In this document: positions 1-64,000 of the stretch, piece after piece
Numbering within the stretch: the first letter of the stretch is position 1
Layout: every line of letters starts with the position of its first letter
NCBI GenBank assembly: GCA_964020085.1
Contig: OZ026607.1
Location: 6,870,779-6,934,778 of the forward strand
Direction: 5' to 3'
Origin: Micromussa lordhowensis
Taxonomy: Eukaryota > Cnidaria > Anthozoa > Scleractinia > Lobophylliidae
Length of the DNA: 64,000 bases
Made by a program: the position numbers and the translations under genes
Notes under the pieces: generated by a model
Seen by the model: the letters and a program-made list of their open reading frames with translations, nothing else
The model's database searches: none
Told to the model about the DNA's origin: nothing

Positions 1-131
1 CATGCCTTCAGTCTGAAGACATTGATGTACTGATGCCTTCCAATCCAAGCAACTTCCTGTTCCTAGCTGTCAGTGTGAATCTTGAGCCATGGCAGGCTTC
101 CCTGACACAGTTTTATCTTTGTCTGTTTCAG

Positions 132-1053
132 GAGAGGAAATCAAGATAAAGGTTGTGGACTTTGGGAATGCAATCCATTGGGTTCATAGAGAGGTACAGC
201 AAACTATATTGTCCACAATTACTATTTAGTATTAGAAAATAACTTAAAGCAAATACGCACGCTGATTGGTTTAAAACTGTGTTTCTATTTAACAATTAGA
301 TTATGAGCTCGAGATTTCTATCGCGTGATAGTTGACGAGGGCGCAGCCCGAGTCAACTATCGCGTGATAGAAATCGAGAGCGAATAATCTAATTGTTTTA
401 GTATAAATCTACTAGTCGTTCAAAACTTAATCTAAATCCTCTTCTGAACACTTCGAAAACGCCAAGAAACGGCCGTCATTTTGTTAAGTGCACACTGTTA
501 CGCTACTCACTATCTATCACAGAATAGATAGTGAGTAGCGTAGCCAATCAGAGAACGGCCTACGTGATAGAACGCTAGTAGATTTATACTCAAACTTGAT
601 AGAAACACGGTACATGTTTTCCATTTCTTAATTAATACCATAAAGTTTTGGCCCGGATTATTCGAAAGGTGGATCCACCTGTGACTGGATAAATCACTTT
701 CCAGTGGAGAGCGTGGTTTGTTTTGTTAACACTTACAGCTGTATGGACAGTGATTTGCCCAGTGGATAGGTGTTATCCAACCTTTGAACAACTGGGTCCA
801 ACGAGTAAACGCTCAGGCCCCAAAGTACCACTTTCCCAAATTAGTGATAGCTAGCAGGTATAGAGCAGGGCAAAATTTGCTTATAAATAATCTGTTTTGA
901 TGTACACTATGTTAATTTAACCTACAATCAAGTACATTGTACAAGAAGGGAAAAACTCTTACTACCCAGTTGTAGGTTACTAAGGGAGTGCAATCTAATT
1001 ATTTACGTGTATCATAAATTCTTTACTGAGCAGAATGCATTTTTATGTAATAA

Positions 1054-1088
<35 letters not shown>

Positions 1089-4000
1089 GTAATTATTATT
1101 AGAGTGTGTAATTATTATTAATAATACATAATTTGATGTTTTAAAGTCACAACTGTTGATCAATGTTGGGATCGATCCTGAACACTATGATTTTAAAACT
1201 ATTTTTTAATAAGTAATAATTTCAGTCTAATTGTATTTTATGATTTTCAGGTTTCCTTGTACTATGATGAGTTTGAACTGCAAACATTGCTTTACCGAGC
1301 TCCAGAGGTAACCAGCTGTTGCTGCTTACATGAAAGACGTATAACTTACAATAGTTGAACGTGTGAAATATATTATAATAATTGTAATAAGAAAAAAAAT
1401 ATAATTTGTATACATATTACTTGTTGGTGACAGTCTGGGAAATCTTAATTTTAAGGAGGTAATTTGGCAAAATTTTGTTTTCAATATTGCCTTAAATTCT
1501 GCTATTGAAGGTATATAAGGAAACCGAGGAGAGCATTCTGATACTACATGTCTGGTAACTTTGGGTTGACTCTTTACAGGTGATGTTTGGTGTTCCCTTT
1601 GGCCCAGAAATTGACATCTGGTCTTTAGGTTGTATCCTGGCTGAGGTAAGTCTCAATTAATGTGTGTCCTAAATCGACGTAAATCAATTTAAGTGTACCA
1701 GACTTAAAATTGCTCAGACTGAATATCATTCTTCCTAAATTGCATAGTTACGTACCTACAATTTCATGAATTTTGAATTTGAGAATGGATGTTTTATTTT
1801 GGATGTTTTATTTCTTTCATTGTAGTGTAATATTACATACATGCATGTATTATTAATTATTAATACATGCATGCAATATTGCATGCAATACATGCATGTT
1901 AATATTGCATGCACGTATTAGTAATTTACATGCATGCAATATTAACGTCTATGATGTGTCTAGCTCCATGAGCAGGCAAGATGAACCGATGAGAAAGTGG
2001 TGTGAGGAGGAGTAGAAAACAAAGGAATTATGGATTACTTTTGACACTCAAATTGAAAACTGCTCTTTGTATTTCCTGGCAAGGTCATTGTCAGTACTTC
2101 AATGTGTCTACTCACATTTTATATTCTGTAGACTAACTTGTCATATTCGTACTCTTGTTCAAGCAAGTTCTAATATAGCCTGCGAGCAGGTTCTAGCGTT
2201 TAAGTTTTGCACTCAAGCACTGCTATCTAACTTTTTTGCTTTGGCTTGCGAGCAAGTTTACGAACGACACACGTTGCAGAAGGAACGACGTGGGGACTTA
2301 CAAACTAGACACGAGAGTCTGCTCGCAGGCTAGTCCTAATACTGACTTAGTCTGGATCTTGCTTTTCAGTTGTACATTGGGAAACCTTTATTTCTTGGAA
2401 GAAATAAAAATGAAATCTTGCAAGAGGTACGTGGCAGTTATGACAAGAACTTACATGTACAAGAGACCTTGCCTGCAGGCTGTCACCTGGTGCTTCTAAT
2501 TAATGCCAGTAATGTGAAATGAGATTCCAAGAAGGCGATCAACATAAGGACAGGTTTATGTTCAAGTCTAGCGGCCCATGAGGCAGGCTCTTCTTGCTGG
2601 TTTAAGCTGCGTGGAGAGAGGAGTCCTGAGTAGATCAACGTCCTCCTGGATGGGATGGCTGAGTCCCATGCATTGCTTCAAGAGAAGCATTGTGAGAATT
2701 TAATTATGTTTGCTCAAGGACTCAACAGAGATTTCCTAGCAGGCACCAGCATCTCCCATGCAATAAACATGGGGTCCAACAATGAAACAAAGTTGCCAAT
2801 TGTTATAAGTTTTCACATCATCAAGTTCAGTATGAGTAACCCTGGTATGGATGATGTTAATGTTCCTCCAATTAGTTGTGGTTTAAAGTGCACCTAACCC
2901 CAAAAACTTTTTTTCGCTAAAGCAATAAAGCTTATTTTGTGGAGTAATGTGCCGCAAAAATTTTTCGATTTGGTTAAATCTTTGATTTTCTATGGCTCGT
3001 CAAAGTACGTCAAAATGCCGCCATTTTGGTTCACGACCGAGTTTAACGGGGAATGGGTCGAGGGCCGGATGTGACGTCAAATCGAGAACACGATGATTCT
3101 GAGATTCGCATATTTACTTGTTTCTGTGGGAAAGGCCGGAAAAGTTGTTCGAAAAAAATGCTAGCCAGGTGCGCTGTATTGTCATGTAGCAACACAACAA
3201 ACTTACAGGAGATACTCCACTACATGCCATACCGTTTTATGGAGATGATCGTCCTGAAGATTTCGTGAAAGCGAAACGTGCAAAAGTGATAGCCGTGTAA
3301 GTGTTCGGTGATCTGTTCTATAAAGCATTTAATTCAAACCAGATAATCTCGCTCGATGCCTGGATTTTCAGAGAGAGGAAGGGATTTTGCCGACTCAGTG
3401 GCTTTGGAATAACCGCTTGTCCATCGATTCATGCTGCCGTTGTTGCATCTGATCTGAGAAACAACAGCAGTCAGTCGGCACAGCTGACAGATAGTTTTGT
3501 ATTTGCCCGCTACTAATCTTAAAACTCCATTTCTGAAGCCATACAGGTTTAATTCCTGGATCTTCAGTAACATACTTTAAGATAACATCAGCACCAATAT
3601 CTTCAAGAACAAGATCATTCTTCTTTGAGTCTTGACAACCTTCTAACTCACTTTAATACAATAATAACAACAATAACATTCGCTGATGTTTTGAAGGGAA
3701 GCGACGCTACAATTTCCACACTCGCACGAAAAGAACACAAGCATTGTGTCATGGGATAATCATTTTGATCTACTTTGAACGCATGAAGTTAAAATAATTT
3801 GAGAAAGTAAAGGGACTTGACTTTTATTTATACGAAAGTATGTTAATGCGAGATCGAAGAATGCGCGAAAATAGTAAATACGCGCCATGCGCTACAGTCT
3901 TACTAGTATCACTCTTTGACTTCTACATATCATTGCCTTCGGGTCTGTCCATCAGAGCTCGTTCGAGTTCTTTGTCAGCATCCTCCTCATTTGGCTGTCC

Positions 4001-7000
4001 ATTCTTCGTTGGCCAGAGAGTTGTCAGCATATAAATCAGCTCGGTCGTCATCGTTTAACTATTCACTTAGCGTTGTTGATAAGTGCGAGTCGTCATTCTC
4101 TTCAGCGATATAATAAATTTCGGAGTCTTCTGAGTCAAAGCTCATTTCAGAACCCGACGAAGTAGAAGATATTGTTGATAAAAACAGAAATCTGTCGACT
4201 GTGGAGCCCCAGCGAAAAACTTATGCGGCAAAAAGGCTTCTACGCTCGCACAGAGTAAAAGGCCCGACTGGGACAGCAGCTTTCGTTCTCGAAGTGACGT
4301 CACGGCCTTACTCTCCCCAGATTCCCCATGCTCGGTCGTGAACCATACGAAACTCGGTTTCAAAGGGGCACAGAAATTCGAGGATTTAACCAAATCGAAA
4401 AATTTTTGCGGCACATTACTCCACAAAATAAGCTTTATTGTTTTAGCGAAAAAAAATTTTTGGGGTTAGGTGCACTTTAAAGGGAGCCTCCACTCCTACC
4501 AAAGAATCACTTTAAACCGCAGGTTATAGTATTTGCAGTAACGTTAGGTCTAAGTTTTTTTCCAGAAGAGCGTCTATAGTGGAGAAAAACGATTTTCAGA
4601 ATCGCGTATTTTTGTTTTCAAATTTTCTGGGCGCCGCCATCTTGAATAATTGTGACGTGTCTTGGTTGCTCTATTGTTCTGACATCAAGAGCTTTTGTCT
4701 AATAACAAAAGGGCAACCATTTCACGTCACAATTATTCAAGATGGCTGCTCCCGGGAACTTTGAAAACAAAAATAAACGATTTTATAATTCATGTATTTA
4801 AGGCAAACGCGCTTTGTTAGTTAAAACTTCAAGCAAATTTTATTCTTAAAATTATTTAGTGTGATTTGAAGTAAACTTTTTGTCACAGTGGAGGTTCCCT
4901 TTAATGAAGATATCCAACCTGAGACTTTTCATGGAACCTTTTGATTTTGTTTCCATTTACCTTCACACTACTCATTTTTTAAAAATCTTTCTGGCTTCGT
5001 TTTTGGCAGGTGACTTCTGTCTTCGGACCCATACCTAGTACTCCTTTCCAGACCGGCAAGTTTTTCCAAGAACTGTCAGAGTTTGTTGGTCACAATCCAG
5101 GTATTTTAAGGTAGAGCAGTGTTTAGGTTAACGTTAGTGTAAGTTGTTTTAAAAGCCCAGCTGGTCTGCCAGGCTAGTGTCAAATAATCATTGAGTGTCA
5201 AATTATTTGCGGATGATAGTGTGCTCTACCGCCACATTCAGTCTCCGGCTGACCAGGATGCCAAATGAATTTTTCCCTTACTAAATGTTACATTATGTCC
5301 ATAACCCTTAAGCATCAGCCGCCATCTTACATGTACATGTAATTGTACACGCTGTGCAACACCTTTCTGGAATGGGTCACATTCCGGAAATACCTGGGGA
5401 TCTGCATTATCAACTCCCTCAATTAGACAAAGCACACCATGGAGGTAAAAAAGAAGGCAAACAGAATTCTTAGTATACTCCAGAGGAACTTAACAACTTC
5501 TGCTCCTACCTATTGAGGAACAGGCTTATTTGAGCCTTGTTCATCCAGTATGTGAATTCGGATCCGTTGCCGAGTCCCCTTACACACAGAAAGACATCAA
5601 CTGTGGCATAAAAAGAGGTGTCGGAATGCCAAAGTTGATAAAGATCTCACTTCCACTAACCAACAAATTGTCAAGAGCACCATTAACGAACTTATAGTAA
5701 AACAAGATTTACCGGCTACTGCTACAAATCTCATCATCACCACTCCTAGAACTTCATGTATTTACTTTTTGCCTAAAATTCACAAACCTAACAACCCAGG
5801 CCGACCTATCGTCTCTGCGTGTAGTTGCCCTACCGAACTCATTTCTAGCTATTTAGACAAAATTATGGCATCTATCGTCAGATCTTTACCGTCTTATGTT
5901 AAAGACAGTCAACACGCCCTTCAAATTTTTCGCGATTTCAATTTCCTGGGTGAAGACAAACTTATTTTTACTATGGACATTACATCCCTTTACACCGTCA
6001 TCCCTAATGGCGAAGGTCTTCTAGCCCTCAAACATTTTTTTGATTTACGCACTGTAAGGAACCAAGCTCGGAAACACTGCTCCGCCTGGCTGAACTAGTT
6101 TTAACACTAAATTGTTTTTCATTCGCTACCAGTTATTATAAACAAATCAATGGTGTGGCCATGGGCACCAAAATGGGACCCAGCTACGCCAATCTTTTCG
6201 TAGGCTACATTGAACAGGAATTTTTTAATCAATACAACGGCCCTAAACCTGAGCTATACCGTCGCTACATTGACGATTGTGTCGGCGCCACTTCCTCTAC
6301 CAGAGAGGAACTCAATCAATTTATAACTGCTGTTAATTCGTTTCATCCGGCTCTTAAGTATACCTGGGAAATTTCCAATACTTCTTTGGCATTTCTAGAT
6401 ATCAAAGTTTCTGTCGAAGGCAACGGTTTATGCACCAGTGTGCACTACAAACCCACAGATTCTCATAGCTATTTGTTGTATTCATCTTCACATCCATCAC
6501 ACGTCAAGAATTCTATTCCTTATTCTCAGTTTCTTAGACTTCGTCGCCTTTGTAGTGAGGACTCGATTTTTCCTTTAAATCAGAGGAAATGTGCAATTTT
6601 TTCGACAAATGTGGATATCCTGCCTCTGTTGTTCAAGCAGGCCATCATCGTGCCCAACAAATTGATCGGCAGTCAGCACTACAAACGTCTCAGAAGGAGA
6701 ATAATAATAGAATTCCATTCACCCTCACATTTCACCCTCACAATCACGCAGTAAAATCCATCATTCTCAAAAACTTTAAATTACTTCAAAATGATCCCGA
6801 TACTGGTAGAATCTTTTCGCAACCGCCATTAATTTCATTCAAACGCGACAAAAACATACATGTAGGTAACTTTTTAGTTAGAAGTGCATTCAAAACGACT
6901 GAACAACCTGGAACTTTTAAATGCGCACGCGCGCGATGTAAAACATGTCCTTTCATTTACAACGTTGAGAAATTGTCGGGACCCAAGCGATCCATTAAGA

Positions 7001-8304
7001 TCACAGATCAATTTACCTGTACCTCAGCCAATGTCATCTACTGTATAACTTGCACTCTTTGCAAAAAGTTATATATCGGTGAAACAGGTAGACGACTAGG
7101 CGACCGTTTCCGAGAACACCTTCGCGACGTAGAGAAAGACGATAAAGACGCTTCTAAACCGGTTGCTAGACACTTTAATAAGCAACATATGGCAGTCTGC
7201 GGCCTCTCCCTACATCAAGGAGGCACAGAAAGCCGTAAAACTCTTGAACAAAGATTTATTTTTCAAATCGGCACTCTTAATCCTCACGGTATCAACGAAC
7301 GCTTTTCATTCAACTAATTCATTCTGTTGTTTTTCACGTTGCCAGGCACCAACCAATAGCGTAGCTCCACATTTCTGTATATAAACCACACACAACCCAC
7401 AATTCCTTGATTCGCTCCGACGAAGGGCTAACGCTCGAAACGTCAGCTTCCGAATCTCTTTATGGTGGACAATTCACATTATCAACCCAGTTGATAAAAC
7501 CAAATTATCTAAGCCCATAAGGGGTTAGTACTCTCTTTTTGTCAGAACTGTCCCAGCTTGGAATTTCTTGTCTTTCGTCTCTGTCAACGCTGACTCTGTC
7601 GTTGCTCTCCAGTCAAGCATTTGTAATAATTCAGTTTATTAATACATTGTTGAATAACCCAGGTGACTGTCGCTCTAATTGTTTATTGTCAGTGGCACGC
7701 TCGTGCCAATAGTCTGTTTGTTTGCCGAGGCAATGTATCAGATTTGTGAGCGTGAGTTCTATATTTCTTTGTATGCTTGCATGAGTAGTTTCATTTGCTA
7801 TTTGTTAATATTTCTTTTATGTAATTTATATTCACCTGAGCATCCTGCTGATTATCATTGCCGGGTTAGCAAGCAAAAGGCAATTATTTTAATTCAAATT
7901 AATGTTAAAGTAATTAAAAGTGTTTGACTCATATTTCTATAGCATGAAGTGGCTAAGGATTAAGTTCCTAGTCAAACACTGACTTGGCAGGCAGCAAGCC
8001 GCATGGGCTTTTGATAAAGTTATTATTATTTAAGAAATAGAAAACATGTACCGTGTTTCTATAGAGTTGTAGAAACACAAGTGGAAGTTTGGGAGAACGA
8101 GAAATGTTTCCACAGCTTTTTCGAGTTCTCCCATGTCTTTCATGAGTGTTTCTATAACTCAATAGAAACACAGAGAACATGTTTTCTATTTCTTTTAGAA
8201 AACACCACGACAAAAAAGTAAAACAACTTGTTTACTTTGATTATCAAAATTTAAATTCTCTTTGCTCGCGCCATCATCACGCCAACAGCTCTGTGTTTCT
8301 ATCA

Positions 8305-8336
<32 letters not shown>

Positions 8337-9216
8337 ATGCGTATTTTCTTAGGGCTGTTTTCTAAAAAAAAATATAAAGAAATAAATTAAAATGAAGTAC
8401 TGACTACAAATACAACTCCCCTAGACTGGAACTTTGAGCTATTTTTTTTTTAATTAAAATAATATCCCAATATATTAGCCAACATTTCAAGATATGAATT
8501 TGTCTCAAACTTCTAAAGGACATGTTCATCACAAATGGCCCACGTTAAAGACTTGACCCGAAATTTTGCAAGCTCGACCTTTAAAATCAGTGTGAATACC
8601 TGAAATCCTTACCATCCTGGTTACTATGTGGTTTCTTTTTTGCAATTGCTTTTAGAAGTTAATCAGCTCGTCATTGCAACTAGCCTGATGAAGAAACTTC
8701 ACAATTCAAGGAATTACGCCTTTGCAAGTTTCCTGGTTGGTTTACTTCAGTACAACCCAAGTAAGTTTATTGACATAAAGCAGCATTGTTCTCTGCTAAG
8801 CACAAGTAGAAGTCAGAGTTTGTGAAGATCGGAATGTCTCACTGAGATTCACAGCTCTATGTCAAATGTTGTACCTACTGATCAAAGTGACCTAAAAACC
8901 ACTACAAAGACTGTTTTTGGTTTTCTATTGCTACTTGGTTATTTTTGAATGCAAAATACCAGAATACCTGGTTTCTATTTTGGTATTGCGAGAAAGTTAT
9001 GATGAGTAAGTTGATGAAAAACATGGGAAAAATTATCATATAACCCATTAGTAAAAACTGGATCATTGGATAATGCAATTCGAGAGTTCTCATTGGCTTA
9101 GCCATTATGGTATATGTGCCATTATACCATGATCTACAAAAATGGCAAGCGTATGTATGATTTTTTATTTAAATTGTAGTCTAGTTTTCTATATTTTGGG
9201 AGCGGTTTTAATAAAA

Positions 9217-9247
<31 letters not shown>

Positions 9248-9271
9248 CATGATCATAGCCAACTCGGCACT

Positions 9272-9312
<41 letters not shown>

Positions 9313-11547
9313 ACTCATGGAATAATAGTAGTAGATTATTATTTGTAAGCAGTATTAGTATTTTATTTTCTTTCATTTTATTTTATTCTAGTAGTCGTAT
9401 TAATTATTGTATCCGATTTTTGGACTGTGTAATTTTATTGTAAAGCGCATTTGAACATTGTATGGAATTTGCGCTATACAAATCATTGTTATTATTATCA
9501 TAATTACCCAACAATTGTGAAATCGATAAATTAGGAAACCTGACAAATGTTAGTGTGCAGACATGGACAAAGCAGACGTCATTAACCCAGTTGAAATCGC
9601 TTATTTTGCGACAGAGTGCAATCAAACTCTCACTAATAATTGACTCAAAATTCTTTCACTGTTGAGAGAAATGCATGACCAGGCCAGATCTAATACCCAC
9701 ACCTTTCCGCAACACTAACACAACTTCATGTACCACTTGTGCTACAGCTACTGCTAAAACCAATCAACAAGAATCACGAGCACTATCAACCACTTCTATC
9801 ACTTCCATTACGAATACTATCACCAGCACAGATATACCACTTCCACCACCTGACTCGTCCCCAGTGTCTCTTGTGTCATAAAGGCCGAGAGTCGAGGGAG
9901 ACTGAGAGAAATTCGAGTGCCATGAGAGAATTACGAGATGGAAAAAGAGCAGAGTCTAGGAAGATGTGCCACTGTTCTCTCAGCCATCTTGGAAACATGA
10001 TATGTCAAAGAGTCCCCTCTTTCCTCTTTCCCATCACCTCTCGCAGTCACGCTTTCATAGAACTCTAAGGAGATGACTGGGGACAAGTCAGCTTCACCAG
10101 AACCGCCATGAAGAACGCTTTATTCAGTATTGACCATTAGCTGTTTTTCTATTGCAGGTAAACGACTTACACCTTGTCAAGCTGCTATGCATCCATTCTT
10201 AGCTCCTGAATGTCCATGCGCTTTTCTGTTACCATGGCAAGGTGATAAAATCTCAGGTATACATGTAATTATTGCAAGTATTGTTTTTTGTTTTTGCATT
10301 ATTTTCATTCCAAGAAGACAACAGAGTAAAAATATTGATAAATGACCACCGTATCGAGTTTTTCATCCAATTTTTAAATATTAAGTGAAACAAAACATTT
10401 TGAAGGACCTGGAGAAATGTTTGTTTTGTTTATCAGTGTTTTAAACTGTTTTAAACCGTCTCATGTTTAACAAGTATAACAAGTTTAACAAGTATAAACT
10501 CTTGTTTTGGATGCAGCTGGTGCCGTCTACACAGATATCTTGCTCGCACCTGAGCAATATGTCTCCAGGCCTCATGTGGATGAGGAGATAGAAAGGCAAC
10601 ATTTTTCTGGAAATGAACTGCTCAAGAAGGGAACATCAGTGCTTTACAACGGTCATAAAAGTTTGTCTCCTTTTCTAGCAAAGCGAACAAAGGAGAATGA
10701 CTTAAAGAACTCCTCCCAAGAAACAAGTGTGAATTCTGCAAATATGCAGATAGACAATTCCAGATATGCAATGGAAGGACCCCTTGCAACGACCATACCT
10801 ACATCAACTCACCCTCGGAATAAAATATCTCTTCCTCGTAAAGATAGGACTTGCACCAGCAATTTAGAAAAGGATGAAAAAAAAACCTCTGTCAGCTCCA
10901 GGTCTGCTACCCTAACTCGAAAACATTCTGGACGAGGAAATTCAAACAATAATTTGTTAAAATTAGAGAGCAAAGAACCGTCAGATCTGGTGAAGGTTCC
11001 ACAGAAAAGTACATCGATTTCTAGCTCTAGCGAGGTTGAGCGATCTTTAGTTAAATTAAAGAGCTGCCCCTCTGATACCTCCAAACCGAATAGCTATGAT
11101 ATACTGGGGGAATGTGTTGACGACAGTGTGAAAAGTCATGTTATGCCTGAAAAACTCAATGAAATTCCCTCGCAGTGGAAAAGCGATGTCTTAAATACAA
11201 AGGGAGCAGAGGATGATGATAGATTTACTCAGACTGCGACTTCTACGACAACAGGATTTAATTTAGACAATCGTTTATCCGACAATGAGATGAATTCTTC
11301 AGCAAGGACACGCGTCTATCACAGAAAAAGAAACTCAAGAAAACAACAAAGCGATTTGCCTCCAGAAAAGAGAATACGCAATCTTTGCAGCCCTACTGCT
11401 GGCCAGAGCGAAGAAAAGGCAAGTAAATTTGGGCACCAGGAACATCATCAGTTGGTGAATACTCCTGTTGTGAGTAAAAGTCTCAACTCACAAAAGAAAG
11501 AAAAAGAGGTTTGTGTTAGTGACCCCACACCCATAAATTTCTTTTAG
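132..11547 (+). CDS. CMGC (DYRK-like) protein kinase gene, 3' eight exons
   Basis: Eight exons are visible with AG/GT borders and compatible phases: 132-193, 1251-1307, 1580-1645, 2370-2426, 5010-5100, 8656-8760, 10158-10256 and 10517-11547. Joined, they give the C-terminal half of a kinase domain. Seen in order are the Mg-binding motif VVDFGNAI, the activation-loop and APE region ending LLYRAPE, DIWSLGCILAELYIG of subdomain IX, a CMGC-insert-like stretch, and KRLTPCQAAMHPFL of subdomain XI. Kinases of this family phosphorylate Ser/Thr and often autophosphorylate the YxY of the activation loop; the loop here has YYDEFELQT. The N-terminal half lies before the window. The last exon adds a long tail rich in Ser, Lys and Arg. 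DYRK-like is my best placement; CLK or HIPK relatives are not excluded. Confidence 0.8.
293..395. repeat. Palindromic repeat in kinase intron
   Basis: Two arms of about 43 bp (293-335 and 352-395) are near-perfect inverted copies centred on a GC-rich spacer. The arms contain TATCGCGTGATAG. It looks like a small foldback MITE. Confidence 0.75.
400..590. repeat. Foldback MITE with internal hairpin
   Basis: The ends are inverted copies of about 20 bp with few mismatches (AGTATAAATCTACTAG at 400 and its reverse complement ending at 590). In the middle, 501-516 and 525-540 form a perfect 16-bp stem (CGCTACTCACTATCTA). No coding potential. Confidence 0.7.
1061..1087. repeat. (ATT)n microsatellite
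   Basis: Simple run of ATT units within an A/T-rich intron. Confidence 0.8.
1838..1937. repeat. ATGCATGCAATATTGCATGCAT-type palindromic cluster
   Basis: Several overlapping short palindromes built from TGCATGCAATATT and its complement lie in the kinase intron. Likely cruciform-prone simple sequence; no gene. Confidence 0.6.
2887..4476. mobile_element. Non-autonomous TTAA-type DNA transposon
   Basis: The element is bounded by TTAA on both sides (2883-2886 and 4477-4480) and has inverted ends starting AGTGCACCTAACCCC. Inverted similarity extends about 150 bp inward at each end, including the shared blocks AAATTTTTGCGGCAC and CTCGGTCGTGAACCA. TTAA target duplication is characteristic of piggyBac-type transposases, so a piggyBac-like helper is inferred. 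The interior has only short shadow ORFs and no transposase. Confidence 0.75.
4481..4900. mobile_element. Second TTAA-flanked MITE abutting the first
   Basis: It starts AGGGAGCCTCCACT immediately after the TTAA at 4477-4480 and ends with the near-complement AGTGGAGGTTCCCT before a TTAA at 4901-4904. Internally it has a second inverted pair around 4631-4660 and 4718-4748 containing GCCATCTTGAATAATTGTGACGT. The two elements share one TTAA, so one inserted at the border of the other. Confidence 0.75.
5560..7510 (+). mobile_element. Penelope-like retroelement copy (RT + GIY-YIG), degraded
   Basis: A reverse transcriptase reading frame is open from about 5640 through 6090 (motifs PKIHKPNNPGRPIVS and FTMDITSLYT). 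It resumes in another frame from 6155 (GVAMGTKMGPSYANLF, RRYIDDCVG with the YxDD-type catalytic motif) to about 6590, and continues in a third frame to 7317. The C-terminus carries a GIY-YIG nuclease core (KKLYIGETGRRLGDRFREH). At least two frameshifts break the ORF. The 3' untranslated part contains the phrase ACGAAGGGCTAACGCTCGAAACGTC, which I recognise as common to Penelope-like element 3' ends. It sits in the intron between the fifth and sixth visible kinase exons. Confidence 0.8.
5640..7317 (+). pseudogene. Penelope-like reverse transcriptase/GIY-YIG endonuclease, frameshifted
   Basis: RT fingers and palm are encoded by 5640-6096, the palm with the IDD motif and the thumb by 6120-6590, and a Cys-containing linker plus GIY-YIG endonuclease by 6590-7317. 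GIY-YIG residues are recognisable (VIYCITCTLCKKLYIGETG, then RFREHLRD and a later Glu in LEQRFIFQIG). PLE proteins normally act in the nucleus by target-primed reverse transcription after endonuclease nicking. This copy needs two frame changes to read through, so it is dead as it stands. Confidence 0.8.
9052..9327. repeat. Dispersed foldback repeat, copy 1
   Basis: Contains ACTGGATCATTGG and ATTCGAGAGTTCTCATTGGC at the left, and a palindromic core TTGGATATGA...TCATATCCAACGCG at the right with the stem TAGCCAAC/GTTGGCTA. A second copy is at 18661-18893. Confidence 0.7.
10517..11547 (+). CDS. Last coding exon of the kinase gene: disordered basic tail
   Basis: The exon begins after the acceptor ATGCAG at 10511-10516. 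It joins in phase 1 to the preceding exon (G + CT = Ala) and runs open for 343 codons to a TAG at 11545. The product is low-complexity and polar, with Ser/Thr/Lys/Arg-rich stretches such as VYHRKRNSRKQQ and PPEKRIRNLC, typical of nuclear-localised kinase tails. I see no folded domain. No clear polyadenylation signal follows closely, so either the last exon extends well past 11550 or the signal is weak. Confidence 0.65.
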
Positions 11548-12591
11548 CGCAAGGTGACTCTCCTTATAGCACGGCCCATTGTATTGTGATCTCACCGACA
11601 AAGAAATTAAAAGGAAACGCTTTGTGATGAATGTGTCAAGTTGTACAATATCTGCTCAGAACTCCTATGGGACAATTATTTGAATGATTGGTTCATCATG
11701 AATTCTATCAACTGATCATCTAATTAGGGAACTCTATGAGAGGTACAAGAGTTTATTGACAGTTCAGTTAAGAACGAATTCATGTCCCTGGCCTTCAAAC
11801 CGACATTAGCTCCACATTTTTACCTTCATTGGACGCCGTGTGCTGTGGCGACAGGCTATGCAATTTCAATTCCTAAAATTAATGCAATTTTTAAAGGTAT
11901 ATTTGGTAACCGTAAACCTTAGTTTGATTAATTTTGTTCTCTCTTGATTAAACTAACAACTCTAGATGTATCAGGAGCCATTACAGCAGAACTCGGAACG
12001 AGCTGGAGCCACACGTGGAAAATACCAAGACGATGTAAGAGTTTACCTTTACACTCCAAAGCTAAAAGTACTAACTCTCCTTCCTGACATGCATACATTT
12101 CCTTTGAAGAAGTCCTGAGAATTTGGTAGTACATCAAGACGATATTTCTTTGTTGACGATCTTGTTTATTCTCTTCATCTGTACTCGTTACAATATAGAG
12201 GAAGTAACAACAAAAAGCACAATTCTTACCTTCCTGGTCAGCGGTGTTTAGATATGTTCATGCTCCAGGTTTCCGCGGGTTCACTGACCAAAAGGCGGCT
12301 CTATGCTCCACTGGGGGCCATAAGGATACATGATGATCATGATGATGACTGACCGAAATGCGTTGTAGCAGTTTTGTGTTTAGTCAGCATTTTCTTGTCT
12401 TTTGAGCATTGTGTTTTCTTAAGAGGCTGTTTTCCTCCCCTGTCCATCCCCCTCTGTTTTCTCCCACTGTTTTATCCATATGACAGGGTTTTACGTCCCT
12501 CCCACGTGGGGGCTCATGGCTGGGTTGCCAGGATTTGCCAGCAGTGGAAGCGGTCTCCATGAAGGGGCCGGCTGCCAAAGGTGGAAACACT

Positions 12592-12622
<31 letters not shown>

Positions 12623-12967
12623 AAAGGCAGTTGTAATTAATTATTTAAGGAGAGCTAAGATGCGGATCATTATTCGGAACTAAAGAGTTCGTAGTTTTTC
12701 TCTTTTTGCATTTTTTTTTCAACCTGCTTCATTCTAGACGAGATCTGGCCAGCGTGCCCGACTCACTGTTGCAAGCTAGTTCTCTGACAAAACCAAAAGG
12801 CTACTTGAGCCAGGTTGAATGGGGAGATTTTACCCACCCCTCCCCATTCTCCCTGTTGCTAAGATTTGCTTAAGAACCTCAAGTAAAAATTATAGGCCAG
12901 CTGAGATCCAAGCCTCTTTTGTTCACCAGACTGACATCTCAAAAGCTCTGCATGAAGTTGGTTCACT

Positions 12968-13094
12968 GACCTAAAACTTGAATTGCTTTTAATCCTGCTT
13001 GTTATTTTTTTAATATTTTTTTTTTCAGGAGGACCTAAAACTTGAATTGCTTTTAATCCAGCTTGTTATTTTTTTAATATTTTTTTTCAGGAGG
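12968..13094. repeat. Tandem duplication of a 64-bp unit
   Basis: Two head-to-tail copies of a unit starting GACCTAAAACTTGAATTGC and ending TTTTCAGGAGG (12968-13031 and 13032-13094), differing by a few bases. Each copy ends in an acceptor-like pyrimidine tract, but no exon is evident. Confidence 0.8.
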
Positions 13095-13341
13095 TCATGT
13101 TACTCTAAGACGCTGAACAAGACACAAAATGTACATATATGTGTTTTTATTTGTGAAGAAAGAATAAAAATGGAACATATGTTTTTACATGTTTACTCTT
13201 AAAATTTTCCCTCAGTCTGAAAACGTGTTGTTGGGTTTTTGTTTATTTGTTTGCTGTTTTCTTACATTTGCGAGTAATATGGATTGCGCGAAACGTGACA
13301 AACTGGCAAACAAGAAATTATTCTGCCAAACAGGATTTGTG

Positions 13342-13403
13342 CCAACCTTGTTCCCAGGGTCTCTCATCTTCCCGCCGATGAGAGACCCTGGGAACAAGGT
13401 TGG
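13342..13403. repeat. Perfect 27-bp hairpin
   Basis: Arms 13342-13368 and 13377-13403 are perfect inverted complements (CCAACCTTGTTCCCAGGGTC and its complement) with an 8-base loop. Probably the two fused ends of a foldback MITE. Confidence 0.85.
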
Positions 13404-14269
13404 GTTCCTGGAATGTCGAAAGATCTCTCGTCAAAACTCAATCATGTGTAATGGACCTTTTGACCGATGTCATGCTTTTCTGATTTTTTTTTTCATTTAA
13501 AGAAAATATGAGCCTTGTCGCTCGATTTATCGTGGTGAATTTAGTAAATATGCAAAGTTTCATTAGAATCTGTTGCAAAGTTACGAAAATATGGCACCTT
13601 GGGAACTATGGAAACTTGCCAATTTTTTGAAAAGAAATGTATATGCCAGGGAGCAAGCACTGTCCCCTAGCATGAATTTCTTTCTAAAAATTGGCAAGTT
13701 TTAGAGACCCATGCTTCCATGTCTTTGCAACTGATATTTGTGAAACTTACAAAGTTTTGCCACAATAAATTGATGTATGAAAGTGGTTTTTTGTTTATAT
13801 GCTAGACACGAAAAATTGTTGATATTGCGTGACATGGGTAAAGAGGGCCATTTACAGGATCTTTATAACTCCACTGCGTTCATATGCATGGACCCTTTGC
13901 ATAAATGGCACCTAAATTAGAATAACAATACTCATACATCCTACGCCTCACATTAATGTCTGGAAACATAAGTTTGAGGCCAGTGATGTCTAAAGTATCG
14001 TTCTTCAGGTTTAGGTGCCATTTATCTACAGGATCTATGGTGTACAGTATCAAGAATTGATAGAATGTTACACTATACATTTTACTTTATTAACCTTACG
14101 TACATATATACATACATTTTTTGTTGTTGTTTTTTTTACATATATACATACATGCATACATAATGCATAAACTTTACTTCTATTCCAATTTTTGAATAGC
14201 ACTGTTGTGCTAGTATTTCTGAAAACACTTGATTATAAAATAGAAAAACTAAGTACATTTTAAGGAGGC

Positions 14270-14755
14270 TGGCAACAGTTTCCAGCACTTTTCTAACAGC
14301 TATACTTTGAAGGATGAATACTTAATGTTTAACAAGTGATGCTACAATCATGGTATCAAAAAACTGCCCAATCACCGGTGGACATGTTGCTGTCAAATTT
14401 GTGGCACAAGAGCCACCTTACATTTCCAAAAATTTAAGGTGGCTCTGAACCCACCCCACAGAATTTGTTTTAAACTTTGCAAAACGTTGCATCTTATCTT
14501 ATCAATAATATAGAAAAGGGGTCACCGAGCTTGTTTTCGAGTTATAAGTGCTCAAAGCCAAATTAAGGGAGTTTAAGCAGGTCATATTGTTGCTATAGTA
14601 ATCTACTGTGCCCCAAATATGACAGCAACATATTCACCAATGATTGGGCAGTTCTTGGATACCATGATTTTGGCATCAACCGATATAGAGTAGTTGTAAT
14701 GACCCATCAAAGTCTACATCTTGGAAAGTGGTGGAAATTGTTTTGAGCCACCATA
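14270..14755. repeat. Inverted-repeat element
   Basis: The left half (TGGTATCAAAAAACTGCCCA ... ACATGTTGCTGTCA) is repeated in inverted form in the right half (TGACAGCAACATATTCACCA ... TTGGGCAGTTCTTGGATACC). Outer ends share GCCACC/GGTGGC-type sequence. No ORF of note. Confidence 0.6.
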
Positions 14756-15009
14756 ACTGAATGTATATAAAAACTAATTAATTAACCTTATGTGTTACTT
14801 CAGCTAATCATAAACATACTACCAATTTGCTGACAACTATTTTCCTGATTAATTGCAAATCATTGACCATTGTGATAACAAATCAATCACCTATGATTTG
14901 GCTAATCTGACATCTATAACGGCTGTAATTGAAACCATCCTACAAGAAATCATTGCACTAATTTCCCTATGTTTTTTCTGCGTCCTTTGCAATTCTCCTA
15001 ACATCTCAG

Positions 15010-15720
15010 GGCCCGTCTATACTACGCCGGAGAAATTTGATATTCGCTACTTGCACATGACCCATAATCCCTTGCGTTGTTGGGGGGTAACCAGTAGAAG
15101 AAATGTATGGTATCATGACAAAAATTAGTTCGGTGAGCTCGGAAAACCAGCTACTAATGCTTAAAAATGCACCAGAATTTACCAAAATCATGATAGGAGA
15201 AATTTGTACTAGTTTATAACTAAATGTAGAGAAAATTTTTTTTTGTCCATACATCGTCTGTAAAATTACAAGACGATGTATGGACAAAAAAAGGAAAGGA
15301 TTATGGGTATGTGCAAGTAGCGAATTGGGAGGTTTTACTCCAAAAAAAGCATAAAATGTTTTCTGTCCACACTACCCCGGAGAAATCTGGAAACGCAACA
15401 GTCACCGGCGGCTGATAAGCTTAAATAAATGCATCCTTCAGGGTTAGGGTTAATCACATACGTCATCGTTTTCGAAAACCTCGGTTTTCAAAATGTTTTC
15501 ATCCACACTACGCCAGAGGAATTTAAAAACGCAACTGTCACGGGTATCATGTACTTGTGTTTGAGGAAAACTGGGCCAGGGAAATCACATGATTATAGTG
15601 ACGTCATCGTTTTCGAAAAGCTCCACACGAAAACGAAACCCGACGTTTTTAATTTCCTCCCGTTTGAAGAGCTCCGTTTTCGTGACGGATTAGTGTGTGG
15701 ACTGTAGACCTAACCGTAGG
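15010..15720. repeat. Cluster of CACACTACGCCGGAGAAAT-type repeats
   Basis: The motif (T)C(C/T)A(C/T)ACTACGCCGGAGAAAT and variants recur at about 15013, 15366 and 15508, with associated AACGCAAC(A/T)GTCAC. An inverted relative lies at about 63,390-63,505. I read this as nested copies of one MITE family. The short ORFs here are not convincing. Confidence 0.5.
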
Positions 15721-15879
15721 AATGAAGCTGCGTTTAAAATTTCTCCAACATAGTGTCAACGGTGCCTCACACTGACGTCTTCGTAGCGTCTAGTAGCTGA
15801 AAAGATCTGCACGAAGATACCGAACTGGGCTTAGACAATTATGGTTTTAATGGATTAGCAGGTGCAATGTTGGTCATAG

Positions 15880-16327
15880 CACAGGCGGCCCAGACGTGGA
15901 ATATGATTAATGTGTGGCATAATGCTGTTGGCGATTACGTTACAATTTTAGCCGTTTATAAGACAATGTATGAGAATGCTTCGAAAACTGCTCTTAGTGC
16001 TACGAATAGAAAATAATTTAATAAAAGTGGCTTACCTTATGTTTGCATTGCGTTTTATTGCTGTTTCTGAGTTCCTTGAGACTGTTTAGAGCCATTTCGG
16101 CGAGTTTTACTTTCTGGCGGTTTGCTTGCCTTAAAGAAATTTCTTTAACTCAGAAACATCAATAAAACGCAATGCAAACATAAGGTAAGCCACTTTTATT
16201 AAATTATTTTCTATTCGTAACACTTAGAGCAATTTTCGAAGCATTCTCATACATTGTCTCATAAACGGCTAAAATTGTAACGTAATCGCCAACAGCATAA
16301 TCATATTCCACGTCTGGGCCGCCTGTG
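15880..16327. repeat. Long inverted repeat (arms about 190 bp)
   Basis: Arm 15880-16073 is the inverted complement of 16147-16327 with few substitutions and one 13-base indel. The 73-base spacer has no gene. The transcribed form would be a long double-stranded hairpin. The arms carry no recognisable coding sequence. Confidence 0.85.
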
Positions 16328-16491
16328 GTCATAGATGATTACACTCGTTAATAATTCATGAAGTTTAAACACCGTGTTGGTGTTTGGATATCTGGTCCTA
16401 ATTATCATACAATTTTATGATTTTATTTCTCCGTTTTCTCTCTTTTCGCTTTCTCTTCGATTAAGAACGTATGTCATAAACACTCAAGACA

Positions 16492-16594
16492 GTGTTTGAC
16501 CACATTTCCAAACACCTCGAAGTTGGTCAAAAATACTTCGCTACGCGTCGTATTTTCAACTCTCTTCTCGGTGTTCGGAAATTTGGTCAAACAC
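16492..16594. repeat. Short inverted repeat GTGTTTGACCA...TGGTCAAACAC
   Basis: Arms of about 24 bp at 16492-16515 and 16571-16594 with a few mismatches. MITE-like ends. Confidence 0.6.
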
Positions 16595-17689
16595 GGTCTT
16601 TCGTGTTTGATATATTACATACTAGTGTAGCCAAAGCTATGAAAGTGCTGCGGAAATTGGGATGTTGTTTGCAAATTGAAGTAGGGATTATATAGAGCTT
16701 GTGTAGAAATGGTTGTCATCAAGTTAGTAATTTGTCTGGTCAAGTCCCAGAAATTGTTGAGTAAGATGTGGTTATATTACAGCGTTTAATTTGTGAAAGA
16801 AATAATGCAACAATAAAGTTTATAAGTTTAAGATTTCATGAACAAAATTAACTGATTTTGTGCGATTATGCAACGGCTTGTTAAAAAGTATGGAATGCAG
16901 CTGTGCGAATTAGTGCATAAGTGCGAACACATGCATATGAAAGCCTGTCAAATTTGTCGAGGTGCTTCGGCAAGAAGCACATGACAACTACAGGAGTATA
17001 CGACAAAGCTATCAGAAAAAATACTTAAACTACGTTCAATTTTTGGCAGACGACAGTACTATCGAAAGCCTCACAGTGTTACTTGTTTGCGGCGAACTCG
17101 ACCTGATCAATCTATTCATCGACATGTGTCTACCTAACAGTGTAACTTATTCAAGGCGAACTTGATATCAACCTATTGAAGACATATATCTACTTCAGGT
17201 AACCGTCCGCGCGTGGATCTCTGTAGCGCTTTCATTTCTCTTATAAACGTACGCTTAACTTTCCAAAATTTTCGTTCCCACTTGGTTCCATTTGGATGTT
17301 TCAGTGCCAGAACGAAAGCTGTCGGTCGCACGAAACTAATCTTCCATTTCCGACGATGGAAAAAAAGCAGGGCGCTCGCGATAAATTGGGGTTGTCCTGA
17401 AAGCCGGAATCGTCTCGCTTAGGGGTGTAAATTTTGGATTTTGGTCTCGCTTAGGGTGTTCCGGGCAAAGCGCCAATATTTTATGCCACCAAGGTCTCGT
17501 TTAGGGTTCCGCGAAGAAACACAGAATTATGCGAAGAGAAACAGAAGTCAAATTTTCTTTTTAACTTGTTTTGTTTACCGCATTGCCTCTGTGATTATAA
17601 GCTTAAATCAAAGATTTCTACAAAAAAAAACTACTTTTAGATAAAAGCATTCGATGATTATGTCTTTATATCATTAAAACTCATTGCAT

Positions 17690-17825
17690 GTCGTATTTGT
17701 TTGTTTTTAAGTGATCTCTTTTAGGGGTCAAAATTTGCTTAAGCCACGCCCAGATTGGTCTCCTTTAGGGGTCACAAAAACCCTGAGCCACGCCCAGATG
17801 GTCTCCTTTAGGGGTTAAATTCAAA
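17690..17825. repeat. Tandem repeat with GGTCTCCTTTAGGGGT
   Basis: The unit containing GCCACGCCCAGAT(T)GGTCTCCTTTAGGGGT recurs about three times with variation. Related GGTCTCGCTTAGGG phrases occur at 17,410-17,505. Otherwise the stretch 16,600-18,650 shows nothing I can name. Confidence 0.55.
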
Positions 17826-18660
17826 ATTTCCGACGAGCATCCCCGTCTGTTTCATATGGGAGTCCCCCCCCGGGGCCGGAATGCCGGAAATCAAGACCCG
17901 GAAATCCTAAAACCCGGAATGACTAATTTTAATCGCCGACACGCTTTTCAAGAAAAACAATCTGACAATAAGCTGGCCAAATTTCAGCTAAATCGGTTCA
18001 GGGCTGCCGACTTGGAGTTAAAAACGTCTGCTTAACTTTCCAAAATTTTCGTTCCGAGAAAACAAGGAAAATTTATTTCTTGCGGCATCTTAACCGCAAT
18101 AAGATTATAACACCTAATCATCCATTTTGATGTTTACCAGCGAGGGATCATCTTGCAACAACAATAGGCATTTGACAGGTGATATGCAGCAGGCCAAATC
18201 TTTACGCGGGACGTGGCGGGAATACACTGCATTTTCTGTTTATCGACGACAGACCAAGAAAACTAAAATCCTTTGAGACTGTCGCGTGACCGCCATCTTG
18301 ACCGCTCTTGAAAAGCTCTATTTGAACGTCTCGAAATCAAAAATTTCGAAAATTCGCATTCTGAACCCTGGCTGATACCTTAACATTGCAATGACGCACT
18401 GGCACTCGCCTGAACTGCGTCGAAACTCGAAAAAGTAAGATGACAGTGTAGAAGATCTTATGTTATGTTACGTTAGAACTTCTCGGTTGCTTATGTTCTT
18501 GGTCTCGAATTGAGGCAATGCGCAGTGCATTCTGGTCCGCTGAAAGCGAGGCTCTTCGCAGCGCAGAGCATTGTGGTCCGCTGAAAACGAGGCTAAAAAC
18601 CATGGCAAAATCTCAAATTTTCCTACCTTTCTTTTATATTTAGATTATGAACTGCTGCTC

Positions 18661-18893
18661 CGCTCGCTCCGCAGCAATTATTAAAAACTGGATCATCCAA
18701 TTCGAGAGTTTTCATTGGCTTAGCCAACGAATATGGTAAGCGTACGCGTGTTTTTTTTTTTAAGTTTAGTTTGATCTATTTTTGGGCCACTCGCCCTTGT
18801 TGGATATGAGATGATTATAGCCAACTCGACGCTATGCGCCTCGTTGGCTATCTACCATCTCATATCCAACGCGTGCTTGTGAAATAATTGTTA
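18661..18893. repeat. Dispersed foldback repeat, copy 2
   Basis: Matches the repeat at 9052-9327: AACTGGATCATCCAATTCGAG, then TTGGATATGAGATGATTATA and the palindromic TAGCCAACTCGACGC...TTGGCTA core. Confidence 0.7.
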
Positions 18894-19904
18894 AATACAT
18901 CTCTTGTTAGGGAACTGAAGCAATGAAGAAGGCGACGCCGAGGACAACGTCTTGTAAAACATTTCATTTAGATTATACGAACCTTCCAATTTGTCACAAA
19001 AACCCTTGGAGCGAGGCTGAGATTGTGTCTTCGAATTTCGTGGCTACTTAGATCTGTTCAGTACACCTTTCAGTCTAATAACGGAAGCGTTCATTCCAAA
19101 ACGGGAAATGCGAAGAATTAGCCGTCATGGTTCACGTTTTCCAAACAGACAGAACTTGGTTATTTCAAATTGGTGTTTGACAAAACATGGCTAAGAGTAT
19201 TGTTCAGAGATTTCAACAAATGTGCACAGCCAATTCTCTGCCGGCTCGTTAAACCTTTGTTTTGGTGATGCTGTCACCAAACAAAAGGAGACGTCGGCCT
19301 TTATTTTTCTTTTGTTGCCTTTGTTCGTTTGTTTTCGTTCTTTTACGGACGTTGTTAAAGCGGGGGTACACGTGAAGGCTGTTTTGACGTCGCTTAAAAC
19401 GGCCTTTCTGCCAACATCTCGGTCACGTTTCAAGCGACACTAAATCTCTCTGCTCATTTCCGATTAACCACTGTTTGGCGGTTTTGTGTAAATTTTTGGG
19501 TAATTTTTGGGCATTTTGGGAAAGACATATTTTTTCTCAACGGATAGGTTAAATTGAAAAAAATATGAAATGTTGAAGATTTGATGGATTTGGGAAATTG
19601 AAATGTGAAGTGAATAATTAGTAGACGGATACCAAACAGTCCCCTACCAACCTGGGGCTCTCTTTTGCGGGGCTCAACTGTCTGGTAGTGTTTCCAACCC
19701 ATCTTTCACTCCTATTCATGTTTACCCCTGCCTTAATCGATAAGTCAATACTTTCGGCCAATATTCTGACTGATACTGTTCTGAAGGTTTTACTAAGATC
19801 AAACCTCACTCCAATGAAAATCAACAAAATCAATCCTTACTGGTTACAAGGACAAGTTCACATAAATATCCCTTGTCGAGATCCGCGGGAGGGGGAGGAG
19901 CTCG

Positions 19905-20235
19905 CTATAATGGTCTACAAGGGTAGGCACCGCCCGAAAGGGGTACCCCGTTCAGGCTTCAGTTATATAAAAGGGTAGAAATTTCACAAGCTGAGGTATA
20001 TGAAAAGGGAGGGAAATCGGGATATCTTGACTCCCGCCATAACGTGAACTAAACAAATAATACTTGTTTGTTTGGTTAACATAACTTTTGGCAATGCTTG
20101 TTTTTCTCCAGTAAGATGGTTTATTAACTTCATTCCGAGGGTTTACAAAAGAGATGCAGGGTACGTTCTTTAGAAGGTATGTGAAAGGGGTATCTTTTCT
20201 GTCAAAATGGTATACAAAAGGTTAAGGGGTTGGAC
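19905..20235. repeat. Dispersed repeat, also present inverted at 62.8-63.1 kb
   Basis: CGAAAGGGGTACC, GGGTAGAAATTTCACAAG and TGAGGTATATGAAA(A)GGG phrases reappear in inverted orientation and the same order at 62,790-63,110. No coding potential. Confidence 0.6.
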
Positions 20236-20648
20236 CTCGAGGAGGGACCCCACCCCCTCCCATATAAAACTTTGCACAGTACACCCTCCCTCCCACTCTG
20301 GCGGGAGGCCTAAAATTTGTTTCAGTTGAAGAGTAACTGAGTAAGACGAAGTTCTATAATTAACTTGTGAACACCATGCAAGCAAATCAATGTTAGGGTT
20401 CTCGTATATAATCCCTTTCGCGTCATATAACCGCACGTTAGAAATACATAAATGAAAAAAAAAAACAGAAAAGAAAAAGAATCCAAGAGCGAGCAAGAGA
20501 AAAAAACAAACAGGCCTCAAAATCTCGTACCCAGATCTGACTCTCTCTAGCGTTTGGTCATAGGAGGTCTGGGTTCGTTCAAGTGTTCCCTATTCAAAAT
20601 TGAAAGAGTAGAATAAAATACAACCCTTACTCCCTGCTTGGTTACTTG

Positions 20649-23600
20649 TCAACAATTGTCAAGTCGCGGTAATTTGCTGCTACTTAAGGATGTACTATCT
20701 GTCCTCCTGGTTTGGTTGCACAGTTTAAGAATCTTTCTGGCATTCTTGTAGCACTCGTCTCCTTTGAAATAACTTGTATCGACATTGGCATGTTCCTCGC
20801 CGAAAATCCTATTCTGGATCATCAGTGCCTTCTCGTGGTGTTCTTTTGCTTCATTGTACTGTCCAAGTCGCTGATAAACATTTCCTAAGTTGTTATAGCT
20901 TCCTGCAACATCAACATTTTCCTCGCCGAAAATCTTTTTTCTGGTAATAAGTGCCTTCTCGTGGAATTCTTTGGCTTCATTGTATTGTCCAAATTCCTGA
21001 AAAAAATTTCCCAAGTTGTTATAACTTGTTGCAACATTGGCATGTTCCTCGCCGAAGATCTTTTTCCTGGTGATAAGTGCCTTCTCGTGGTATTCTTTTG
21101 CTTCACTGTACTGTCCAAGTCGCTGATAAACATTTGCCAAGTTGTTATAGCTTCCTGCAACATAAGCATTTTCCTCGCCGAAAATCTTTTTTCTGGTGAT
21201 AAGTGCCTTCTCGTGGTATTCTTTTGCTTCATTGTACTGTCCAAGTTCGTGAAAAACATTTCCCAAGTTGTTATAACTTGTTGCGACATCAGCATGGTCC
21301 TCGCCGAAAATCTTTCTTCTGGTGATCAGTGCCTTCTCGTGGTATTCTTTCACTTCTTTGTACTGTCCAAGTCGCTGATAAACATTTGCCAAGTTGTTAT
21401 AGCTTCCTGCAACATAAGCACTTTCCTCGCCGAAAATCTTTTCCTGGATGATCAGTGCCTTCTCGTGGTATTCTTTTGCTTCATTGTACTGTCCAAGTCG
21501 CTGATAAACATTTCCTAAGTTGTTATAGCTTCCTGCAACTTCAACATTTTCCTCGCCGAAAATCTTTTTTCTGGTGATAAGTGCCTTCTCGTGGAATTCT
21601 TTAGCTTCTTTGTACTGTCTAAGTTCGTGATAAACATTTGCCAAGTTGTTATAGCTTCTTGCGACATCAGCATTTTCCTCGCCGAAAATCTTTTCCTGGA
21701 TGATCAGTGCCTTCTCGTGGTATTCTTTTGCTTCACTGTACTGTCCAAGTTGCCGATAAATACTTCCCAAGTTGTTATAACTTCCTGCAACATAAGCACT
21801 TTCCTCTCCGAAAATCTTTTTCTTGGTTATCAGTGCCTTCTCGTGGTATTCTTTCGCTTCTTTGTACTGTCCAAGTTCCTGATAAACATTTGCCAAGTTG
21901 TTATAGCTTCTTGCGACATCAGCATTGTCCTCGCCGATAATCTTTTCTTGGATGATCAGTGCCTTCTCGTGGTATTCTTTTGCTTCATTGTACTGTCCAA
22001 GTTGCTGATAAACACTTCCCAAGTTGTTATAGCTTCCTGCAACATAAGCACTTTCCTCGCCGAAAATCTTTTTCCTGGTGATCAGTGCCTTCTCGTGGTA
22101 TTCTTTAGCTTCTTTGTACTGTCCAAGTTCGTGATAAACATTTGCCAAGTTGTTATAACTTGTTGCCGTATTGGCATGTTCCTCGCCGAAAATCGTTTTT
22201 ATGGTGATCATTGCCCTTTCGTGGTATTCTTTTGCTTCATTGTACTGTGCAAGTTGCCGATAAATACTTCCCAAGTTGTTGTAGCTTCCTGCAACATAAG
22301 CACTTTCCTCGCCGAAAATCTTTTTCTTGATTATAAGTGCCTTCTCGTGGTATTGTTTAGCTTCTCTGTACTGTCCAAGTTGCTGATAAACATTTCCCAG
22401 GTTGTTATAACTTGTTGCCACATTGCCATGTTCCTTGCCGAAAATTTTTTTTCTGATGATCAGTGCCTTCTCGTGGCATTCTTTAGCTTCATTGTATTGT
22501 CCAATTTCGTGATAAACATTTCCCAAGTTGTTATAACTTGCTGCGACATCAGCATGGTCCTCGCCAAAAATCTTTTTCTTGATGGTCAGTGCCTTTTCGT
22601 GGTATTCTTTAGCTTCATTGTACTGTCCAAGATGTCGATAAACATTTCCAAAGTTGTTATAGCTTCCAGCTACCTTCCAGTGATTCTCACCGTAAATTGC
22701 AGTATATATCTTGATAGCCTCTTCATGGTACAAAATTGATGATTTATACTGGCATGTCATTGATAATATTGACCCGTGCACATTGAAGACGTCTGCTTTA
22801 ATTATATTGCCCTCTCGTGTACTATTTACGTATTGAACAAAATCACAGGCTAACGTTGAGAACAGAACTGCATTTGATAAATTACTAAGGTTACAAAACA
22901 CAGTGGCACTTGAACAAAGCCATGAAACCACATTGTGAGGAGAAATGAAGGATGCTAGCTTTTTTACCGAAACATCGTTTGCAGCAAACGTGTTCGTAAG
23001 AATTTCATGCATCGCTTTGCAATGAGTTGTAATCCGACGTAGCAATACGCAAACGTCCTCTCTTTCATGTACACGATTCTGTTCCGACTTAATAAGGGAG
23101 TGAAAAACCTGAACTGCTACAGATAAACACTGATGTTTCTCTGTGACCTCCATCAGTTGCATTTTCCTAAGTACTTGATGAACAACGTTATGCACTCTCA
23201 AATAGCCCGGTGCTCCATCTTCATTGTATAAAGGCAAAATCAAGGAGGAGTTTAAAATCTTTGCTTTGATTAACTCGTCAGTCTGTCCCAAGCCGCGAAT
23301 GTTGACAAAGTTTACAGCTGCTTGAATTGGGAGAGGTTCCGAATCACATAGCGAGAAAAAGAGAAATATCTGGCGAAGAACGTCATCGCTTTCCAAAATG
23401 CTCTTTAAAGCCAGTTTAATTGCTGCAGTCATTGTTTTTGAATACGCTGAATTCGTATTGGCAAGGGGTTCTTCTGCTACTTCATGACCGCGTTCAGCAA
23501 GATTTTCCAAGTACTTTGTCCAGCCATAGGTTGGAGAACCATGACGCACAAATTGCACGTAAACTGCAGCGGCTGCTAAGGCAAGCGGCTGATAGTCAAG

Positions 23601-24899
23601 AACCTCGACAACCTTTTGAACTTGTTCGTCATTGGAAATTTGTGATACTTGTTCCAATAGCTCGACTGCGTCTGCTGCCTGCATTCCTGCACTGAGTGGC
23701 TCATGGTAAGTATGAGGAGCATTTGTAGGAATTGCACTGCTGTCTTGAGTTGTAATCAGCACCTGGCCATGACTCCACTCTTCACTGGCTGTCTGAGGTA
23801 GGTGCTTACAAACCGAGGAAAGGTCGACAACGTTGTCTGCTATTATTAACCACTTTGAAAACAGCTTAAACTTTGGGAAAATTAAACACTGGAGATGATG
23901 AATTTTTTCCTCGGGGCTGATTGCTTTCGTGGTAGCTAGGTTAGTGTAGCTGTAGTCAGGAATTCCCACATGTTTAGCCAGATTGAAGTACGAATCAGCT
24001 AGCGTTTCAAGGGTTTCAGCATTCAGGGTAGCAACGAATGTTAAGGCTTCACTTTCACCTGATCTTATCTTAAAGAACTCTTCTCCAATTTGACGCGCAA
24101 GTTGAGTTTTTCCGCATCCAGGATTTCCCGACAAATAAATGGTACTGATTGCTCCGTTACTTCCATCGTCAAGCTCTTGCATTTTTGCCATGATCCTTGT
24201 GACGTCATCGGAACGTTTGATGATTTGGTGACATGGCTTGGAAGTGAGAGTAAAGAAAGACTTAACCTTGGAATTAATCTCTTGCGTAAGACATTCAACC
24301 TGCTCTTCCTTTTCCTCTATCGTGTCATGTGCTACTTGTAAATCAAACTTGACTTTTTTCAATTCTGATTGTAGATTAGCAACCTCTGCCATCAATTTGC
24401 TTACTTCAGCCGTGGGGAAGCTCGTTTGGTTTTTAACCGCCTCTATATCACTGATCGGAAGACTCAAAGAGTTGAACGCCGCTAACACTCTTCCGACATA
24501 ACCCCTGAATTCAGCATCAGTAAATTTCGCCTCCCTGATATGAGCAATTTCATTTCGGACTTCACGAAGATCATCGACTTCTTTCCAGATGGCTGCACTA
24601 AGCGTTCTGCCGATGCTATCCGAGAACAGGATCGCGAAAAACAAACAGCTAGAGTCCCACCCTGCCGTATTACCTTTCCGTATGGTCACCAGATATCGCT
24701 TATTCGTCGAACGGCTTCTTCGAGACTCGTTCCTGTAGAAGTCTGACCCATTCTTTGGCGTGTCCTTCCATTCTCCAGGTGTTGGCTTGTAAATGAAATC
24801 CCATTCTTGCTTGAAGAGTCGTCGTAGTCCTTTGGGAACCCAGTTAAAGGCGATGTCACAAATTCGAAAATAGTTCAATTGCTCTGAAGTGTACTCCAT
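20649..24899 (-). CDS. HEPN-NB-ARC-TPR receptor-like protein
   Basis: Intact single-exon ORF. I take the ATG at 24899 (MEYTSEQLNYF), giving 1,416 residues. Residues about 20-140 form a DZIP3/hRUL138-type HEPN domain (WDSSCLFFAILF, then VDDLREVRNEIAH with the RN..H motif). A coiled coil (about 160-215) follows. An NB-ARC-type NTPase comes next: P-loop GNPGCGKTQ near residue 258, Walker B KWLIIADNV, an ITTQDSS sensor and a YQPLALA GxP-like motif. The last 630 residues are 15 tandem 42-residue kinesin-light-chain-like TPRs (consensus SYNNLGNVYxxLGQYNEAKE), plus degenerate flanking repeats. Architecture resembles NLR-type innate sensors, with the TPRs as ligand-binding platform. Function is inferred. 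A closer relative in databases would decide between immune sensor and scaffold. Confidence 0.85.
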   Translation of the reverse strand: MEYTSEQLNYFRICDIAFNWVPKGLRRLFKQEWDFIYKPTPGEWKDTPKNGSDFYRNESRRSRSTNKRYLVTIRKGNTAGWDSSCLFFAILFSDSIGRTLSAAIWKEVDDLREVRNEIAHIREAKFTDAEFRGYVGRVLAAFNSLSLPISDIEAVKNQTSFPTAEVSKLMAEVANLQSELKKVKFDLQVAHDTIEEKEEQVECLTQEINSKVKSFFTLTSKPCHQIIKRSDDVTRIMAKMQELDDGSNGAISTIYLSGNPGCGKTQLARQIGEEFFKIRSGESEALTFVATLNAETLETLADSYFNLAKHVGIPDYSYTNLATTKAISPEEKIHHLQCLIFPKFKLFSKWLIIADNVVDLSSVCKHLPQTASEEWSHGQVLITTQDSSAIPTNAPHTYHEPLSAGMQAADAVELLEQVSQISNDEQVQKVVEVLDYQPLALAAAAVYVQFVRHGSPTYGWTKYLENLAERGHEVAEEPLANTNSAYSKTMTAAIKLALKSILESDDVLRQIFLFFSLCDSEPLPIQAAVNFVNIRGLGQTDELIKAKILNSSLILPLYNEDGAPGYLRVHNVVHQVLRKMQLMEVTEKHQCLSVAVQVFHSLIKSEQNRVHEREDVCVLLRRITTHCKAMHEILTNTFAANDVSVKKLASFISPHNVVSWLCSSATVFCNLSNLSNAVLFSTLACDFVQYVNSTREGNIIKADVFNVHGSILSMTCQYKSSILYHEEAIKIYTAIYGENHWKVAGSYNNFGNVYRHLGQYNEAKEYHEKALTIKKKIFGEDHADVAASYNNLGNVYHEIGQYNEAKECHEKALIIRKKIFGKEHGNVATSYNNLGNVYQQLGQYREAKQYHEKALIIKKKIFGEESAYVAGSYNNLGSIYRQLAQYNEAKEYHERAMITIKTIFGEEHANTATSYNNLANVYHELGQYKEAKEYHEKALITRKKIFGEESAYVAGSYNNLGSVYQQLGQYNEAKEYHEKALIIQEKIIGEDNADVARSYNNLANVYQELGQYKEAKEYHEKALITKKKIFGEESAYVAGSYNNLGSIYRQLGQYSEAKEYHEKALIIQEKIFGEENADVARSYNNLANVYHELRQYKEAKEFHEKALITRKKIFGEENVEVAGSYNNLGNVYQRLGQYNEAKEYHEKALIIQEKIFGEESAYVAGSYNNLANVYQRLGQYKEVKEYHEKALITRRKIFGEDHADVATSYNNLGNVFHELGQYNEAKEYHEKALITRKKIFGEENAYVAGSYNNLANVYQRLGQYSEAKEYHEKALITRKKIFGEEHANVATSYNNLGNFFQEFGQYNEAKEFHEKALITRKKIFGEENVDVAGSYNNLGNVYQRLGQYNEAKEHHEKALMIQNRIFGEEHANVDTSYFKGDECYKNARKILKLCNQTRRTDSTSLSSSKLPRLDNC
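20780..22680. repeat. 126-bp tandem repeats encoding TPRs
   Basis: Fifteen consecutive 126-bp units, highly similar in DNA, encode the TPR array of the minus-strand gene. High nucleotide similarity between units points to recent unequal exchange or gene conversion. It also creates long antisense ORFs that are artefacts. Confidence 0.85.
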
Positions 24900-25381
24900 C
24901 GTGAAAAGTCCTGCAGTGGAAATACACCCAGGCTTCAATTGTGGTTATAAGGCAAAAGTGTGTAAATAACTGTATGGAATGTATCAAAAGAATAACAAAA
25001 CCGGCATGGGGTGTGTAACAATCAGAGGAAACAAGATCGTGTAGTTTTGCTCTTAGGTGGGGCGAGGAGTGGCTTTTGTCGAAAGCTGAACCGGAAGTGA
25101 CATTTACATTTACATTTAAATTGTTGTACCCCCTCTTAGGACTAGAAAAAAGCATGTGGGCGAGAAACAGTGTTCTTCTTGTTGGGATCGTTGGCAGCCG
25201 TAAAGTTTGTGTTTTTTTCGCACTGGAAAAGTTGTAGAGCGGGCGATTAAACCTGAGACGAGACAAAAACGGTGTGGATGTCATTTGTTAGATTCGGAGT
25301 TCGAACATGGTGACCCCGACGTGACCTTACCGTTCGCATTAAGCGTTGTTCGCTGCCGTTTGACGCCATCGTCCGAACGAA

Positions 25382-26390
25382 ATGAAGACGAAACAAATTG
25401 ATCAGCTACGAGCTCGCACTGGGTTGAGAGGCTGGATGACAAGAGATTTTAACGCTATTAGGAACATTATTGAGTCCGACTCGCCTGACGTTACTAGAGT
25501 GGAGGAAAAGCCGGATTCAATTACTACGAGACTGCAGAAAGCAGAGGATCTGCAGATGGAGATCGAAAAACTCTTGAACGATGACTCTGATGTACGGGCA
25601 GAAGTGGACGCCCAAGGACCATGGTTCGATATGGTAAGAGATCGTATTCATTCTGTGAAATTGTGGGGTTAAAAAATAGTCAGAAGCAAAATACAAATGA
25701 GAAGCCCGAAACCATTACACCTAAACCAAAGCATACGTCATGTACGCCTAAAATGAAATTACCCAAGACCGACCTTAGAAAATTCTCGGGCGAGGTGTTG
25801 GATTGGCCAGGATTCTGGGACATTTTCAGGGTATCCATACATGACATGACAACCCCGAAATACCTACTGTTCAGGAGTTTGTGTACTTGAAGTCCCTACT
25901 GACTAATGAAGCTGCAGGATATGTGGCAAACATCAGGACTCAAGAGGCCAACTATGAAGTTGCTGTGAACCGCCTGAAATCACGTTATGGAAAGGATGAA
26001 GTACAAAGAAACCGCCTTATGACTAAGCTGGCAGACATGAAATCACTTGATCAGTCAAACAAGGCTATGAGGGATGCAGTGGATGAACTTTGTGCAACTG
26101 TGCGAGCACTTGAAGTGCAAGGAGTTACTACAGAACAATATGGAGCCCTTTTGATGCCTTTGATTGAAACGAAACTTCCGAAGGATCGGAGATTGGAGTG
26201 GGCCCGAGAGAAAGCTGGCTTAGCAAAGGAAGATGTAGGATTCTCGAAGATGTTGAAATTTTTGGAGCGGGAGTTAGACACTCGAGAGAGTGCAGACAAG
26301 TCTGTTGAGAGACGAGAGCCTTTTGATCATCACCAGCTTGAGGAAAAGGAAACACCTTTGTTGCCAACTGCTTCAGGTTTAATGGCTTAA
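25382..26390 (+). pseudogene. BEL/Pao gag (DUF1759-like), frameshifted
   Basis: Three overlapping frames (25382-25672, 25621-25890, 25881-26390) together encode a gag. An N-terminal helical segment is followed by the conserved LPKTDLRKFSGEVLDWPGFW, which marks the DUF1759 family of BEL/Pao and related gags, then KSLLTNEAAGYV and a helical region. At least two frameshifts separate the pieces. Confidence 0.75.
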
Positions 26391-27356
26391 CCTGTAGCCT
26401 GTACCCTCTGCAAAGATCCATACAACTCTAAACAGTGCTCTGTATCTATGTCAGTGGAGGACCGCTTCAAAAAACTAAAGGCAGCAAGGGCTTGTTATCG
26501 TTGTGCTCGAAGTGGACACCGGATGAGTGCAGCAGGTTTCGAAAACCATGCCCATGTGGACGGGGATCCCACATCCCACAACTGTGTAAGACTGGTGGAG
26601 TAAAGATTCCAGAAGTTCAGAAACCACTTCCAGTGATCCCTCCAAGTAACCCGCCTAATCATCCAAGTTGGAATCTTGCTGCCCCTTCTTATGTGCCGTC
26701 AACCCAGAGTCAAGTGCCACCATTATCCCAGCCTCCACAGGCTGTCGTAATGTCGTCTGCAAGGAATGCTGACATTAAAACTGCTGGCGTGATGATGAGA
26801 ACTGTGTGTGTAGTTATTGAGAATGTGGTTGTAAGAGCTCTGTGTGACACCTGGGCAACTTTTACAATGATGTCATCTTTGTTGGCTGTAAGTGTGCCGA
26901 AGAGAGTTGTTGGAAGACGCCGTTTGCGGATTGAGACACTTGGAGATGTGCTGGAAGGTGAATTTGATGTTGTTGAGGTGACTGCGAGAGGAATGAACCT
27001 TGCAAATACCTTCACCTCTTCAAGCTGTAGCAATGGATGAGTTGTCTGGTGTCTTCGAGAGGGTGGAGCCTGAGTCTTATCAAGCTCTTCAAGAGGTTGT
27101 TGGTGGTTTACCAGTCCTTTTTGATCTCACTGGTCCTGGTGTAGACGACATTGGTATTGTGTTTGGAGAAGTTTGCTATGATACCATTGTACATGGTATG
27201 ACCTGGAAATTGAGGAATGGTCTCAAGGGAACACCAACAATTTTCGGATGGATTCTTCATGGTGGCAGTGGATCTACTCCAGCCGCAGGTGTGGCAGCGA
27301 GAGCTAATGTCCATGCATTTAGAGCCTCTGTTCATGAGCAACTGCAGAACTTTTGA
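26391..27356 (+). pseudogene. BEL/Pao zinc-knuckle and aspartic protease region, broken
   Basis: Cys/His pairs resembling CCHC knuckles (CYRCARSGHRM-type in one frame) are followed by a retropepsin-like segment, VRALCDTWATFTMMS. The catalytic DTGA/DSGA motif has become DTWA, so the protease would be inactive. The part at 27000-27356 carries the GTPTIFGWILHGG linker typical between protease and RT in BEL elements. Confidence 0.65.
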
Positions 27357-27359
27357 ACT

Positions 27360-28424
27360 TTGGACCACCTTGGTGTTGCGCAGGAGAAAGTGTTCGAACG
27401 AGACCTGGAGTTGGAAGTGAAGAATGCTATCCAACGCAACAAATCTGGAAAGTACGTTGTGTCTTGGCCTTGGAAACCTCAAGCCCGAAAGAATTTAGCA
27501 CTTAACAAGGCCCTTTGTAAAACCAGGCTTCGTCGCATGGTAAGAAAGATGACACCTGAAGAGTACACAGCATACGACAATCAGTTAAAAACTCTTCTCA
27601 AAGAGGGGCACATCGAACTGTTACCAAATGATTGCCTTCCCCAGACTTATCTTCCGCATCGAGGAGTTGTTAAGCTTGATCGTGAGACAACTAAACTACG
27701 CATAGTGCATGATGCCTCAGCAAAGTCTGAGGGTGGCCTTTCTCTCAACGATGCCCTTGAGAAAGGACCAAACCTTTTGCCACTGTTGTGGGGCATACTT
27801 CTCCGTTTCCGAATTGGCAAGGTTGGCGTTGTGGGTGATCTCGAAAAGGCATTTCTACAGCTGTCGCTTCATGATGAAGACCGGAATGTTTGTTGTTTCT
27901 TGTGGCTTAACCCCCAAGGAGAGATTGAGGTGTACAGATACAAGAAGGTTTTCTTCAGTGCCAAATCTTCACCATTTCTGCTGCAAGTAGTCCTGAAACA
28001 ACATTTAGAGAGTTTCGTCAACAAATCAGAAATGGCTTCCCAACTTCTTCGCAATCTCTACATGGATGACCCTGTGAACTCTATAGAGAATACTGAGAAA
28101 GCTAGGGAGTTCTGGCATGAGGCAGTGCGCATCTTTAAAGATGGCGGCTTCAACCTACGAAAATTCCGATCCAATGAAGAAGATCTTCTCCTCGAGTTTT
28201 CAGACAGCCAAGTACAACAGATACACAACTTGGTGTTAGCTGGGACTTGGAGTCTGATGAAGATATGGAGTCACTATGGAAGATATTGTGCCCAAGAAAC
28301 TCACGAAGAGAGAAGTGTTGTCCTGTCTGTCTTAGATTTACGACCCATGTGGGTTGGTGAGTCCGGTTGTTACTCCACTGAAGATTATCGTCCAGGACTG
28401 TTGGAAATAGAAGCTAGGATGTGA
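27360..28424 (+). pseudogene. BEL/Pao reverse transcriptase segment
   Basis: Open for 354 codons. RT motifs are clear: LRIVHDASAKSEGGLSLND, GVVGDLEKAFLQLSL (motif A Asp), FSAKSSPFLLQ, and the catalytic box LYMDDPVNS, where the usual YVDD(F/L) is YMDD-P. A frameshift and stop near 28424 separate it from RNase H. Confidence 0.8.
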
Positions 28425-28449
28425 TGAGGAAGTCAACCTGGAATTCCGA

Positions 28450-29010
28450 ATGCGTGTAGAAGAAGTGTTGACAGGATTCTCTGGTGGAAACCGATGGTTA
28501 GGAATCACACCCTCTCAATGCAAGGACACAAAAGTGTCGCTTCATGTTTTCACTGACGCCTCGTCTAGAGCCTACGCAGCAGCAGCCTACTTTCGTGTAG
28601 CGGATATTAAAGGAAACGTAACAGTGAATCTTGTTGCTTCGAAGTGCCGACTTGCCCCTCCAGATGGCGACACAATACCTCGTCTCGAACTCCTTGGTGC
28701 TTTACTGGGAGCTCGACTTCTGAATTCGCTGAGACCAGAGTACAATGACGTGCTCAAGATAGATGATGAATTCCTTTGGACGGATTCCAGTGTTGTTCTT
28801 GCATGGATTAAACAGGGACCGCGTGTGGGTGGAGTGTTCGTGGCCAATCGTGTGGAGGAGATCACAGCTGTTGGTGGAGTGTGGTCATGGGTTCCCACAA
28901 ATGAAAACCCTGCGGACTTGCCTACTCGAGGTATGACGGTCATCCAGTTGTCTTCCTCCAAGATTTGGTGGAAGGGCCCTGAATGGTTGAAACGACCTGA
29001 GGCAGAATGA
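28450..29010 (+). pseudogene. BEL/Pao RNase H segment
   Basis: Contains LHVFTDASSRAYAAAAYF (first Asp), IPRLELLGALLGARL (Glu), LWTDSSVVLAWI (Asp) and VPTNENPADLPTRG, the standard order for BEL/Pao RNase H. In frame for 186 codons, then a stop. Confidence 0.75.
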
Positions 29011-29043
29011 CCGAAGCATCCAAACAATGGAGCAGGTACCGCG

Positions 29044-29775
29044 TTGCTAATGATGGCTCTAGTGAACAATGACGTACCGAAATATGTGAAGGACATTGTT
29101 GACACACCCAGGACGAGCAAGTACATTCGCACTTTAAGAAGTGTACCATGGATGCTGCATTGGCACAAGTCAAACACTCAAACTATGTTGACCTCAGAAG
29201 AGTTGCAGCGTGCCAGGAAGGTGATCCTGAAACAGGTGCAAAGGAAGTTTTTCTGGAAGGAGTTGAAGTCACTAGAAAATGGTCAACCAGTTCAGCGCCA
29301 GTCTAGTCTGATGTCCCTACACCCGTTCTTGTAAGATGGTTTGATCAGGATGGCCGTTTGCAACAAGTGGAAGCGACCTTTGACGAGCTTCATCCAGTTC
29401 TTGTAAAGAAGTGTGGTGTTGTCGAACAGTTAGTGCTTCACATTCATGAACAAATGCAACACGCCGGTACTGCCACAGTTATTTCAGAACTGAGACGCCA
29501 AGGATTTGGATCTTGCGCTCGAAGAAGTCAGTCTCTTCTGTAACAAGGAAATGCAGGAAATGCAGCAGGTTCTTAGCTGCTCCAGCATCTGAGCAGACAC
29601 CCCCGTTCCCTCGGTGTCGTGTGACCTGCGAGCGTCCCTTTGAAACTCCTGGTATGGATCTAGGGGGACTGCTATACTTGAAGGATAACAGCAAGGTCTG
29701 GTTCGTTGTATTCACGTGCATGTCAGTAAGAGCCATTCATTTGAGACGTGAAGAAAGCGTGTACGAGTACAGTAA
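29044..29775 (+). pseudogene. BEL/Pao integrase N-terminal part, truncated
   Basis: An HHCC zinc-binding arrangement (HIHEQMQHAG ... CRKCSRFLA) spans a frameshift at about 29510. The start of the catalytic core follows (TPGMDLGG, first catalytic Asp; then VVFTCMSVRAIHL). The core stops near 29775, where CAGCAG-rich sequence takes over, so the second Asp and the Glu are absent. Confidence 0.7.
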
Positions 29776-30385
29776 TGGTGAGAGCAGCGTTCGTCTGCAG
29801 TGTACGTTATTAACTGCAGCGTTCTGGAGTCTAGTGAGTTCGACGGCGTGTGCAGTATAGGTGACAGCAGCGTTGAGAAGACAGCAGCATCGTCGAGTGT
29901 AGCATTCGTCACAGCAGCACTTGGGAGATCAATGTACGCGACAGCAGCATTTGGGACGCATTTGTGAAACTTAGTGCACAACAGACAAGTGCAGCATTCG
30001 TAACTGCAGCAATGCCAGTCTCCGCTGTTAGCACGTGGTTTCGGCGTTTGCAAGTCCTCTGTTCGTGTCAGTAGAGTCAAGCGATGCTCATAAGAGAAGC
30101 CAGTCTTCGTGACGGCAGCAATTGGGAGTCCAGTCTTCGTAACGGCAGCGTGCGGTGTAAGCGAGTCCAGCGTTCGTGCCAGCGGCGAGTGCGAGTCCGA
30201 TGTTCACGTATTTGTGACAGGACGACTATGAGGGGAGTCTTCGTAACACCAGCATGTATAACGGCAGCGTTGGCAAGTCCAGTTTTCGTCCTCCTTTGGT
30301 GAGTCCAGTTCGAGACAGCAGCATCTGCAAGGCCAGTCTTTGTACGTGGGGCGTGGCGAGCCGAGTTCGACATGATCCTGTGATA
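29381..30385. repeat. 1,005-bp segmental duplication, copy A
   Basis: Nearly identical to 31336-32340 at an offset of 1,955 bp, with only scattered substitutions seen. It contains part of the BEL integrase, then CAGCAG/TTCGTxACAGCAG-rich sequence of unknown origin. Open minus-strand frames in it look like composition artefacts. Confidence 0.9.
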
Positions 30386-31335
30386 ACTATTACTTGCTAG
30401 AAAAGTTAAGAACGCTTGGAGATAAATCAAGAAACATTTTGGCAACAAAAGCAGCTTCAAGTTTTAGGGGCCGTAGAGCAGAATACGGCCCGCTAAATTG
30501 ACCGATCACAGCGCGCGTACTAAATGAGAGATATAATAAAGTCTGTTAACATTCTAGAGACATTTAGTCTTACTCGCTACCCGCCTAGATTAGCCTCAGC
30601 TATTTGCGGGTTAGCGTTGTTTTTGTAAAATTTTGTTGATTTAATAATAAACTTGAACTTGATTTAATCTGATTTAATGCGTACCAGTACAGAATTTATA
30701 AGTTAGATTTCTGCTCCTGCAATTTCCACATCTATCAATTTTCGCGATCTGGTAAAGGGGAGGTTGATGTGTATCGTTTTATGTCTAAACATAGTTCAGA
30801 TCACTATGTGCTTTTTTGTCACAATCCCCTTTGATGTGTCTTCATGCATGAAGTTGATACATACAAGGACAGATTTTAAGTTACACAGCACAATTTGACA
30901 CTACTTTGAGAAATAAAGGTTACTGTAAGTCTTGGAACGCGCAGATAGATAAATCACTGTGTAAAATATGTCACTATCAACTATGTGCCGCAGCATTACT
31001 ATCCATTAGATACCCTAGTTACAGTGTTTAAAACAAACAGCAGACGAACTATTTATTCAGGCAACCGAAACGTGAATAAAACGTGAATCTGTTACCACAT
31101 TGTAAAACACACAACAGAGTGTTTCTACCTTCGCATTCTGATGTTCAGCACCACAAAGGAATTGCCACTTCTTCCTCGTTCTTTACCAGGCAGCTGTGAA
31201 CAAATCAGAAAGCTTCAAAGTCAGATCGAAGGAAACGGAAAGTGCTGATGAAGCGATACTTAATTAAGGGTGACACTCTTCATACTACAATCTTTGTCGG
31301 AATAAAATAATAAATAAAACCACCCCTCTCCACGT
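30386..31335. repeat. Spacer unit X, copy 1
   Basis: Runs from TACTTGCTAGAAAAGTTAAG (30391) to CACCCCTCTCCACGTTGA. A second copy with small internal deletions lies at 34659-35515. Contains short A/T-rich runs and AATAAA motifs; no ORF. It may be a solo LTR or non-autonomous element. Confidence 0.75.
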
Positions 31336-32340
31336 TGACGAGCTTCATCCAGTTCTTGTAAAGAAGTGTGGTGTCGTCGAACAGTTAGTGATTCACATTC
31401 ATGAACAAATGCAACACGCCGGTACTGCCACAGTTATTTCAGAACTGAGACGCCAAGGATTTGGATCTTGCGCTCGAAGAAGTCAGTCTCTTCTGTAACA
31501 AGGAAATGCAGGAAATGCAGCAGGTTCTTAGCTGCTCCAGCATCTGAGCAGACACCCCCGTTCCCTCGGTGTCGTGTGACCTGCGAGCGTCCCTTTGAAA
31601 CTACTGGTATGGATCTAGGGGGACCGCTATACTTGAAGGATAACAGCAAGGTCTGGTTCGTTGTATTCACGTGCATGTCAGTAAGAGCCATTCATTTGAG
31701 ACGTGAAGAAAGCGTGTACGAGTACAGTAATGGTAAGAGCAGCGTTCGTCTGCAGTGTACGTTATTAACTGCAGCGTTCTGGAGTCTAGTGAGTTCGACG
31801 GCGTGTGCAGTATAGGTGACAGCAGCGTTGAGAAGACAGCAGCATCGTCGAGTGTAGCATTCGTCACAGCAGCACTTGGGAGATCAATGTACGCGACAGC
31901 AGCATTTGGGACGCATTTGTGAAACTTAGTGCACAACAGACAAGTGCAGCATTCGTAACTGCAGCAATGCCAGTCTCCGCTGTTAGCACGTGGTTTCGGC
32001 GTTTGCAAGTCCTCTGTTCGTGTCAGTAGAGTCAAGCGATGCTCATAAGAGAAGCCAGTCTTCGTGACGGCAGCAATTGGGAGTCCAGTCTTCGTAACGG
32101 CAGCGTGCGGTGTAAGCGAGTCCAGCGTTCGTGCCAGCGGCGAGTGCGAGTCCGATGTTCACGTATTTGTGACAGGACGACTATGAGGGGAGTCTTCGTA
32201 ACACCAGCATGTATAACGGCAGCGTTGGCAAGTCCAGTTTTCGTCCTCCTTTGGTGAGTCCAGTTCGAGACAGCAGCATCTGCAAGGCCAGTCTTTGTAC
32301 GTGGGGCGTGGCGAGCCGAGTTCGACATGATCCTGTGATA
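31336..32340. repeat. 1,005-bp segmental duplication, copy A'
   Basis: Same length as copy A. It starts at GACGAGCTTCATCCAGTTC and ends at GACATGATCCTGTGATA, after which the sequences diverge. The pattern A-X-A' suggests a tandem duplication of a 1,955-bp unit followed by loss of the second X, or recombination across X. Confidence 0.9.
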
Positions 32341-32817
32341 TCTGGATGGGCAAAATGAAGGAGCAGTCGAAGAAGACATGCTGTTCGAAGATATCATCAC
32401 ATAGATGCCAGTAAAGCTAAACAGTCCGCCATAAAGCGGAAATTCTTGGAAGAAGAAACGGCGATCAAACAGAACTTGGGGTCGATGATACTAGGCGATA
32501 GGCCCCCAAGAAGCCCTGTGAACGAAAGCGAGTCAAGGCCGGGCCGTGATCTGAATGCTGCCCCGCTAAAAATATATGGCGCGAAAATCTAAAAGTTCAA
32601 AAGCACTCTATTCATGAAAGTTAAAACGTGCGAGTGACGCGTTATTTAATCTCCTCAAATGTTGAAATGATGGCTTAGAAATCACGACGGGTTCAGTGCC
32701 TTACAGCAATGCAAACTGAATTGAGTGTGCAGATGGGATGAAATACGGAAATTGCATTTTTTCGAAGCATTTTGTTTGTCACTGAAAAAATTCTCAGTTC
32801 GTGCTATTAGCAATCGA

Positions 32818-32996
32818 TACAGTAGAACCCCGATATAACGAAGGGCCAAGGGACTGGCAAAATATGTACGCTATAACGAAGTTTTGTTGTATGAAGCTTC
32901 TTTTCGACATATTTTACTATTACTGGGGCCAGGAAACTCGTTCATTGGCTGAGGACTTCGTTATATAGAGGTTCATTAAATCGAGTTTCCTCTGTA
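32818..32996. mobile_element. pogo/Tigger-like MITE, copy 1
   Basis: Ends are TACAGTAGAACCCCGATATAAC and the inverted form ending TCCTCTGTA. CAGT ends flanked by TA are typical of pogo/Tigger MITEs. Inverted relative to the copy at 33331-33510. Confidence 0.75.
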
Positions 32997-33330
32997 CACA
33001 CCTGTGGGGAGAATTTGACGTTCGTACTTCTGTGTGCTGTTCCCTGACTAAAACACTTTGTGAGCAAAATATAATGTCGAAGGTTTCTTTACCGGTTTGT
33101 TTGCTGCGGGAAATTACCAACCGTGAAATGAGCACGACAAAGTTGATTGCATAATACTGCAGTGAGGATGGAAAAATAGAGAAATTACAATCTAAAAACA
33201 AGCAAAGATTAAAAGATGTGTAATCTCTTCCGAGATGACAGATTGGTGGTTTTTGTGTCGTGGAGCGATCAAGGCCAAAATAAATATCTTAGGAAAGCCA
33301 GCGAGACTTGAAAGCGCGAAAGCAAAGCGG

Positions 33331-33510
33331 TACAGTGGAACCTCGATTTAACGAACCCCTATATAACAAAGTCCTCGGCATAACAAACGATTTTCCTGGC
33401 CCCAGTAACAGTAAAATATGTAGAAAAGGAGCTTGATACAACGAAACTTCGTTATAGCAAACATATTTTCCCAGTCCAGTGGCCCTTCGGTATATCGAGC
33501 TTCCACTGTA
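33331..33510. mobile_element. pogo/Tigger-like MITE, copy 2
   Basis: Starts TACAGTGGAACCTCGATTTA and ends ATCGAGCTTCCACTGTA. Internal ATAACGAA/TTCGTTAT units match copy 1 in reverse orientation. Confidence 0.8.
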
Positions 33511-33514
33511 GTAG

Positions 33515-33720
33515 GATTAAAATGCCTCTGAACAACAAATGTGCAAAATACCTGGAACAGATTCAGATCATACAACTGTTACATTGGTTTTGCTGATCTG
33601 TCCTCCCGCTGTGTCTTCAAATGAATAAATAATCTGCAAAAACAATCCAATGAACATTGACGTCAATACAACCTTCTTAAATGATACTTTAAAGAACTAG
33701 ATTCTTCCTTCGACTTTTGC
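33515..33720. repeat. Dispersed repeat also at about 36145-36350
   Basis: AGGATTAAAATGC(C/A)TCTGAACA, TGCAAAAT and ATACAACCTTC(C/T)TAAAT phrases occur in the same order at both places. No gene in 32,400-34,300 beyond these repeats. Confidence 0.55.
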
Positions 33721-34313
33721 TGCGCAGCGAACGTAGCGAGCGAGCAGCAACATAAACAGGATTTAAGAAGAATATATAGAAGGGGATACGAATTCTTGAA
33801 TTCATCACTTTTTACCAGAATGCATTGCATTTAACCAGAGTGCACTGCACCACTTTTTACCAGAGTGCATTGCACCACAAACAACACGAGGATGTCACAC
33901 CATCGAGCTGTCGTCTTTTTTCGTGTAGATTCCAGTGAGAGAGATTAGTGGTTTGTTTTGCTCTGATTTACCTGTGAAATGATGTGACGGGGATCGTGCT
34001 TGACTTTCACAATTCTTGCTTTTGTTCTTAATGCAGTGTGTGAAAGTTCGTAAATCTGGATGATTAATTGTGATATCTTAATTTTAACGTAGTACAGTAT
34101 GTCATTTCTTAGCAGTCTCGCGTCCTTGGCCGAATTCGTAAATGAAGAGAAATCGTCGTTACTAAAGCTTGTAGAATAATTTGGAAAAACGAAAACCGTA
34201 CAACACGCTATTTCACACATGCTGCGATCTACTTCTTTATCCAAACATGAATATTTAAGTTAAAGCGTTAGCATTTTCACACATTAAGATGGACGCGTCC
34301 TCGGCACGTACCT

Positions 34314-34466
34314 CTTACTAACCGAGTTCGAGGGCCGTACTGTAAGTTACGGACCGAGTTTTTCCCCCATTTATGGCCCAAACGCGAAGCGTGCGGGCCA
34401 TAAATCGAAGGGGAAAAACGAGGATCCGTAACTTACAGTACGGACCGAGAAAACGAGGTTAGTAAG
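34314..34466. repeat. Palindromic element, arms about 70 bp
   Basis: CTTACTAACC...GTACTGTAAGTTACGG on the left is mirrored by CCGTAACTTACAGTAC...GGTTAGTAAG on the right, around a GC-rich centre. Confidence 0.75.
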
Positions 34467-34658
34467 ATATTTATTATATCTCTACTGTGTGTCCGACGGG
34501 TTCGGGAACGATTTCTATTCACACGGAACGGCTTCAAATGTATGACGCATCTCGAAAGCAAAACGAGTCAATTTAAAAAATCGTTAATTGATTCTTAAGA
34601 AGTCGTTAGCAGGTTTTAATACACAATTTTAGAAGTAAAAGAAAGTTTTGAACTTTTT

Positions 34659-35515
34659 TACTTGCTAGAAAAGTTAAGAACGCTTGGAGATAAATCAAGA
34701 AACATTTTGGCAACAAAAGCAGCTTCAAGTTTTAGCGGGCAGTACAGTAGAATACGGCCCGCTAAATTGACCAATCACAGCGCGCGTACCAAATGAGAGA
34801 TATAATAAAGTCTGTTAACATTCTAGAGACATTTAACCTGATTTAATGCGTATCAGTACAGAATTTATAAGTTAGATTTCTGCTCCTGCAATTTCCACAT
34901 CTATCGATTTTCGCGATCTGGTAAAGGGGAGGTTGATGTGTATCGTTTTATGTCCAAACATAGTTCAGATCACTATGTGCTTTTTTGTCACGATCCCTTT
35001 TCACACCTCACCTTCGATGTGTCATCATGCATGAAGTTGATACATACAAGGACAGATTTTAAGTTACACAGCACAATTTGACACTACTTTGAGAAATAAA
35101 GGTTACTGTAAGTCTTGGAACGCGCAGATAGATAAATCGCTGCGTAAAATATGTCACTATCAACTATGTGCCGCAGCATTACTATGCTTAAGATACCCTA
35201 GTTACAGTGTTTAAAACAAGCAGCAGACGAACTATTTATTCAGGCAACCGAAACGTGAATAAAACGTGAATCTGTTACCACATTGTGAAAGACACAACCG
35301 AGGGTTTCTACCTTCGCATTCTGATGTTCAGCACCACAAAGGAATTGCCACTTCTTCCTCGTTCTTTACCAAGCACCTGTGAACAAATCAGAAAGCTTCA
35401 AAGTCAGATCGAAGGAAAGTGCTGATGAAGCGATACTTAACTAAGGGTGACACTCTTCATACTACAATCTTTGTCGGAATAAAATAATAAATAAAACCAC
35501 CCCTCTCCACGTTGA
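34659..35515. repeat. Spacer unit X, copy 2
   Basis: Same start (TACTTGCTAGAAAAGTTAAG) and end (CCCCTCTCCACGTTGA) as 30386-31335, with a deletion after GAGACATTTA and small differences. Confidence 0.75.
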
Positions 35516-37710
35516 ACTGGCGCTAAATACAAATCAAGCTATTTTTTCCAAGTTATAATGCTGGAGTTTTCTTCGCCGGTTTGTTTGCTGCGGGAAATCA
35601 TCAAATGCCAGTTGCACAATGGCGGAAAAGTGTGAGCTTGCAATAATGACTCATTATGAGAAGTTTCGCAGCGACTAAAGCCTACTTTTCTTAGACTGAT
35701 CCTTTTGGACTGAGAAATCTATCTTCTATAGGACACTGAGAATTCAAAGTTCTTGAAATTTCTTCGCCGAAATCTCTCGAGTTCGTACACGCTTGAATTG
35801 CTTCATTTCGAAAGATGCGCTAAGCTAAACTTAATAGAGACGAGCAACTTGTATGTACTATACTTACAATCGTCCTAAGACCGTCCCAGAAATTCTGAAG
35901 TTCACTTCGCTCTTTGGATAATGCTGTGAATCCAAATTTGTAAAGCAAACGAGATAAAAATTAGAATGTGCTCTATGAAGCGTTATTTGATCTGCATGTA
36001 GTCCCATGTAGTCAAGTGACCACATTGGCTTTAGAAAAAATGTCAATGAACATAGAGTTTTGGTGCCGAAAGCTCTTCATTGAAGGCTTGTCAAAGCCAT
36101 GTAAAAATGGTTTGAGCTAACCCCCAAGACGAAAGCAAAGGAGTAGGATTAAAATGCATCTGAACACTAATATTATTGCATAATTATTATGCAAAATGTC
36201 TAAAACAGACTCTCATATCGTAACTGTTTAATTGGTTATGCTGATTTGCTCTCTTGTTGATTCTTCAAGTAAAACTATCAAAGTCTGCAATAGCAAATAA
36301 CGTTAACGGCAATACAACCTTCCTAAATCTGGATACTTTGGAGAAATAGATTCATGTACTCAAACTTCTAAAGTGTTTAAAACAAACAGCAGACGAACGA
36401 ACATTTCTTCAGACATGCATTCTTGAAAAATGCAAAGTTGTTGCCCAGTTGTTAAGCAAACGACAGAGTTTCTACCTTCTGATGTTTCTGTTCAAATCAG
36501 CACCAAGTAATCGCTACTTCTTCCTTCCTCCTATCGACCAAACACCTGTGAATAAATGTCATAAATCTGAAAGTTTCAACGTCACATCAAAGGAAACTGA
36601 AAGTGCTAACATCTACATCTACATCTACATTTATTAATTGACAACGCTTTCGCATCAAGTCAACGCTTTCGCATCAAGCTAAAAATAGGAGTGACTCGCT
36701 TGACGTCCTGTCTAGTCACGTGACGTTTATTGATCGTTCGAAGAATAACATTATAATAATTAGATGACAGTTTCAGCGATAAATCAAGAGATTGTCCACA
36801 GCACATTAAGGTATCAGTGTACCCCAAATGACCATCATTCTTTGGCCCCGCTTTACAGTCGGACGTTTGACGCAAACCCCAATAAAGTATATATTTTCTG
36901 AGAGCTTAATAATTGTAGATTACGATGGTATATTCATCGACATAAAAAAATGTACGGTTTTCCGAATATAGCGCGCTATTTCCCAAAGTACAGAGGTTCA
37001 CTAACCAAGTTCGTTTCCGGTCAGATTTGATCGGGAGAACACGATCAACATCGCTATGTCTTCTTGACACCTTTCTCTAAAAAACGGTGTCGGGAAATCT
37101 CGATTACTTGTCTGGTTTGTTCCTGACACGCAGTTGAACTTTGAGAGTTGATAAAACATGCATTCTCTTCACTAAAAAGGTCATAACTTTTGAAAGAAGC
37201 CAAAAATGAAAATTCCCCGACACCGTTTTTTTGCCTGATTATCGGGCAACGTTCTCTCCAAATTTCAGCGAAAAACGTTGAAAACTCGCCGGAACCGAAT
37301 TCAAAATGTGCACCTCACTTGCTGAAATTTTCGTTTCGAGATACGAAGAAAAATATACTTTTGGGCGTTCTTCCGGTGTAATGAGATAATTACACAAAAC
37401 GTGTGAAAGTTAATTACCCGTTGATAGACCAAGTAAAGGCTCAGTTTACTTTAACAATAGAGCTCATATCAATAACAAAGCGGACTCAAATGTTGCTCCT
37501 GGCGGGAAATATCCTTTGGAAGATCTGGATTCCGCCGCTCGCGTTTACGGTTAGTAAGGAAACAATTTTCGTTTAATTTTTCATTTTTCATGTTTTAAAT
37601 GTCTTTGCTAATGCAGATTCACCATTCATCTAACGAAACAGGTTGAATGATGCCGAAGACAAGTAGAAAGCGTTCTCATAAACAAGGGACAGGAAACGAA
37701 CGGGCACGTA

Positions 37711-37716
37711 CGCGTG
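37711..37716. repeat. Target-site duplication, left (CGCGTG)
   Basis: Identical to 59766-59771 immediately outside the terminal repeats. Confidence 0.95.
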
Positions 37717-37900
37717 AGTAGTACAGTACGCGCCTCTGGGTCATAACCAATCAGAGAGCAGGATTAATACCACGTGACCAAAATGGACCAATCAGAATGC
37801 AGCTAGCACATTCCATTCTCACATTCCATTCCAGCGCCATCTTGAATACCGAGTGCGCTACTGGGGCCGAGTCGCGCCTGCGCATAACAGACAAAACGGA
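37717..37900 (+). repeat. Polinton left terminal inverted repeat
   Basis: Identical by eye to the right repeat over its first about 165 bases, then one 4-base indel and a substitution. It contains two CCAATCAG boxes, a CACGTG E-box and GCCATCTTG, the complement of a YY1-type AAGATGGC core, so it may also act as a promoter. Confidence 0.95.
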
Positions 37901-37942
37901 TATGATTTTAAAATTGATTTTATTTACAATATTTACATATGA

Positions 37943-38476
37943 ACAATCACCTATATTTTATTTATAATCATATACAAACAACTTGAGAATCACCCAAGAA
38001 AATATGACAGTAGTTATTGCCAGTATATCTACGGAGAGACAGGTGCAGGCAAGACAACAGCCTGTAAAAGAGTGCTGAACTGGTTCAGGCAGAACCACCA
38101 GCTAGACTACTACACGAAGATGGGAGGAATCAGTAGATTCTTTGATGGCTACGACTGGGAACCTATCGTCCTCCTTGACGATCCAGTAGAGCCAAGTAAA
38201 ATGACAGATTCTATTGAGTTGGCAGCGATGAAGAACCTCATAAACGAGCACGAGCGATTTGTTGAAATAAAAAACCATAACACCTATGTTTACACATGTC
38301 GTCTTGACTTACTCGAAAATGTTGGAGAAGAAGAAGCAGCAACAACAGTAGCAACAGCAGCAACAACAACAACAACAACATATGGGTACGATGGCTACAT
38401 GATCCTTGATGAGTTGTATAAACATCATGTTACAATTCTGAATTTTATTTCTATTAAAAATTGTATAAACCTATAA
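37943..38476 (+). pseudogene. SF3 (CRESS-Rep-like) helicase fragment fused to a polB scrap
   Basis: An open frame with no early ATG (stop at 37940) reads QYIYGETGAGKTTACKRVL, a Walker A motif. It then reads FFDGYDWEPIVLLDDPVEP, which fits the Walker B region of Rep proteins from CRESS-DNA viruses, and NLINEHERFVEIKNH. After a (CAA)n-type Thr run it continues YGYDGYMILDELYKHHVT. That resembles residues about 485-500 of this element's own PolB (exonuclease motif II), but on the opposite strand and divergent in sequence. The Rep nuclease domain and helicase C-terminus are missing. I read it as a captured, truncated helicase joined to a fragment of another Polinton's polB. Confidence 0.6.
38338..38385. 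repeat. (CAA)n/(GCA)n microsatellite
   Basis: AGCAACAACAGTAGCAACAG-type simple repeat marks the junction between the helicase fragment and the polB scrap. Confidence 0.8.
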
Positions 38477-38507
38477 AAAAGTAATAAAAAACATTTTTTT
38501 AGTCTAT

Positions 38508-41500
38508 TCATTGTTTGTATCCATAGGGATAAGATTTAAAAGTGTTCATGTCTAAGATGCGTTTGTCGAAGACCAACTTGTACTGTTTGTCTTGTTCCAC
38601 GGTCTTGATCTTCTTGGTGGCTGGCTCTCGTACGATTTTATGAGGATTGTTTAATGTTAAAGTACGTGTTTCGTTTTCAGGTTCTAAAATTTCAGTTAGA
38701 ACCAAGTCTTTCATACTTGTGAAATTCAGGACTTGTTGCCCTCGAGTGTTGAGTGTGAATCCTCTGACTTTACAACAGGTTTCTCCATTTTTGGTAACAT
38801 AGGCGTAATTCTTGGGTCCAGCTGCTACAAATTCTTGAATATGATCCCCTTCTTGTAACTCCGAGGTGAATTCTCCCAAGTAGTTTCCAACAGTAATACA
38901 GGGTTGACCAGGTTTCCATACGTACACCACTGAATCTGTGTCAAAGTACAATACCTGTTCTTGTAATTGGTCTAATGCCTCATAGAGTTTGAGTCTTGCG
39001 TAACATGTTGTGAAACAGGCAATGAAAATGTTCACATTGATTTGAATGGGATCACACTCTTGCTGAAATGAATGAAATATTTCTACCATTTCTTCATTCA
39101 TAATTTCGATCCTGTGAATGAGTTGACTGTCATCTTGTAGGATCTGAAAGAAAAGGTCAGGTTTGTCACAAGTAGTTACTTGCGTGAGATTGGATCGTTG
39201 TCCAAACTTGCCCCAGAATGAATTTAACATCAATTTTGCCAGTTGTCGTTTTCCAGGATTTTTACAGATTTTATGTGGCTCGAGTTGAATCTTTTCATGC
39301 TTTTGGTAATCAGTCACATACTTGGCTCGATCTTCCTCTGTTTGACATTCACCAGGCCATCCTGAAGCTTCCTGCTTTAACTTTAAGAAGGTGTCAATGT
39401 ATTTTCTGAAAAGATCTGTGGATTTTTCTTTAAAGTGCCATACTTCGTAAATGTACTTTATTGTATAGCCTTTGTCAATGGCTTTGTTCAATTCTGGAGT
39501 GCACCAAGTACCTGTTAGAGTTCTTTCCTCAAGAGTGTGATTGCAATGCATGTTTCGTTCGCGTATGGGTTTGACGGATTCTGTTTCCACACATGTTCTA
39601 CACAGAGGAAATGTTAGTTTTTTTCCTTGTCTGTATGGCAATACAGGGTGATAGAGTTCATAGGGTGGAAGAATGTCACATTTGATTACACCAAAGTAGC
39701 GGTCGATATTTGTTGTCTTGGGTTGATCAATGAATTCTGGATGACCAATGGGATATTCCATATTCTTGTTCGCCCATGGATAAAGTGATGTCACATCCAT
39801 GTAATGGATTTCTTCGTCCTCTTTCACCTTGTGATGAAGCCATATTGCATTGGTGCGTCCACCGAAAAAGGCATCCCGTGGATTCAATGCGGTGGTCAAC
39901 TTTAATTTGGAAACAAAGTTTCCAATGTCTTGATTGTTTTTTTTGAGATCATTCCATTGACATTCCCACATTTCAATCACTGTATAGCCTAGCTCTTGAA
40001 GTTTTTCTACTTTTTGTTTCGTTTGCAATCTGACCATGTGCATGGATTTATTGTTGTGCTTGGGGTGATTTTGTTGACGATTTGGAAAGCATTCAAGACA
40101 ACCATGGTAAAAGCACCCCTGAAATTCATACACTGTTTTGGTTTGCTCGTCGTAGCCATCCACTAAAAAGTCATTGAAAGCTCCATGTTTGAGACGCCTT
40201 TCACCGCGGTTCCTTGCATGCGCTATTCGAGGGGTTTGTTCTTCATGTTTTAGTTTATTTTCTTCCCAATACAACCATTCGAGGGCAATCATGGATTGAA
40301 TATGTGCGGGTCTCCACCCGTACATAGGTTCAATGGCAATTTTGTTTTCTGGCATCCAGTTTCTTCGGTAGGCCACATTACACGCCGAGGCAATGGTGAT
40401 GCAGTGACGCATAGGATTGAATCCAATCATAGCTTTAAATTCTCTTTGAAAATTCATACACCCTTCTTTGAGAAGGCGCACGTCTGATTGACAATACGTC
40501 AACAGTTCTTGTTGAAAGTCAAACATGTAATTGGCTTTGACTTTACTTTCATGCCATTTCAAAAATTCCTCTCGCTTGCTGGGAGACATGCCGTCAGGGT
40601 CGTAGTAGTGGACGTCTGGAATGGGTCCTTTGTAATTCTGATTTTCTACCGTGTTGAAAAAATGTGGGAAGAATCCTTTCTTCAGTTCTTTCAAACCAAA
40701 TGTTTTGGGAAAGTTTGCCAATGCCATAGGAAAAAAATTCATTGAATCAATGAATTTCACATTGGGTAATTGAGCACTGAGAATCTTGGCTCCTGTTACA
40801 ATCAGGTTGAGGTTGGTCACATGCTGTCTATAAAGTTCCTCCAAGATGAGGTATCCATCATAGCCTTTGAAATTGTGTGCCACAACAATAACTTTCTCTA
40901 TGTCTTCTTGATTGGCAACGGAATGCACCCATTTCAGGAATTCTTCTAAACAGGTATCTCCATAAAACGAGTGTTTTTCACCATCTTGATCAGTTTCTGC
41001 ACAAACGAGATTGGCAATGTGATTTCCCGTGTCTTGTCTGGCTTCAATGTCAAAATAAACAAATACAGGATGTGTTTCGTTTTCATCATCGTACGCATCT
41101 TCATCTAAGTCAGAGCATTGAATGTAACACTTGTGTTGTTGTAAGTTCACTGTTTTTTTACATGAAAGACATTCATTTTCACCACATACATGCTTTCTAT
41201 TTTTGTTTTTTCCACATTCTGAACATAGTTTGTGTGATTGACACAGACTCTTCTTTTTATGATGATCAGCTGATTGTCCACTGGCAGTACGTATCAAATG
41301 GTTTGTTTGACAAATGGCACCGTAAAATCGTCGATTGCAATAAGTGCATTTGATTTCTGGGACTTCATTTAATTTTCTTTTAAAATCATCACAGTCAACT
41401 TGGTGGCAGGCAAAGCACTTTTTTCCATTACAGTTGTGTTCTTTTATATTGTCGTGAAAGTATCCTCTTTCACAGCTTAAACAAAAATAATTTTTTGAAA

Positions 41501-42320
41501 AAAACCCTGCTAGAGAAGTAATGACATCAAAGTGGGCATCATGCATCAACAGCATAAGTTGCTTCTGTCGTTCAGGACCTTTGTACACGATACTATGTCC
41601 ATGTTCAGCAGAAATAACTATGATTTGATAATCATTTAAGATTGCTTGAAATTGTGCGATTTCTTTGAGTCCACATGGTCCTATAGTGACACCAGCTTGC
41701 GAATGTAATTCTCTTGCTTGCGTTTCTTGACTTTCACGTCCTCTCTTTATGTTATTATATTCAGGGCTGTTGTCTACTTTCGCTCGGGCTGTTACCAGAG
41801 CTCGAGCACAACAAAGTTCATCTTTGTTTTGGATGACGATGACACTTTGTTTCTTTTTAAGTAATTCGGTGTAGTTGTCCATGCCGAATTTCCATCTTCT
41901 TTTTCCTGTACCAGGTTCTGGCATTTTAACGTGTGTGATATCTAATTGTAAAGTGTCATCCACTTCAAAGTTTTCGTTCGAGTTCAACATTTTTGAAATT
42001 TGATTCAAAATTTGTCTCGAAACCCCCATGGTGTCTCTCCATCCACCCACACTGACAGGTGCTGAAGTGTGAGCACTTCGTAAGCGATTCGAACTCAAAT
42101 AAAGTTGAATTCTATCATGATCTGGCAAGTCTTCTATCAAATTGTCTATGGCATCTGTCAATCCTTCTTCAAATTCTCTTACTATGTTAGCATGTCTTGT
42201 AGGTCGTGTTTCTGGTGGGTTGGTCACACGTAGATGATAAGAGGTTCTTCTCAATCCATAGCTTCTTGCTGTTCTGTCTCGGAATTGTTCTAAATTGAAC
42301 TTGAAAAAACTATTAGCCAT
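38508..42320 (-). CDS. polB: Protein-primed family B DNA polymerase
   Basis: Intact 1,270-residue ORF starting MANSFFKFNLEQF. Residues about 280-400 form a Cys/His-rich cluster with several CxxC pairs. The 3'-5' exonuclease follows: ExoI VYFDIEA (about 421), ExoII HNFKGYDGYL (about 482), ExoIII YCQSDVRLL (about 609). Residues about 690-790 (GAFNDFLVDGY, YEFQGCFYHGC, LGYTVIEMWECQW) look like the Vsr/restriction-endonuclease-fold insertion found in Polinton polymerases. Polymerase motifs: A YMDVTSLYPWAN (about 840), B KLMLNSFWGKFG, C YFDTDSVVYV. All catalytic Asp residues are present. The enzyme should replicate the linear element from its ends using a protein primer, which I could not identify. 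It diverges from the 42,540 gene across a shared promoter region. Confidence 0.97.
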   Translation of the reverse strand: MANSFFKFNLEQFRDRTARSYGLRRTSYHLRVTNPPETRPTRHANIVREFEEGLTDAIDNLIEDLPDHDRIQLYLSSNRLRSAHTSAPVSVGGWRDTMGVSRQILNQISKMLNSNENFEVDDTLQLDITHVKMPEPGTGKRRWKFGMDNYTELLKKKQSVIVIQNKDELCCARALVTARAKVDNSPEYNNIKRGRESQETQARELHSQAGVTIGPCGLKEIAQFQAILNDYQIIVISAEHGHSIVYKGPERQKQLMLLMHDAHFDVITSLAGFFSKNYFCLSCERGYFHDNIKEHNCNGKKCFACHQVDCDDFKRKLNEVPEIKCTYCNRRFYGAICQTNHLIRTASGQSADHHKKKSLCQSHKLCSECGKNKNRKHVCGENECLSCKKTVNLQQHKCYIQCSDLDEDAYDDENETHPVFVYFDIEARQDTGNHIANLVCAETDQDGEKHSFYGDTCLEEFLKWVHSVANQEDIEKVIVVAHNFKGYDGYLILEELYRQHVTNLNLIVTGAKILSAQLPNVKFIDSMNFFPMALANFPKTFGLKELKKGFFPHFFNTVENQNYKGPIPDVHYYDPDGMSPSKREEFLKWHESKVKANYMFDFQQELLTYCQSDVRLLKEGCMNFQREFKAMIGFNPMRHCITIASACNVAYRRNWMPENKIAIEPMYGWRPAHIQSMIALEWLYWEENKLKHEEQTPRIAHARNRGERRLKHGAFNDFLVDGYDEQTKTVYEFQGCFYHGCLECFPNRQQNHPKHNNKSMHMVRLQTKQKVEKLQELGYTVIEMWECQWNDLKKNNQDIGNFVSKLKLTTALNPRDAFFGGRTNAIWLHHKVKEDEEIHYMDVTSLYPWANKNMEYPIGHPEFIDQPKTTNIDRYFGVIKCDILPPYELYHPVLPYRQGKKLTFPLCRTCVETESVKPIRERNMHCNHTLEERTLTGTWCTPELNKAIDKGYTIKYIYEVWHFKEKSTDLFRKYIDTFLKLKQEASGWPGECQTEEDRAKYVTDYQKHEKIQLEPHKICKNPGKRQLAKLMLNSFWGKFGQRSNLTQVTTCDKPDLFFQILQDDSQLIHRIEIMNEEMVEIFHSFQQECDPIQINVNIFIACFTTCYARLKLYEALDQLQEQVLYFDTDSVVYVWKPGQPCITVGNYLGEFTSELQEGDHIQEFVAAGPKNYAYVTKNGETCCKVRGFTLNTRGQQVLNFTSMKDLVLTEILEPENETRTLTLNNPHKIVREPATKKIKTVEQDKQYKLVFDKRILDMNTFKSYPYGYKQ

Positions 42321-42365
42321 CTTCTCCTTCTTTTTTTAAATGTGATTTTTTTGAAGATTGTCGAC

Positions 42366-42504
42366 CTGTTTTATAGTATATATTTGTACCATGTGACCTA
42401 TCACGTGACCTCATATTGAGAAGGGGGGATACCCCCCCATCCCCTCAGTAGGTCATGTGACCCTATGACGTAGACATCACGTGTTATATTATTCTTTATA
42501 TAAG
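42366..42504. promoter_or_regulatory. Divergent promoter region 1 (polB / 42540 gene)
   Basis: Holds a TATAAAAC box on the minus strand for polB (about 42369-42377) and TATATAAG at 42497-42504 for the plus gene. Between them lie module M1 (42390-42446: CATGTGACCTATCACGTGA, CATATTGAGAAGGGG, then a GGGGGGATACCCCCCC palindrome) and module M2 (42452-42483: GTCATGTGAC, TATGACGTAGACATCACGTG). Both modules recur at 54179-54275. E-box (CACGTG) and CRE-like (TGACGTA) cores are present. Confidence 0.65.
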
Positions 42505-42539
42505 TATGTAAGTAGTTGACTTCACCGCTTTAATTGAAG

Positions 42540-43082
42540 ATGGGTAGTTTTGTAGATGTTCAGCAAGAAGTGAGAAGAAGTGGGGTCACTATTGAAGAAG
42601 CGATCGATAGCTTAGATGTAGAATGGATCAATCGAATGGAATCCAATGATATACCCATCAAAGATCTTTTGGTAGGAAGAACCATCATGTACCATTTTTC
42701 ACACACGAGCCAACTGCAGATAATGATTCACGAGATCTACTTGTTCATGGATCAAGAGCGGGAAAATTGGACGCGGTCTAAACGTCGTTACCGTCGGATT
42801 GAGAAGGTTTTCGCTATGACGCTGTTCCACGCTATCTGTGCAATAAGAAAGAATTTAATTTGGAACTTGGGGGTAAAACCTCCTGTGGATCGAGCAACAT
42901 TTTTGAGGTTGATGCTCTGTTTCACGTTTGAACCTTTTGTCAATCATTTGAACATACGTCAGAGAAAGAAAGCGAAGCGATATGTCAATCATATTAAACT
43001 TTATTTTCAAGAGTTCAACAAGTTTGAACAAAATGTAATGAAAAGAATGCTTGACGAACAGGACGAATTAATTAATATTTAA
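42540..43082 (+). CDS. Polinton protein of unknown function, 180 aa
   Basis: Starts at the ATG MGSFVDVQQEVRR, about 36 bases after the TATATAAG box. Product is helical and basic in the middle (RSKRRYRRIEKVF) with a hydrophobic segment FAMTLFHAICAI and a long C-terminal helix. I recognise no domain. It is transcribed divergently from polB and shares its promoter region, so early expression is plausible. Confidence 0.6.
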   Translation: MGSFVDVQQEVRRSGVTIEEAIDSLDVEWINRMESNDIPIKDLLVGRTIMYHFSHTSQLQIMIHEIYLFMDQERENWTRSKRRYRRIEKVFAMTLFHAICAIRKNLIWNLGVKPPVDRATFLRLMLCFTFEPFVNHLNIRQRKKAKRYVNHIKLYFQEFNKFEQNVMKRMLDEQDELINI

Positions 43083-43125
43083 GATCAGCGACACTCTTTA
43101 CAAAAAAGTGTAAATGGTTTTTTCA

Positions 43126-43839
43126 TTAAACTTGGTTGAACTTTTCTTGTAGTCGTTGAGTTCTTATTGTAAAAGGGACATCAGCCCACTGAAAAAAGCG
43201 ACATCCATCATTATCCCTACAAGCGAAATAGGGCCTTTCAAAGTTACTTGCAGATTTACTGACACGTAGTGAAGCTTGATTGTTGCATTCACATTTGATT
43301 GCTCCTTGTAGTTTCTTGTACACTGCATGAATCTTTGTGTGGATAATGTTCATGTAAGGTATTATCTCATCAATGTCAGTGAATAATCCACAAGGTACCA
43401 GCTGGCACTTCACGTATGTTTTCTTGTTAGATCTGGCCTCAAAGGTGCTGAGGTTCACTTGGTGGAATGGACACACATTGATATCATATTGTTTCACTTC
43501 CGAGAATGTCAATCTTGGAGCTGGAATGATTGGTGGTGGTGTGATGTGTGTGGTAACTGCTGTATTGGGTGGACCAGAAATCATTTCATCCAGTAAATTG
43601 ACCATGGCTTGCTCATGTTCAAAGTCGAGTGATGGAAGAAATGTGTCTGTGGTGACTAATGGTAACGGTTCTTCTACCACACTCAATGGAATGGTGGTTG
43701 TTGTTGGTGTTTCTGCTTTCTTTAAAGATGGATGGCTTTCTTCTTCTTTTTTACTTCTTTTGATTTTTTTTTTCTTCTCTTTTTCAACGGGGGGCATAGT
43801 CTCTACCAATCTTTTCATCGCTGACAATGATTTACTCAT
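43126..43839 (-). CDS. GRF zinc-finger protein
   Basis: 237 residues. The N-terminus is Lys-rich (EKEKKKKIKRSKKEEE) and Pro/Thr-rich. A Cys/His segment follows (CPFHQVNLSTFEARSNK ... CQLVPCGLF). The C-terminus has a GRF-type zinc finger: CECNNQASLRVSKSASN, then ERPYFACRDNDGCRFFQWAD. GRF fingers in TOP3A, APE2 and NEIL3 bind single-stranded nucleic acid, so a replication or transcription role is inferred. Its ATG overlaps the stop of the upstream minus-strand gene (ATGA at 43836-43839). Confidence 0.75.
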   Translation of the reverse strand: MSKSLSAMKRLVETMPPVEKEKKKKIKRSKKEEESHPSLKKAETPTTTTIPLSVVEEPLPLVTTDTFLPSLDFEHEQAMVNLLDEMISGPPNTAVTTHITPPPIIPAPRLTFSEVKQYDINVCPFHQVNLSTFEARSNKKTYVKCQLVPCGLFTDIDEIIPYMNIIHTKIHAVYKKLQGAIKCECNNQASLRVSKSASNFERPYFACRDNDGCRFFQWADVPFTIRTQRLQEKFNQV

Positions 43840-44498
43840 CTTGAATCCCGCATCGAAGAGAGCGAACTGAGGTCTGACATCGATTTATATGTGCTAGATT
43901 GTTTCCCGATAGACATTGTTGGCGTCATATCAATTTCATCCAATCCGCGCCAGTACGAGCAATCGATTGATTGACATCTTGACCAATTGAATATGTCATC
44001 AATGTCTTGGTGAATGAATCCTAAGAGCTCATAAGTGAATACCATACCTTGTTTGTTGAATGACACGATTTCTGTCAAGATTGCTTCCGTCATCTTTTCA
44101 GAAGACATCATTTTTCTGACAAATTCACAATCTTCTTCATTCCAGGGAGTATGCATTATACCATACTCAATCAACATTTTCTTCCATGTGTCATAGATCT
44201 CGTCAAATTTCAATCTTTGTAATCCTCTCCAAATTTTGTGCTGTAACTCAGTTGCTTGTTGAATGCTTTCTATGGAAAAAACAGCATGGTTTTTTGGTTC
44301 AAGGTCTTCTTTACTGTGAATGACTTTTAGGATAGCCATGATCCAATATTTCTTCCATTGAGTTTCATGTAAACTATTATAAAAGGCGCTTCTGTATACT
44401 ATACCCCCATCTCTTCGTATAGGTTCTTCTGTGTCAACAAAAATGGGTTTTTTAAAAGGTTCTTCAAAATGACACATGGTTGGAGTAGAATTACCCAT
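43836..44498 (-). CDS. Polinton protein of unknown function, 220 aa
   Basis: I start at the ATG for MGNSTPTMCHFEE; the frame is open another 20 codons upstream but the extension lies in the promoter. Mostly helical, with WKKYWIMAILKVIH and IEYGIMHTPWNEEDCEFV. No family recognised. Followed without a gap by the GRF finger gene, so the two are probably co-transcribed. Confidence 0.55.
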   Translation of the reverse strand: MGNSTPTMCHFEEPFKKPIFVDTEEPIRRDGGIVYRSAFYNSLHETQWKKYWIMAILKVIHSKEDLEPKNHAVFSIESIQQATELQHKIWRGLQRLKFDEIYDTWKKMLIEYGIMHTPWNEEDCEFVRKMMSSEKMTEAILTEIVSFNKQGMVFTYELLGFIHQDIDDIFNWSRCQSIDCSYWRGLDEIDMTPTMSIGKQSSTYKSMSDLSSLSSMRDSR

Positions 44499-44581
44499 GT
44501 AATAAGAAATAAAAATAAAAAAATCATTCGTTTTATAGCATTCAGTGAAGTCAATCAAATGTGATTGACAGTTCGTTTACA

Positions 44582-44590
44582 TATAAAAAA
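44582..44590 (+). promoter_or_regulatory. TATA box for the integrase operon-like block
   Basis: TATAAAAAA lies between divergent genes; a TGTGATTGACAG phrase just upstream resembles AGTGATTGACAG at 58496. Confidence 0.45.
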
Positions 44591-44632
44591 ATGGTATGGT
44601 ATGTTGTTATTCAATTCATGTTTGCTGTTATT

Positions 44633-44989
44633 ATGGCACGAGTGAAGAATACTACGAAGGAGTGGATGTGGAAACGTATTTGGAATGGTATGGATGGTGA
44701 TAGTGTTTACTCGGTTTGGAAAAATGAGGAGGATGATTCTACAGTGATTTTGTTTGATCCTAAAGCAGTTTTTACAGACCAAATACAAGATACTACATCA
44801 GAGTTCACTATGTATCATTTTATTGCTCACATGGAAAACATGCGGATGAAGTTACCAGAAGAAGATTTTATCAATCACAAAGAGTGGGTATTTAACAAGT
44901 ACCCAAACAAGGTTCCCACTTTTAGGCAACTTCTTAGAGGATTAGTTAATTGTTTGTTGACCTGTGTGGCTAGATCGTTTTTAAGATGA
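44633..44989 (+). CDS. Small protein upstream of integrase
   Basis: I prefer the ATG at 44633 (MARVKNTTKEWMW), about 43 bases past the TATA-like box; an earlier in-frame ATG at 44591 sits directly against that box. The product is about 118 residues and Trp-rich (KEWMWKRIW, VYSVWKNEE) with no recognised domain. Its stop overlaps the integrase start as ATGA, suggesting coupled translation or a shared mRNA. Confidence 0.5.
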   Translation: MARVKNTTKEWMWKRIWNGMDGDSVYSVWKNEEDDSTVILFDPKAVFTDQIQDTTSEFTMYHFIAHMENMRMKLPEEDFINHKEWVFNKYPNKVPTFRQLLRGLVNCLLTCVARSFLR

Positions 44990-46068
44990 GTGCTAAAAAG
45001 AAGAAAAGATTGGATACATTACAAAGAAAAGTGATGAAAGTTTACTATGACCCGGCAAATCCTGGTAGTTATGGTGGAGTGGATCGGTTGAGAAAAGCTA
45101 CAGGATTATCGCTGAAAAAAATACAACCTATTTTGAGACGAAACTTAACTTACACTCTTCACAAGCCCGTACGGCGCAAGTACAGCACAAATCCTACAGT
45201 TGCGTTATCCATCGATCATCAATGGGCAGCAGATTTAGTAGACATCAAGAATCTCAGTAAAGAAAATAAAGGATTCAAGTATTTACTAACTGTGATTGAC
45301 GTATTGAGTAAGTACGCATGGGTGGTTCCATTAAAGAACAAGACAGGTGCAGAACAAAAACGTGGATTTGAGTCTATTTTGAAAGAAGGACGTAAACCTA
45401 TTCAACTTCAAACAGACAAAGGTAGTGAATTTTACAACAAGACATTTCAAGCTTTTTTAAAAGACCAAGGTATTCATCATTTCAGTACTCAAGGTGAAAC
45501 CAAAGCATCGACTGTAGAACGATTTAACAGAACCCTAAAAGAACGGATGTATCGTGCTTTCACAGCCAACAACACTCTAAAATACTTGTGGATGTTACCT
45601 GATCTTGTCAAGAGTTACAATGCGTCCGTTCATGGTTCTATTAAAATGGCACCAGAAAATGTGAACATGTCCAATGATGAAAAAGTTTGGAAAACCTTGT
45701 ACAAGAAAAAACTAAGTCAACGTCCCGTGTATAAATTCTTGCCTGGAGATAAAGTGAGAATCAGTAAAGTGAAACGCACATTCAAAAAAGGCTATCTACC
45801 AGGTTGGACAGAAGAAATCTTTATTATTGATCGTATTCTAAATTTACCAGTACCAGCGTACCGAATAAAAGAATACGATGAAACGCCCGTGGAAGGTGCA
45901 TTTTACGAACCAGAATTGCAAAAAGTCAATATAAAAGAAGATGATTTTTTCAGAATTGAAAAAGTATTAAAGCGACGCGGTGATAAAGTTCTCGTTCAAT
46001 GGAAAGGTTGGCCTAGTAAGTACAACAGCTGGATTGAGCGTAAGCAACTGGTATTACCACCATCATGA
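44986..46068 (+). CDS. int: Polinton retroviral-type integrase with chromodomain
   Basis: 360 residues. A basic N-terminus and the segment YYDPANPGSYGGVDRLRKAT are followed by the rve catalytic core: first Asp in DHQWAADLVD, second in LQTDKGSEFYN, Glu in STVERFNRTLKE about 33 residues later. All three are present. An SH3-like region (FLPGDKVRISKV) and a C-terminal chromodomain (FFRIEKVLKRRGD, then VQWKGWPSKYNSWIE) follow; chromodomains direct integration to methylated histone tails. It should cut and join the element ends, giving the 6-bp duplications seen. ATG overlaps the previous stop and its own stop overlaps the next ATG. Confidence 0.95.
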   Translation: MSAKKKKRLDTLQRKVMKVYYDPANPGSYGGVDRLRKATGLSLKKIQPILRRNLTYTLHKPVRRKYSTNPTVALSIDHQWAADLVDIKNLSKENKGFKYLLTVIDVLSKYAWVVPLKNKTGAEQKRGFESILKEGRKPIQLQTDKGSEFYNKTFQAFLKDQGIHHFSTQGETKASTVERFNRTLKERMYRAFTANNTLKYLWMLPDLVKSYNASVHGSIKMAPENVNMSNDEKVWKTLYKKKLSQRPVYKFLPGDKVRISKVKRTFKKGYLPGWTEEIFIIDRILNLPVPAYRIKEYDETPVEGAFYEPELQKVNIKEDDFFRIEKVLKRRGDKVLVQWKGWPSKYNSWIERKQLVLPPS

Positions 46069-47183
46069 CTTTTACTATAACATTACCAAGTGACGCAAGT
46101 ACCAGTATCTTTCCAGATAATAAAACCAATAACTACAAAGTCAAACTGGTCAATGAAATTCGATTAACAGAAGATGATTGGGAAGTGGCACTTCAAACGA
46201 TTTCATTTCCAGACACAGAATCAGTGCTTAAAAGTTCCCTGCTTGGAAAGTATCCGTTTGTACAAAAGGTAGTTACACACTTTTCTGGTACATTCGGCGA
46301 AAACGCTGATGGTTCACCTAATCTTGAAGATCCAATTGGTTTGGCTAATAATGCATTTTATGTACGTGAGTCTATTTTGGATCTAGCAGACAACCCAGTC
46401 AGAGATGGATTGTCATTTTGGAAAAAGATAATTCAAAGGACCAACTATGAATTCAATAACGGTCTACAACCTGACGAATTATTTACCAATGTCACTGGGG
46501 ATACAGGAATGCCTACTTACAAATGGGTGGAACGTGGAAATCAATTTGATTTGATGATAGACAATGACTCACTTCATTTATTAAATGAAGGTTCTTACAC
46601 AGACATTAGTCTACCCTTAGCAGAGGCTTTTGGATTAGTCAAAGAAGCTCGTGATTTTCGTGGAAATAGTTTCTGGATTCTCGGTGAATCCATTGAACTA
46701 ATACATACTACTAAGCGAGGACGTAAAGTACCGGATCCTGCAGCATATGGTGTGGTAGACGTCCCTGGAAATCGTCGTGGAAGGTTTTGGAAAGTGATGA
46801 CAGACGTTGCGACGGTTATGGGTAGACAAGATTATCTAAGACTTTATGGATTTTGTAATTGGTACATCACAGACATCAATTCCAATTTCGAGAGAATCTT
46901 TGGAAATGAAACTCGAACATTGTTCATTTACACCGACGTCGCTCAACCACAGATCGTGGGTGGAAAGCAAACAGACATGATCAGAGAAGTCGTGTACACT
47001 AACAAGTTTAAAGGGCGTAGTCAATTTGAACCGTTACATTTACAGTTCATTCCCATCAGAAAGAACGTCTTTGACACCATTGAAGTAGCTGTTAGTGAAG
47101 CAGATGGACAATTAGCGGATATTAGAGGTGGTTCAACAATTTTGACATTACTATTCAAACGGAGAAGTGAAAAATTGCTATAA
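46065..47183 (+). CDS. Putative minor capsid (penton-like) protein
   Basis: 372 residues beginning MTFTITLPSDASTSIFPDN, followed by WEVALQTISFP. This N-terminus is a recurrent signature of a Polinton/adintovirus virion protein that I believe corresponds to the minor capsid or penton component, though a spike role is possible. The C-terminal IRGGSTILTLLFKR contains an IxGG-x sequence matching the adenain-type cleavage consensus. Placed directly after integrase with an ATGA overlap. Confidence 0.55.
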   Translation: MTFTITLPSDASTSIFPDNKTNNYKVKLVNEIRLTEDDWEVALQTISFPDTESVLKSSLLGKYPFVQKVVTHFSGTFGENADGSPNLEDPIGLANNAFYVRESILDLADNPVRDGLSFWKKIIQRTNYEFNNGLQPDELFTNVTGDTGMPTYKWVERGNQFDLMIDNDSLHLLNEGSYTDISLPLAEAFGLVKEARDFRGNSFWILGESIELIHTTKRGRKVPDPAAYGVVDVPGNRRGRFWKVMTDVATVMGRQDYLRLYGFCNWYITDINSNFERIFGNETRTLFIYTDVAQPQIVGGKQTDMIREVVYTNKFKGRSQFEPLHLQFIPIRKNVFDTIEVAVSEADGQLADIRGGSTILTLLFKRRSEKLL

Positions 47184-47220
47184 AAGAAGAAGATACAGGA
47201 TTACGATATTATTTGAAATC

Positions 47221-47799
47221 ATGGCCTTCATGTGTCGATTTTCAGACCATTCTTCCCATTTTTTCAAAGTACCGAGTACACGTCCATTCAGAAAAGGACC
47301 TTTTTTTCAAACCATTTTAGGATTAGATCGTTTACGTGTTAAGCGCATTGAAGGAGAACTCGCTCTTCCATTATACCACGGTCAAAAGCAGGATTGGATT
47401 CAACATTATTATGGACCCACACAAAATCAACGACTTTACTATGTGCAGAATGTACCAGAGACAATCCTGGAAGATGTGTTTCAGTTTTTACTGTTACTTC
47501 ATTGGATCTCATGCAGTGACATTCCAATACCATTTGTAGGCCAAAAAGCTGTTCGATTCGTTTCTTCGTTACAGAAACGATTGTTAGAAATCAAAGAAGT
47601 CATGGGGTCCTTTGATACATCACTTCAACAACGAGACTACCTGATGAATCAATGGCACATGTTCAGAGATGTAGGGCAAGCATTAATCTTGAACGGAAAA
47701 CAACTAAAAGATGTTATGAAGGCATTTGAAAAAAGAGATGAATTCTTTTATATTTACATTTCATACATTGTAAGTTTATTCTTGGAAAAGTTAAAATAA
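47221..47799 (+). CDS. Polinton protein of unknown function, 192 aa
   Basis: Starts at ATG (MAFMCRFSDHSSHFF); the frame is open upstream into the preceding gene but lacks an ATG there. Features are IQHYYGPTQNQRLYYVQNV, a hydrophobic FQFLLLLHWISCSDI helix, and a C-terminal hydrophobic segment YIYISYIVSLFLEKL that could sit in a membrane. No family recognised. Confidence 0.55.
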   Translation: MAFMCRFSDHSSHFFKVPSTRPFRKGPFFQTILGLDRLRVKRIEGELALPLYHGQKQDWIQHYYGPTQNQRLYYVQNVPETILEDVFQFLLLLHWISCSDIPIPFVGQKAVRFVSSLQKRLLEIKEVMGSFDTSLQQRDYLMNQWHMFRDVGQALILNGKQLKDVMKAFEKRDEFFYIYISYIVSLFLEKLK

Positions 47800-47831
47800 A
47801 AAAGAAACGTTTCATGTTATTGTGGTATGAG

Positions 47832-47839
47832 TATATAAG
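47832..47839 (+). promoter_or_regulatory. TATA box before the basic virion-protein genes
   Basis: TATATAAG 55 bases before the ATG at 47894; the following leader is A/T-rich. Confidence 0.5.
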
Positions 47840-47893
47840 GCGATTAATAAAGTCACTTCTCATTATTTTTTTGTAAACGTAAAAAAGAGAATC

Positions 47894-48166
47894 ATGAGAG
47901 GTGGTGCATTGCGACTGTATAAACCAAATGGTGGTCAAAGAGGGCGAGGACTTGGTGGTGTCCTTCGAAAAGCAGGGACGAATTATCTAAAAAATTTAAT
48001 AGTAACTAAATTGAAAAGAACTGCCAAAAGAAAAGGTCGACAACTCTTGTCTTCTGCTGGACGGAAAGTATCCAGATTATTGACTGGTCAATCGGGTGGA
48101 GCATTTTACAATAAAAGGCGAAGACGACGTCCACGTAGACGAAGAGTTGATATATTTCAGTACTGA
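47894..48166 (+). CDS. Small Arg/Lys-rich core-like protein
   Basis: 90 residues, strongly basic (LKRTAKRKGRQLL, KRRRRRPRRRRVD). It begins MRGGALRL and has GQSGGAF: both xxGG-x sites resemble adenovirus-protease cleavage sites, as in adenovirus core proteins. A DNA-condensing or minor virion role is inferred. Its stop and the next start overlap (TGATG). Confidence 0.65.
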   Translation: MRGGALRLYKPNGGQRGRGLGGVLRKAGTNYLKNLIVTKLKRTAKRKGRQLLSSAGRKVSRLLTGQSGGAFYNKRRRRRPRRRRVDIFQY

Positions 48167-48510
48167 TGGATTACCAGTTGAGAAGTCAAGGTATTGTACC
48201 TACAGTGAGTTTCAGAAATCCATACCGTAATGTAGGATTAGCTGTGAGAAGAACCGCTATGACAAGGCGTAAACAGAAAGGAGGTCAATTTACTTTGTTT
48301 TCACCAAGTTTAGTGGCTGCTTCCAAAAAATTAATACGTCAACGAAAACAAAGACGAAGAAAAAGAAGACAAAAAGGAGGTAACGTTTTCCTGGGTGCTG
48401 CAAAGATGGGGTATAAATTGGGTAAACAAAAAGATTATAAACGGATGGGATTAACTGGTGCAGCGCAAAGTAGCTATCGACGAATTCCAGAGCCGTGGTT
48501 ATATCAATAG
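48166..48510 (+). CDS. Small basic virion-like protein with GG sites
   Basis: 114 residues. Basic clusters (RRTAMTRRKQ, QRKQRRRKRRQ) are each followed by a GG site (KQKGGQF and RQKGGNVF), suggesting processing by the element's protease. Probably a core or internal capsid protein. It directly precedes the major capsid gene. Confidence 0.65.
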   Translation: MDYQLRSQGIVPTVSFRNPYRNVGLAVRRTAMTRRKQKGGQFTLFSPSLVAASKKLIRQRKQRRRKRRQKGGNVFLGAAKMGYKLGKQKDYKRMGLTGAAQSSYRRIPEPWLYQ

Positions 48511-48511
48511 C

Positions 48512-48519
48512 TATAAAAA
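48512..48519 (+). promoter_or_regulatory. TATA box for the major capsid gene
   Basis: TATAAAAA 44 bases before the capsid ATG. Confidence 0.5.
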
Positions 48520-48562
48520 GGAAAAAAAGAGACTTTTGGAACATTCATTTTTTATTGACGAG

Positions 48563-49984
48563 ATGGCACAACCCATTCCAGCCCACGAGGCATCCGGTCA
48601 AACCGAAAATGCCGTTTTGGACCTTTTTACGGTTCCTGCAACGGATACATCCATTCACAGTTACAGGATGGTGACCATTGATCCTACAAGCCGTAGCATT
48701 AATCCAGTGGAATTCAATATTCCTGGAGGTCGTGATTACATAGATCTTTCACGAAGCTATTTTAAAATGGAATTTAAATTGACCAAATCTGATGGGAACA
48801 ATATTGTGGATGCAACAAACACGTGGCTAGCATCTAATGCGTTTCATACAATCATCAAACAACCTTCAGTTTATCTCAATGGCACCTTGATCACAGAGCA
48901 GACCGACACGTATGCGTACAAGGCATACTTGGAGACCATCCTAAATTATGACAAAGAAGCCGCTGAAACCTACTTGGAACCGCAAGGATTCTACTCAGCC
49001 ATGGATCACACACCGGAAATAACCGCAACCAATATTGACACTGCAGCCAATGCAGGAGCTGGTCATGGTGACTATGTAGCATTGAGTTCTGAAGCCAAAA
49101 AAGCGTTCACCAATGCTTGGAGGTTGAAAAATAGAATTAAAGATGGAAAAACCCTTCAATTGCTTGGGAAGCCACATATTGACATTTTCCAAGTGCGGCG
49201 TTTATTGGTGCCTTCAGTGGATCTCAAGATGCGGTTCACATTGAATGAACCGTCCTTCTTCTGCAACGGTATTACAGATACCGCTCAATTAACCCAGGCG
49301 AATTTCAAAATGGAGTTCATCGCTTGCCTAGTAAGAGTCAGATCTGACAAGTTCAATGACATCTCAGAAATGAGATTGAGGCAAATGAAATCTGTGTATT
49401 ACCCAACAGTGCGATCAGAAATCAGATCATTCACCATCCCAGCCAATACCCGTACTTGGGAAGAAACAGACATCTTCAATGGACGTATTCCAGATCGTAC
49501 CATAGTAGGATTAGTGCACCAAAATGCATACAATGGTGGTTACAAATGGAATCCATTCTCATTCCAAAAGTTTGGAGTTAAAAATATTAAACAAATCATT
49601 GAAGGGGAAGAATATCCCGATGAAGCCCTAGAAATGAATCATGACAATGGTCAACTAGACATGGAAGGCTATTACCGCCTGATTACAGCTGGTTGTCTGA
49701 ATGAAAATGGAAGAAGTATGTTAGCCTACAAGCATTGGGGACAAAACAAAAACACTACATTGTTCATGTGGAATAATGTGGCTTCAGGCTGTCAAGAAAG
49801 TGATGACCTTAACCCACGACAACAAGGACGGTTAAAGATCTACTTGCAACTGGGGGATAATGTCAATCATGGCATCACTGTCATTATTTATGGTGAATTT
49901 GAAAACATGTTGGAAATAAAACCCACCGGCAGTGTGCAATACGACATTTACAGGCAACAGATGATAGTGGGTAGAGTGGATTGA
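48563..49984 (+). CDS. mcp: Major capsid protein (double jelly-roll)
   Basis: I start at the ATG MAQPIPAHEASGQ (473 residues); upstream in-frame sequence lies in the preceding gene and promoter. Recognisable Polinton capsid features are PVEFNIPGGRDYIDLSRSYF near residue 50, the SVYLNGTLITEQ loop, FLVPSVDLKMRF-like second-barrel strands (LLVPSVDLKMRFTLNEPSF), IPDRTIVGLVHQNAYNGGY, and the C-terminal strand HGITVIIYGEFENMLEI. Such proteins form trimeric pseudo-hexameric capsomers of icosahedral particles. In many animal genomes this protein is annotated as F54H12.2-like. Confidence 0.93.
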   Translation: MAQPIPAHEASGQTENAVLDLFTVPATDTSIHSYRMVTIDPTSRSINPVEFNIPGGRDYIDLSRSYFKMEFKLTKSDGNNIVDATNTWLASNAFHTIIKQPSVYLNGTLITEQTDTYAYKAYLETILNYDKEAAETYLEPQGFYSAMDHTPEITATNIDTAANAGAGHGDYVALSSEAKKAFTNAWRLKNRIKDGKTLQLLGKPHIDIFQVRRLLVPSVDLKMRFTLNEPSFFCNGITDTAQLTQANFKMEFIACLVRVRSDKFNDISEMRLRQMKSVYYPTVRSEIRSFTIPANTRTWEETDIFNGRIPDRTIVGLVHQNAYNGGYKWNPFSFQKFGVKNIKQIIEGEEYPDEALEMNHDNGQLDMEGYYRLITAGCLNENGRSMLAYKHWGQNKNTTLFMWNNVASGCQESDDLNPRQQGRLKIYLQLGDNVNHGITVIIYGEFENMLEIKPTGSVQYDIYRQQMIVGRVD

Positions 49985-49996
49985 AAAAACAAAGAC

Positions 49997-50542
49997 ATGG
50001 AATTCATACCATTTTCCACTACTCAATTGGAGTATCTTGCTAAGGACGATCCCATACTGAAACCGATTTTTAAAGGAGTCTTCGCCTCCGATCAATTACC
50101 TCAAAATCCAGAATTTATCAAACCTTGTGCCTACATTGTGAACACGGATCCCATTACGGAAGTTGGTAGTCACTGGTTTGGTATCTACACGAAACAAGGC
50201 AAATGTGAAGTGATGGACAGTTACGGAGTACCATTAAATTGGTACAGTCGATCCTTGGTCGTACCTTGGGTGATGGATAATTGGGAAAGCATATCAAGCA
50301 ACGCCAAGTCATTACAAGAACTAAATTCGAATTCATGCGGACAATACGCATTGATGTATCTCAAGTACCGATGTCGTGATAAAAGCATGGAAGATTTTAC
50401 TGGGCTGTTCAGCAACGATTATGTGGCAAACGATCATAAAGTGGGGAACATGATTAAAAAAGAAATTAAACAGAGTTTAAAAGATGTTGCTTATTTACCA
50501 TGTCAACAGTATAATTTTACCTGTTGTTATATTGATATATAA
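49997..50542 (+). CDS. pro: Adenain-like cysteine protease
   Basis: 181 residues, close to the adenovirus protease in length. The catalytic His is in VGSHWFGIY, the acidic residue in CEVMDSYGVPL, and the nucleophile in NSNSCGQYALMYL. The Gln and spacing fit the Ulp1/adenain clan. It likely matures virion proteins at GG motifs found in neighbouring gene products. The next gene, the packaging ATPase, begins about 40 bases downstream. Confidence 0.92.
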   Translation: MEFIPFSTTQLEYLAKDDPILKPIFKGVFASDQLPQNPEFIKPCAYIVNTDPITEVGSHWFGIYTKQGKCEVMDSYGVPLNWYSRSLVVPWVMDNWESISSNAKSLQELNSNSCGQYALMYLKYRCRDKSMEDFTGLFSNDYVANDHKVGNMIKKEIKQSLKDVAYLPCQQYNFTCCYIDI

Positions 50543-50580
50543 ACAAGCAAAATCATTAAAAAATTAATTTATTATACATC

Positions 50581-51228
50581 ATGAGTGTCTGTGAGTCTTT
50601 TATGTTCCGAAGCCCTTGCAGCATATTGGTGGTGGGACCATCCAGTAGTGGAAAAACCGTATTCGTGGAACGCTTGTTACGAGAAAGAAACAAATTCTTT
50701 CACGGGAACACCTCTAAAGTTTATTATTGTTACGGAGCCTGGCAAGATAAATTTCATGGAATGAAACAGCGAGGCATACGATTTCATAAAGGCATTCCGA
50801 CTGTCGAAGACATTCATAAATGGTTCAATGGGGGAGGAGTACTGATATTAGATGACTTGATGGATGAAGGTGGGAATGATAAGACTATCTTGGATCTATT
50901 TACGAAACATTCTCATCACAATAATGTAACAGTACTATATCTCTGTCAAGACATGTTCCCACCAGGAAAATATGCCAAAACCATCTCTAGAAATGCACAT
51001 TACATCGTGGCGTTTAAAAATCCAAGAGATCAATTGGGGGTAAAAAACATGGTGTTACAAGCTTATCCTAGTGATTGGGAAGATGTCTTAGGAGTATATA
51101 GGGACGCCACAAGTCGGCCTTATGGCTATCTCATATTCGACTTTCATCCTAATAGTGACGACGAGAAAAGACTGATAGCCAATATATTACAAGGAGAAGG
51201 CTTTACTACCACTTATACCTCATCATGA
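50581..51228 (+). CDS. atp: FtsK/HerA-type genome-packaging ATPase
   Basis: 215 residues. Walker A is VVGPSSSGKTVFVERLL, Walker B is GGVLILDDLMDE, and a sensor region LYLCQDMFPPGKYAKTISRN follows. It belongs to the A32-like packaging ATPases of Polintons, virophages and large DNA viruses, which drive DNA into capsids. The stop overlaps the next start (ATGA at 51225). Confidence 0.92.
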   Translation: MSVCESFMFRSPCSILVVGPSSSGKTVFVERLLRERNKFFHGNTSKVYYCYGAWQDKFHGMKQRGIRFHKGIPTVEDIHKWFNGGGVLILDDLMDEGGNDKTILDLFTKHSHHNNVTVLYLCQDMFPPGKYAKTISRNAHYIVAFKNPRDQLGVKNMVLQAYPSDWEDVLGVYRDATSRPYGYLIFDFHPNSDDEKRLIANILQGEGFTTTYTSS

Positions 51229-52058
51229 GTGCTAAAAGTAGTACCGACAATGAAATTCAACGCTACAATACGACGTTTTACAATCAAGCGCAAGCCCAAG
51301 GTTTTGATGTCGACAGCATACTGGATAGAGAATATCCATCTCCATTATCTCCAGTATCTCCTTCATATGGTCGCTATGACATTGATATAATATTTGAGCA
51401 AATGACACAATCTCCAAAAACATCAACACCAAAGAGCTCTACTCCAAAAACACCAACACCAAAGAGCTCTACTCCAAAAGCACCAACATCAGGATCATCA
51501 CCTGCGGGTGTGGGTTCACCTTCCCCCATTCCCCTATCTGCCTCATTTTATGGATCAGGACCTTCCCCTTCATTGCGTTCAACACCTCCAATTTCACCTT
51601 CAATATGGCAAAGACCGTTACGGCAAGTTAGAAAAAGAAGAGCGGTTCCAACATCACCTCCACCTATCACACCTCCTAGCACACCGCGTGGAAGACCCTC
51701 CAAAGCCTTGAGAAGAGGAGGGGGTAGACGAAGACGTGGTGGTCCCGGCCGCGGCCCACCTGGCGGCGGCGGCGGCGGCGGCAGTGGTGGCGGTGGCAGT
51801 GGTGGTGGTGGTGGTCCAGGTGGTAGTGGAGGTAGTAATGGATCAAGACGAAGTGACGATACACCCACAAGTAGTGTTAGACGTCGTTATCGTCAACAAG
51901 ATTTACTACGAGAATTACAAAGACTTCAACAGCAAAACATTCAAAAAATGCAAGGAAGGCAAATTTCAGGAGTTACACACACTAATACCATCACCACGAC
52001 CTACAAAGATGGTGGAAGACCTAGTGTAACACGTTCGAGTAATTCATTCTCACCATAG
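51225..52058 (+). CDS. Disordered Pro/Ser- and Gly-rich protein
   Basis: 277 residues in low-complexity blocks: (KSSTPKTPTP)-type repeats, a Ser-Pro region, basic RRGGGRRRRGGPGRG, a long Gly/Ser run, then a helical QQDLLRELQRLQQQNIQ. The C-terminus (GVTHTNTITTTYKDGG, PSVTRSSNS) is a motif I associate with other Polinton proteins at this locus. Role unknown; a virion-associated protein is a guess. Antisense ORFs here are shadows of the GC-rich repeats. Confidence 0.6.
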   Translation: MSAKSSTDNEIQRYNTTFYNQAQAQGFDVDSILDREYPSPLSPVSPSYGRYDIDIIFEQMTQSPKTSTPKSSTPKTPTPKSSTPKAPTSGSSPAGVGSPSPIPLSASFYGSGPSPSLRSTPPISPSIWQRPLRQVRKRRAVPTSPPPITPPSTPRGRPSKALRRGGGRRRRGGPGRGPPGGGGGGGSGGGGSGGGGGPGGSGGSNGSRRSDDTPTSSVRRRYRQQDLLRELQRLQQQNIQKMQGRQISGVTHTNTITTTYKDGGRPSVTRSSNSFSP

Positions 52059-52062
52059 ATAC

Positions 52063-52070
52063 TATAAAAA
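52063..52070 (+). promoter_or_regulatory. TATA box before the 52109 gene
   Basis: TATAAAAA 39 bases upstream of the ATG. A pyrimidine tract ending TTTTTTCAG directly precedes that ATG and could be a splice acceptor; a short upstream ORF begins at 52074. Confidence 0.4.
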
Positions 52071-52108
52071 CAACATGACTATCAAATTTTTTAAAATATT
52101 TTTTCAGC

Positions 52109-52423
52109 ATGGATAGAATCAAGAGACAAGTACCATTTTTACGTGCGATTGTATCTGCTAGTGAACGGAATAGAAGAAGAGATTTACTCAAACATGCAAA
52201 CAAAGATCAAATTAATGCCATCAGTGAAATCACACTCAATCTGCTACGAAACAACATTCCTGTGTCACCAATTACCATGGCCAAACTTCGTCCGTTTCGA
52301 AATACATTACGACGTGTTGGAAAACGAAGCGTATCCCTTAAAAAGCGACGACAAGCCCTTATAAATCAGAAAGGTGGACGCTTTTGGTCTGGTTTGGGTA
52401 CTATTGTAAAAAATTGTTGTTAA
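52109..52423 (+). CDS. Conserved small basic Polinton protein
   Basis: 104 residues. MDRIKRQVPFLRAIVSASE, then NAISEITLNLLRNNIPVSP, LRPFRNTLRRVGKRSVSLKK and a C-terminal NQKGGRFWSGLG. The general pattern (helix, LN-L-NIP, R/K-rich helix, QKGG near the end) is widespread in Polintons. The GG site again suggests protease processing. Function unknown; virion core or internal protein likely. Confidence 0.7.
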   Translation: MDRIKRQVPFLRAIVSASERNRRRDLLKHANKDQINAISEITLNLLRNNIPVSPITMAKLRPFRNTLRRVGKRSVSLKKRRQALINQKGGRFWSGLGTIVKNCC

Positions 52424-52430
52424 CAACAAG

Positions 52431-53069
52431 ATGTCAAAATACCGTAAAATGTACATGATCCCTGCGGAGGATCCCGAAATGGTGAGTTGGTTCAAAGGAA
52501 AATTAACTGAAGACCCTACCTTGGACACAGCTGCCAAACTATCGGCTAAAAAATTACGTATTTTGAAAAATCCAAGAATGTCAAGCGCTGAAAAACAAAG
52601 TTTGGTACAACAAATCAATCCGAAACTTCAAGCTTTGATCAAAAGAATGCGCCAATTACCACCAGGAATTAGCTCAGCAGTAGGAATGATGGAAGAAGAT
52701 GAAGATGAAGATCTCATCACACCAGTACAACAGAAATTATTACAACGTATTCTGAAAACAGTGACTCCAGCTAGAGCCACATCTGTGAAAACAGAACCCG
52801 TAACGCCAATGACAGAAACTCCAAAGAAAAAACCTCGAATAAGTCGCAAACAATTGGCATCAGAATTACCTTTCTTCGATGAGCCTATTATAGAACAACC
52901 CACTCTGGAAGAAACAATTAAAAAAACATTAAGGAAATCTCGAAAACGAGTTGGTCAAAAAAGGCGTGAGCCAGCACCTCTCCGAAGGCTTAAAAGGGCT
53001 GAAGGATGGGAATCTTGGGAGCCATTAGGAGGTGAGACAAGAAAACGATTATTTCCATCTTCTACGTGA
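52431..53069 (+). CDS. Polinton virion-associated-like protein, 212 aa
   Basis: Starts MSKYRKMYMIPAEDP. A helical N-terminal third is followed by an acidic patch (MMEEDEDEDLI), a Pro/Lys-rich linker and a basic C-terminus with LKRAEGWESWEPLGGETRKR, which holds another GG. Only 7 bases separate it from the 52109 gene. It belongs to a gene type commonly placed here in Polintons, with no known function. Confidence 0.6.
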   Translation: MSKYRKMYMIPAEDPEMVSWFKGKLTEDPTLDTAAKLSAKKLRILKNPRMSSAEKQSLVQQINPKLQALIKRMRQLPPGISSAVGMMEEDEDEDLITPVQQKLLQRILKTVTPARATSVKTEPVTPMTETPKKKPRISRKQLASELPFFDEPIIEQPTLEETIKKTLRKSRKRVGQKRREPAPLRRLKRAEGWESWEPLGGETRKRLFPSST

Positions 53070-53075
53070 ACAATT

Positions 53076-53441
53076 ATGGTTAGAGGAAGAAAACGAGCAC
53101 CACGACGAGTATACAAACAATGGGGAGGAAGAAAAAAAGGATTCGATATTCAAAAGATGATTGAAAAGACAGGAATTGAATTTCATTGGCCTGGATATCA
53201 ATACATGGGACCTGGTACCAAACTAAAAAAACGTCTAGCACGTGGAGATCCAGGCATCAACCGTCTCGACCGTATTGCCAAGCAACATGACATTGATTAT
53301 TCAAGAGCAAAATCTTTACAGGACAAATGGAAAGCAGACACAAAAATGATCAAAGCCATTGATCAATTACCAGGCAAAAAAAAAATAACAGAACGTGTTG
53401 TTAAAAATATCATGAAAGCTAAGAAACGATTAAAATTGTAA
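53076..53441 (+). CDS. Phospholipase A2-domain protein (parvovirus VP1-like)
   Basis: 121 residues. HWPGYQYMGPGTKLKKRLA carries the YxGPGxxL calcium-loop motif and RIAKQHDIDYSRAKS the catalytic HDxxY motif, as in the PLA2 domain of parvovirus VP1 and several Polinton/adintovirus proteins. The family breaches endosomal membranes during cell entry. The N-terminus is basic with a YKQWGGRKKG site. This strongly suggests virus-like particles able to enter cells. Confidence 0.85.
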   Translation: MVRGRKRAPRRVYKQWGGRKKGFDIQKMIEKTGIEFHWPGYQYMGPGTKLKKRLARGDPGINRLDRIAKQHDIDYSRAKSLQDKWKADTKMIKAIDQLPGKKKITERVVKNIMKAKKRLKL

Positions 53442-53564
53442 AATCAACATTTTTTTATTAAAACATTGTTGTACGTAAAAAATCAATTGTTGTACGTAAA
53501 AAACAATTGTTGTACAAGCATTGATCTACATTAAAAGCATTGCAAAAAAGTTCCTTACTGTCTT
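53442..53564. repeat. Short tandem repeats between convergent genes
   Basis: Three imperfect copies of CAATTGTTGTACGTAAAAAA (53464-53515) lie between the convergent PLA2 and RING genes. T-rich and A-rich flanks may supply polyadenylation signals for both strands. Confidence 0.6.
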
Positions 53565-54062
53565 TCATTCTTGATTAACATATCTTGAACGACACAAATC
53601 ACTCCATATATTCACATGATAGTGTGTAACTAAATAGTTCGTGATGGCACGCATGCGAGCCAAAGTCTGCTCCTTGTTACACCCCAGGAACATCACATCG
53701 GAGGTATTAGAGGTTACGTTCCACATTTCACCATAAAAATAGCCATCGTTACCTCTCCATAAAGGACGATCACCCCATGCAGCTTTAGCGGCTCTCATAA
53801 ACACGCGATCCTCGTAGAAAGGTTTGGACTCCATGGCGTTCTTGTAGTTGGAAACCATAATGTCAAAATTAACGCTGTTGATCCTGGTACGGCAGTAAGG
53901 GCATGTGATATCTGAGAAAGATTTGGTCTGCAGCTGTGTATGAAACCACCGATCAATACAATTGTAATGAATCGGTTGTTGACAACAGGCGCTACTTGCT
54001 TCTGTGGTTGGGTAGAAGCAGATGATGCAATCGTCTTCTCCACTCGACATTGCGACACTCAT
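53565..54062 (-). CDS. RING-type zinc-finger protein 1
   Basis: 165 residues. The RING is at the N-terminus: CIICFYPTTEASSACC, then IHYNCIDRWF and CPYCRTRI, giving the C-x2-C, C, H-x2-C, C-x2-C ligands. The C-terminal two-thirds (FMRAAKAAWGDRPLWRGNDG, LARMRAITNYLVTHYHVNIW) has no recognised domain. RING proteins are usually E3 ubiquitin ligases, so manipulation of host proteins is inferred. Divergent from the second RING gene across module-containing promoter 2. Confidence 0.8.
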   Translation of the reverse strand: MSVAMSSGEDDCIICFYPTTEASSACCQQPIHYNCIDRWFHTQLQTKSFSDITCPYCRTRINSVNFDIMVSNYKNAMESKPFYEDRVFMRAAKAAWGDRPLWRGNDGYFYGEMWNVTSNTSDVMFLGCNKEQTLARMRAITNYLVTHYHVNIWSDLCRSRYVNQE

Positions 54063-54174
54063 ACTAATAATGATAGTATTACTCAGTGATGTTCAATGAT
54101 GTTCAATGATGCTGAATGTCAAATGCTCAGTGATGTTCAATCCCCCAAAATCGCCTTAGCTTTATAGTAAATAA

Positions 54175-54297
54175 AAACGTCATGTGACACTATGACGTAG
54201 ACATCACGTGGTCATATTAGGGGGATGGGGGGGTATCCCCCCTTCTCAATATGAGATCACGTGATAGGTCACATGACCTTAATAAATCCTATATAAG
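54175..54297. promoter_or_regulatory. Divergent promoter region 2 (RING1 / RING2)
   Basis: Module M2 (54179-54210) is in the same orientation as at 42452. Module M1 (54220-54275) is inverted relative to 42390-42446, including the GGGGGGTATCCCCCC palindrome. TATATAAG at 54290-54297 lies 66 bases before the RING2 ATG. Shared modules imply co-regulation with polB. Confidence 0.65.
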
Positions 54298-54362
54298 AAG
54301 TAAACCACCTTTGGAGATCATTTTCACAATTGTACGAAAACTCATTACGCTGAAAAACAAGA

Positions 54363-54800
54363 ATGGCTGGCCGTCAGAGTAAAAGACTTCGTCTGGAAGC
54401 ACCTGAAATTCTACAAACCACTTTTCAATGTTTCATTTGTCATGGCACTTCATACACTTGCGATATGGGTACCATACAGCTAGCCTGCTGTAAAAACTTT
54501 GTGCATCAACGATGTCAAGCTCGATGGCAAGCTGAAGGAAGAAACTGTGGAATGTGTCGAGGATCCTTAACAACTGATGTGGTACTCAGCGCAGGTGAAT
54601 CCAATCCGATTCGATCAGAAGACATTGACATTCCTACGGATTCTCTAAACTTTGACGAGATCACCCATGAAGTCTTGTCCATGTCCCGCGAACAAGTGAT
54701 TGCCAGATTGAGGGAATTATTGCAATCTGAAGAGTTAGAAGAACAACTACAACGTGTAAGTATTTTCTTCTTCTTTATCCCTATAAAAAAGTGGATCTAG
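54363..54800 (+). CDS. RING-type protein 2: leader exon of an alternative-exon array
   Basis: The unspliced ORF is 145 codons. A consensus donor CGT|GTAAGT ends the likely exon at 54755 (phase 0), after 131 codons. RING ligands: CFICHGTSYTC, LACCKNFVHQRCQARW and CGMCRG. A C-terminal helical stretch (EVLSMSREQVIARLREL ... EELEEQLQR) leads into the splice site. The first acceptor is 82 bases downstream at 54837. Spliced, this RING-helix module would be joined in frame to one of 11 downstream cassettes. Unspliced, translation would add only 15 residues (VSIFFFF..). Confidence 0.75.
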   Translation: MAGRQSKRLRLEAPEILQTTFQCFICHGTSYTCDMGTIQLACCKNFVHQRCQARWQAEGRNCGMCRGSLTTDVVLSAGESNPIRSEDIDIPTDSLNFDEITHEVLSMSREQVIARLRELLQSEELEEQLQRVSIFFFFIPIKKWI

Positions 54801-54837
54801 ACCTTTTTTAAAAATATTTTTTTAAAATTTTTTTCAG

Positions 54838-55044
54838 ATGAGCACTATAGAATTATCTACAGTATTTGCATTCAGAAGATTTATAGAACAAGTGGGGACA
54901 CAATACATTTGGATGCAATACAGTGATACAACTATTAGCTTTCGATTAGCCAATAATTATGAAGACATTCTTAATTTCTCATCTAATGCTGTTATAAGAT
55001 TTAGTAGACATTTACTCCCTATTTTACTAGCTCTCTTTTACTAG
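54838..55044 (+). CDS. Alternative 3' cassette exon 1
   Basis: Open from acceptor TTTTTTTCAG (ends 54837) to TAG, 68 codons, phase 0 with the RING exon. MSTIELSTVFAFRRFIEQ, then TTISFRLANNYEDIL and a hydrophobic end. A TATAAAAAA at 54782 could also make this an independent transcript. Close paralogue of the next cassette. Confidence 0.6.
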   Translation: MSTIELSTVFAFRRFIEQVGTQYIWMQYSDTTISFRLANNYEDILNFSSNAVIRFSRHLLPILLALFY

Positions 55045-55062
55045 CTCTTAAATTTTTTTCAG

Positions 55063-55257
55063 ATGAACACTATAGAATTATTTACAGTGTTTGCATTCAG
55101 AAGAATTATAGAGCAAGTGAGGAATTACATACAGCAACAATACAGTGATGCAACTTTTAGCTTTCGATTAGCCGATGGTTATGAAGATATTTTTAATCAA
55201 TCTAATACTGTTCTAAGTATTCATTTACTCCCTCTTTTACTAGCTCTTATAAATTAA
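55063..55257 (+). CDS. Alternative 3' cassette exon 2
   Basis: Follows acceptor AATTTTTTTCAG, 64 codons, phase 0. MNTIELFTVFAFRRIIEQ, then ATFSFRLADGYEDIF. Clearly a tandem duplicate of cassette 1, which shows how the array grew. Confidence 0.6.
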   Translation: MNTIELFTVFAFRRIIEQVRNYIQQQYSDATFSFRLADGYEDIFNQSNTVLSIHLLPLLLALIN

Positions 55258-55267
55258 TTTTTTTCAG

Positions 55268-55585
55268 TTCAGTCATCGTCAAGCTAGGTTAGCTTGGATT
55301 TATGCATGGTGTATAGACCAACTAAATGAGCAAAGACCTGCACATCAAGTACACTTTATAATTGGAAATAACGATTTCCGTGATGTTGCAAATATGATCA
55401 GTGCAAGACTAACAGGAAGATCTCTCATTCGATATTTTAATACATCTGTTATTGATTTTGATCATTTTTGTATTAGTTATCATCAAATAATTTCAATAAC
55501 TTCCACTGTAGAAGAACTCGAAAGAACTATCAAAACTATTCATAGTAATGAAGTGTTTGCTGAACTCTTTTCTTTAGTTCGATGA
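55268..55585 (+). CDS. Alternative 3' cassette exon 3
   Basis: Open in phase 0 from acceptor TTTTTTTCAG (ends 55267), 105 codons, first internal ATG only at codon 43. Begins FSHRQARLAWIYAWCIDQLN, then HQVHFIIGNNDFRDV (strand-turn pattern shared by other cassettes). Its last codons overlap the next acceptor. Confidence 0.65.
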   Translation, partial: FSHRQARLAWIYAWCIDQLNEQRPAHQVHFIIGNNDFRDVANMISARLTGRSLIRYFNTSVIDFDHFCISYHQIISITSTVEELERTIKTIHSNEVFAELFSLVR

Positions 55586-55889
55586 TCAAGATCGAGCAGC
55601 TTTGTTACTCTATAAACGTGCATTAACAAGGATGGATCCTTTTAGACAAGAATATCGTGTGAATCCACAAATCATATTTGTTAATACCAGGACTTATGGA
55701 TCTCACATTTTCAATAACATGGTGCAACATCTAACAATACAACATCGTTACATTCCTGTCTCAGTTATTGAATTTGAACACCCCCCCACCTATTATAATA
55801 ATAATCAGATCATATTGTCATGGTATAAAGATTTCAGAGCATACTATAATAATCAAATAAGTAGATTCAGTACACCACTTTTTCTTTAA
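55578..55889 (+). CDS. Alternative 3' cassette exon 4
   Basis: The acceptor TTCTTTAG ends at 55577, and that TAG is itself an in-frame stop, so the frame opens exactly at the splice site. 103 codons. FDDQDRAALLLYKRALTR, then PQIIFVNTRTYGSHIF and YIPVSVIEFEH. Confidence 0.65.
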   Translation, partial: FDDQDRAALLLYKRALTRMDPFRQEYRVNPQIIFVNTRTYGSHIFNNMVQHLTIQHRYIPVSVIEFEHPPTYYNNNQIILSWYKDFRAYYNNQISRFSTPLFL

Positions 55890-55897
55890 TTTTTCAG

Positions 55898-56182
55898 TGC
55901 ACCCTGAGAGAACAAAGATGTCTATGCATTTACTATATTCATTTATGTAATTTACGCGTGAACAACTACCTTGTGCTCGTTATGGGAGAGCAGAATTTTA
56001 TCACGTTGATTGATCGAATTACCGATAAGGTTACTGTTACGGACGATATCTCAATTGACTTTCATCCTATACAATACTCAGGTGCTCCATATTTTATTTT
56101 TTTTCACAATCAAATGCGATTCGACACCTATGGGTTAATCATGGGTCACACGAGATCAGACTTTCATTACTCAACGCAATAG
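55898..56182 (+). CDS. Alternative 3' cassette exon 5
   Basis: After acceptor AATTTTTCAG, 94 codons, phase 0. CTLREQRCLCIYYIHLCN, then NNYLVLVMGEQNFITLI and YGLIMGHTRSDFHYS. The N-terminal helix aligns with cassettes 3 and 4. Confidence 0.65.
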   Translation, partial: CTLREQRCLCIYYIHLCNLRVNNYLVLVMGEQNFITLIDRITDKVTVTDDISIDFHPIQYSGAPYFIFFHNQMRFDTYGLIMGHTRSDFHYSTQ

Positions 56183-56213
56183 ACTTAAATCTTCCTATTC
56201 TTAATTTTTATAG

Positions 56214-56489
56214 TTCATTCAAGGTTCACCATGGAAATTATTACGTGTGATTCATAAATTGAGACACTACCCTTCTTGGGAAGAAGAGGAACAAGAAGAA
56301 GTTCATTTTAGGTCCTGGACTAGACCAATTTTAAGCTATGACATCTTTTGTAGAGATCAAACTGTCGATTTTTTCCCAATATTACAAAATCTGACCCGGA
56401 AATTCATTGACGATTTAACTTTCGAGTTTGAAGTTCATTATTATAATACTACCAATAATTTTAAAGCTTGGCTTTTTGTTAATTACTAA
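56214..56489 (+). CDS. Alternative 3' cassette exon 6 (no methionine)
   Basis: After acceptor TTTTTATAG (in-frame TAG). 91 codons with no ATG at all, so it cannot be translated as a separate gene from an AUG. FIQGSPWKLLRVIHKLRHYP, an acidic WEEEEQEEVHFRSW, then FEFEVHYYNTTNN. Confidence 0.7.
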   Translation, partial: FIQGSPWKLLRVIHKLRHYPSWEEEEQEEVHFRSWTRPILSYDIFCRDQTVDFFPILQNLTRKFIDDLTFEFEVHYYNTTNNFKAWLFVNY

Positions 56490-56509
56490 AGTTTTTTTAT
56501 TTTTTTTAG

Positions 56510-56890
56510 TTTCCTTTTCGATTCTACAATCCACAACAAGTGAAACAGATCATAAAAACAATAATAGCCTTTGAAACAGGACCTGATATGAATTTGCAAG
56601 ATCAAGCATTAGCAAGAAGAAGCCATCTTGTATTAGGACGGCGTAGATTTCATATTGTTCTACGCGGTGGCTCCAATAACATTTCTTATTGTAAAAACCA
56701 TATGAAAGATTTCATTCATTTTTTAAATCCTTTTCGTTTTTTTTTGTCATTGGAATATCACACAGGATATTTTGATGATGAATTTGTCTACGAATTTGCT
56801 CACTTTGAACTTTCCTCATTCAGTCACAAATACAATCTATTTAATCAAACTTTCAATCACTACAAAAGAAAATACACTTCATTTTCTTAA
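56510..56890 (+). CDS. Alternative 3' cassette exon 7
   Basis: After acceptor TTTTTTTAG (in-frame TAG), 126 codons. FPFRFYNPQQVKQIIKTI, then RRRFHIVLRGGSNNI and FRFFLSLEYHTGYF. Shares the xPFR(F/I) start with cassettes 9 and 11. Confidence 0.65.
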   Translation, partial: FPFRFYNPQQVKQIIKTIIAFETGPDMNLQDQALARRSHLVLGRRRFHIVLRGGSNNISYCKNHMKDFIHFLNPFRFFLSLEYHTGYFDDEFVYEFAHFELSSFSHKYNLFNQTFNHYKRKYTSFS

Positions 56891-56912
56891 AAAAATCATT
56901 TTATTTTTTCAG

Positions 56913-57248
56913 TTTGAATACACAGTACAAGTACAAGATCTAAGAAGAATGTTAACATTTATTCTAAATCATACCTTACATGATGAATACCTTGACTCCG
57001 ACAGAAATCGCATTGTGTTCTATCTTAATGGGCATGTATATAATCGATTTCAACGAGATATGACAATGCTTGCGCAATTTATTTTGCCTTTACATGTAGC
57101 ATTTTATCTAACCCGAATGGGAAGACTATGTTTCATTTTTTCACGAGCTGATGAAACTGCACCTGATTGGCTCCCAATCAATAAATATTGTTTAACAGCA
57201 TGTACTTACAATCACACTGATTTTCATGATCAAAGACATTTTCATTGA
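56913..57248 (+). CDS. Alternative 3' cassette exon 8
   Basis: After acceptor ATTTTTTCAG, 111 codons, phase 0. FEYTVQVQDLRRMLTFIL, RNRIVFYLNGHVYNRF, LPLHVAFYLTRMGRLCFIF. Same helix-strand-helix-strand pattern as its neighbours. Confidence 0.65.
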   Translation, partial: FEYTVQVQDLRRMLTFILNHTLHDEYLDSDRNRIVFYLNGHVYNRFQRDMTMLAQFILPLHVAFYLTRMGRLCFIFSRADETAPDWLPINKYCLTACTYNHTDFHDQRHFH

Positions 57249-57282
57249 ATATAAAAAAAGTTGATGCATGGTATTTTTTTAG

Positions 57283-57609
57283 CTCCCTTTCAGATTTCAT
57301 GGAGGAAACATTTTATTCACCAAGGGAAACCTACTACCTAAAATCATAAATGAAATCATGACTTGGGATCAATGGTCAGCCACTCTATCTAATAATTTAA
57401 TAGTTCGATTTTATTTTTTAATAGTAGGTCCAAGAAATGGACCTATAAATAACGACATGCATCAATTTTTTAATCTTTTAAGATTACCATTTCGTTATAA
57501 GATAAGAATCATTTGGAATCCTATTTCAATCTTAGGGGATGGTTGGATGGTATATAATGTAGAACGCATTTTGATAACATGTAACTCTCTCTCGTTATTT
57601 TTCAGTTAA
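57283..57609 (+). CDS. Alternative 3' cassette exon 9
   Basis: After acceptor ATTTTTTTAG (in-frame TAG), 108 codons. LPFRFHGGNILFTKGN, then LIVRFYFLIVGPRNGPI and LPFRYKIRIIWNP. Its end contains the acceptor of cassette 10, so the array is packed with no spare sequence. Confidence 0.65.
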   Translation, partial: LPFRFHGGNILFTKGNLLPKIINEIMTWDQWSATLSNNLIVRFYFLIVGPRNGPINNDMHQFFNLLRLPFRYKIRIIWNPISILGDGWMVYNVERILITCNSLSLFFS

Positions 57610-57707
57610 CCTTAGAAAGAAGATTACGATATGCTAGATTTAGACTTAACTTACGTCTAATACGTGACGGTTACGGACACTTTGTACGAATCAATAACCC
57701 CTTTTAA
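57606..57707 (+). CDS. Alternative 3' cassette exon 10 (short)
   Basis: After acceptor TTATTTTTCAG, only 33 codons: LTLERRLRYARFRLNLRL, then IRDGYGHFVRINNPF. Either a truncated cassette or the C-terminal part of cassette 9 reached by splicing. Least certain member. Confidence 0.4.
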   Translation, partial: LTLERRLRYARFRLNLRLIRDGYGHFVRINNPF

Positions 57708-57724
57708 AATACTATTTTTTATAG

Positions 57725-58039
57725 TTGCCTTTCAGAATTCATCATATTAAAAATTTACACAGATGTATTTGCCAAACACTTTTACGTGCCATTAATGATC
57801 CTAGAGATGTCACTTTACATATTTACATAAACATGTTAGGACCTAGAACTAGACAGTTTACTCAAGGTTCAATTTCAATGTCATTAGCAATGCACCATGT
57901 ACATTACCTTTTACAATGTATGTTTATGCCTTGTCGTTATTCTATTCATTTATGCTGTGTTCCTCGCGGTAATACACTTTTCATTGCGGATTATCAAGTG
58001 TTATTCTATTGTATTCAAAAAGTGGAGACGATACATTAA
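57725..58039 (+). CDS. Alternative 3' cassette exon 11
   Basis: After acceptor TTTTTTATAG (in-frame TAG), 104 codons. LPFRIHHIKNLHRCICQTLL, then VTLHIYINMLGPRTRQFTQ and MPCRYSIHLCCVPRG. Clearly related to cassettes 7-9 (xPFR start, hydrophobic strand followed by G-P-R). Confidence 0.65.
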   Translation: MPFRIHHIKNLHRCICQTLLRAINDPRDVTLHIYINMLGPRTRQFTQGSISMSLAMHHVHYLLQCMFMPCRYSIHLCCVPRGNTLFIADYQVLFYCIQKVETIH

Positions 58040-58046
58040 AAAATTG

Positions 58047-58054
58047 TATAAAAA
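58047..58054 (+). promoter_or_regulatory. TATA box for the 58092 gene
   Basis: TATAAAAA 38 bases before the ATG; marks the end of the cassette array and a new transcript. Confidence 0.5.
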
Positions 58055-58091
58055 CCATTTGTGTGTAGCGTCTTCAATTTATTTTTTCATC

Positions 58092-58331
58092 ATGGCACAA
58101 GCAGATGGAATGCTTACAGCGTTCAAACAATCCTATTCAGAAATTTTAACCCACATTGAAAGTATACAAATTCACTTGCAAGAAATGGAAGAAGAATTCC
58201 TTGAATTGGAATCCATCCTAGAGGAGGTAAATCAAAGAATCATTATGCAAAGAAAAAATGATCCTGGTGTTGGTAGTAGCAATGGTGAATGTCAATGGTC
58301 AGTACTATATAAAAATAGTAAACAAGCATGA
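58092..58331 (+). CDS. Small coiled-coil protein
   Basis: 79 residues starting MAQADGMLTAFKQSY. Residues about 15-58 form a heptad-like acidic helix (ILTHIESIQIHLQEMEEEFL, then ELESILEEVNQRI). No family recognised. A TATA box lies just upstream. Confidence 0.6.
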   Translation: MAQADGMLTAFKQSYSEILTHIESIQIHLQEMEEEFLELESILEEVNQRIIMQRKNDPGVGSSNGECQWSVLYKNSKQA

Positions 58332-58349
58332 CATGATCGCAACTTGAAA

Positions 58350-58514
58350 ATGGGGAAAGTAATGTCAATATTGCCACACATCCACGAACGACTTAAACCA
58401 AAAAAAGAAGAAGACAAAGAATGGTTATTCAAATCCAATCAAAAGAAAAAAACAAGTTGGTTAACTAAGGGATTGAAATGTCACAAAAATGAACGAGTGA
58501 TTGACAGTGATTGA
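58350..58514 (+). CDS. Predicted N-myristoylated small basic protein
   Basis: 54 codons, too short for most gene callers. MGKVMSILPHIHERLK has Gly2 and Ser6, matching the N-myristoyltransferase consensus, followed by a Lys-rich stretch (KPKKEEDKEW, NQKKKTSW). Myristate plus basic patch is typical of membrane-targeted viral proteins. Supported only by motif and position. Confidence 0.4.
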   Translation: MGKVMSILPHIHERLKPKKEEDKEWLFKSNQKKKTSWLTKGLKCHKNERVIDSD

Positions 58515-58526
58515 CACCGCATAAAC

Positions 58527-58533
58527 TATAAAA
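58527..58533 (+). promoter_or_regulatory. TATA box for the 58572 gene
   Basis: TATAAAA 39 bases upstream of the ATG, after the phrase AGTGATTGACAG. Confidence 0.5.
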
Positions 58534-58571
58534 TCAGGATACATTTTTTTCCTACACATTCATTGAGCATC

Positions 58572-58913
58572 ATGGATTCATGCAAGGTAACTGATTCATG
58601 CCAGAACAATTTGAAAGAAGACAAAGAAAGGGAAGAGAATGAAGAATCTATCTCTTTATCAGTATTGATTCAACTAGTAGTCAATACAATCCTTTCCGAA
58701 GAAAAATTGGACATTGATCTAAAAATGCTCAAGTACAGGAACAACTTATCTGACAAAATCTTATCCATGAGTGAGGAAGAGCATAAAAAGAAGCCAAATC
58801 TTAAAGGATTCTTTGAAAGTTTCAGAGCTGGATGGGATATCTGGAAAAAGGATGGTGAAGATAAAGAAGAAGCTTCCTTTAACGCCTTCCACACCAGCAT
58901 GTGTAAAGATTGA
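58572..58913 (+). CDS. Acidic helical protein of unknown function
   Basis: Starts MDSCKVTDSCQNNLKEDKE; 113 residues, helical, with LSVLIQLVVNTILSEEKLD and GFFESFRAGWDIWKKDG. Its 3' end overlaps the next ORF in another frame. Confidence 0.55.
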   Translation: MDSCKVTDSCQNNLKEDKEREENEESISLSVLIQLVVNTILSEEKLDIDLKMLKYRNNLSDKILSMSEEEHKKKPNLKGFFESFRAGWDIWKKDGEDKEEASFNAFHTSMCKD

Positions 58914-59166
58914 AACATTGAGAAAGTATGATCCCACAGACATGTGTGAACTTGATAAACATGTTTTGGATGGAATTATTCAAGAGTACTGGAATAGACC
59001 AGAAACAATGTCTTTTGATACATTCTTCTTTTCTGAATACTTTTTGGATGATTTTACCAAAAAAGAAATCATATACATGGATATCAATGGCGATATACCA
59101 TTTCAATTGATTTATTTTCCTCAAGATGATAAAGAGTTCGCAGCAGCTAGAAATGACGCTAAATAG
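58852..59166 (+). CDS. Overlapping small ORF, unknown function
   Basis: 104 residues from ATG 58852 (MVKIKKKLPLTPSTPACV), overlapping the preceding gene by 62 bases. It contains DGIIQEYWNRPETMSFDTFF and DINGDIPFQLIYFPQDD. The frame is open further upstream, so it could instead be the 3' half of a frameshifted or spliced version of the 58572 gene. Confidence 0.5.
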   Translation: MVKIKKKLPLTPSTPACVKIETLRKYDPTDMCELDKHVLDGIIQEYWNRPETMSFDTFFFSEYFLDDFTKKEIIYMDINGDIPFQLIYFPQDDKEFAAARNDAK

Positions 59167-59249
59167 TTCCACTTTATTTGTAAATGTGTTATTTACATTA
59201 AATATCTGTAAAAAACATATTGTGTTGTTTCATATTTTTTTAAAAAAAA

Positions 59250-59322
59250 TGCCACAGTGAGGATTCGAACCCCAACCTCAATGGCCACAACATTGCGTGC
59301 TAACCATTAACACTACTGTAGC
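59250..59322 (-). tRNA. tRNA-His (anticodon GTG)-like gene
   Basis: Read on the minus strand: acceptor GCTACAG/CTGTGGC (one T-G wobble), D arm GTGT..GCAC with TAATGGTTA loop, anticodon arm CAATG-TTGTGGC-CATTG giving GTG, T arm TGGGG-TTCGAAT-CCTCA, and discriminator A. A run of eight T follows at once (Pol III terminator). Position 14 is T instead of the usual A and the D loop has nine bases, so folding may be slightly atypical. It lies inside the Polinton, 264 bp from the right inverted repeat. Confidence 0.75.
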
Positions 59323-59324
59323 TT

Positions 59325-59375
59325 TTCAGTAAGCTCAATGGTCGAATAATCCACTTGACCATCAAGCTCACTGAA
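59325..59375. repeat. Hairpin beside the tRNA gene
   Basis: TTCAGTAAGCTCAATGGTC (59325-59343) pairs with GACCATCAAGCTCACTGAA (59357-59375) with two mismatches and a 13-base loop, directly 5' of the tRNA on its strand. Confidence 0.65.
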
Positions 59376-59585
59376 GGATTTGCTCAAACATTTAACATTA
59401 TGTATGGTAATATATGGTATGTACTAGTTACAAAAAGAAGTGAGGTCAAGTGTCAAGACAGATGCGTGTTACAATTGCTCCCGCGCCCAGGACGATAATT
59501 CTGTCTTTCCGGACCTCACACTTTAGCATCCATTTTTTTCATGTCTATATAGGATTCAACTGATATTTTTGCCTCCTTGTGGTAG

Positions 59586-59765
59586 TCCGTTTTGTTGTGC
59601 GCAGGCGCGACTCGGCCCCAGTAGCGCACTCGGTATTCAAGATGGCGCTGGAATGGAATGTGAGAATGGAATGTGCTAGCTGCATTCTGATTGGTCCATT
59701 TTGGTCACGTGGTATTAATCCTGCTCTCTGATTGGTTATGACCCAGAGGCGCGTACTGTACTACT
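59586..59765 (-). repeat. Polinton right terminal inverted repeat
   Basis: Inverted copy of 37717-37900, shorter by 4 bases. Protein-primed replication is expected to start at these ends. Confidence 0.95.
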
Positions 59766-59771
59766 CGCGTG
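59766..59771. repeat. Target-site duplication, right (CGCGTG)
   Basis: Identical to 37711-37716; 6 bp is the usual Polinton integrase footprint. Confidence 0.95.
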
Positions 59772-61035
59772 CAGATCAAGAAGTTACAACTTCGAACGGC
59801 GAAAGCGCCAAACAACTCATGATTACAGAAATGCGAGAATCGGACTAAGGATAAAATGCATTTCATAAACTCGTTAACCCATCGACTTTGTTCTTCCTCG
59901 TCTTGTGAAATCAACTTCTCCTGCTCAAACTAGGAACCTCGGTCGCTAGCTAGAACATCAGCTCGATCCTTATCGAATGATTTCGAAACCTTTTTCCTCT
60001 TTGAAGGTTTATTCGCGCTTTCAAAAGGACACGGACTTCGTTTTTTCTTCGACGACATGGAATAGAAATACCATAAACTTTTCAATCTAAAATATACAAA
60101 CGCAAACACTCGAAGCAGCACGTCGACGCCCAATTTTAGAAATACAAAGACAAACGCGTGAAACTCGCGAACATCGTGTCTGTCACGTGATGCAAGTTTA
60201 CTTCTCGTGACAACGTGTTGACAGCTATCAATTAGAGATAATTAACGGGAAGAAACGTTTTCAGTTAATAACTTTGCTTAGGATCAATCTTTTTTCATAG
60301 AATTTTTTTTAAATGAAAGATTGCAATACGATCTATCTGAAAAAGCGAAAAAATTTTTTTTGGAAAAATGATCAAATTTGGGGTACACTGATACCTTAAG
60401 GCGACAGACCGTAGATGGCAATTTTTAACTGAGTTTCGTTACCGAATGACATCCGACATGAGAAATAGAAAGTTTGATCTCCAAAGGAAAGGTAATAATG
60501 AAGATGGCAAGAGCAAGTCTTGGTGTGAATGATAAAAACGATACGAAAAGCAATCTTGGTCAAAATAAAGTGTTACCGGCGACCTTTCGCGCGATAAATA
60601 GATCCACTTTCGATCCAAACAATTCACTATCAAACTGTTGGCAAAATTACAACTTCCTTTTAATATCCTCAGCAGGTTACAGATAGAAGTGTAAAACTAG
60701 GAAGTAATACATAACAAAGAAATCGATGAGAAAACGAACCGTTCGCGAGTCGACTCGTTCTGAAGAAATACATGAAAATCTTAGGAAGACACAATAAAAA
60801 AACACAACGAAATTGAGTTACAAATTACCTTAGTCCAGCGACGAGGGTAATGAACTGGTCTAAATCTAAAGGAATCTAAGGAAAATGCTCCATTGTAGAA
60901 CTAACTAGCAAGACAAGCTCTAATTTTGCCAACTCAGGTGTTTTTGGGAACGCGCGCTAAGAAGCTCGGGAAATTACCCAAGTGTCACTTGTGGCTTAGC
61001 GTTAGCCGCATTAAGGCCAGTGAGTCTAAGTAGTA

Positions 61036-61494
61036 TACAGTGAAACCTGTATTAAGCGGGCCCCACGTTAAGCGGACACCCTCTATTAAGTGGACACCAG
61101 CTCGAGTCCCTAAACTTTCTTCCAACATTTACTGTAAAGTAAACCTGCGTTCAACGGACACCTCTGTTAAGCGGACGCGGACACCTATATTAAGCCATTT
61201 TGTTGATCAAAACCTGCAATAGGCGGACACTTCAAGGGCTTTTTACTTCAAAAAGCTCAGCTCAGACACCGTTTGCATTGTTCAGTGATGTCGTTTTAAA
61301 GCTGAGTAAATTATTTCAGATTAATGCATTGACTGTCTGGACATTATGCTAAAAGCAGTCTTTGATCTTACACTGTGTTACAAAAGGGTTAATAATTAAC
61401 TATCATTGCTGAACCTGTTTAGAGCGGACACCCTGTATTAAGCGGACACTAGTGAGGGTCCCAACGGTGTCCGCTTAATACAGGTTTCACTGTA
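61036..61494. mobile_element. pogo-like MITE (AAGCGGACACC type)
   Basis: Ends TACAGTGAAACCTGTATTAA and its inverse TTAATACAGGTTTCACTGTA are perfect over 20 bp. The inside holds repeated TTAAGCGGACAC units. TA-flanked CAGT ends indicate the pogo/Tigger group. No ORF of note. Confidence 0.85.
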
Positions 61495-61892
61495 ATTAAA
61501 ATTCCGTTAGCTTCCTTTGAAACAACGATGCAGATCAAGGGTTGACAAATGAAAATTATCGAGCCTAATAATAACATTTATCACATGACCCGTACGGCCC
61601 CGCGCGTAATTTCCTTGCAAAACCATAAGAGAAAAGGTCCCGTATGAGGGCCGTACGCGTCGAAGTGATAGGGCCGGAAAAACACGTACGGCCCTCCCAC
61701 TCAGTCAATAAGTACATATTATTATATAGACACGGATGTTTTACTGAAAAATATACCACTCGTAAAATTCATAAAAGATACATCCGGGACCCGAGTGGTT
61801 TATCTTCCATAATCTCACACGTGAGTTTATCGATGATTTCATTGATATCAAGTTTGTCTCTTAAATTGTACTTAAATTCGTTGGTGTATCAT

Positions 61893-62061
61893 CGAAACAT
61901 CTTCGGGTCTTCCTCGAAAGTCTTCGGAAATCTTCGGGCATCTACGGAAATTTTCGGGAATTCTCGGAAAATGTTCGGGAGCGTTCGTCCTGCCTTCGGA
62001 ACAGCTTTGAAATTTCTTCGGAAATCTTCGGAAGGTGGTCGGAAATCTTCGGGAAATCATA
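61893..62061. repeat. TCTTCGGAAA-type minisatellite
   Basis: About a dozen degenerate copies of (A/T)TCTTCGGAAAT/CTTCGGG in a row. ORFs across it in several frames are repeat artefacts. Confidence 0.75.
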
Positions 62062-62789
62062 AAAAACGCCGTCATCAGCATGTCTATATAATAAAAAGAA
62101 CATTACACGGCGGCTTGAAGATATGCGCTCGTCCGTAAAATATTGTTTTGCCACTCGAAAATAAAATTCATATCTTCGCGCCCCCTTGTAATATCCTCTA
62201 TATATAAATTAGCTCCAATCTACTCAAAAAGGCATTTGTAACATGACGGCCCGCGTGCTTTTGTTTCCTCTAGCATCGCTTTTTAGGATATTTTTGCTCG
62301 GGCATGTGTAGAAATCAAACTTTCGAGAATGTGACCTACGTCTTTAGGCTTTTCGGTTTCATTTTCTTCGCCTTTCTTTTTTCTCCTTTTCTTATCTTTT
62401 TCCTGCAGTTGTTGACCGTCTTCTGGGCTTACTTCCAAATCAAGATTCTCGAGAAAGCATAATCGAGACGGAATATTTTCGTACACATTTTAGGCTCAAT
62501 TACTCTGATCTGGGTATCATTGGAAAGATCTTTTCTCCCTGCAGAATTTGAGTATAACTGATGCCAATTTTGTCTAGAGGCGATGACGTCAGAAGTGGAA
62601 ACAAAGGCCAACCCTCGTCACGGGAGGTTACGGGCGGCAAAGGCATCAGTGGATTAAGGTGCTGGAAGCATGGAGAAAAGTATTCCAGGAACCCCCAGTA
62701 ATAAATAAAAGAAAATGTTTGAAGACAGAAAAATTATAGTTGCACCATAATTCTTTTAGGTTTGGTAATGTGACTTGGCTCCGCCCCGG

Positions 62790-63110
62790 GGTCATATACC
62801 ATTTTGACCAAAAAGGTACCCCTTTCGAATACCTTGCATTGAAAAAAGGTACCCCCCTTCACGTACCTTCATAAGAACACTGTATTAAAACTGCTGTAAC
62901 TGGTCTTCTTGTCATATTTTCATGTAGTTCTTTTATCTAATGATACACAGTCATAAGATGTGTCTGTTCGAAATATTTATTCAAGACCCCCTAAACTACC
63001 TAAATGACAGATTCCCCGACCCTTTCATATACCTCAACTCGTGAAATTCCTACCCTTTTTTACTCCTGAAGCCTTAAAAAGGTACCCCTTTCGGGTGGAA
63101 CGTCCCGTAG
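62790..63110. repeat. Dispersed repeat, inverted relative to 19.9-20.2 kb
   Basis: GGTACCCCTTTCGGGTGG, TACCTCAACTCGTGAAATTC and CTACCC phrases match 19,905-20,235 in reverse orientation. Confidence 0.6.
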
Positions 63111-63568
63111 AGGCCATTATCGCAGGTGATGACCGAGGTGGCCTTCAAAATGCCCGGGCGGTTGAATTAATTTTTAATTTTATTCACCTCTTTTAAATAT
63201 TACATTCTTTTACCAATATGGATCTCATTTTACAGCTACATGTATGTCCACAAAACGCCGCAGAAATGAAAAACACTGCTTTTTTTCTACGAAACATTTT
63301 GAAAGCAGAGCTTTTCGAATCGACGAGGTCACGATAATCAGGTGCTTTCCCTGCTCGAGTTTTTCCTTAAACACAAATCCTAAAAAAAACGGAGATTGCT
63401 GCGATTTTAAATTTCTCCGGTGTTGTGTGGACGAAAAACATTTTACACGTTTTCAGAGTGAACACGCCGTTTTCTTATTTCTCCGGCGTAGTGTGGAGGG
63501 ACATTATAAATTCTCACTGAGGGTAAAAACAACAAATTGAATTAATTTGATACTACATTTGTAGAAAT

Positions 63569-63722
63569 CAGTGGCGGATCCAGACCTTGAGCTAAGGGGA
63601 GGGGGGGGGGGGGGGCGGTCTTGATTTACTTACCATGGCGGCCATTTTCCCTTCAGTCATTTCTTCTTTTTTTTACTCAAAATAAGGGGGGGGGGCGGGC
63701 CCCTCCCCTAGATCCGCCACTG
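63569..63722. mobile_element. MITE with CAGTGGCGGATC ends
   Basis: Starts CAGTGGCGGATCC and ends GATCCGCCACTG; GAAAT flanks both sides (63564-63568, 63723-63727), a possible target duplication. The inner part has long G runs. This end motif is widespread in animal MITEs. Confidence 0.8.
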
Positions 63723-64000
63723 GAAATGACTAAATTATAACTTCCGATTGCCACAAAAAATCATTACAAAGTAATGTTAAGTTGTCGAATGAAAAATGAC
63801 TAATTATAAAAACTTTCAAAACTCTGAGATGAAAATTTACACTAAGGAATCTAATTTCTATTTTCTGGACTAACACATTCCGCCTACCACAGCCTACTTT
63901 CCTTTTTTATACTTTTCTCATGCCTGGAAAAGTAGATAGGAAATTTCTATCCTATTTCGAATTTCCCAAGCCTGACTAGTCACATCCGAATAACATATAA

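Follow-up and report, generated by a model that had tools for sequence, protein, structure and literature searches.

We report a Polinton in the window (the whole 64,000-nt stretch of Micromussa lordhowensis DNA analysed here) whose E3-ligase gene is very probably diversified by alternative 3′ splice-site choice, with one RING head and about 11 predicted tails. A common N-terminal exon followed by many in-frame alternative C-terminal exons is present at the DNA level. The initial annotation proposed alternative splicing of the RING exon to these C-terminal cassettes, and frame-specific constraint, homologues, and two-tail loci now argue strongly for it, all on the basis of DNA and protein sequence. 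Transcription from one promoter would yield a pre-mRNA whose only strong donor lies at the RING exon end, and the spliceosome would pick among about 10–11 tandem 3′ splice sites. Each choice would fuse an unchanging head, made up of RING and linker, in frame with another C-terminal tail (mostly 64–126 aa, each with its own stop). Cassettes downstream of the chosen one would then act as 3′ UTR, ending at a common poly(A) site. Every resulting protein would be a RING E3 ligase, with its tail selecting or positioning a target of its own. Use of the splice sites in RNA, the ligase activity of the products, and the choice of targets by the tails are inferred.

The element occupies 37717–59765 (22,049 bp) and looks like a complete Polinton. 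Its likeness to Polintons/Mavericks extends to its AGTAGT...ACTACT ends, a 6-bp target-site duplication (CGCGTG on both sides), identical 168-bp terminal inverted repeats (left, 37717–37884, plus strand; right, 59598–59765, minus strand), and its gene content. By Pfam comparison the latter includes a family B DNA polymerase (PolB; PF03175, E = 8e-47; 38508–42320, minus strand), a retroviral-like integrase (PF00665, rve, E = 2e-12; 44986–46068) with a chromo match under its cut-off (E = 1e-4), an adenoviral-like cysteine protease of the Ulp1/adenovirus type (PF02902, E = 5e-6, above cut-off; 49997–50542, where the adenovirus endoprotease model PF00770 scored under cut-off, E = 0.009), and an A32-like packaging ATPase (PF04665, Pox_A32, E = 6e-6; 50581–51228). 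The same comparison, used to check for jelly-roll capsid genes, gave no Pfam match for 46065–47183 or 48458–49984.

The RING leader exon (54363–54755, plus strand; 131 codons, phase 0) follows a promoter-like block (54179–54311, plus strand) that is common to the region upstream of PolB (42354–42483) and contains TATATAAG at 54290, 73 nt upstream of the RING ATG. As a single sequence the window RING scores under the Pfam zf-RING_2 cut-off (E = 0.01); a profile of it with four homologues matches the solved RING E3s RLIM (E = 1.7e-4) and RNF126 (E = 3e-4), and by this sequence profile the head qualifies as encoding a RING-type zinc-binding domain. The splice donor GTAAGT occupies 54756–54761 (plus strand) and is invariant among genomic copies; the proposed junction CGT|GTAAGT at 54755/54756 proved right in position and in phase (0). 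The frequency of GTAAGT itself is no lower than chance predicts (1 observed against 1.2 expected), so the evidence for the donor is its position and conservation. At the far end, the candidate shared poly(A) signal ATTAAA (58035–58040, plus strand) overlaps the last stop; the remaining AATAAA/ATTAAA of the array occur only inside cassettes 8 and 11.

Eleven cassettes, all on the plus strand, lie between donor and poly(A) signal: cassette 1 (54838–55044; 68 aa plus stop), 2 (55063–55257; 64 aa plus stop), 3 (55268–55585; 105 aa plus stop), 4 (55578–55889; 103 aa plus stop; its acceptor lies within the end of cassette 3), 5 (55898–56182; 94 aa plus stop), 6 (56214–56489; 91 aa plus stop), 7 (56510–56890; 126 aa plus stop), 8 (56913–57248; 111 aa plus stop; the most variable, occurring as different haplotypes), 9 (57283–57609; 108 aa plus stop), 10 (57606–57707; 33 aa plus stop), and 11 (57725–58039; 104 aa plus stop). 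All 11 acceptor coordinates given in the initial annotation are correct, each a T-rich YAG that is open in phase 0 and leads to its own stop, and the acceptor TAG is indeed an in-frame stop in five cassettes (4, 6, 7, 9, and 11). Its remark that cassette 6 lacks an ATG and that others have a late one also holds, with the addition that cassette 10 has none either. An ATG stands directly at the AG in cassettes 1 and 2, after 12 codons in cassette 8, and after 18–42 codons in six further cassettes. Cassette 10 is the weakest member, and its membership of the array is doubtful. Eight of the 10 neighbouring pairs are separated by 8–34 nt after the stop.

A phase-blind acceptor rule (T ≥8 and pyrimidine ≥9 in the 12 bases before AG) picks 13 array sites, which include 10 of the 11 proposed acceptors; frames open for at least 60 codons follow these 13 sites in phase 0 at nine, in phase 1 at one, and in phase 2 at one. 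Controls show almost no phase-0 bias: phase-0 frames of at least 60 codons follow 0/2 sites on the minus strand of the array, 1/3 (plus) and 1/11 (minus) in the rest of the element, and 0/21 (plus) and 1/15 (minus) in the flank. The contrast is weaker under a looser pyrimidine-only rule (6/13). With a generic splice matrix the proposed acceptors spread over ranks 1 to 39 among 172 AGs, so acceptor strength alone would not single them out. Random start points matched the observed mean openness in 0 of 1,000,000 draws. We reject chance open frames on the phase-0 bias at phase-blind sites together with the frame-specific constraint described below.

Neutral decay across copies, named at the outset as an observation that would speak against the array, is not what 13 genomic copies display, these being close relatives whose counts are not independent events. 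Of the located cassette ORFs, 131/138 are intact, and substitutions in frame 0 are constrained (N83/S60, ω ∼0.43, p = 1e-6). The constraint is confined to the predicted frame (ω 1.12 and 0.99 in frames +1 and +2) and extends to codons upstream of the first ATG (N23/S15, p = 0.025). Genome searches with cassette 9 retrieved only the 13 known copies, and those with cassette 2 only these and their 13 cassette-1 paralogues; a protein search with cassette 7 found one protein, 97% identical.

Constraint is uneven among cassettes, with cassette 8 near relaxed (N19/S8), and three copies (L016, L017, and L019) contain inserted segments of roughly 0.35–1.6 kb. Together with the shortness of cassette 10, this would fit an array in which productive splicing is limited to a single acceptor or a few, the others being relics or rare products of a once-larger set. 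We consider that unlikely: allowing a difference of 2 aa, all eleven ORFs are individually intact in 11–13 of the 13 copies (misses include unlocated cells), and the acceptor AG is lost in none. The cassettes could instead be small independent genes, each with a promoter and a start codon (or a non-AUG start) of its own, and the AGs incidental, as the ATGs at the AGs of cassettes 1 and 2 and TATA-like strings within the array (for example at 55248 and 57250) might suggest. These strings are irregularly placed relative to the cassettes, unlike those 44–73 nt before the scan start in 10 of 19 other scanned genes of the element; cassettes 6 and 10 lack an ATG and seven others have a late one, yet the pre-ATG codons are constrained, and in the five TAG cases the acceptor is precisely where the frame opens. 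Separate genes are thus a very improbable account. Spliced-leader trans-splicing, for which each ORF should have its own start codon, is disfavoured by the constrained ATG-less codons.

Alternative splicing of the RING exon is further supported by homologues. The residues VS stand at the donor position in four database homologues of the RING, one of them 97% identical to it; in three distant homologues VS follows LQ[RQ], as GTAAGT would encode, and in one distant homologue the protein continues across the intron and enters a cassette-1/2 homologue directly behind ...FFQ, which is what TTTTTTCAG would encode. At the protein level, then, the donor is kept in distant homologues, and apparently so is the first acceptor.

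Simpler versions of this layout occur in other Polinton loci of the same genome, with either a single tail within one ORF or a pair of homologous tails. Two-tail RING loci (L039, L041 and L047, which are one place, L048–L058, and L063), whose DNA comes from one host genome only, resemble the array in having a RING head, a donor in the linker, and a T-rich acceptor that precedes a tail lacking an early Met. They differ in their two homologous tails and in a phase-1 AG|GTA donor, with a phase-matched acceptor leaving 2 nt (for example donor AG|GTACGC and acceptor TTTTTTCTGTAG in L049 and L052; donor AG|GTATG in L059), whereas the array donor is in phase 0. A further difference is that head and first tail share one frame. 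In the second tail the open frame has its first Met at residue 88–134 in L039, L041, L047–L058, and L063, and earlier Met codons occur in L059, L060, and L062 (38, 6, and 47, respectively). Over the first 90 aligned residues of the second tail, dN/dS is 0.27–0.47 (pairs with L047 or L063), and Polinton-type genes adjoin those two-tail loci tested. From a set of 50 proteins, 20 in full length and 29 in an alignment (overlapping groups) showed no clear fusion of head and second tail; P0035, which aligns with the entire second tail at 30%, is not assignable to either tail. Viral contigs scanned with the integrase, PolB, the RING, a RING alignment, and a two-tail alignment yielded no confirmed relative.

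In the two-tail loci the first-tail ORF overlaps the second-tail open frame, by about 2 nt (L055–L057, whose translations are identical) to 133 nt (L039), and in P0041 a single frame runs from the first tail into the second, as might be expected if ribosomal frameshifting or stop-codon readthrough joined head and tails. Frameshifting from the preceding cassette cannot feed cassettes 6, 7, 9, and 11, because that cassette has stopped before their frame opens at the acceptor; the 8–34-nt gaps in the array and the overlap of about 2 nt in L055–L057 also tell against such joining, and we regard it as extremely improbable.

The tails themselves are diverse. The paralogy initially noted for cassettes 1/2 holds (68% identity), and that for 3/4/5 and 7/8/9/11 is not shown by BLASTP or hhalign. 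Aligning eight cassettes with MAFFT leaves no column invariant, and 0/11 window cassettes beat all 60 shuffles against the two-tail module profile; for most cassettes, sequence demonstrates no relationship with one another or with that module. Structure prediction confidently gives a related tail a helix–strand–helix–strand–strand order, and a low-confidence model (pLDDT 43) suggests this order for cassette 9 as well. More tentatively, and with rather less than even confidence, we propose that the element carries its own repertoire of target receptors for an E3 ligase, about 11 tails that 3′ splice-site choice joins to a single RING head. This repertoire may grow by tail duplication (one, two, many) and exchange tails between elements, so that one promoter attacks many host or rival-virus proteins. 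Exchange is proposed because the different haplotypes of cassette 8 suggest it.

If the splicing reading is correct, such elements use host splicing to multiply their protein products, and the tails would point to host factors attacked by ubiquitination. Loci with one, two, and eleven tails in the same genome would then offer a natural series for the origin of alternative terminal exons. ORF callers would be misled by such elements, because an early start codon is absent from many tails.

We found no comparable array in the open-licence papers searched, among them PMC11071296, PMC1947980, and PMC8097293. Intact vertebrate Mavericks are described in PMC8097293 as intron-free, in agreement with Kapitonov and Jurka 2006; here, by contrast, one gene is apparently built on splicing. 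A close likeness in architecture is Drosophila lola, in which, according to PMC1947980, a common N-terminal domain is spliced to at least 20 unique C-terminal exons. Both have a shared N-terminal part and many alternative C-terminal exons, known here from DNA, but lola is a host BTB-zinc-finger transcription factor that is cis- and trans-spliced, whereas the present head is a viral-type RING and the array spans ∼3.7 kb, with one apparent poly(A) site and cassettes almost abutting. Drosophila mod(mdg4) likewise joins one shared N-terminal domain by splicing to numerous C-terminal exons, each unique. The initial comparison with adenovirus leader splicing survives as a loose analogy, because the RING leader is coding whereas the adenovirus major late leaders are non-coding. 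Shared-N-terminus splicing is also found in polyomavirus T antigens, papillomavirus E6/E7 and E1^E4, and adenovirus E1A/E4. In the compact genomes of these small DNA viruses, too, one exon is spliced to alternative 3′ sites, but the products are few, as compared to the approximately 11 predicted for the Polinton array.

The RING exon (54363-54755, plus strand) comprises 131 codons, with a phase-0 GTAAGT donor (54756) at its end, and the 11 cassettes behind it, each with its own acceptor and stop, occupy 54838-58039. Re-inspection of the sequence bore out every coordinate that the initial annotation gave for the exon and cassettes, and also its statement that at five acceptors the TAG is an in-frame stop. 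The phase-0 frames behind the 11 acceptors run, in array order, for 68, 64, 105, 103, 94, 91, 126, 111, 108, 33, and 104 codons and cover ∼93% of the array. A phase-blind acceptor rule (at least eight T and at least nine pyrimidines in 12 bases) selects 13 array sites, including 10 acceptors of that annotation; at least 60 codons are open in phase 0 at nine of the 13, in phase 1 at one, and in phase 2 at one. Phase-0 openness among control sites was 0/2 on the minus strand of the array, 1/3 (plus) and 1/11 (minus) in the rest of the element, and 0/21 (plus) and 1/15 (minus) in the flank. The phase bias calls for caution, as a looser rule accepting any pyrimidine-rich AG gives 6/13 in phase 0, and so does acceptor strength, as a generic splice matrix places the 11 acceptors at ranks 1-39 out of 172 AGs. 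GTAAGT is found once, with 1.2 occurrences expected, so its presence alone is no proof.

A genome search retrieved 13 copies of the RING exon, with DNA identity of 97-100%. We located 138 of the 143 copy-by-cassette combinations; the five others all fall in copies L016 and L019, for which the retrieved sequence is taken up by insertions and stops short. The acceptor AG is kept in 138/138 and the reading frame is within 2 aa in 131/138, with each cassette intact in 11 to 13 of the 13 copies, counts that are not independent events because the copies are related to one another; the donor is invariant. Segregating sites in the cassettes are constrained in the predicted frame (83 nonsynonymous, N, and 60 synonymous, S; omega ∼0.43, p 1e-6), whereas the alternative frames give omega ∼1.12 and ∼0.99. 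When the RING exon is added and each group is counted separately, the omega-like value is 0.35 for the eight copies close to that of the window (group A) and 0.36 for the five others (group B); fixed differences give 0.47. Variation is highest in cassette 8 (N19/S8): L012, L013, and L014 carry a different, foreign-looking haplotype there, with 17-18 of 336 sites (56913-57248) unlike the window copy and 0-5 differences in other parts, a pattern that suggests patch exchange between elements. Directly 5′ of cassette 2, group B copies L017, L018, and L021 carry an extra T-rich YAG, a short stretch, and then a second YAG, as if the acceptor had been duplicated.

The simplest reading of the array is alternative 3′ splice site choice, in which a single donor would be joined to one or another acceptor across introns of 82 to 2969 nt, with predicted proteins of 164-257 aa; the one candidate poly(A) signal overlaps the last stop. 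As a RING protein, the head would likely act in E3 ubiquitin ligation, and the variety of the tails makes target choice their likely role. Three rivals, that the cassettes are genes of their own, that they are translated from non-AUG starts, or that frameshifting joins head to tails, fail, each contradicted on a specific point: constraint on ATG-less codons, frames closed right up to the acceptor, and gaps between a stop and the next cassette. Translation from the first ATG would leave the codons upstream of it to drift; those 309 codons give N23/S15 (omega ∼0.49, p 0.025), and the downstream codons give omega 0.41.

The RING also has relatives outside the family. A search with it retrieved four proteins (97, 64, 48, and 46% identity), all of which read LQR or LQQ and then VS, the residues that GTAAGT would give, and diverge beyond. 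In P0002, the 64% homologue, the intron stretch is open (VS...FFQ) and leads into a cassette 1/2 homologue with 34-37% identity. Donor and, judged by encoded residues, first acceptor thus look conserved in another element.

Simpler arrangements occur in the same genome. At loci L035-L038 a single C-terminal domain follows a RING of 34-39% identity; a search for a second tail module there detected none. Head and tail form a single open frame in L035; the frame is broken within the tail in L036, within the RING by a stop in L037, and in the linker by a stop in L038, where a GTAAGT absent from L035 is present. No donor pattern was seen in L035-L037. L061 has a head and one tail, and a second tail may lie beyond the ∼310 nt covered past the first. 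In L039 and L041 (RING 36 and 33% identical; L041 and L047 are the same place), the head's frame continues into a first tail (without interruption in L039, with one in-frame TGA in L041), behind which lies a second, homologous tail; that of L041 has 133 genome matches at E ≤ 0.01, first tails and fragments included. A phase-1 break at AG/GTACG divides a linker glycine codon in L039, L041/L047, L048-L058, and L063. As a T-rich YAG 5′ of the second tail leaves 2 nt ahead of the first codon of that tail, the phases match; the open frame of the second tail has no methionine until residue 88-134. The corresponding site, placed in phase 1 by hand, is AG/GTACT in L042, AG/GTACA in L040, AG/GTATG in L059, and AG/GTACT in L062. 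A phase-matched acceptor is present in L059 and L060; L060 has no head that we could find, and the frame of its one AG/GTA could not be assigned; no acceptor 5′ of the second module of L062 passed the filter. Methionine codons come earlier in these second tails (38 in L059, 6 in L060, and 47 in L062). For the opening 90 aligned residues of the second tail, a stretch that precedes the first methionine in L047 and has one near residue 86 in L063, pairs that include L047 or L063 give dN/dS values of 0.27-0.47, apart from the near-identical pair L047-L048 (0 against 1 change).

In the protein collection, 50 proteins are homologous to the head and first tail of the two-tail loci (41-96% identity); the one that matches the tail twice is P0041, and P0023, judged by eye, looks like it runs into the start of a second tail. 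At G000:C10:4628436-4669598, two-tail matches form twelve units spaced about 3.67 kb apart, apparently a tandem array derived from a Polinton fragment. Polinton-type ATPase and protease genes lie near L035 and L036. Among the two-tail loci tested for neighbors, a phospholipase-like gene 77-83% identical to that of the window lies beside L039, L041, L049, L052, L055, L058, and L063, L041 also adjoins ATPase and protease, and L059 an integrase; no such neighbor was found within the 2.1 kb of L060 and L062. By these neighbors, the loci are Polintons or pieces of Polintons.

The Polinton carrying the array spans 37717-59765 (22,049 bp), with the array near its right end. It is bounded by AGTAGT/ACTACT ends and a 6-bp duplication (CGCGTG), has terminal repeats with a 168-bp identical stretch (177 nt at 99% by the repeat finder), and encodes a family B polymerase, an rve integrase with a weak chromo match, an Ulp1/adenovirus-type protease, and an A32-like ATPase. 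A phospholipase A2-like domain (53076-53441, plus strand; PF08398, E 3e-12) is of the kind found in parvovirus capsid proteins. A second RING gene (53565-54062, minus strand; Pfam zf-RING_2, E 9e-6, slightly under the cut-off) adjoins that of the array in divergent orientation. Ahead of the array lies a promoter-like block, with TATATAAG at 54290, that is also present upstream of the polymerase gene; 42354-42483 and 54179-54311 share two blocks, one inverted (91 nt, 84%) and one direct (32 nt, 97%), which suggests common control. Elsewhere in the window, a 126-bp repeat occurs 15 times (20788-22667) within a long minus-strand frame (20649-24938) that we take to be possibly a TPR-type host gene.

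Vertebrate Mavericks likewise have 6-bp duplications and AGT-repeat ends, and intact copies are reported to be intronless (PMC8097293), in contrast to the apparent reliance on splicing of the RING gene here. We found no account of an array of this kind in the open-licence literature searched, mostly from listings. Alternative C-terminal exons behind one shared head are described for lola in flies (PMC1947980), much as proposed for the array. The proposed splicing logic is therefore already known, and what is new is its probable presence in an element type where it was unexpected, with an unusually large number of successive tails and with simpler relatives elsewhere in the genome.
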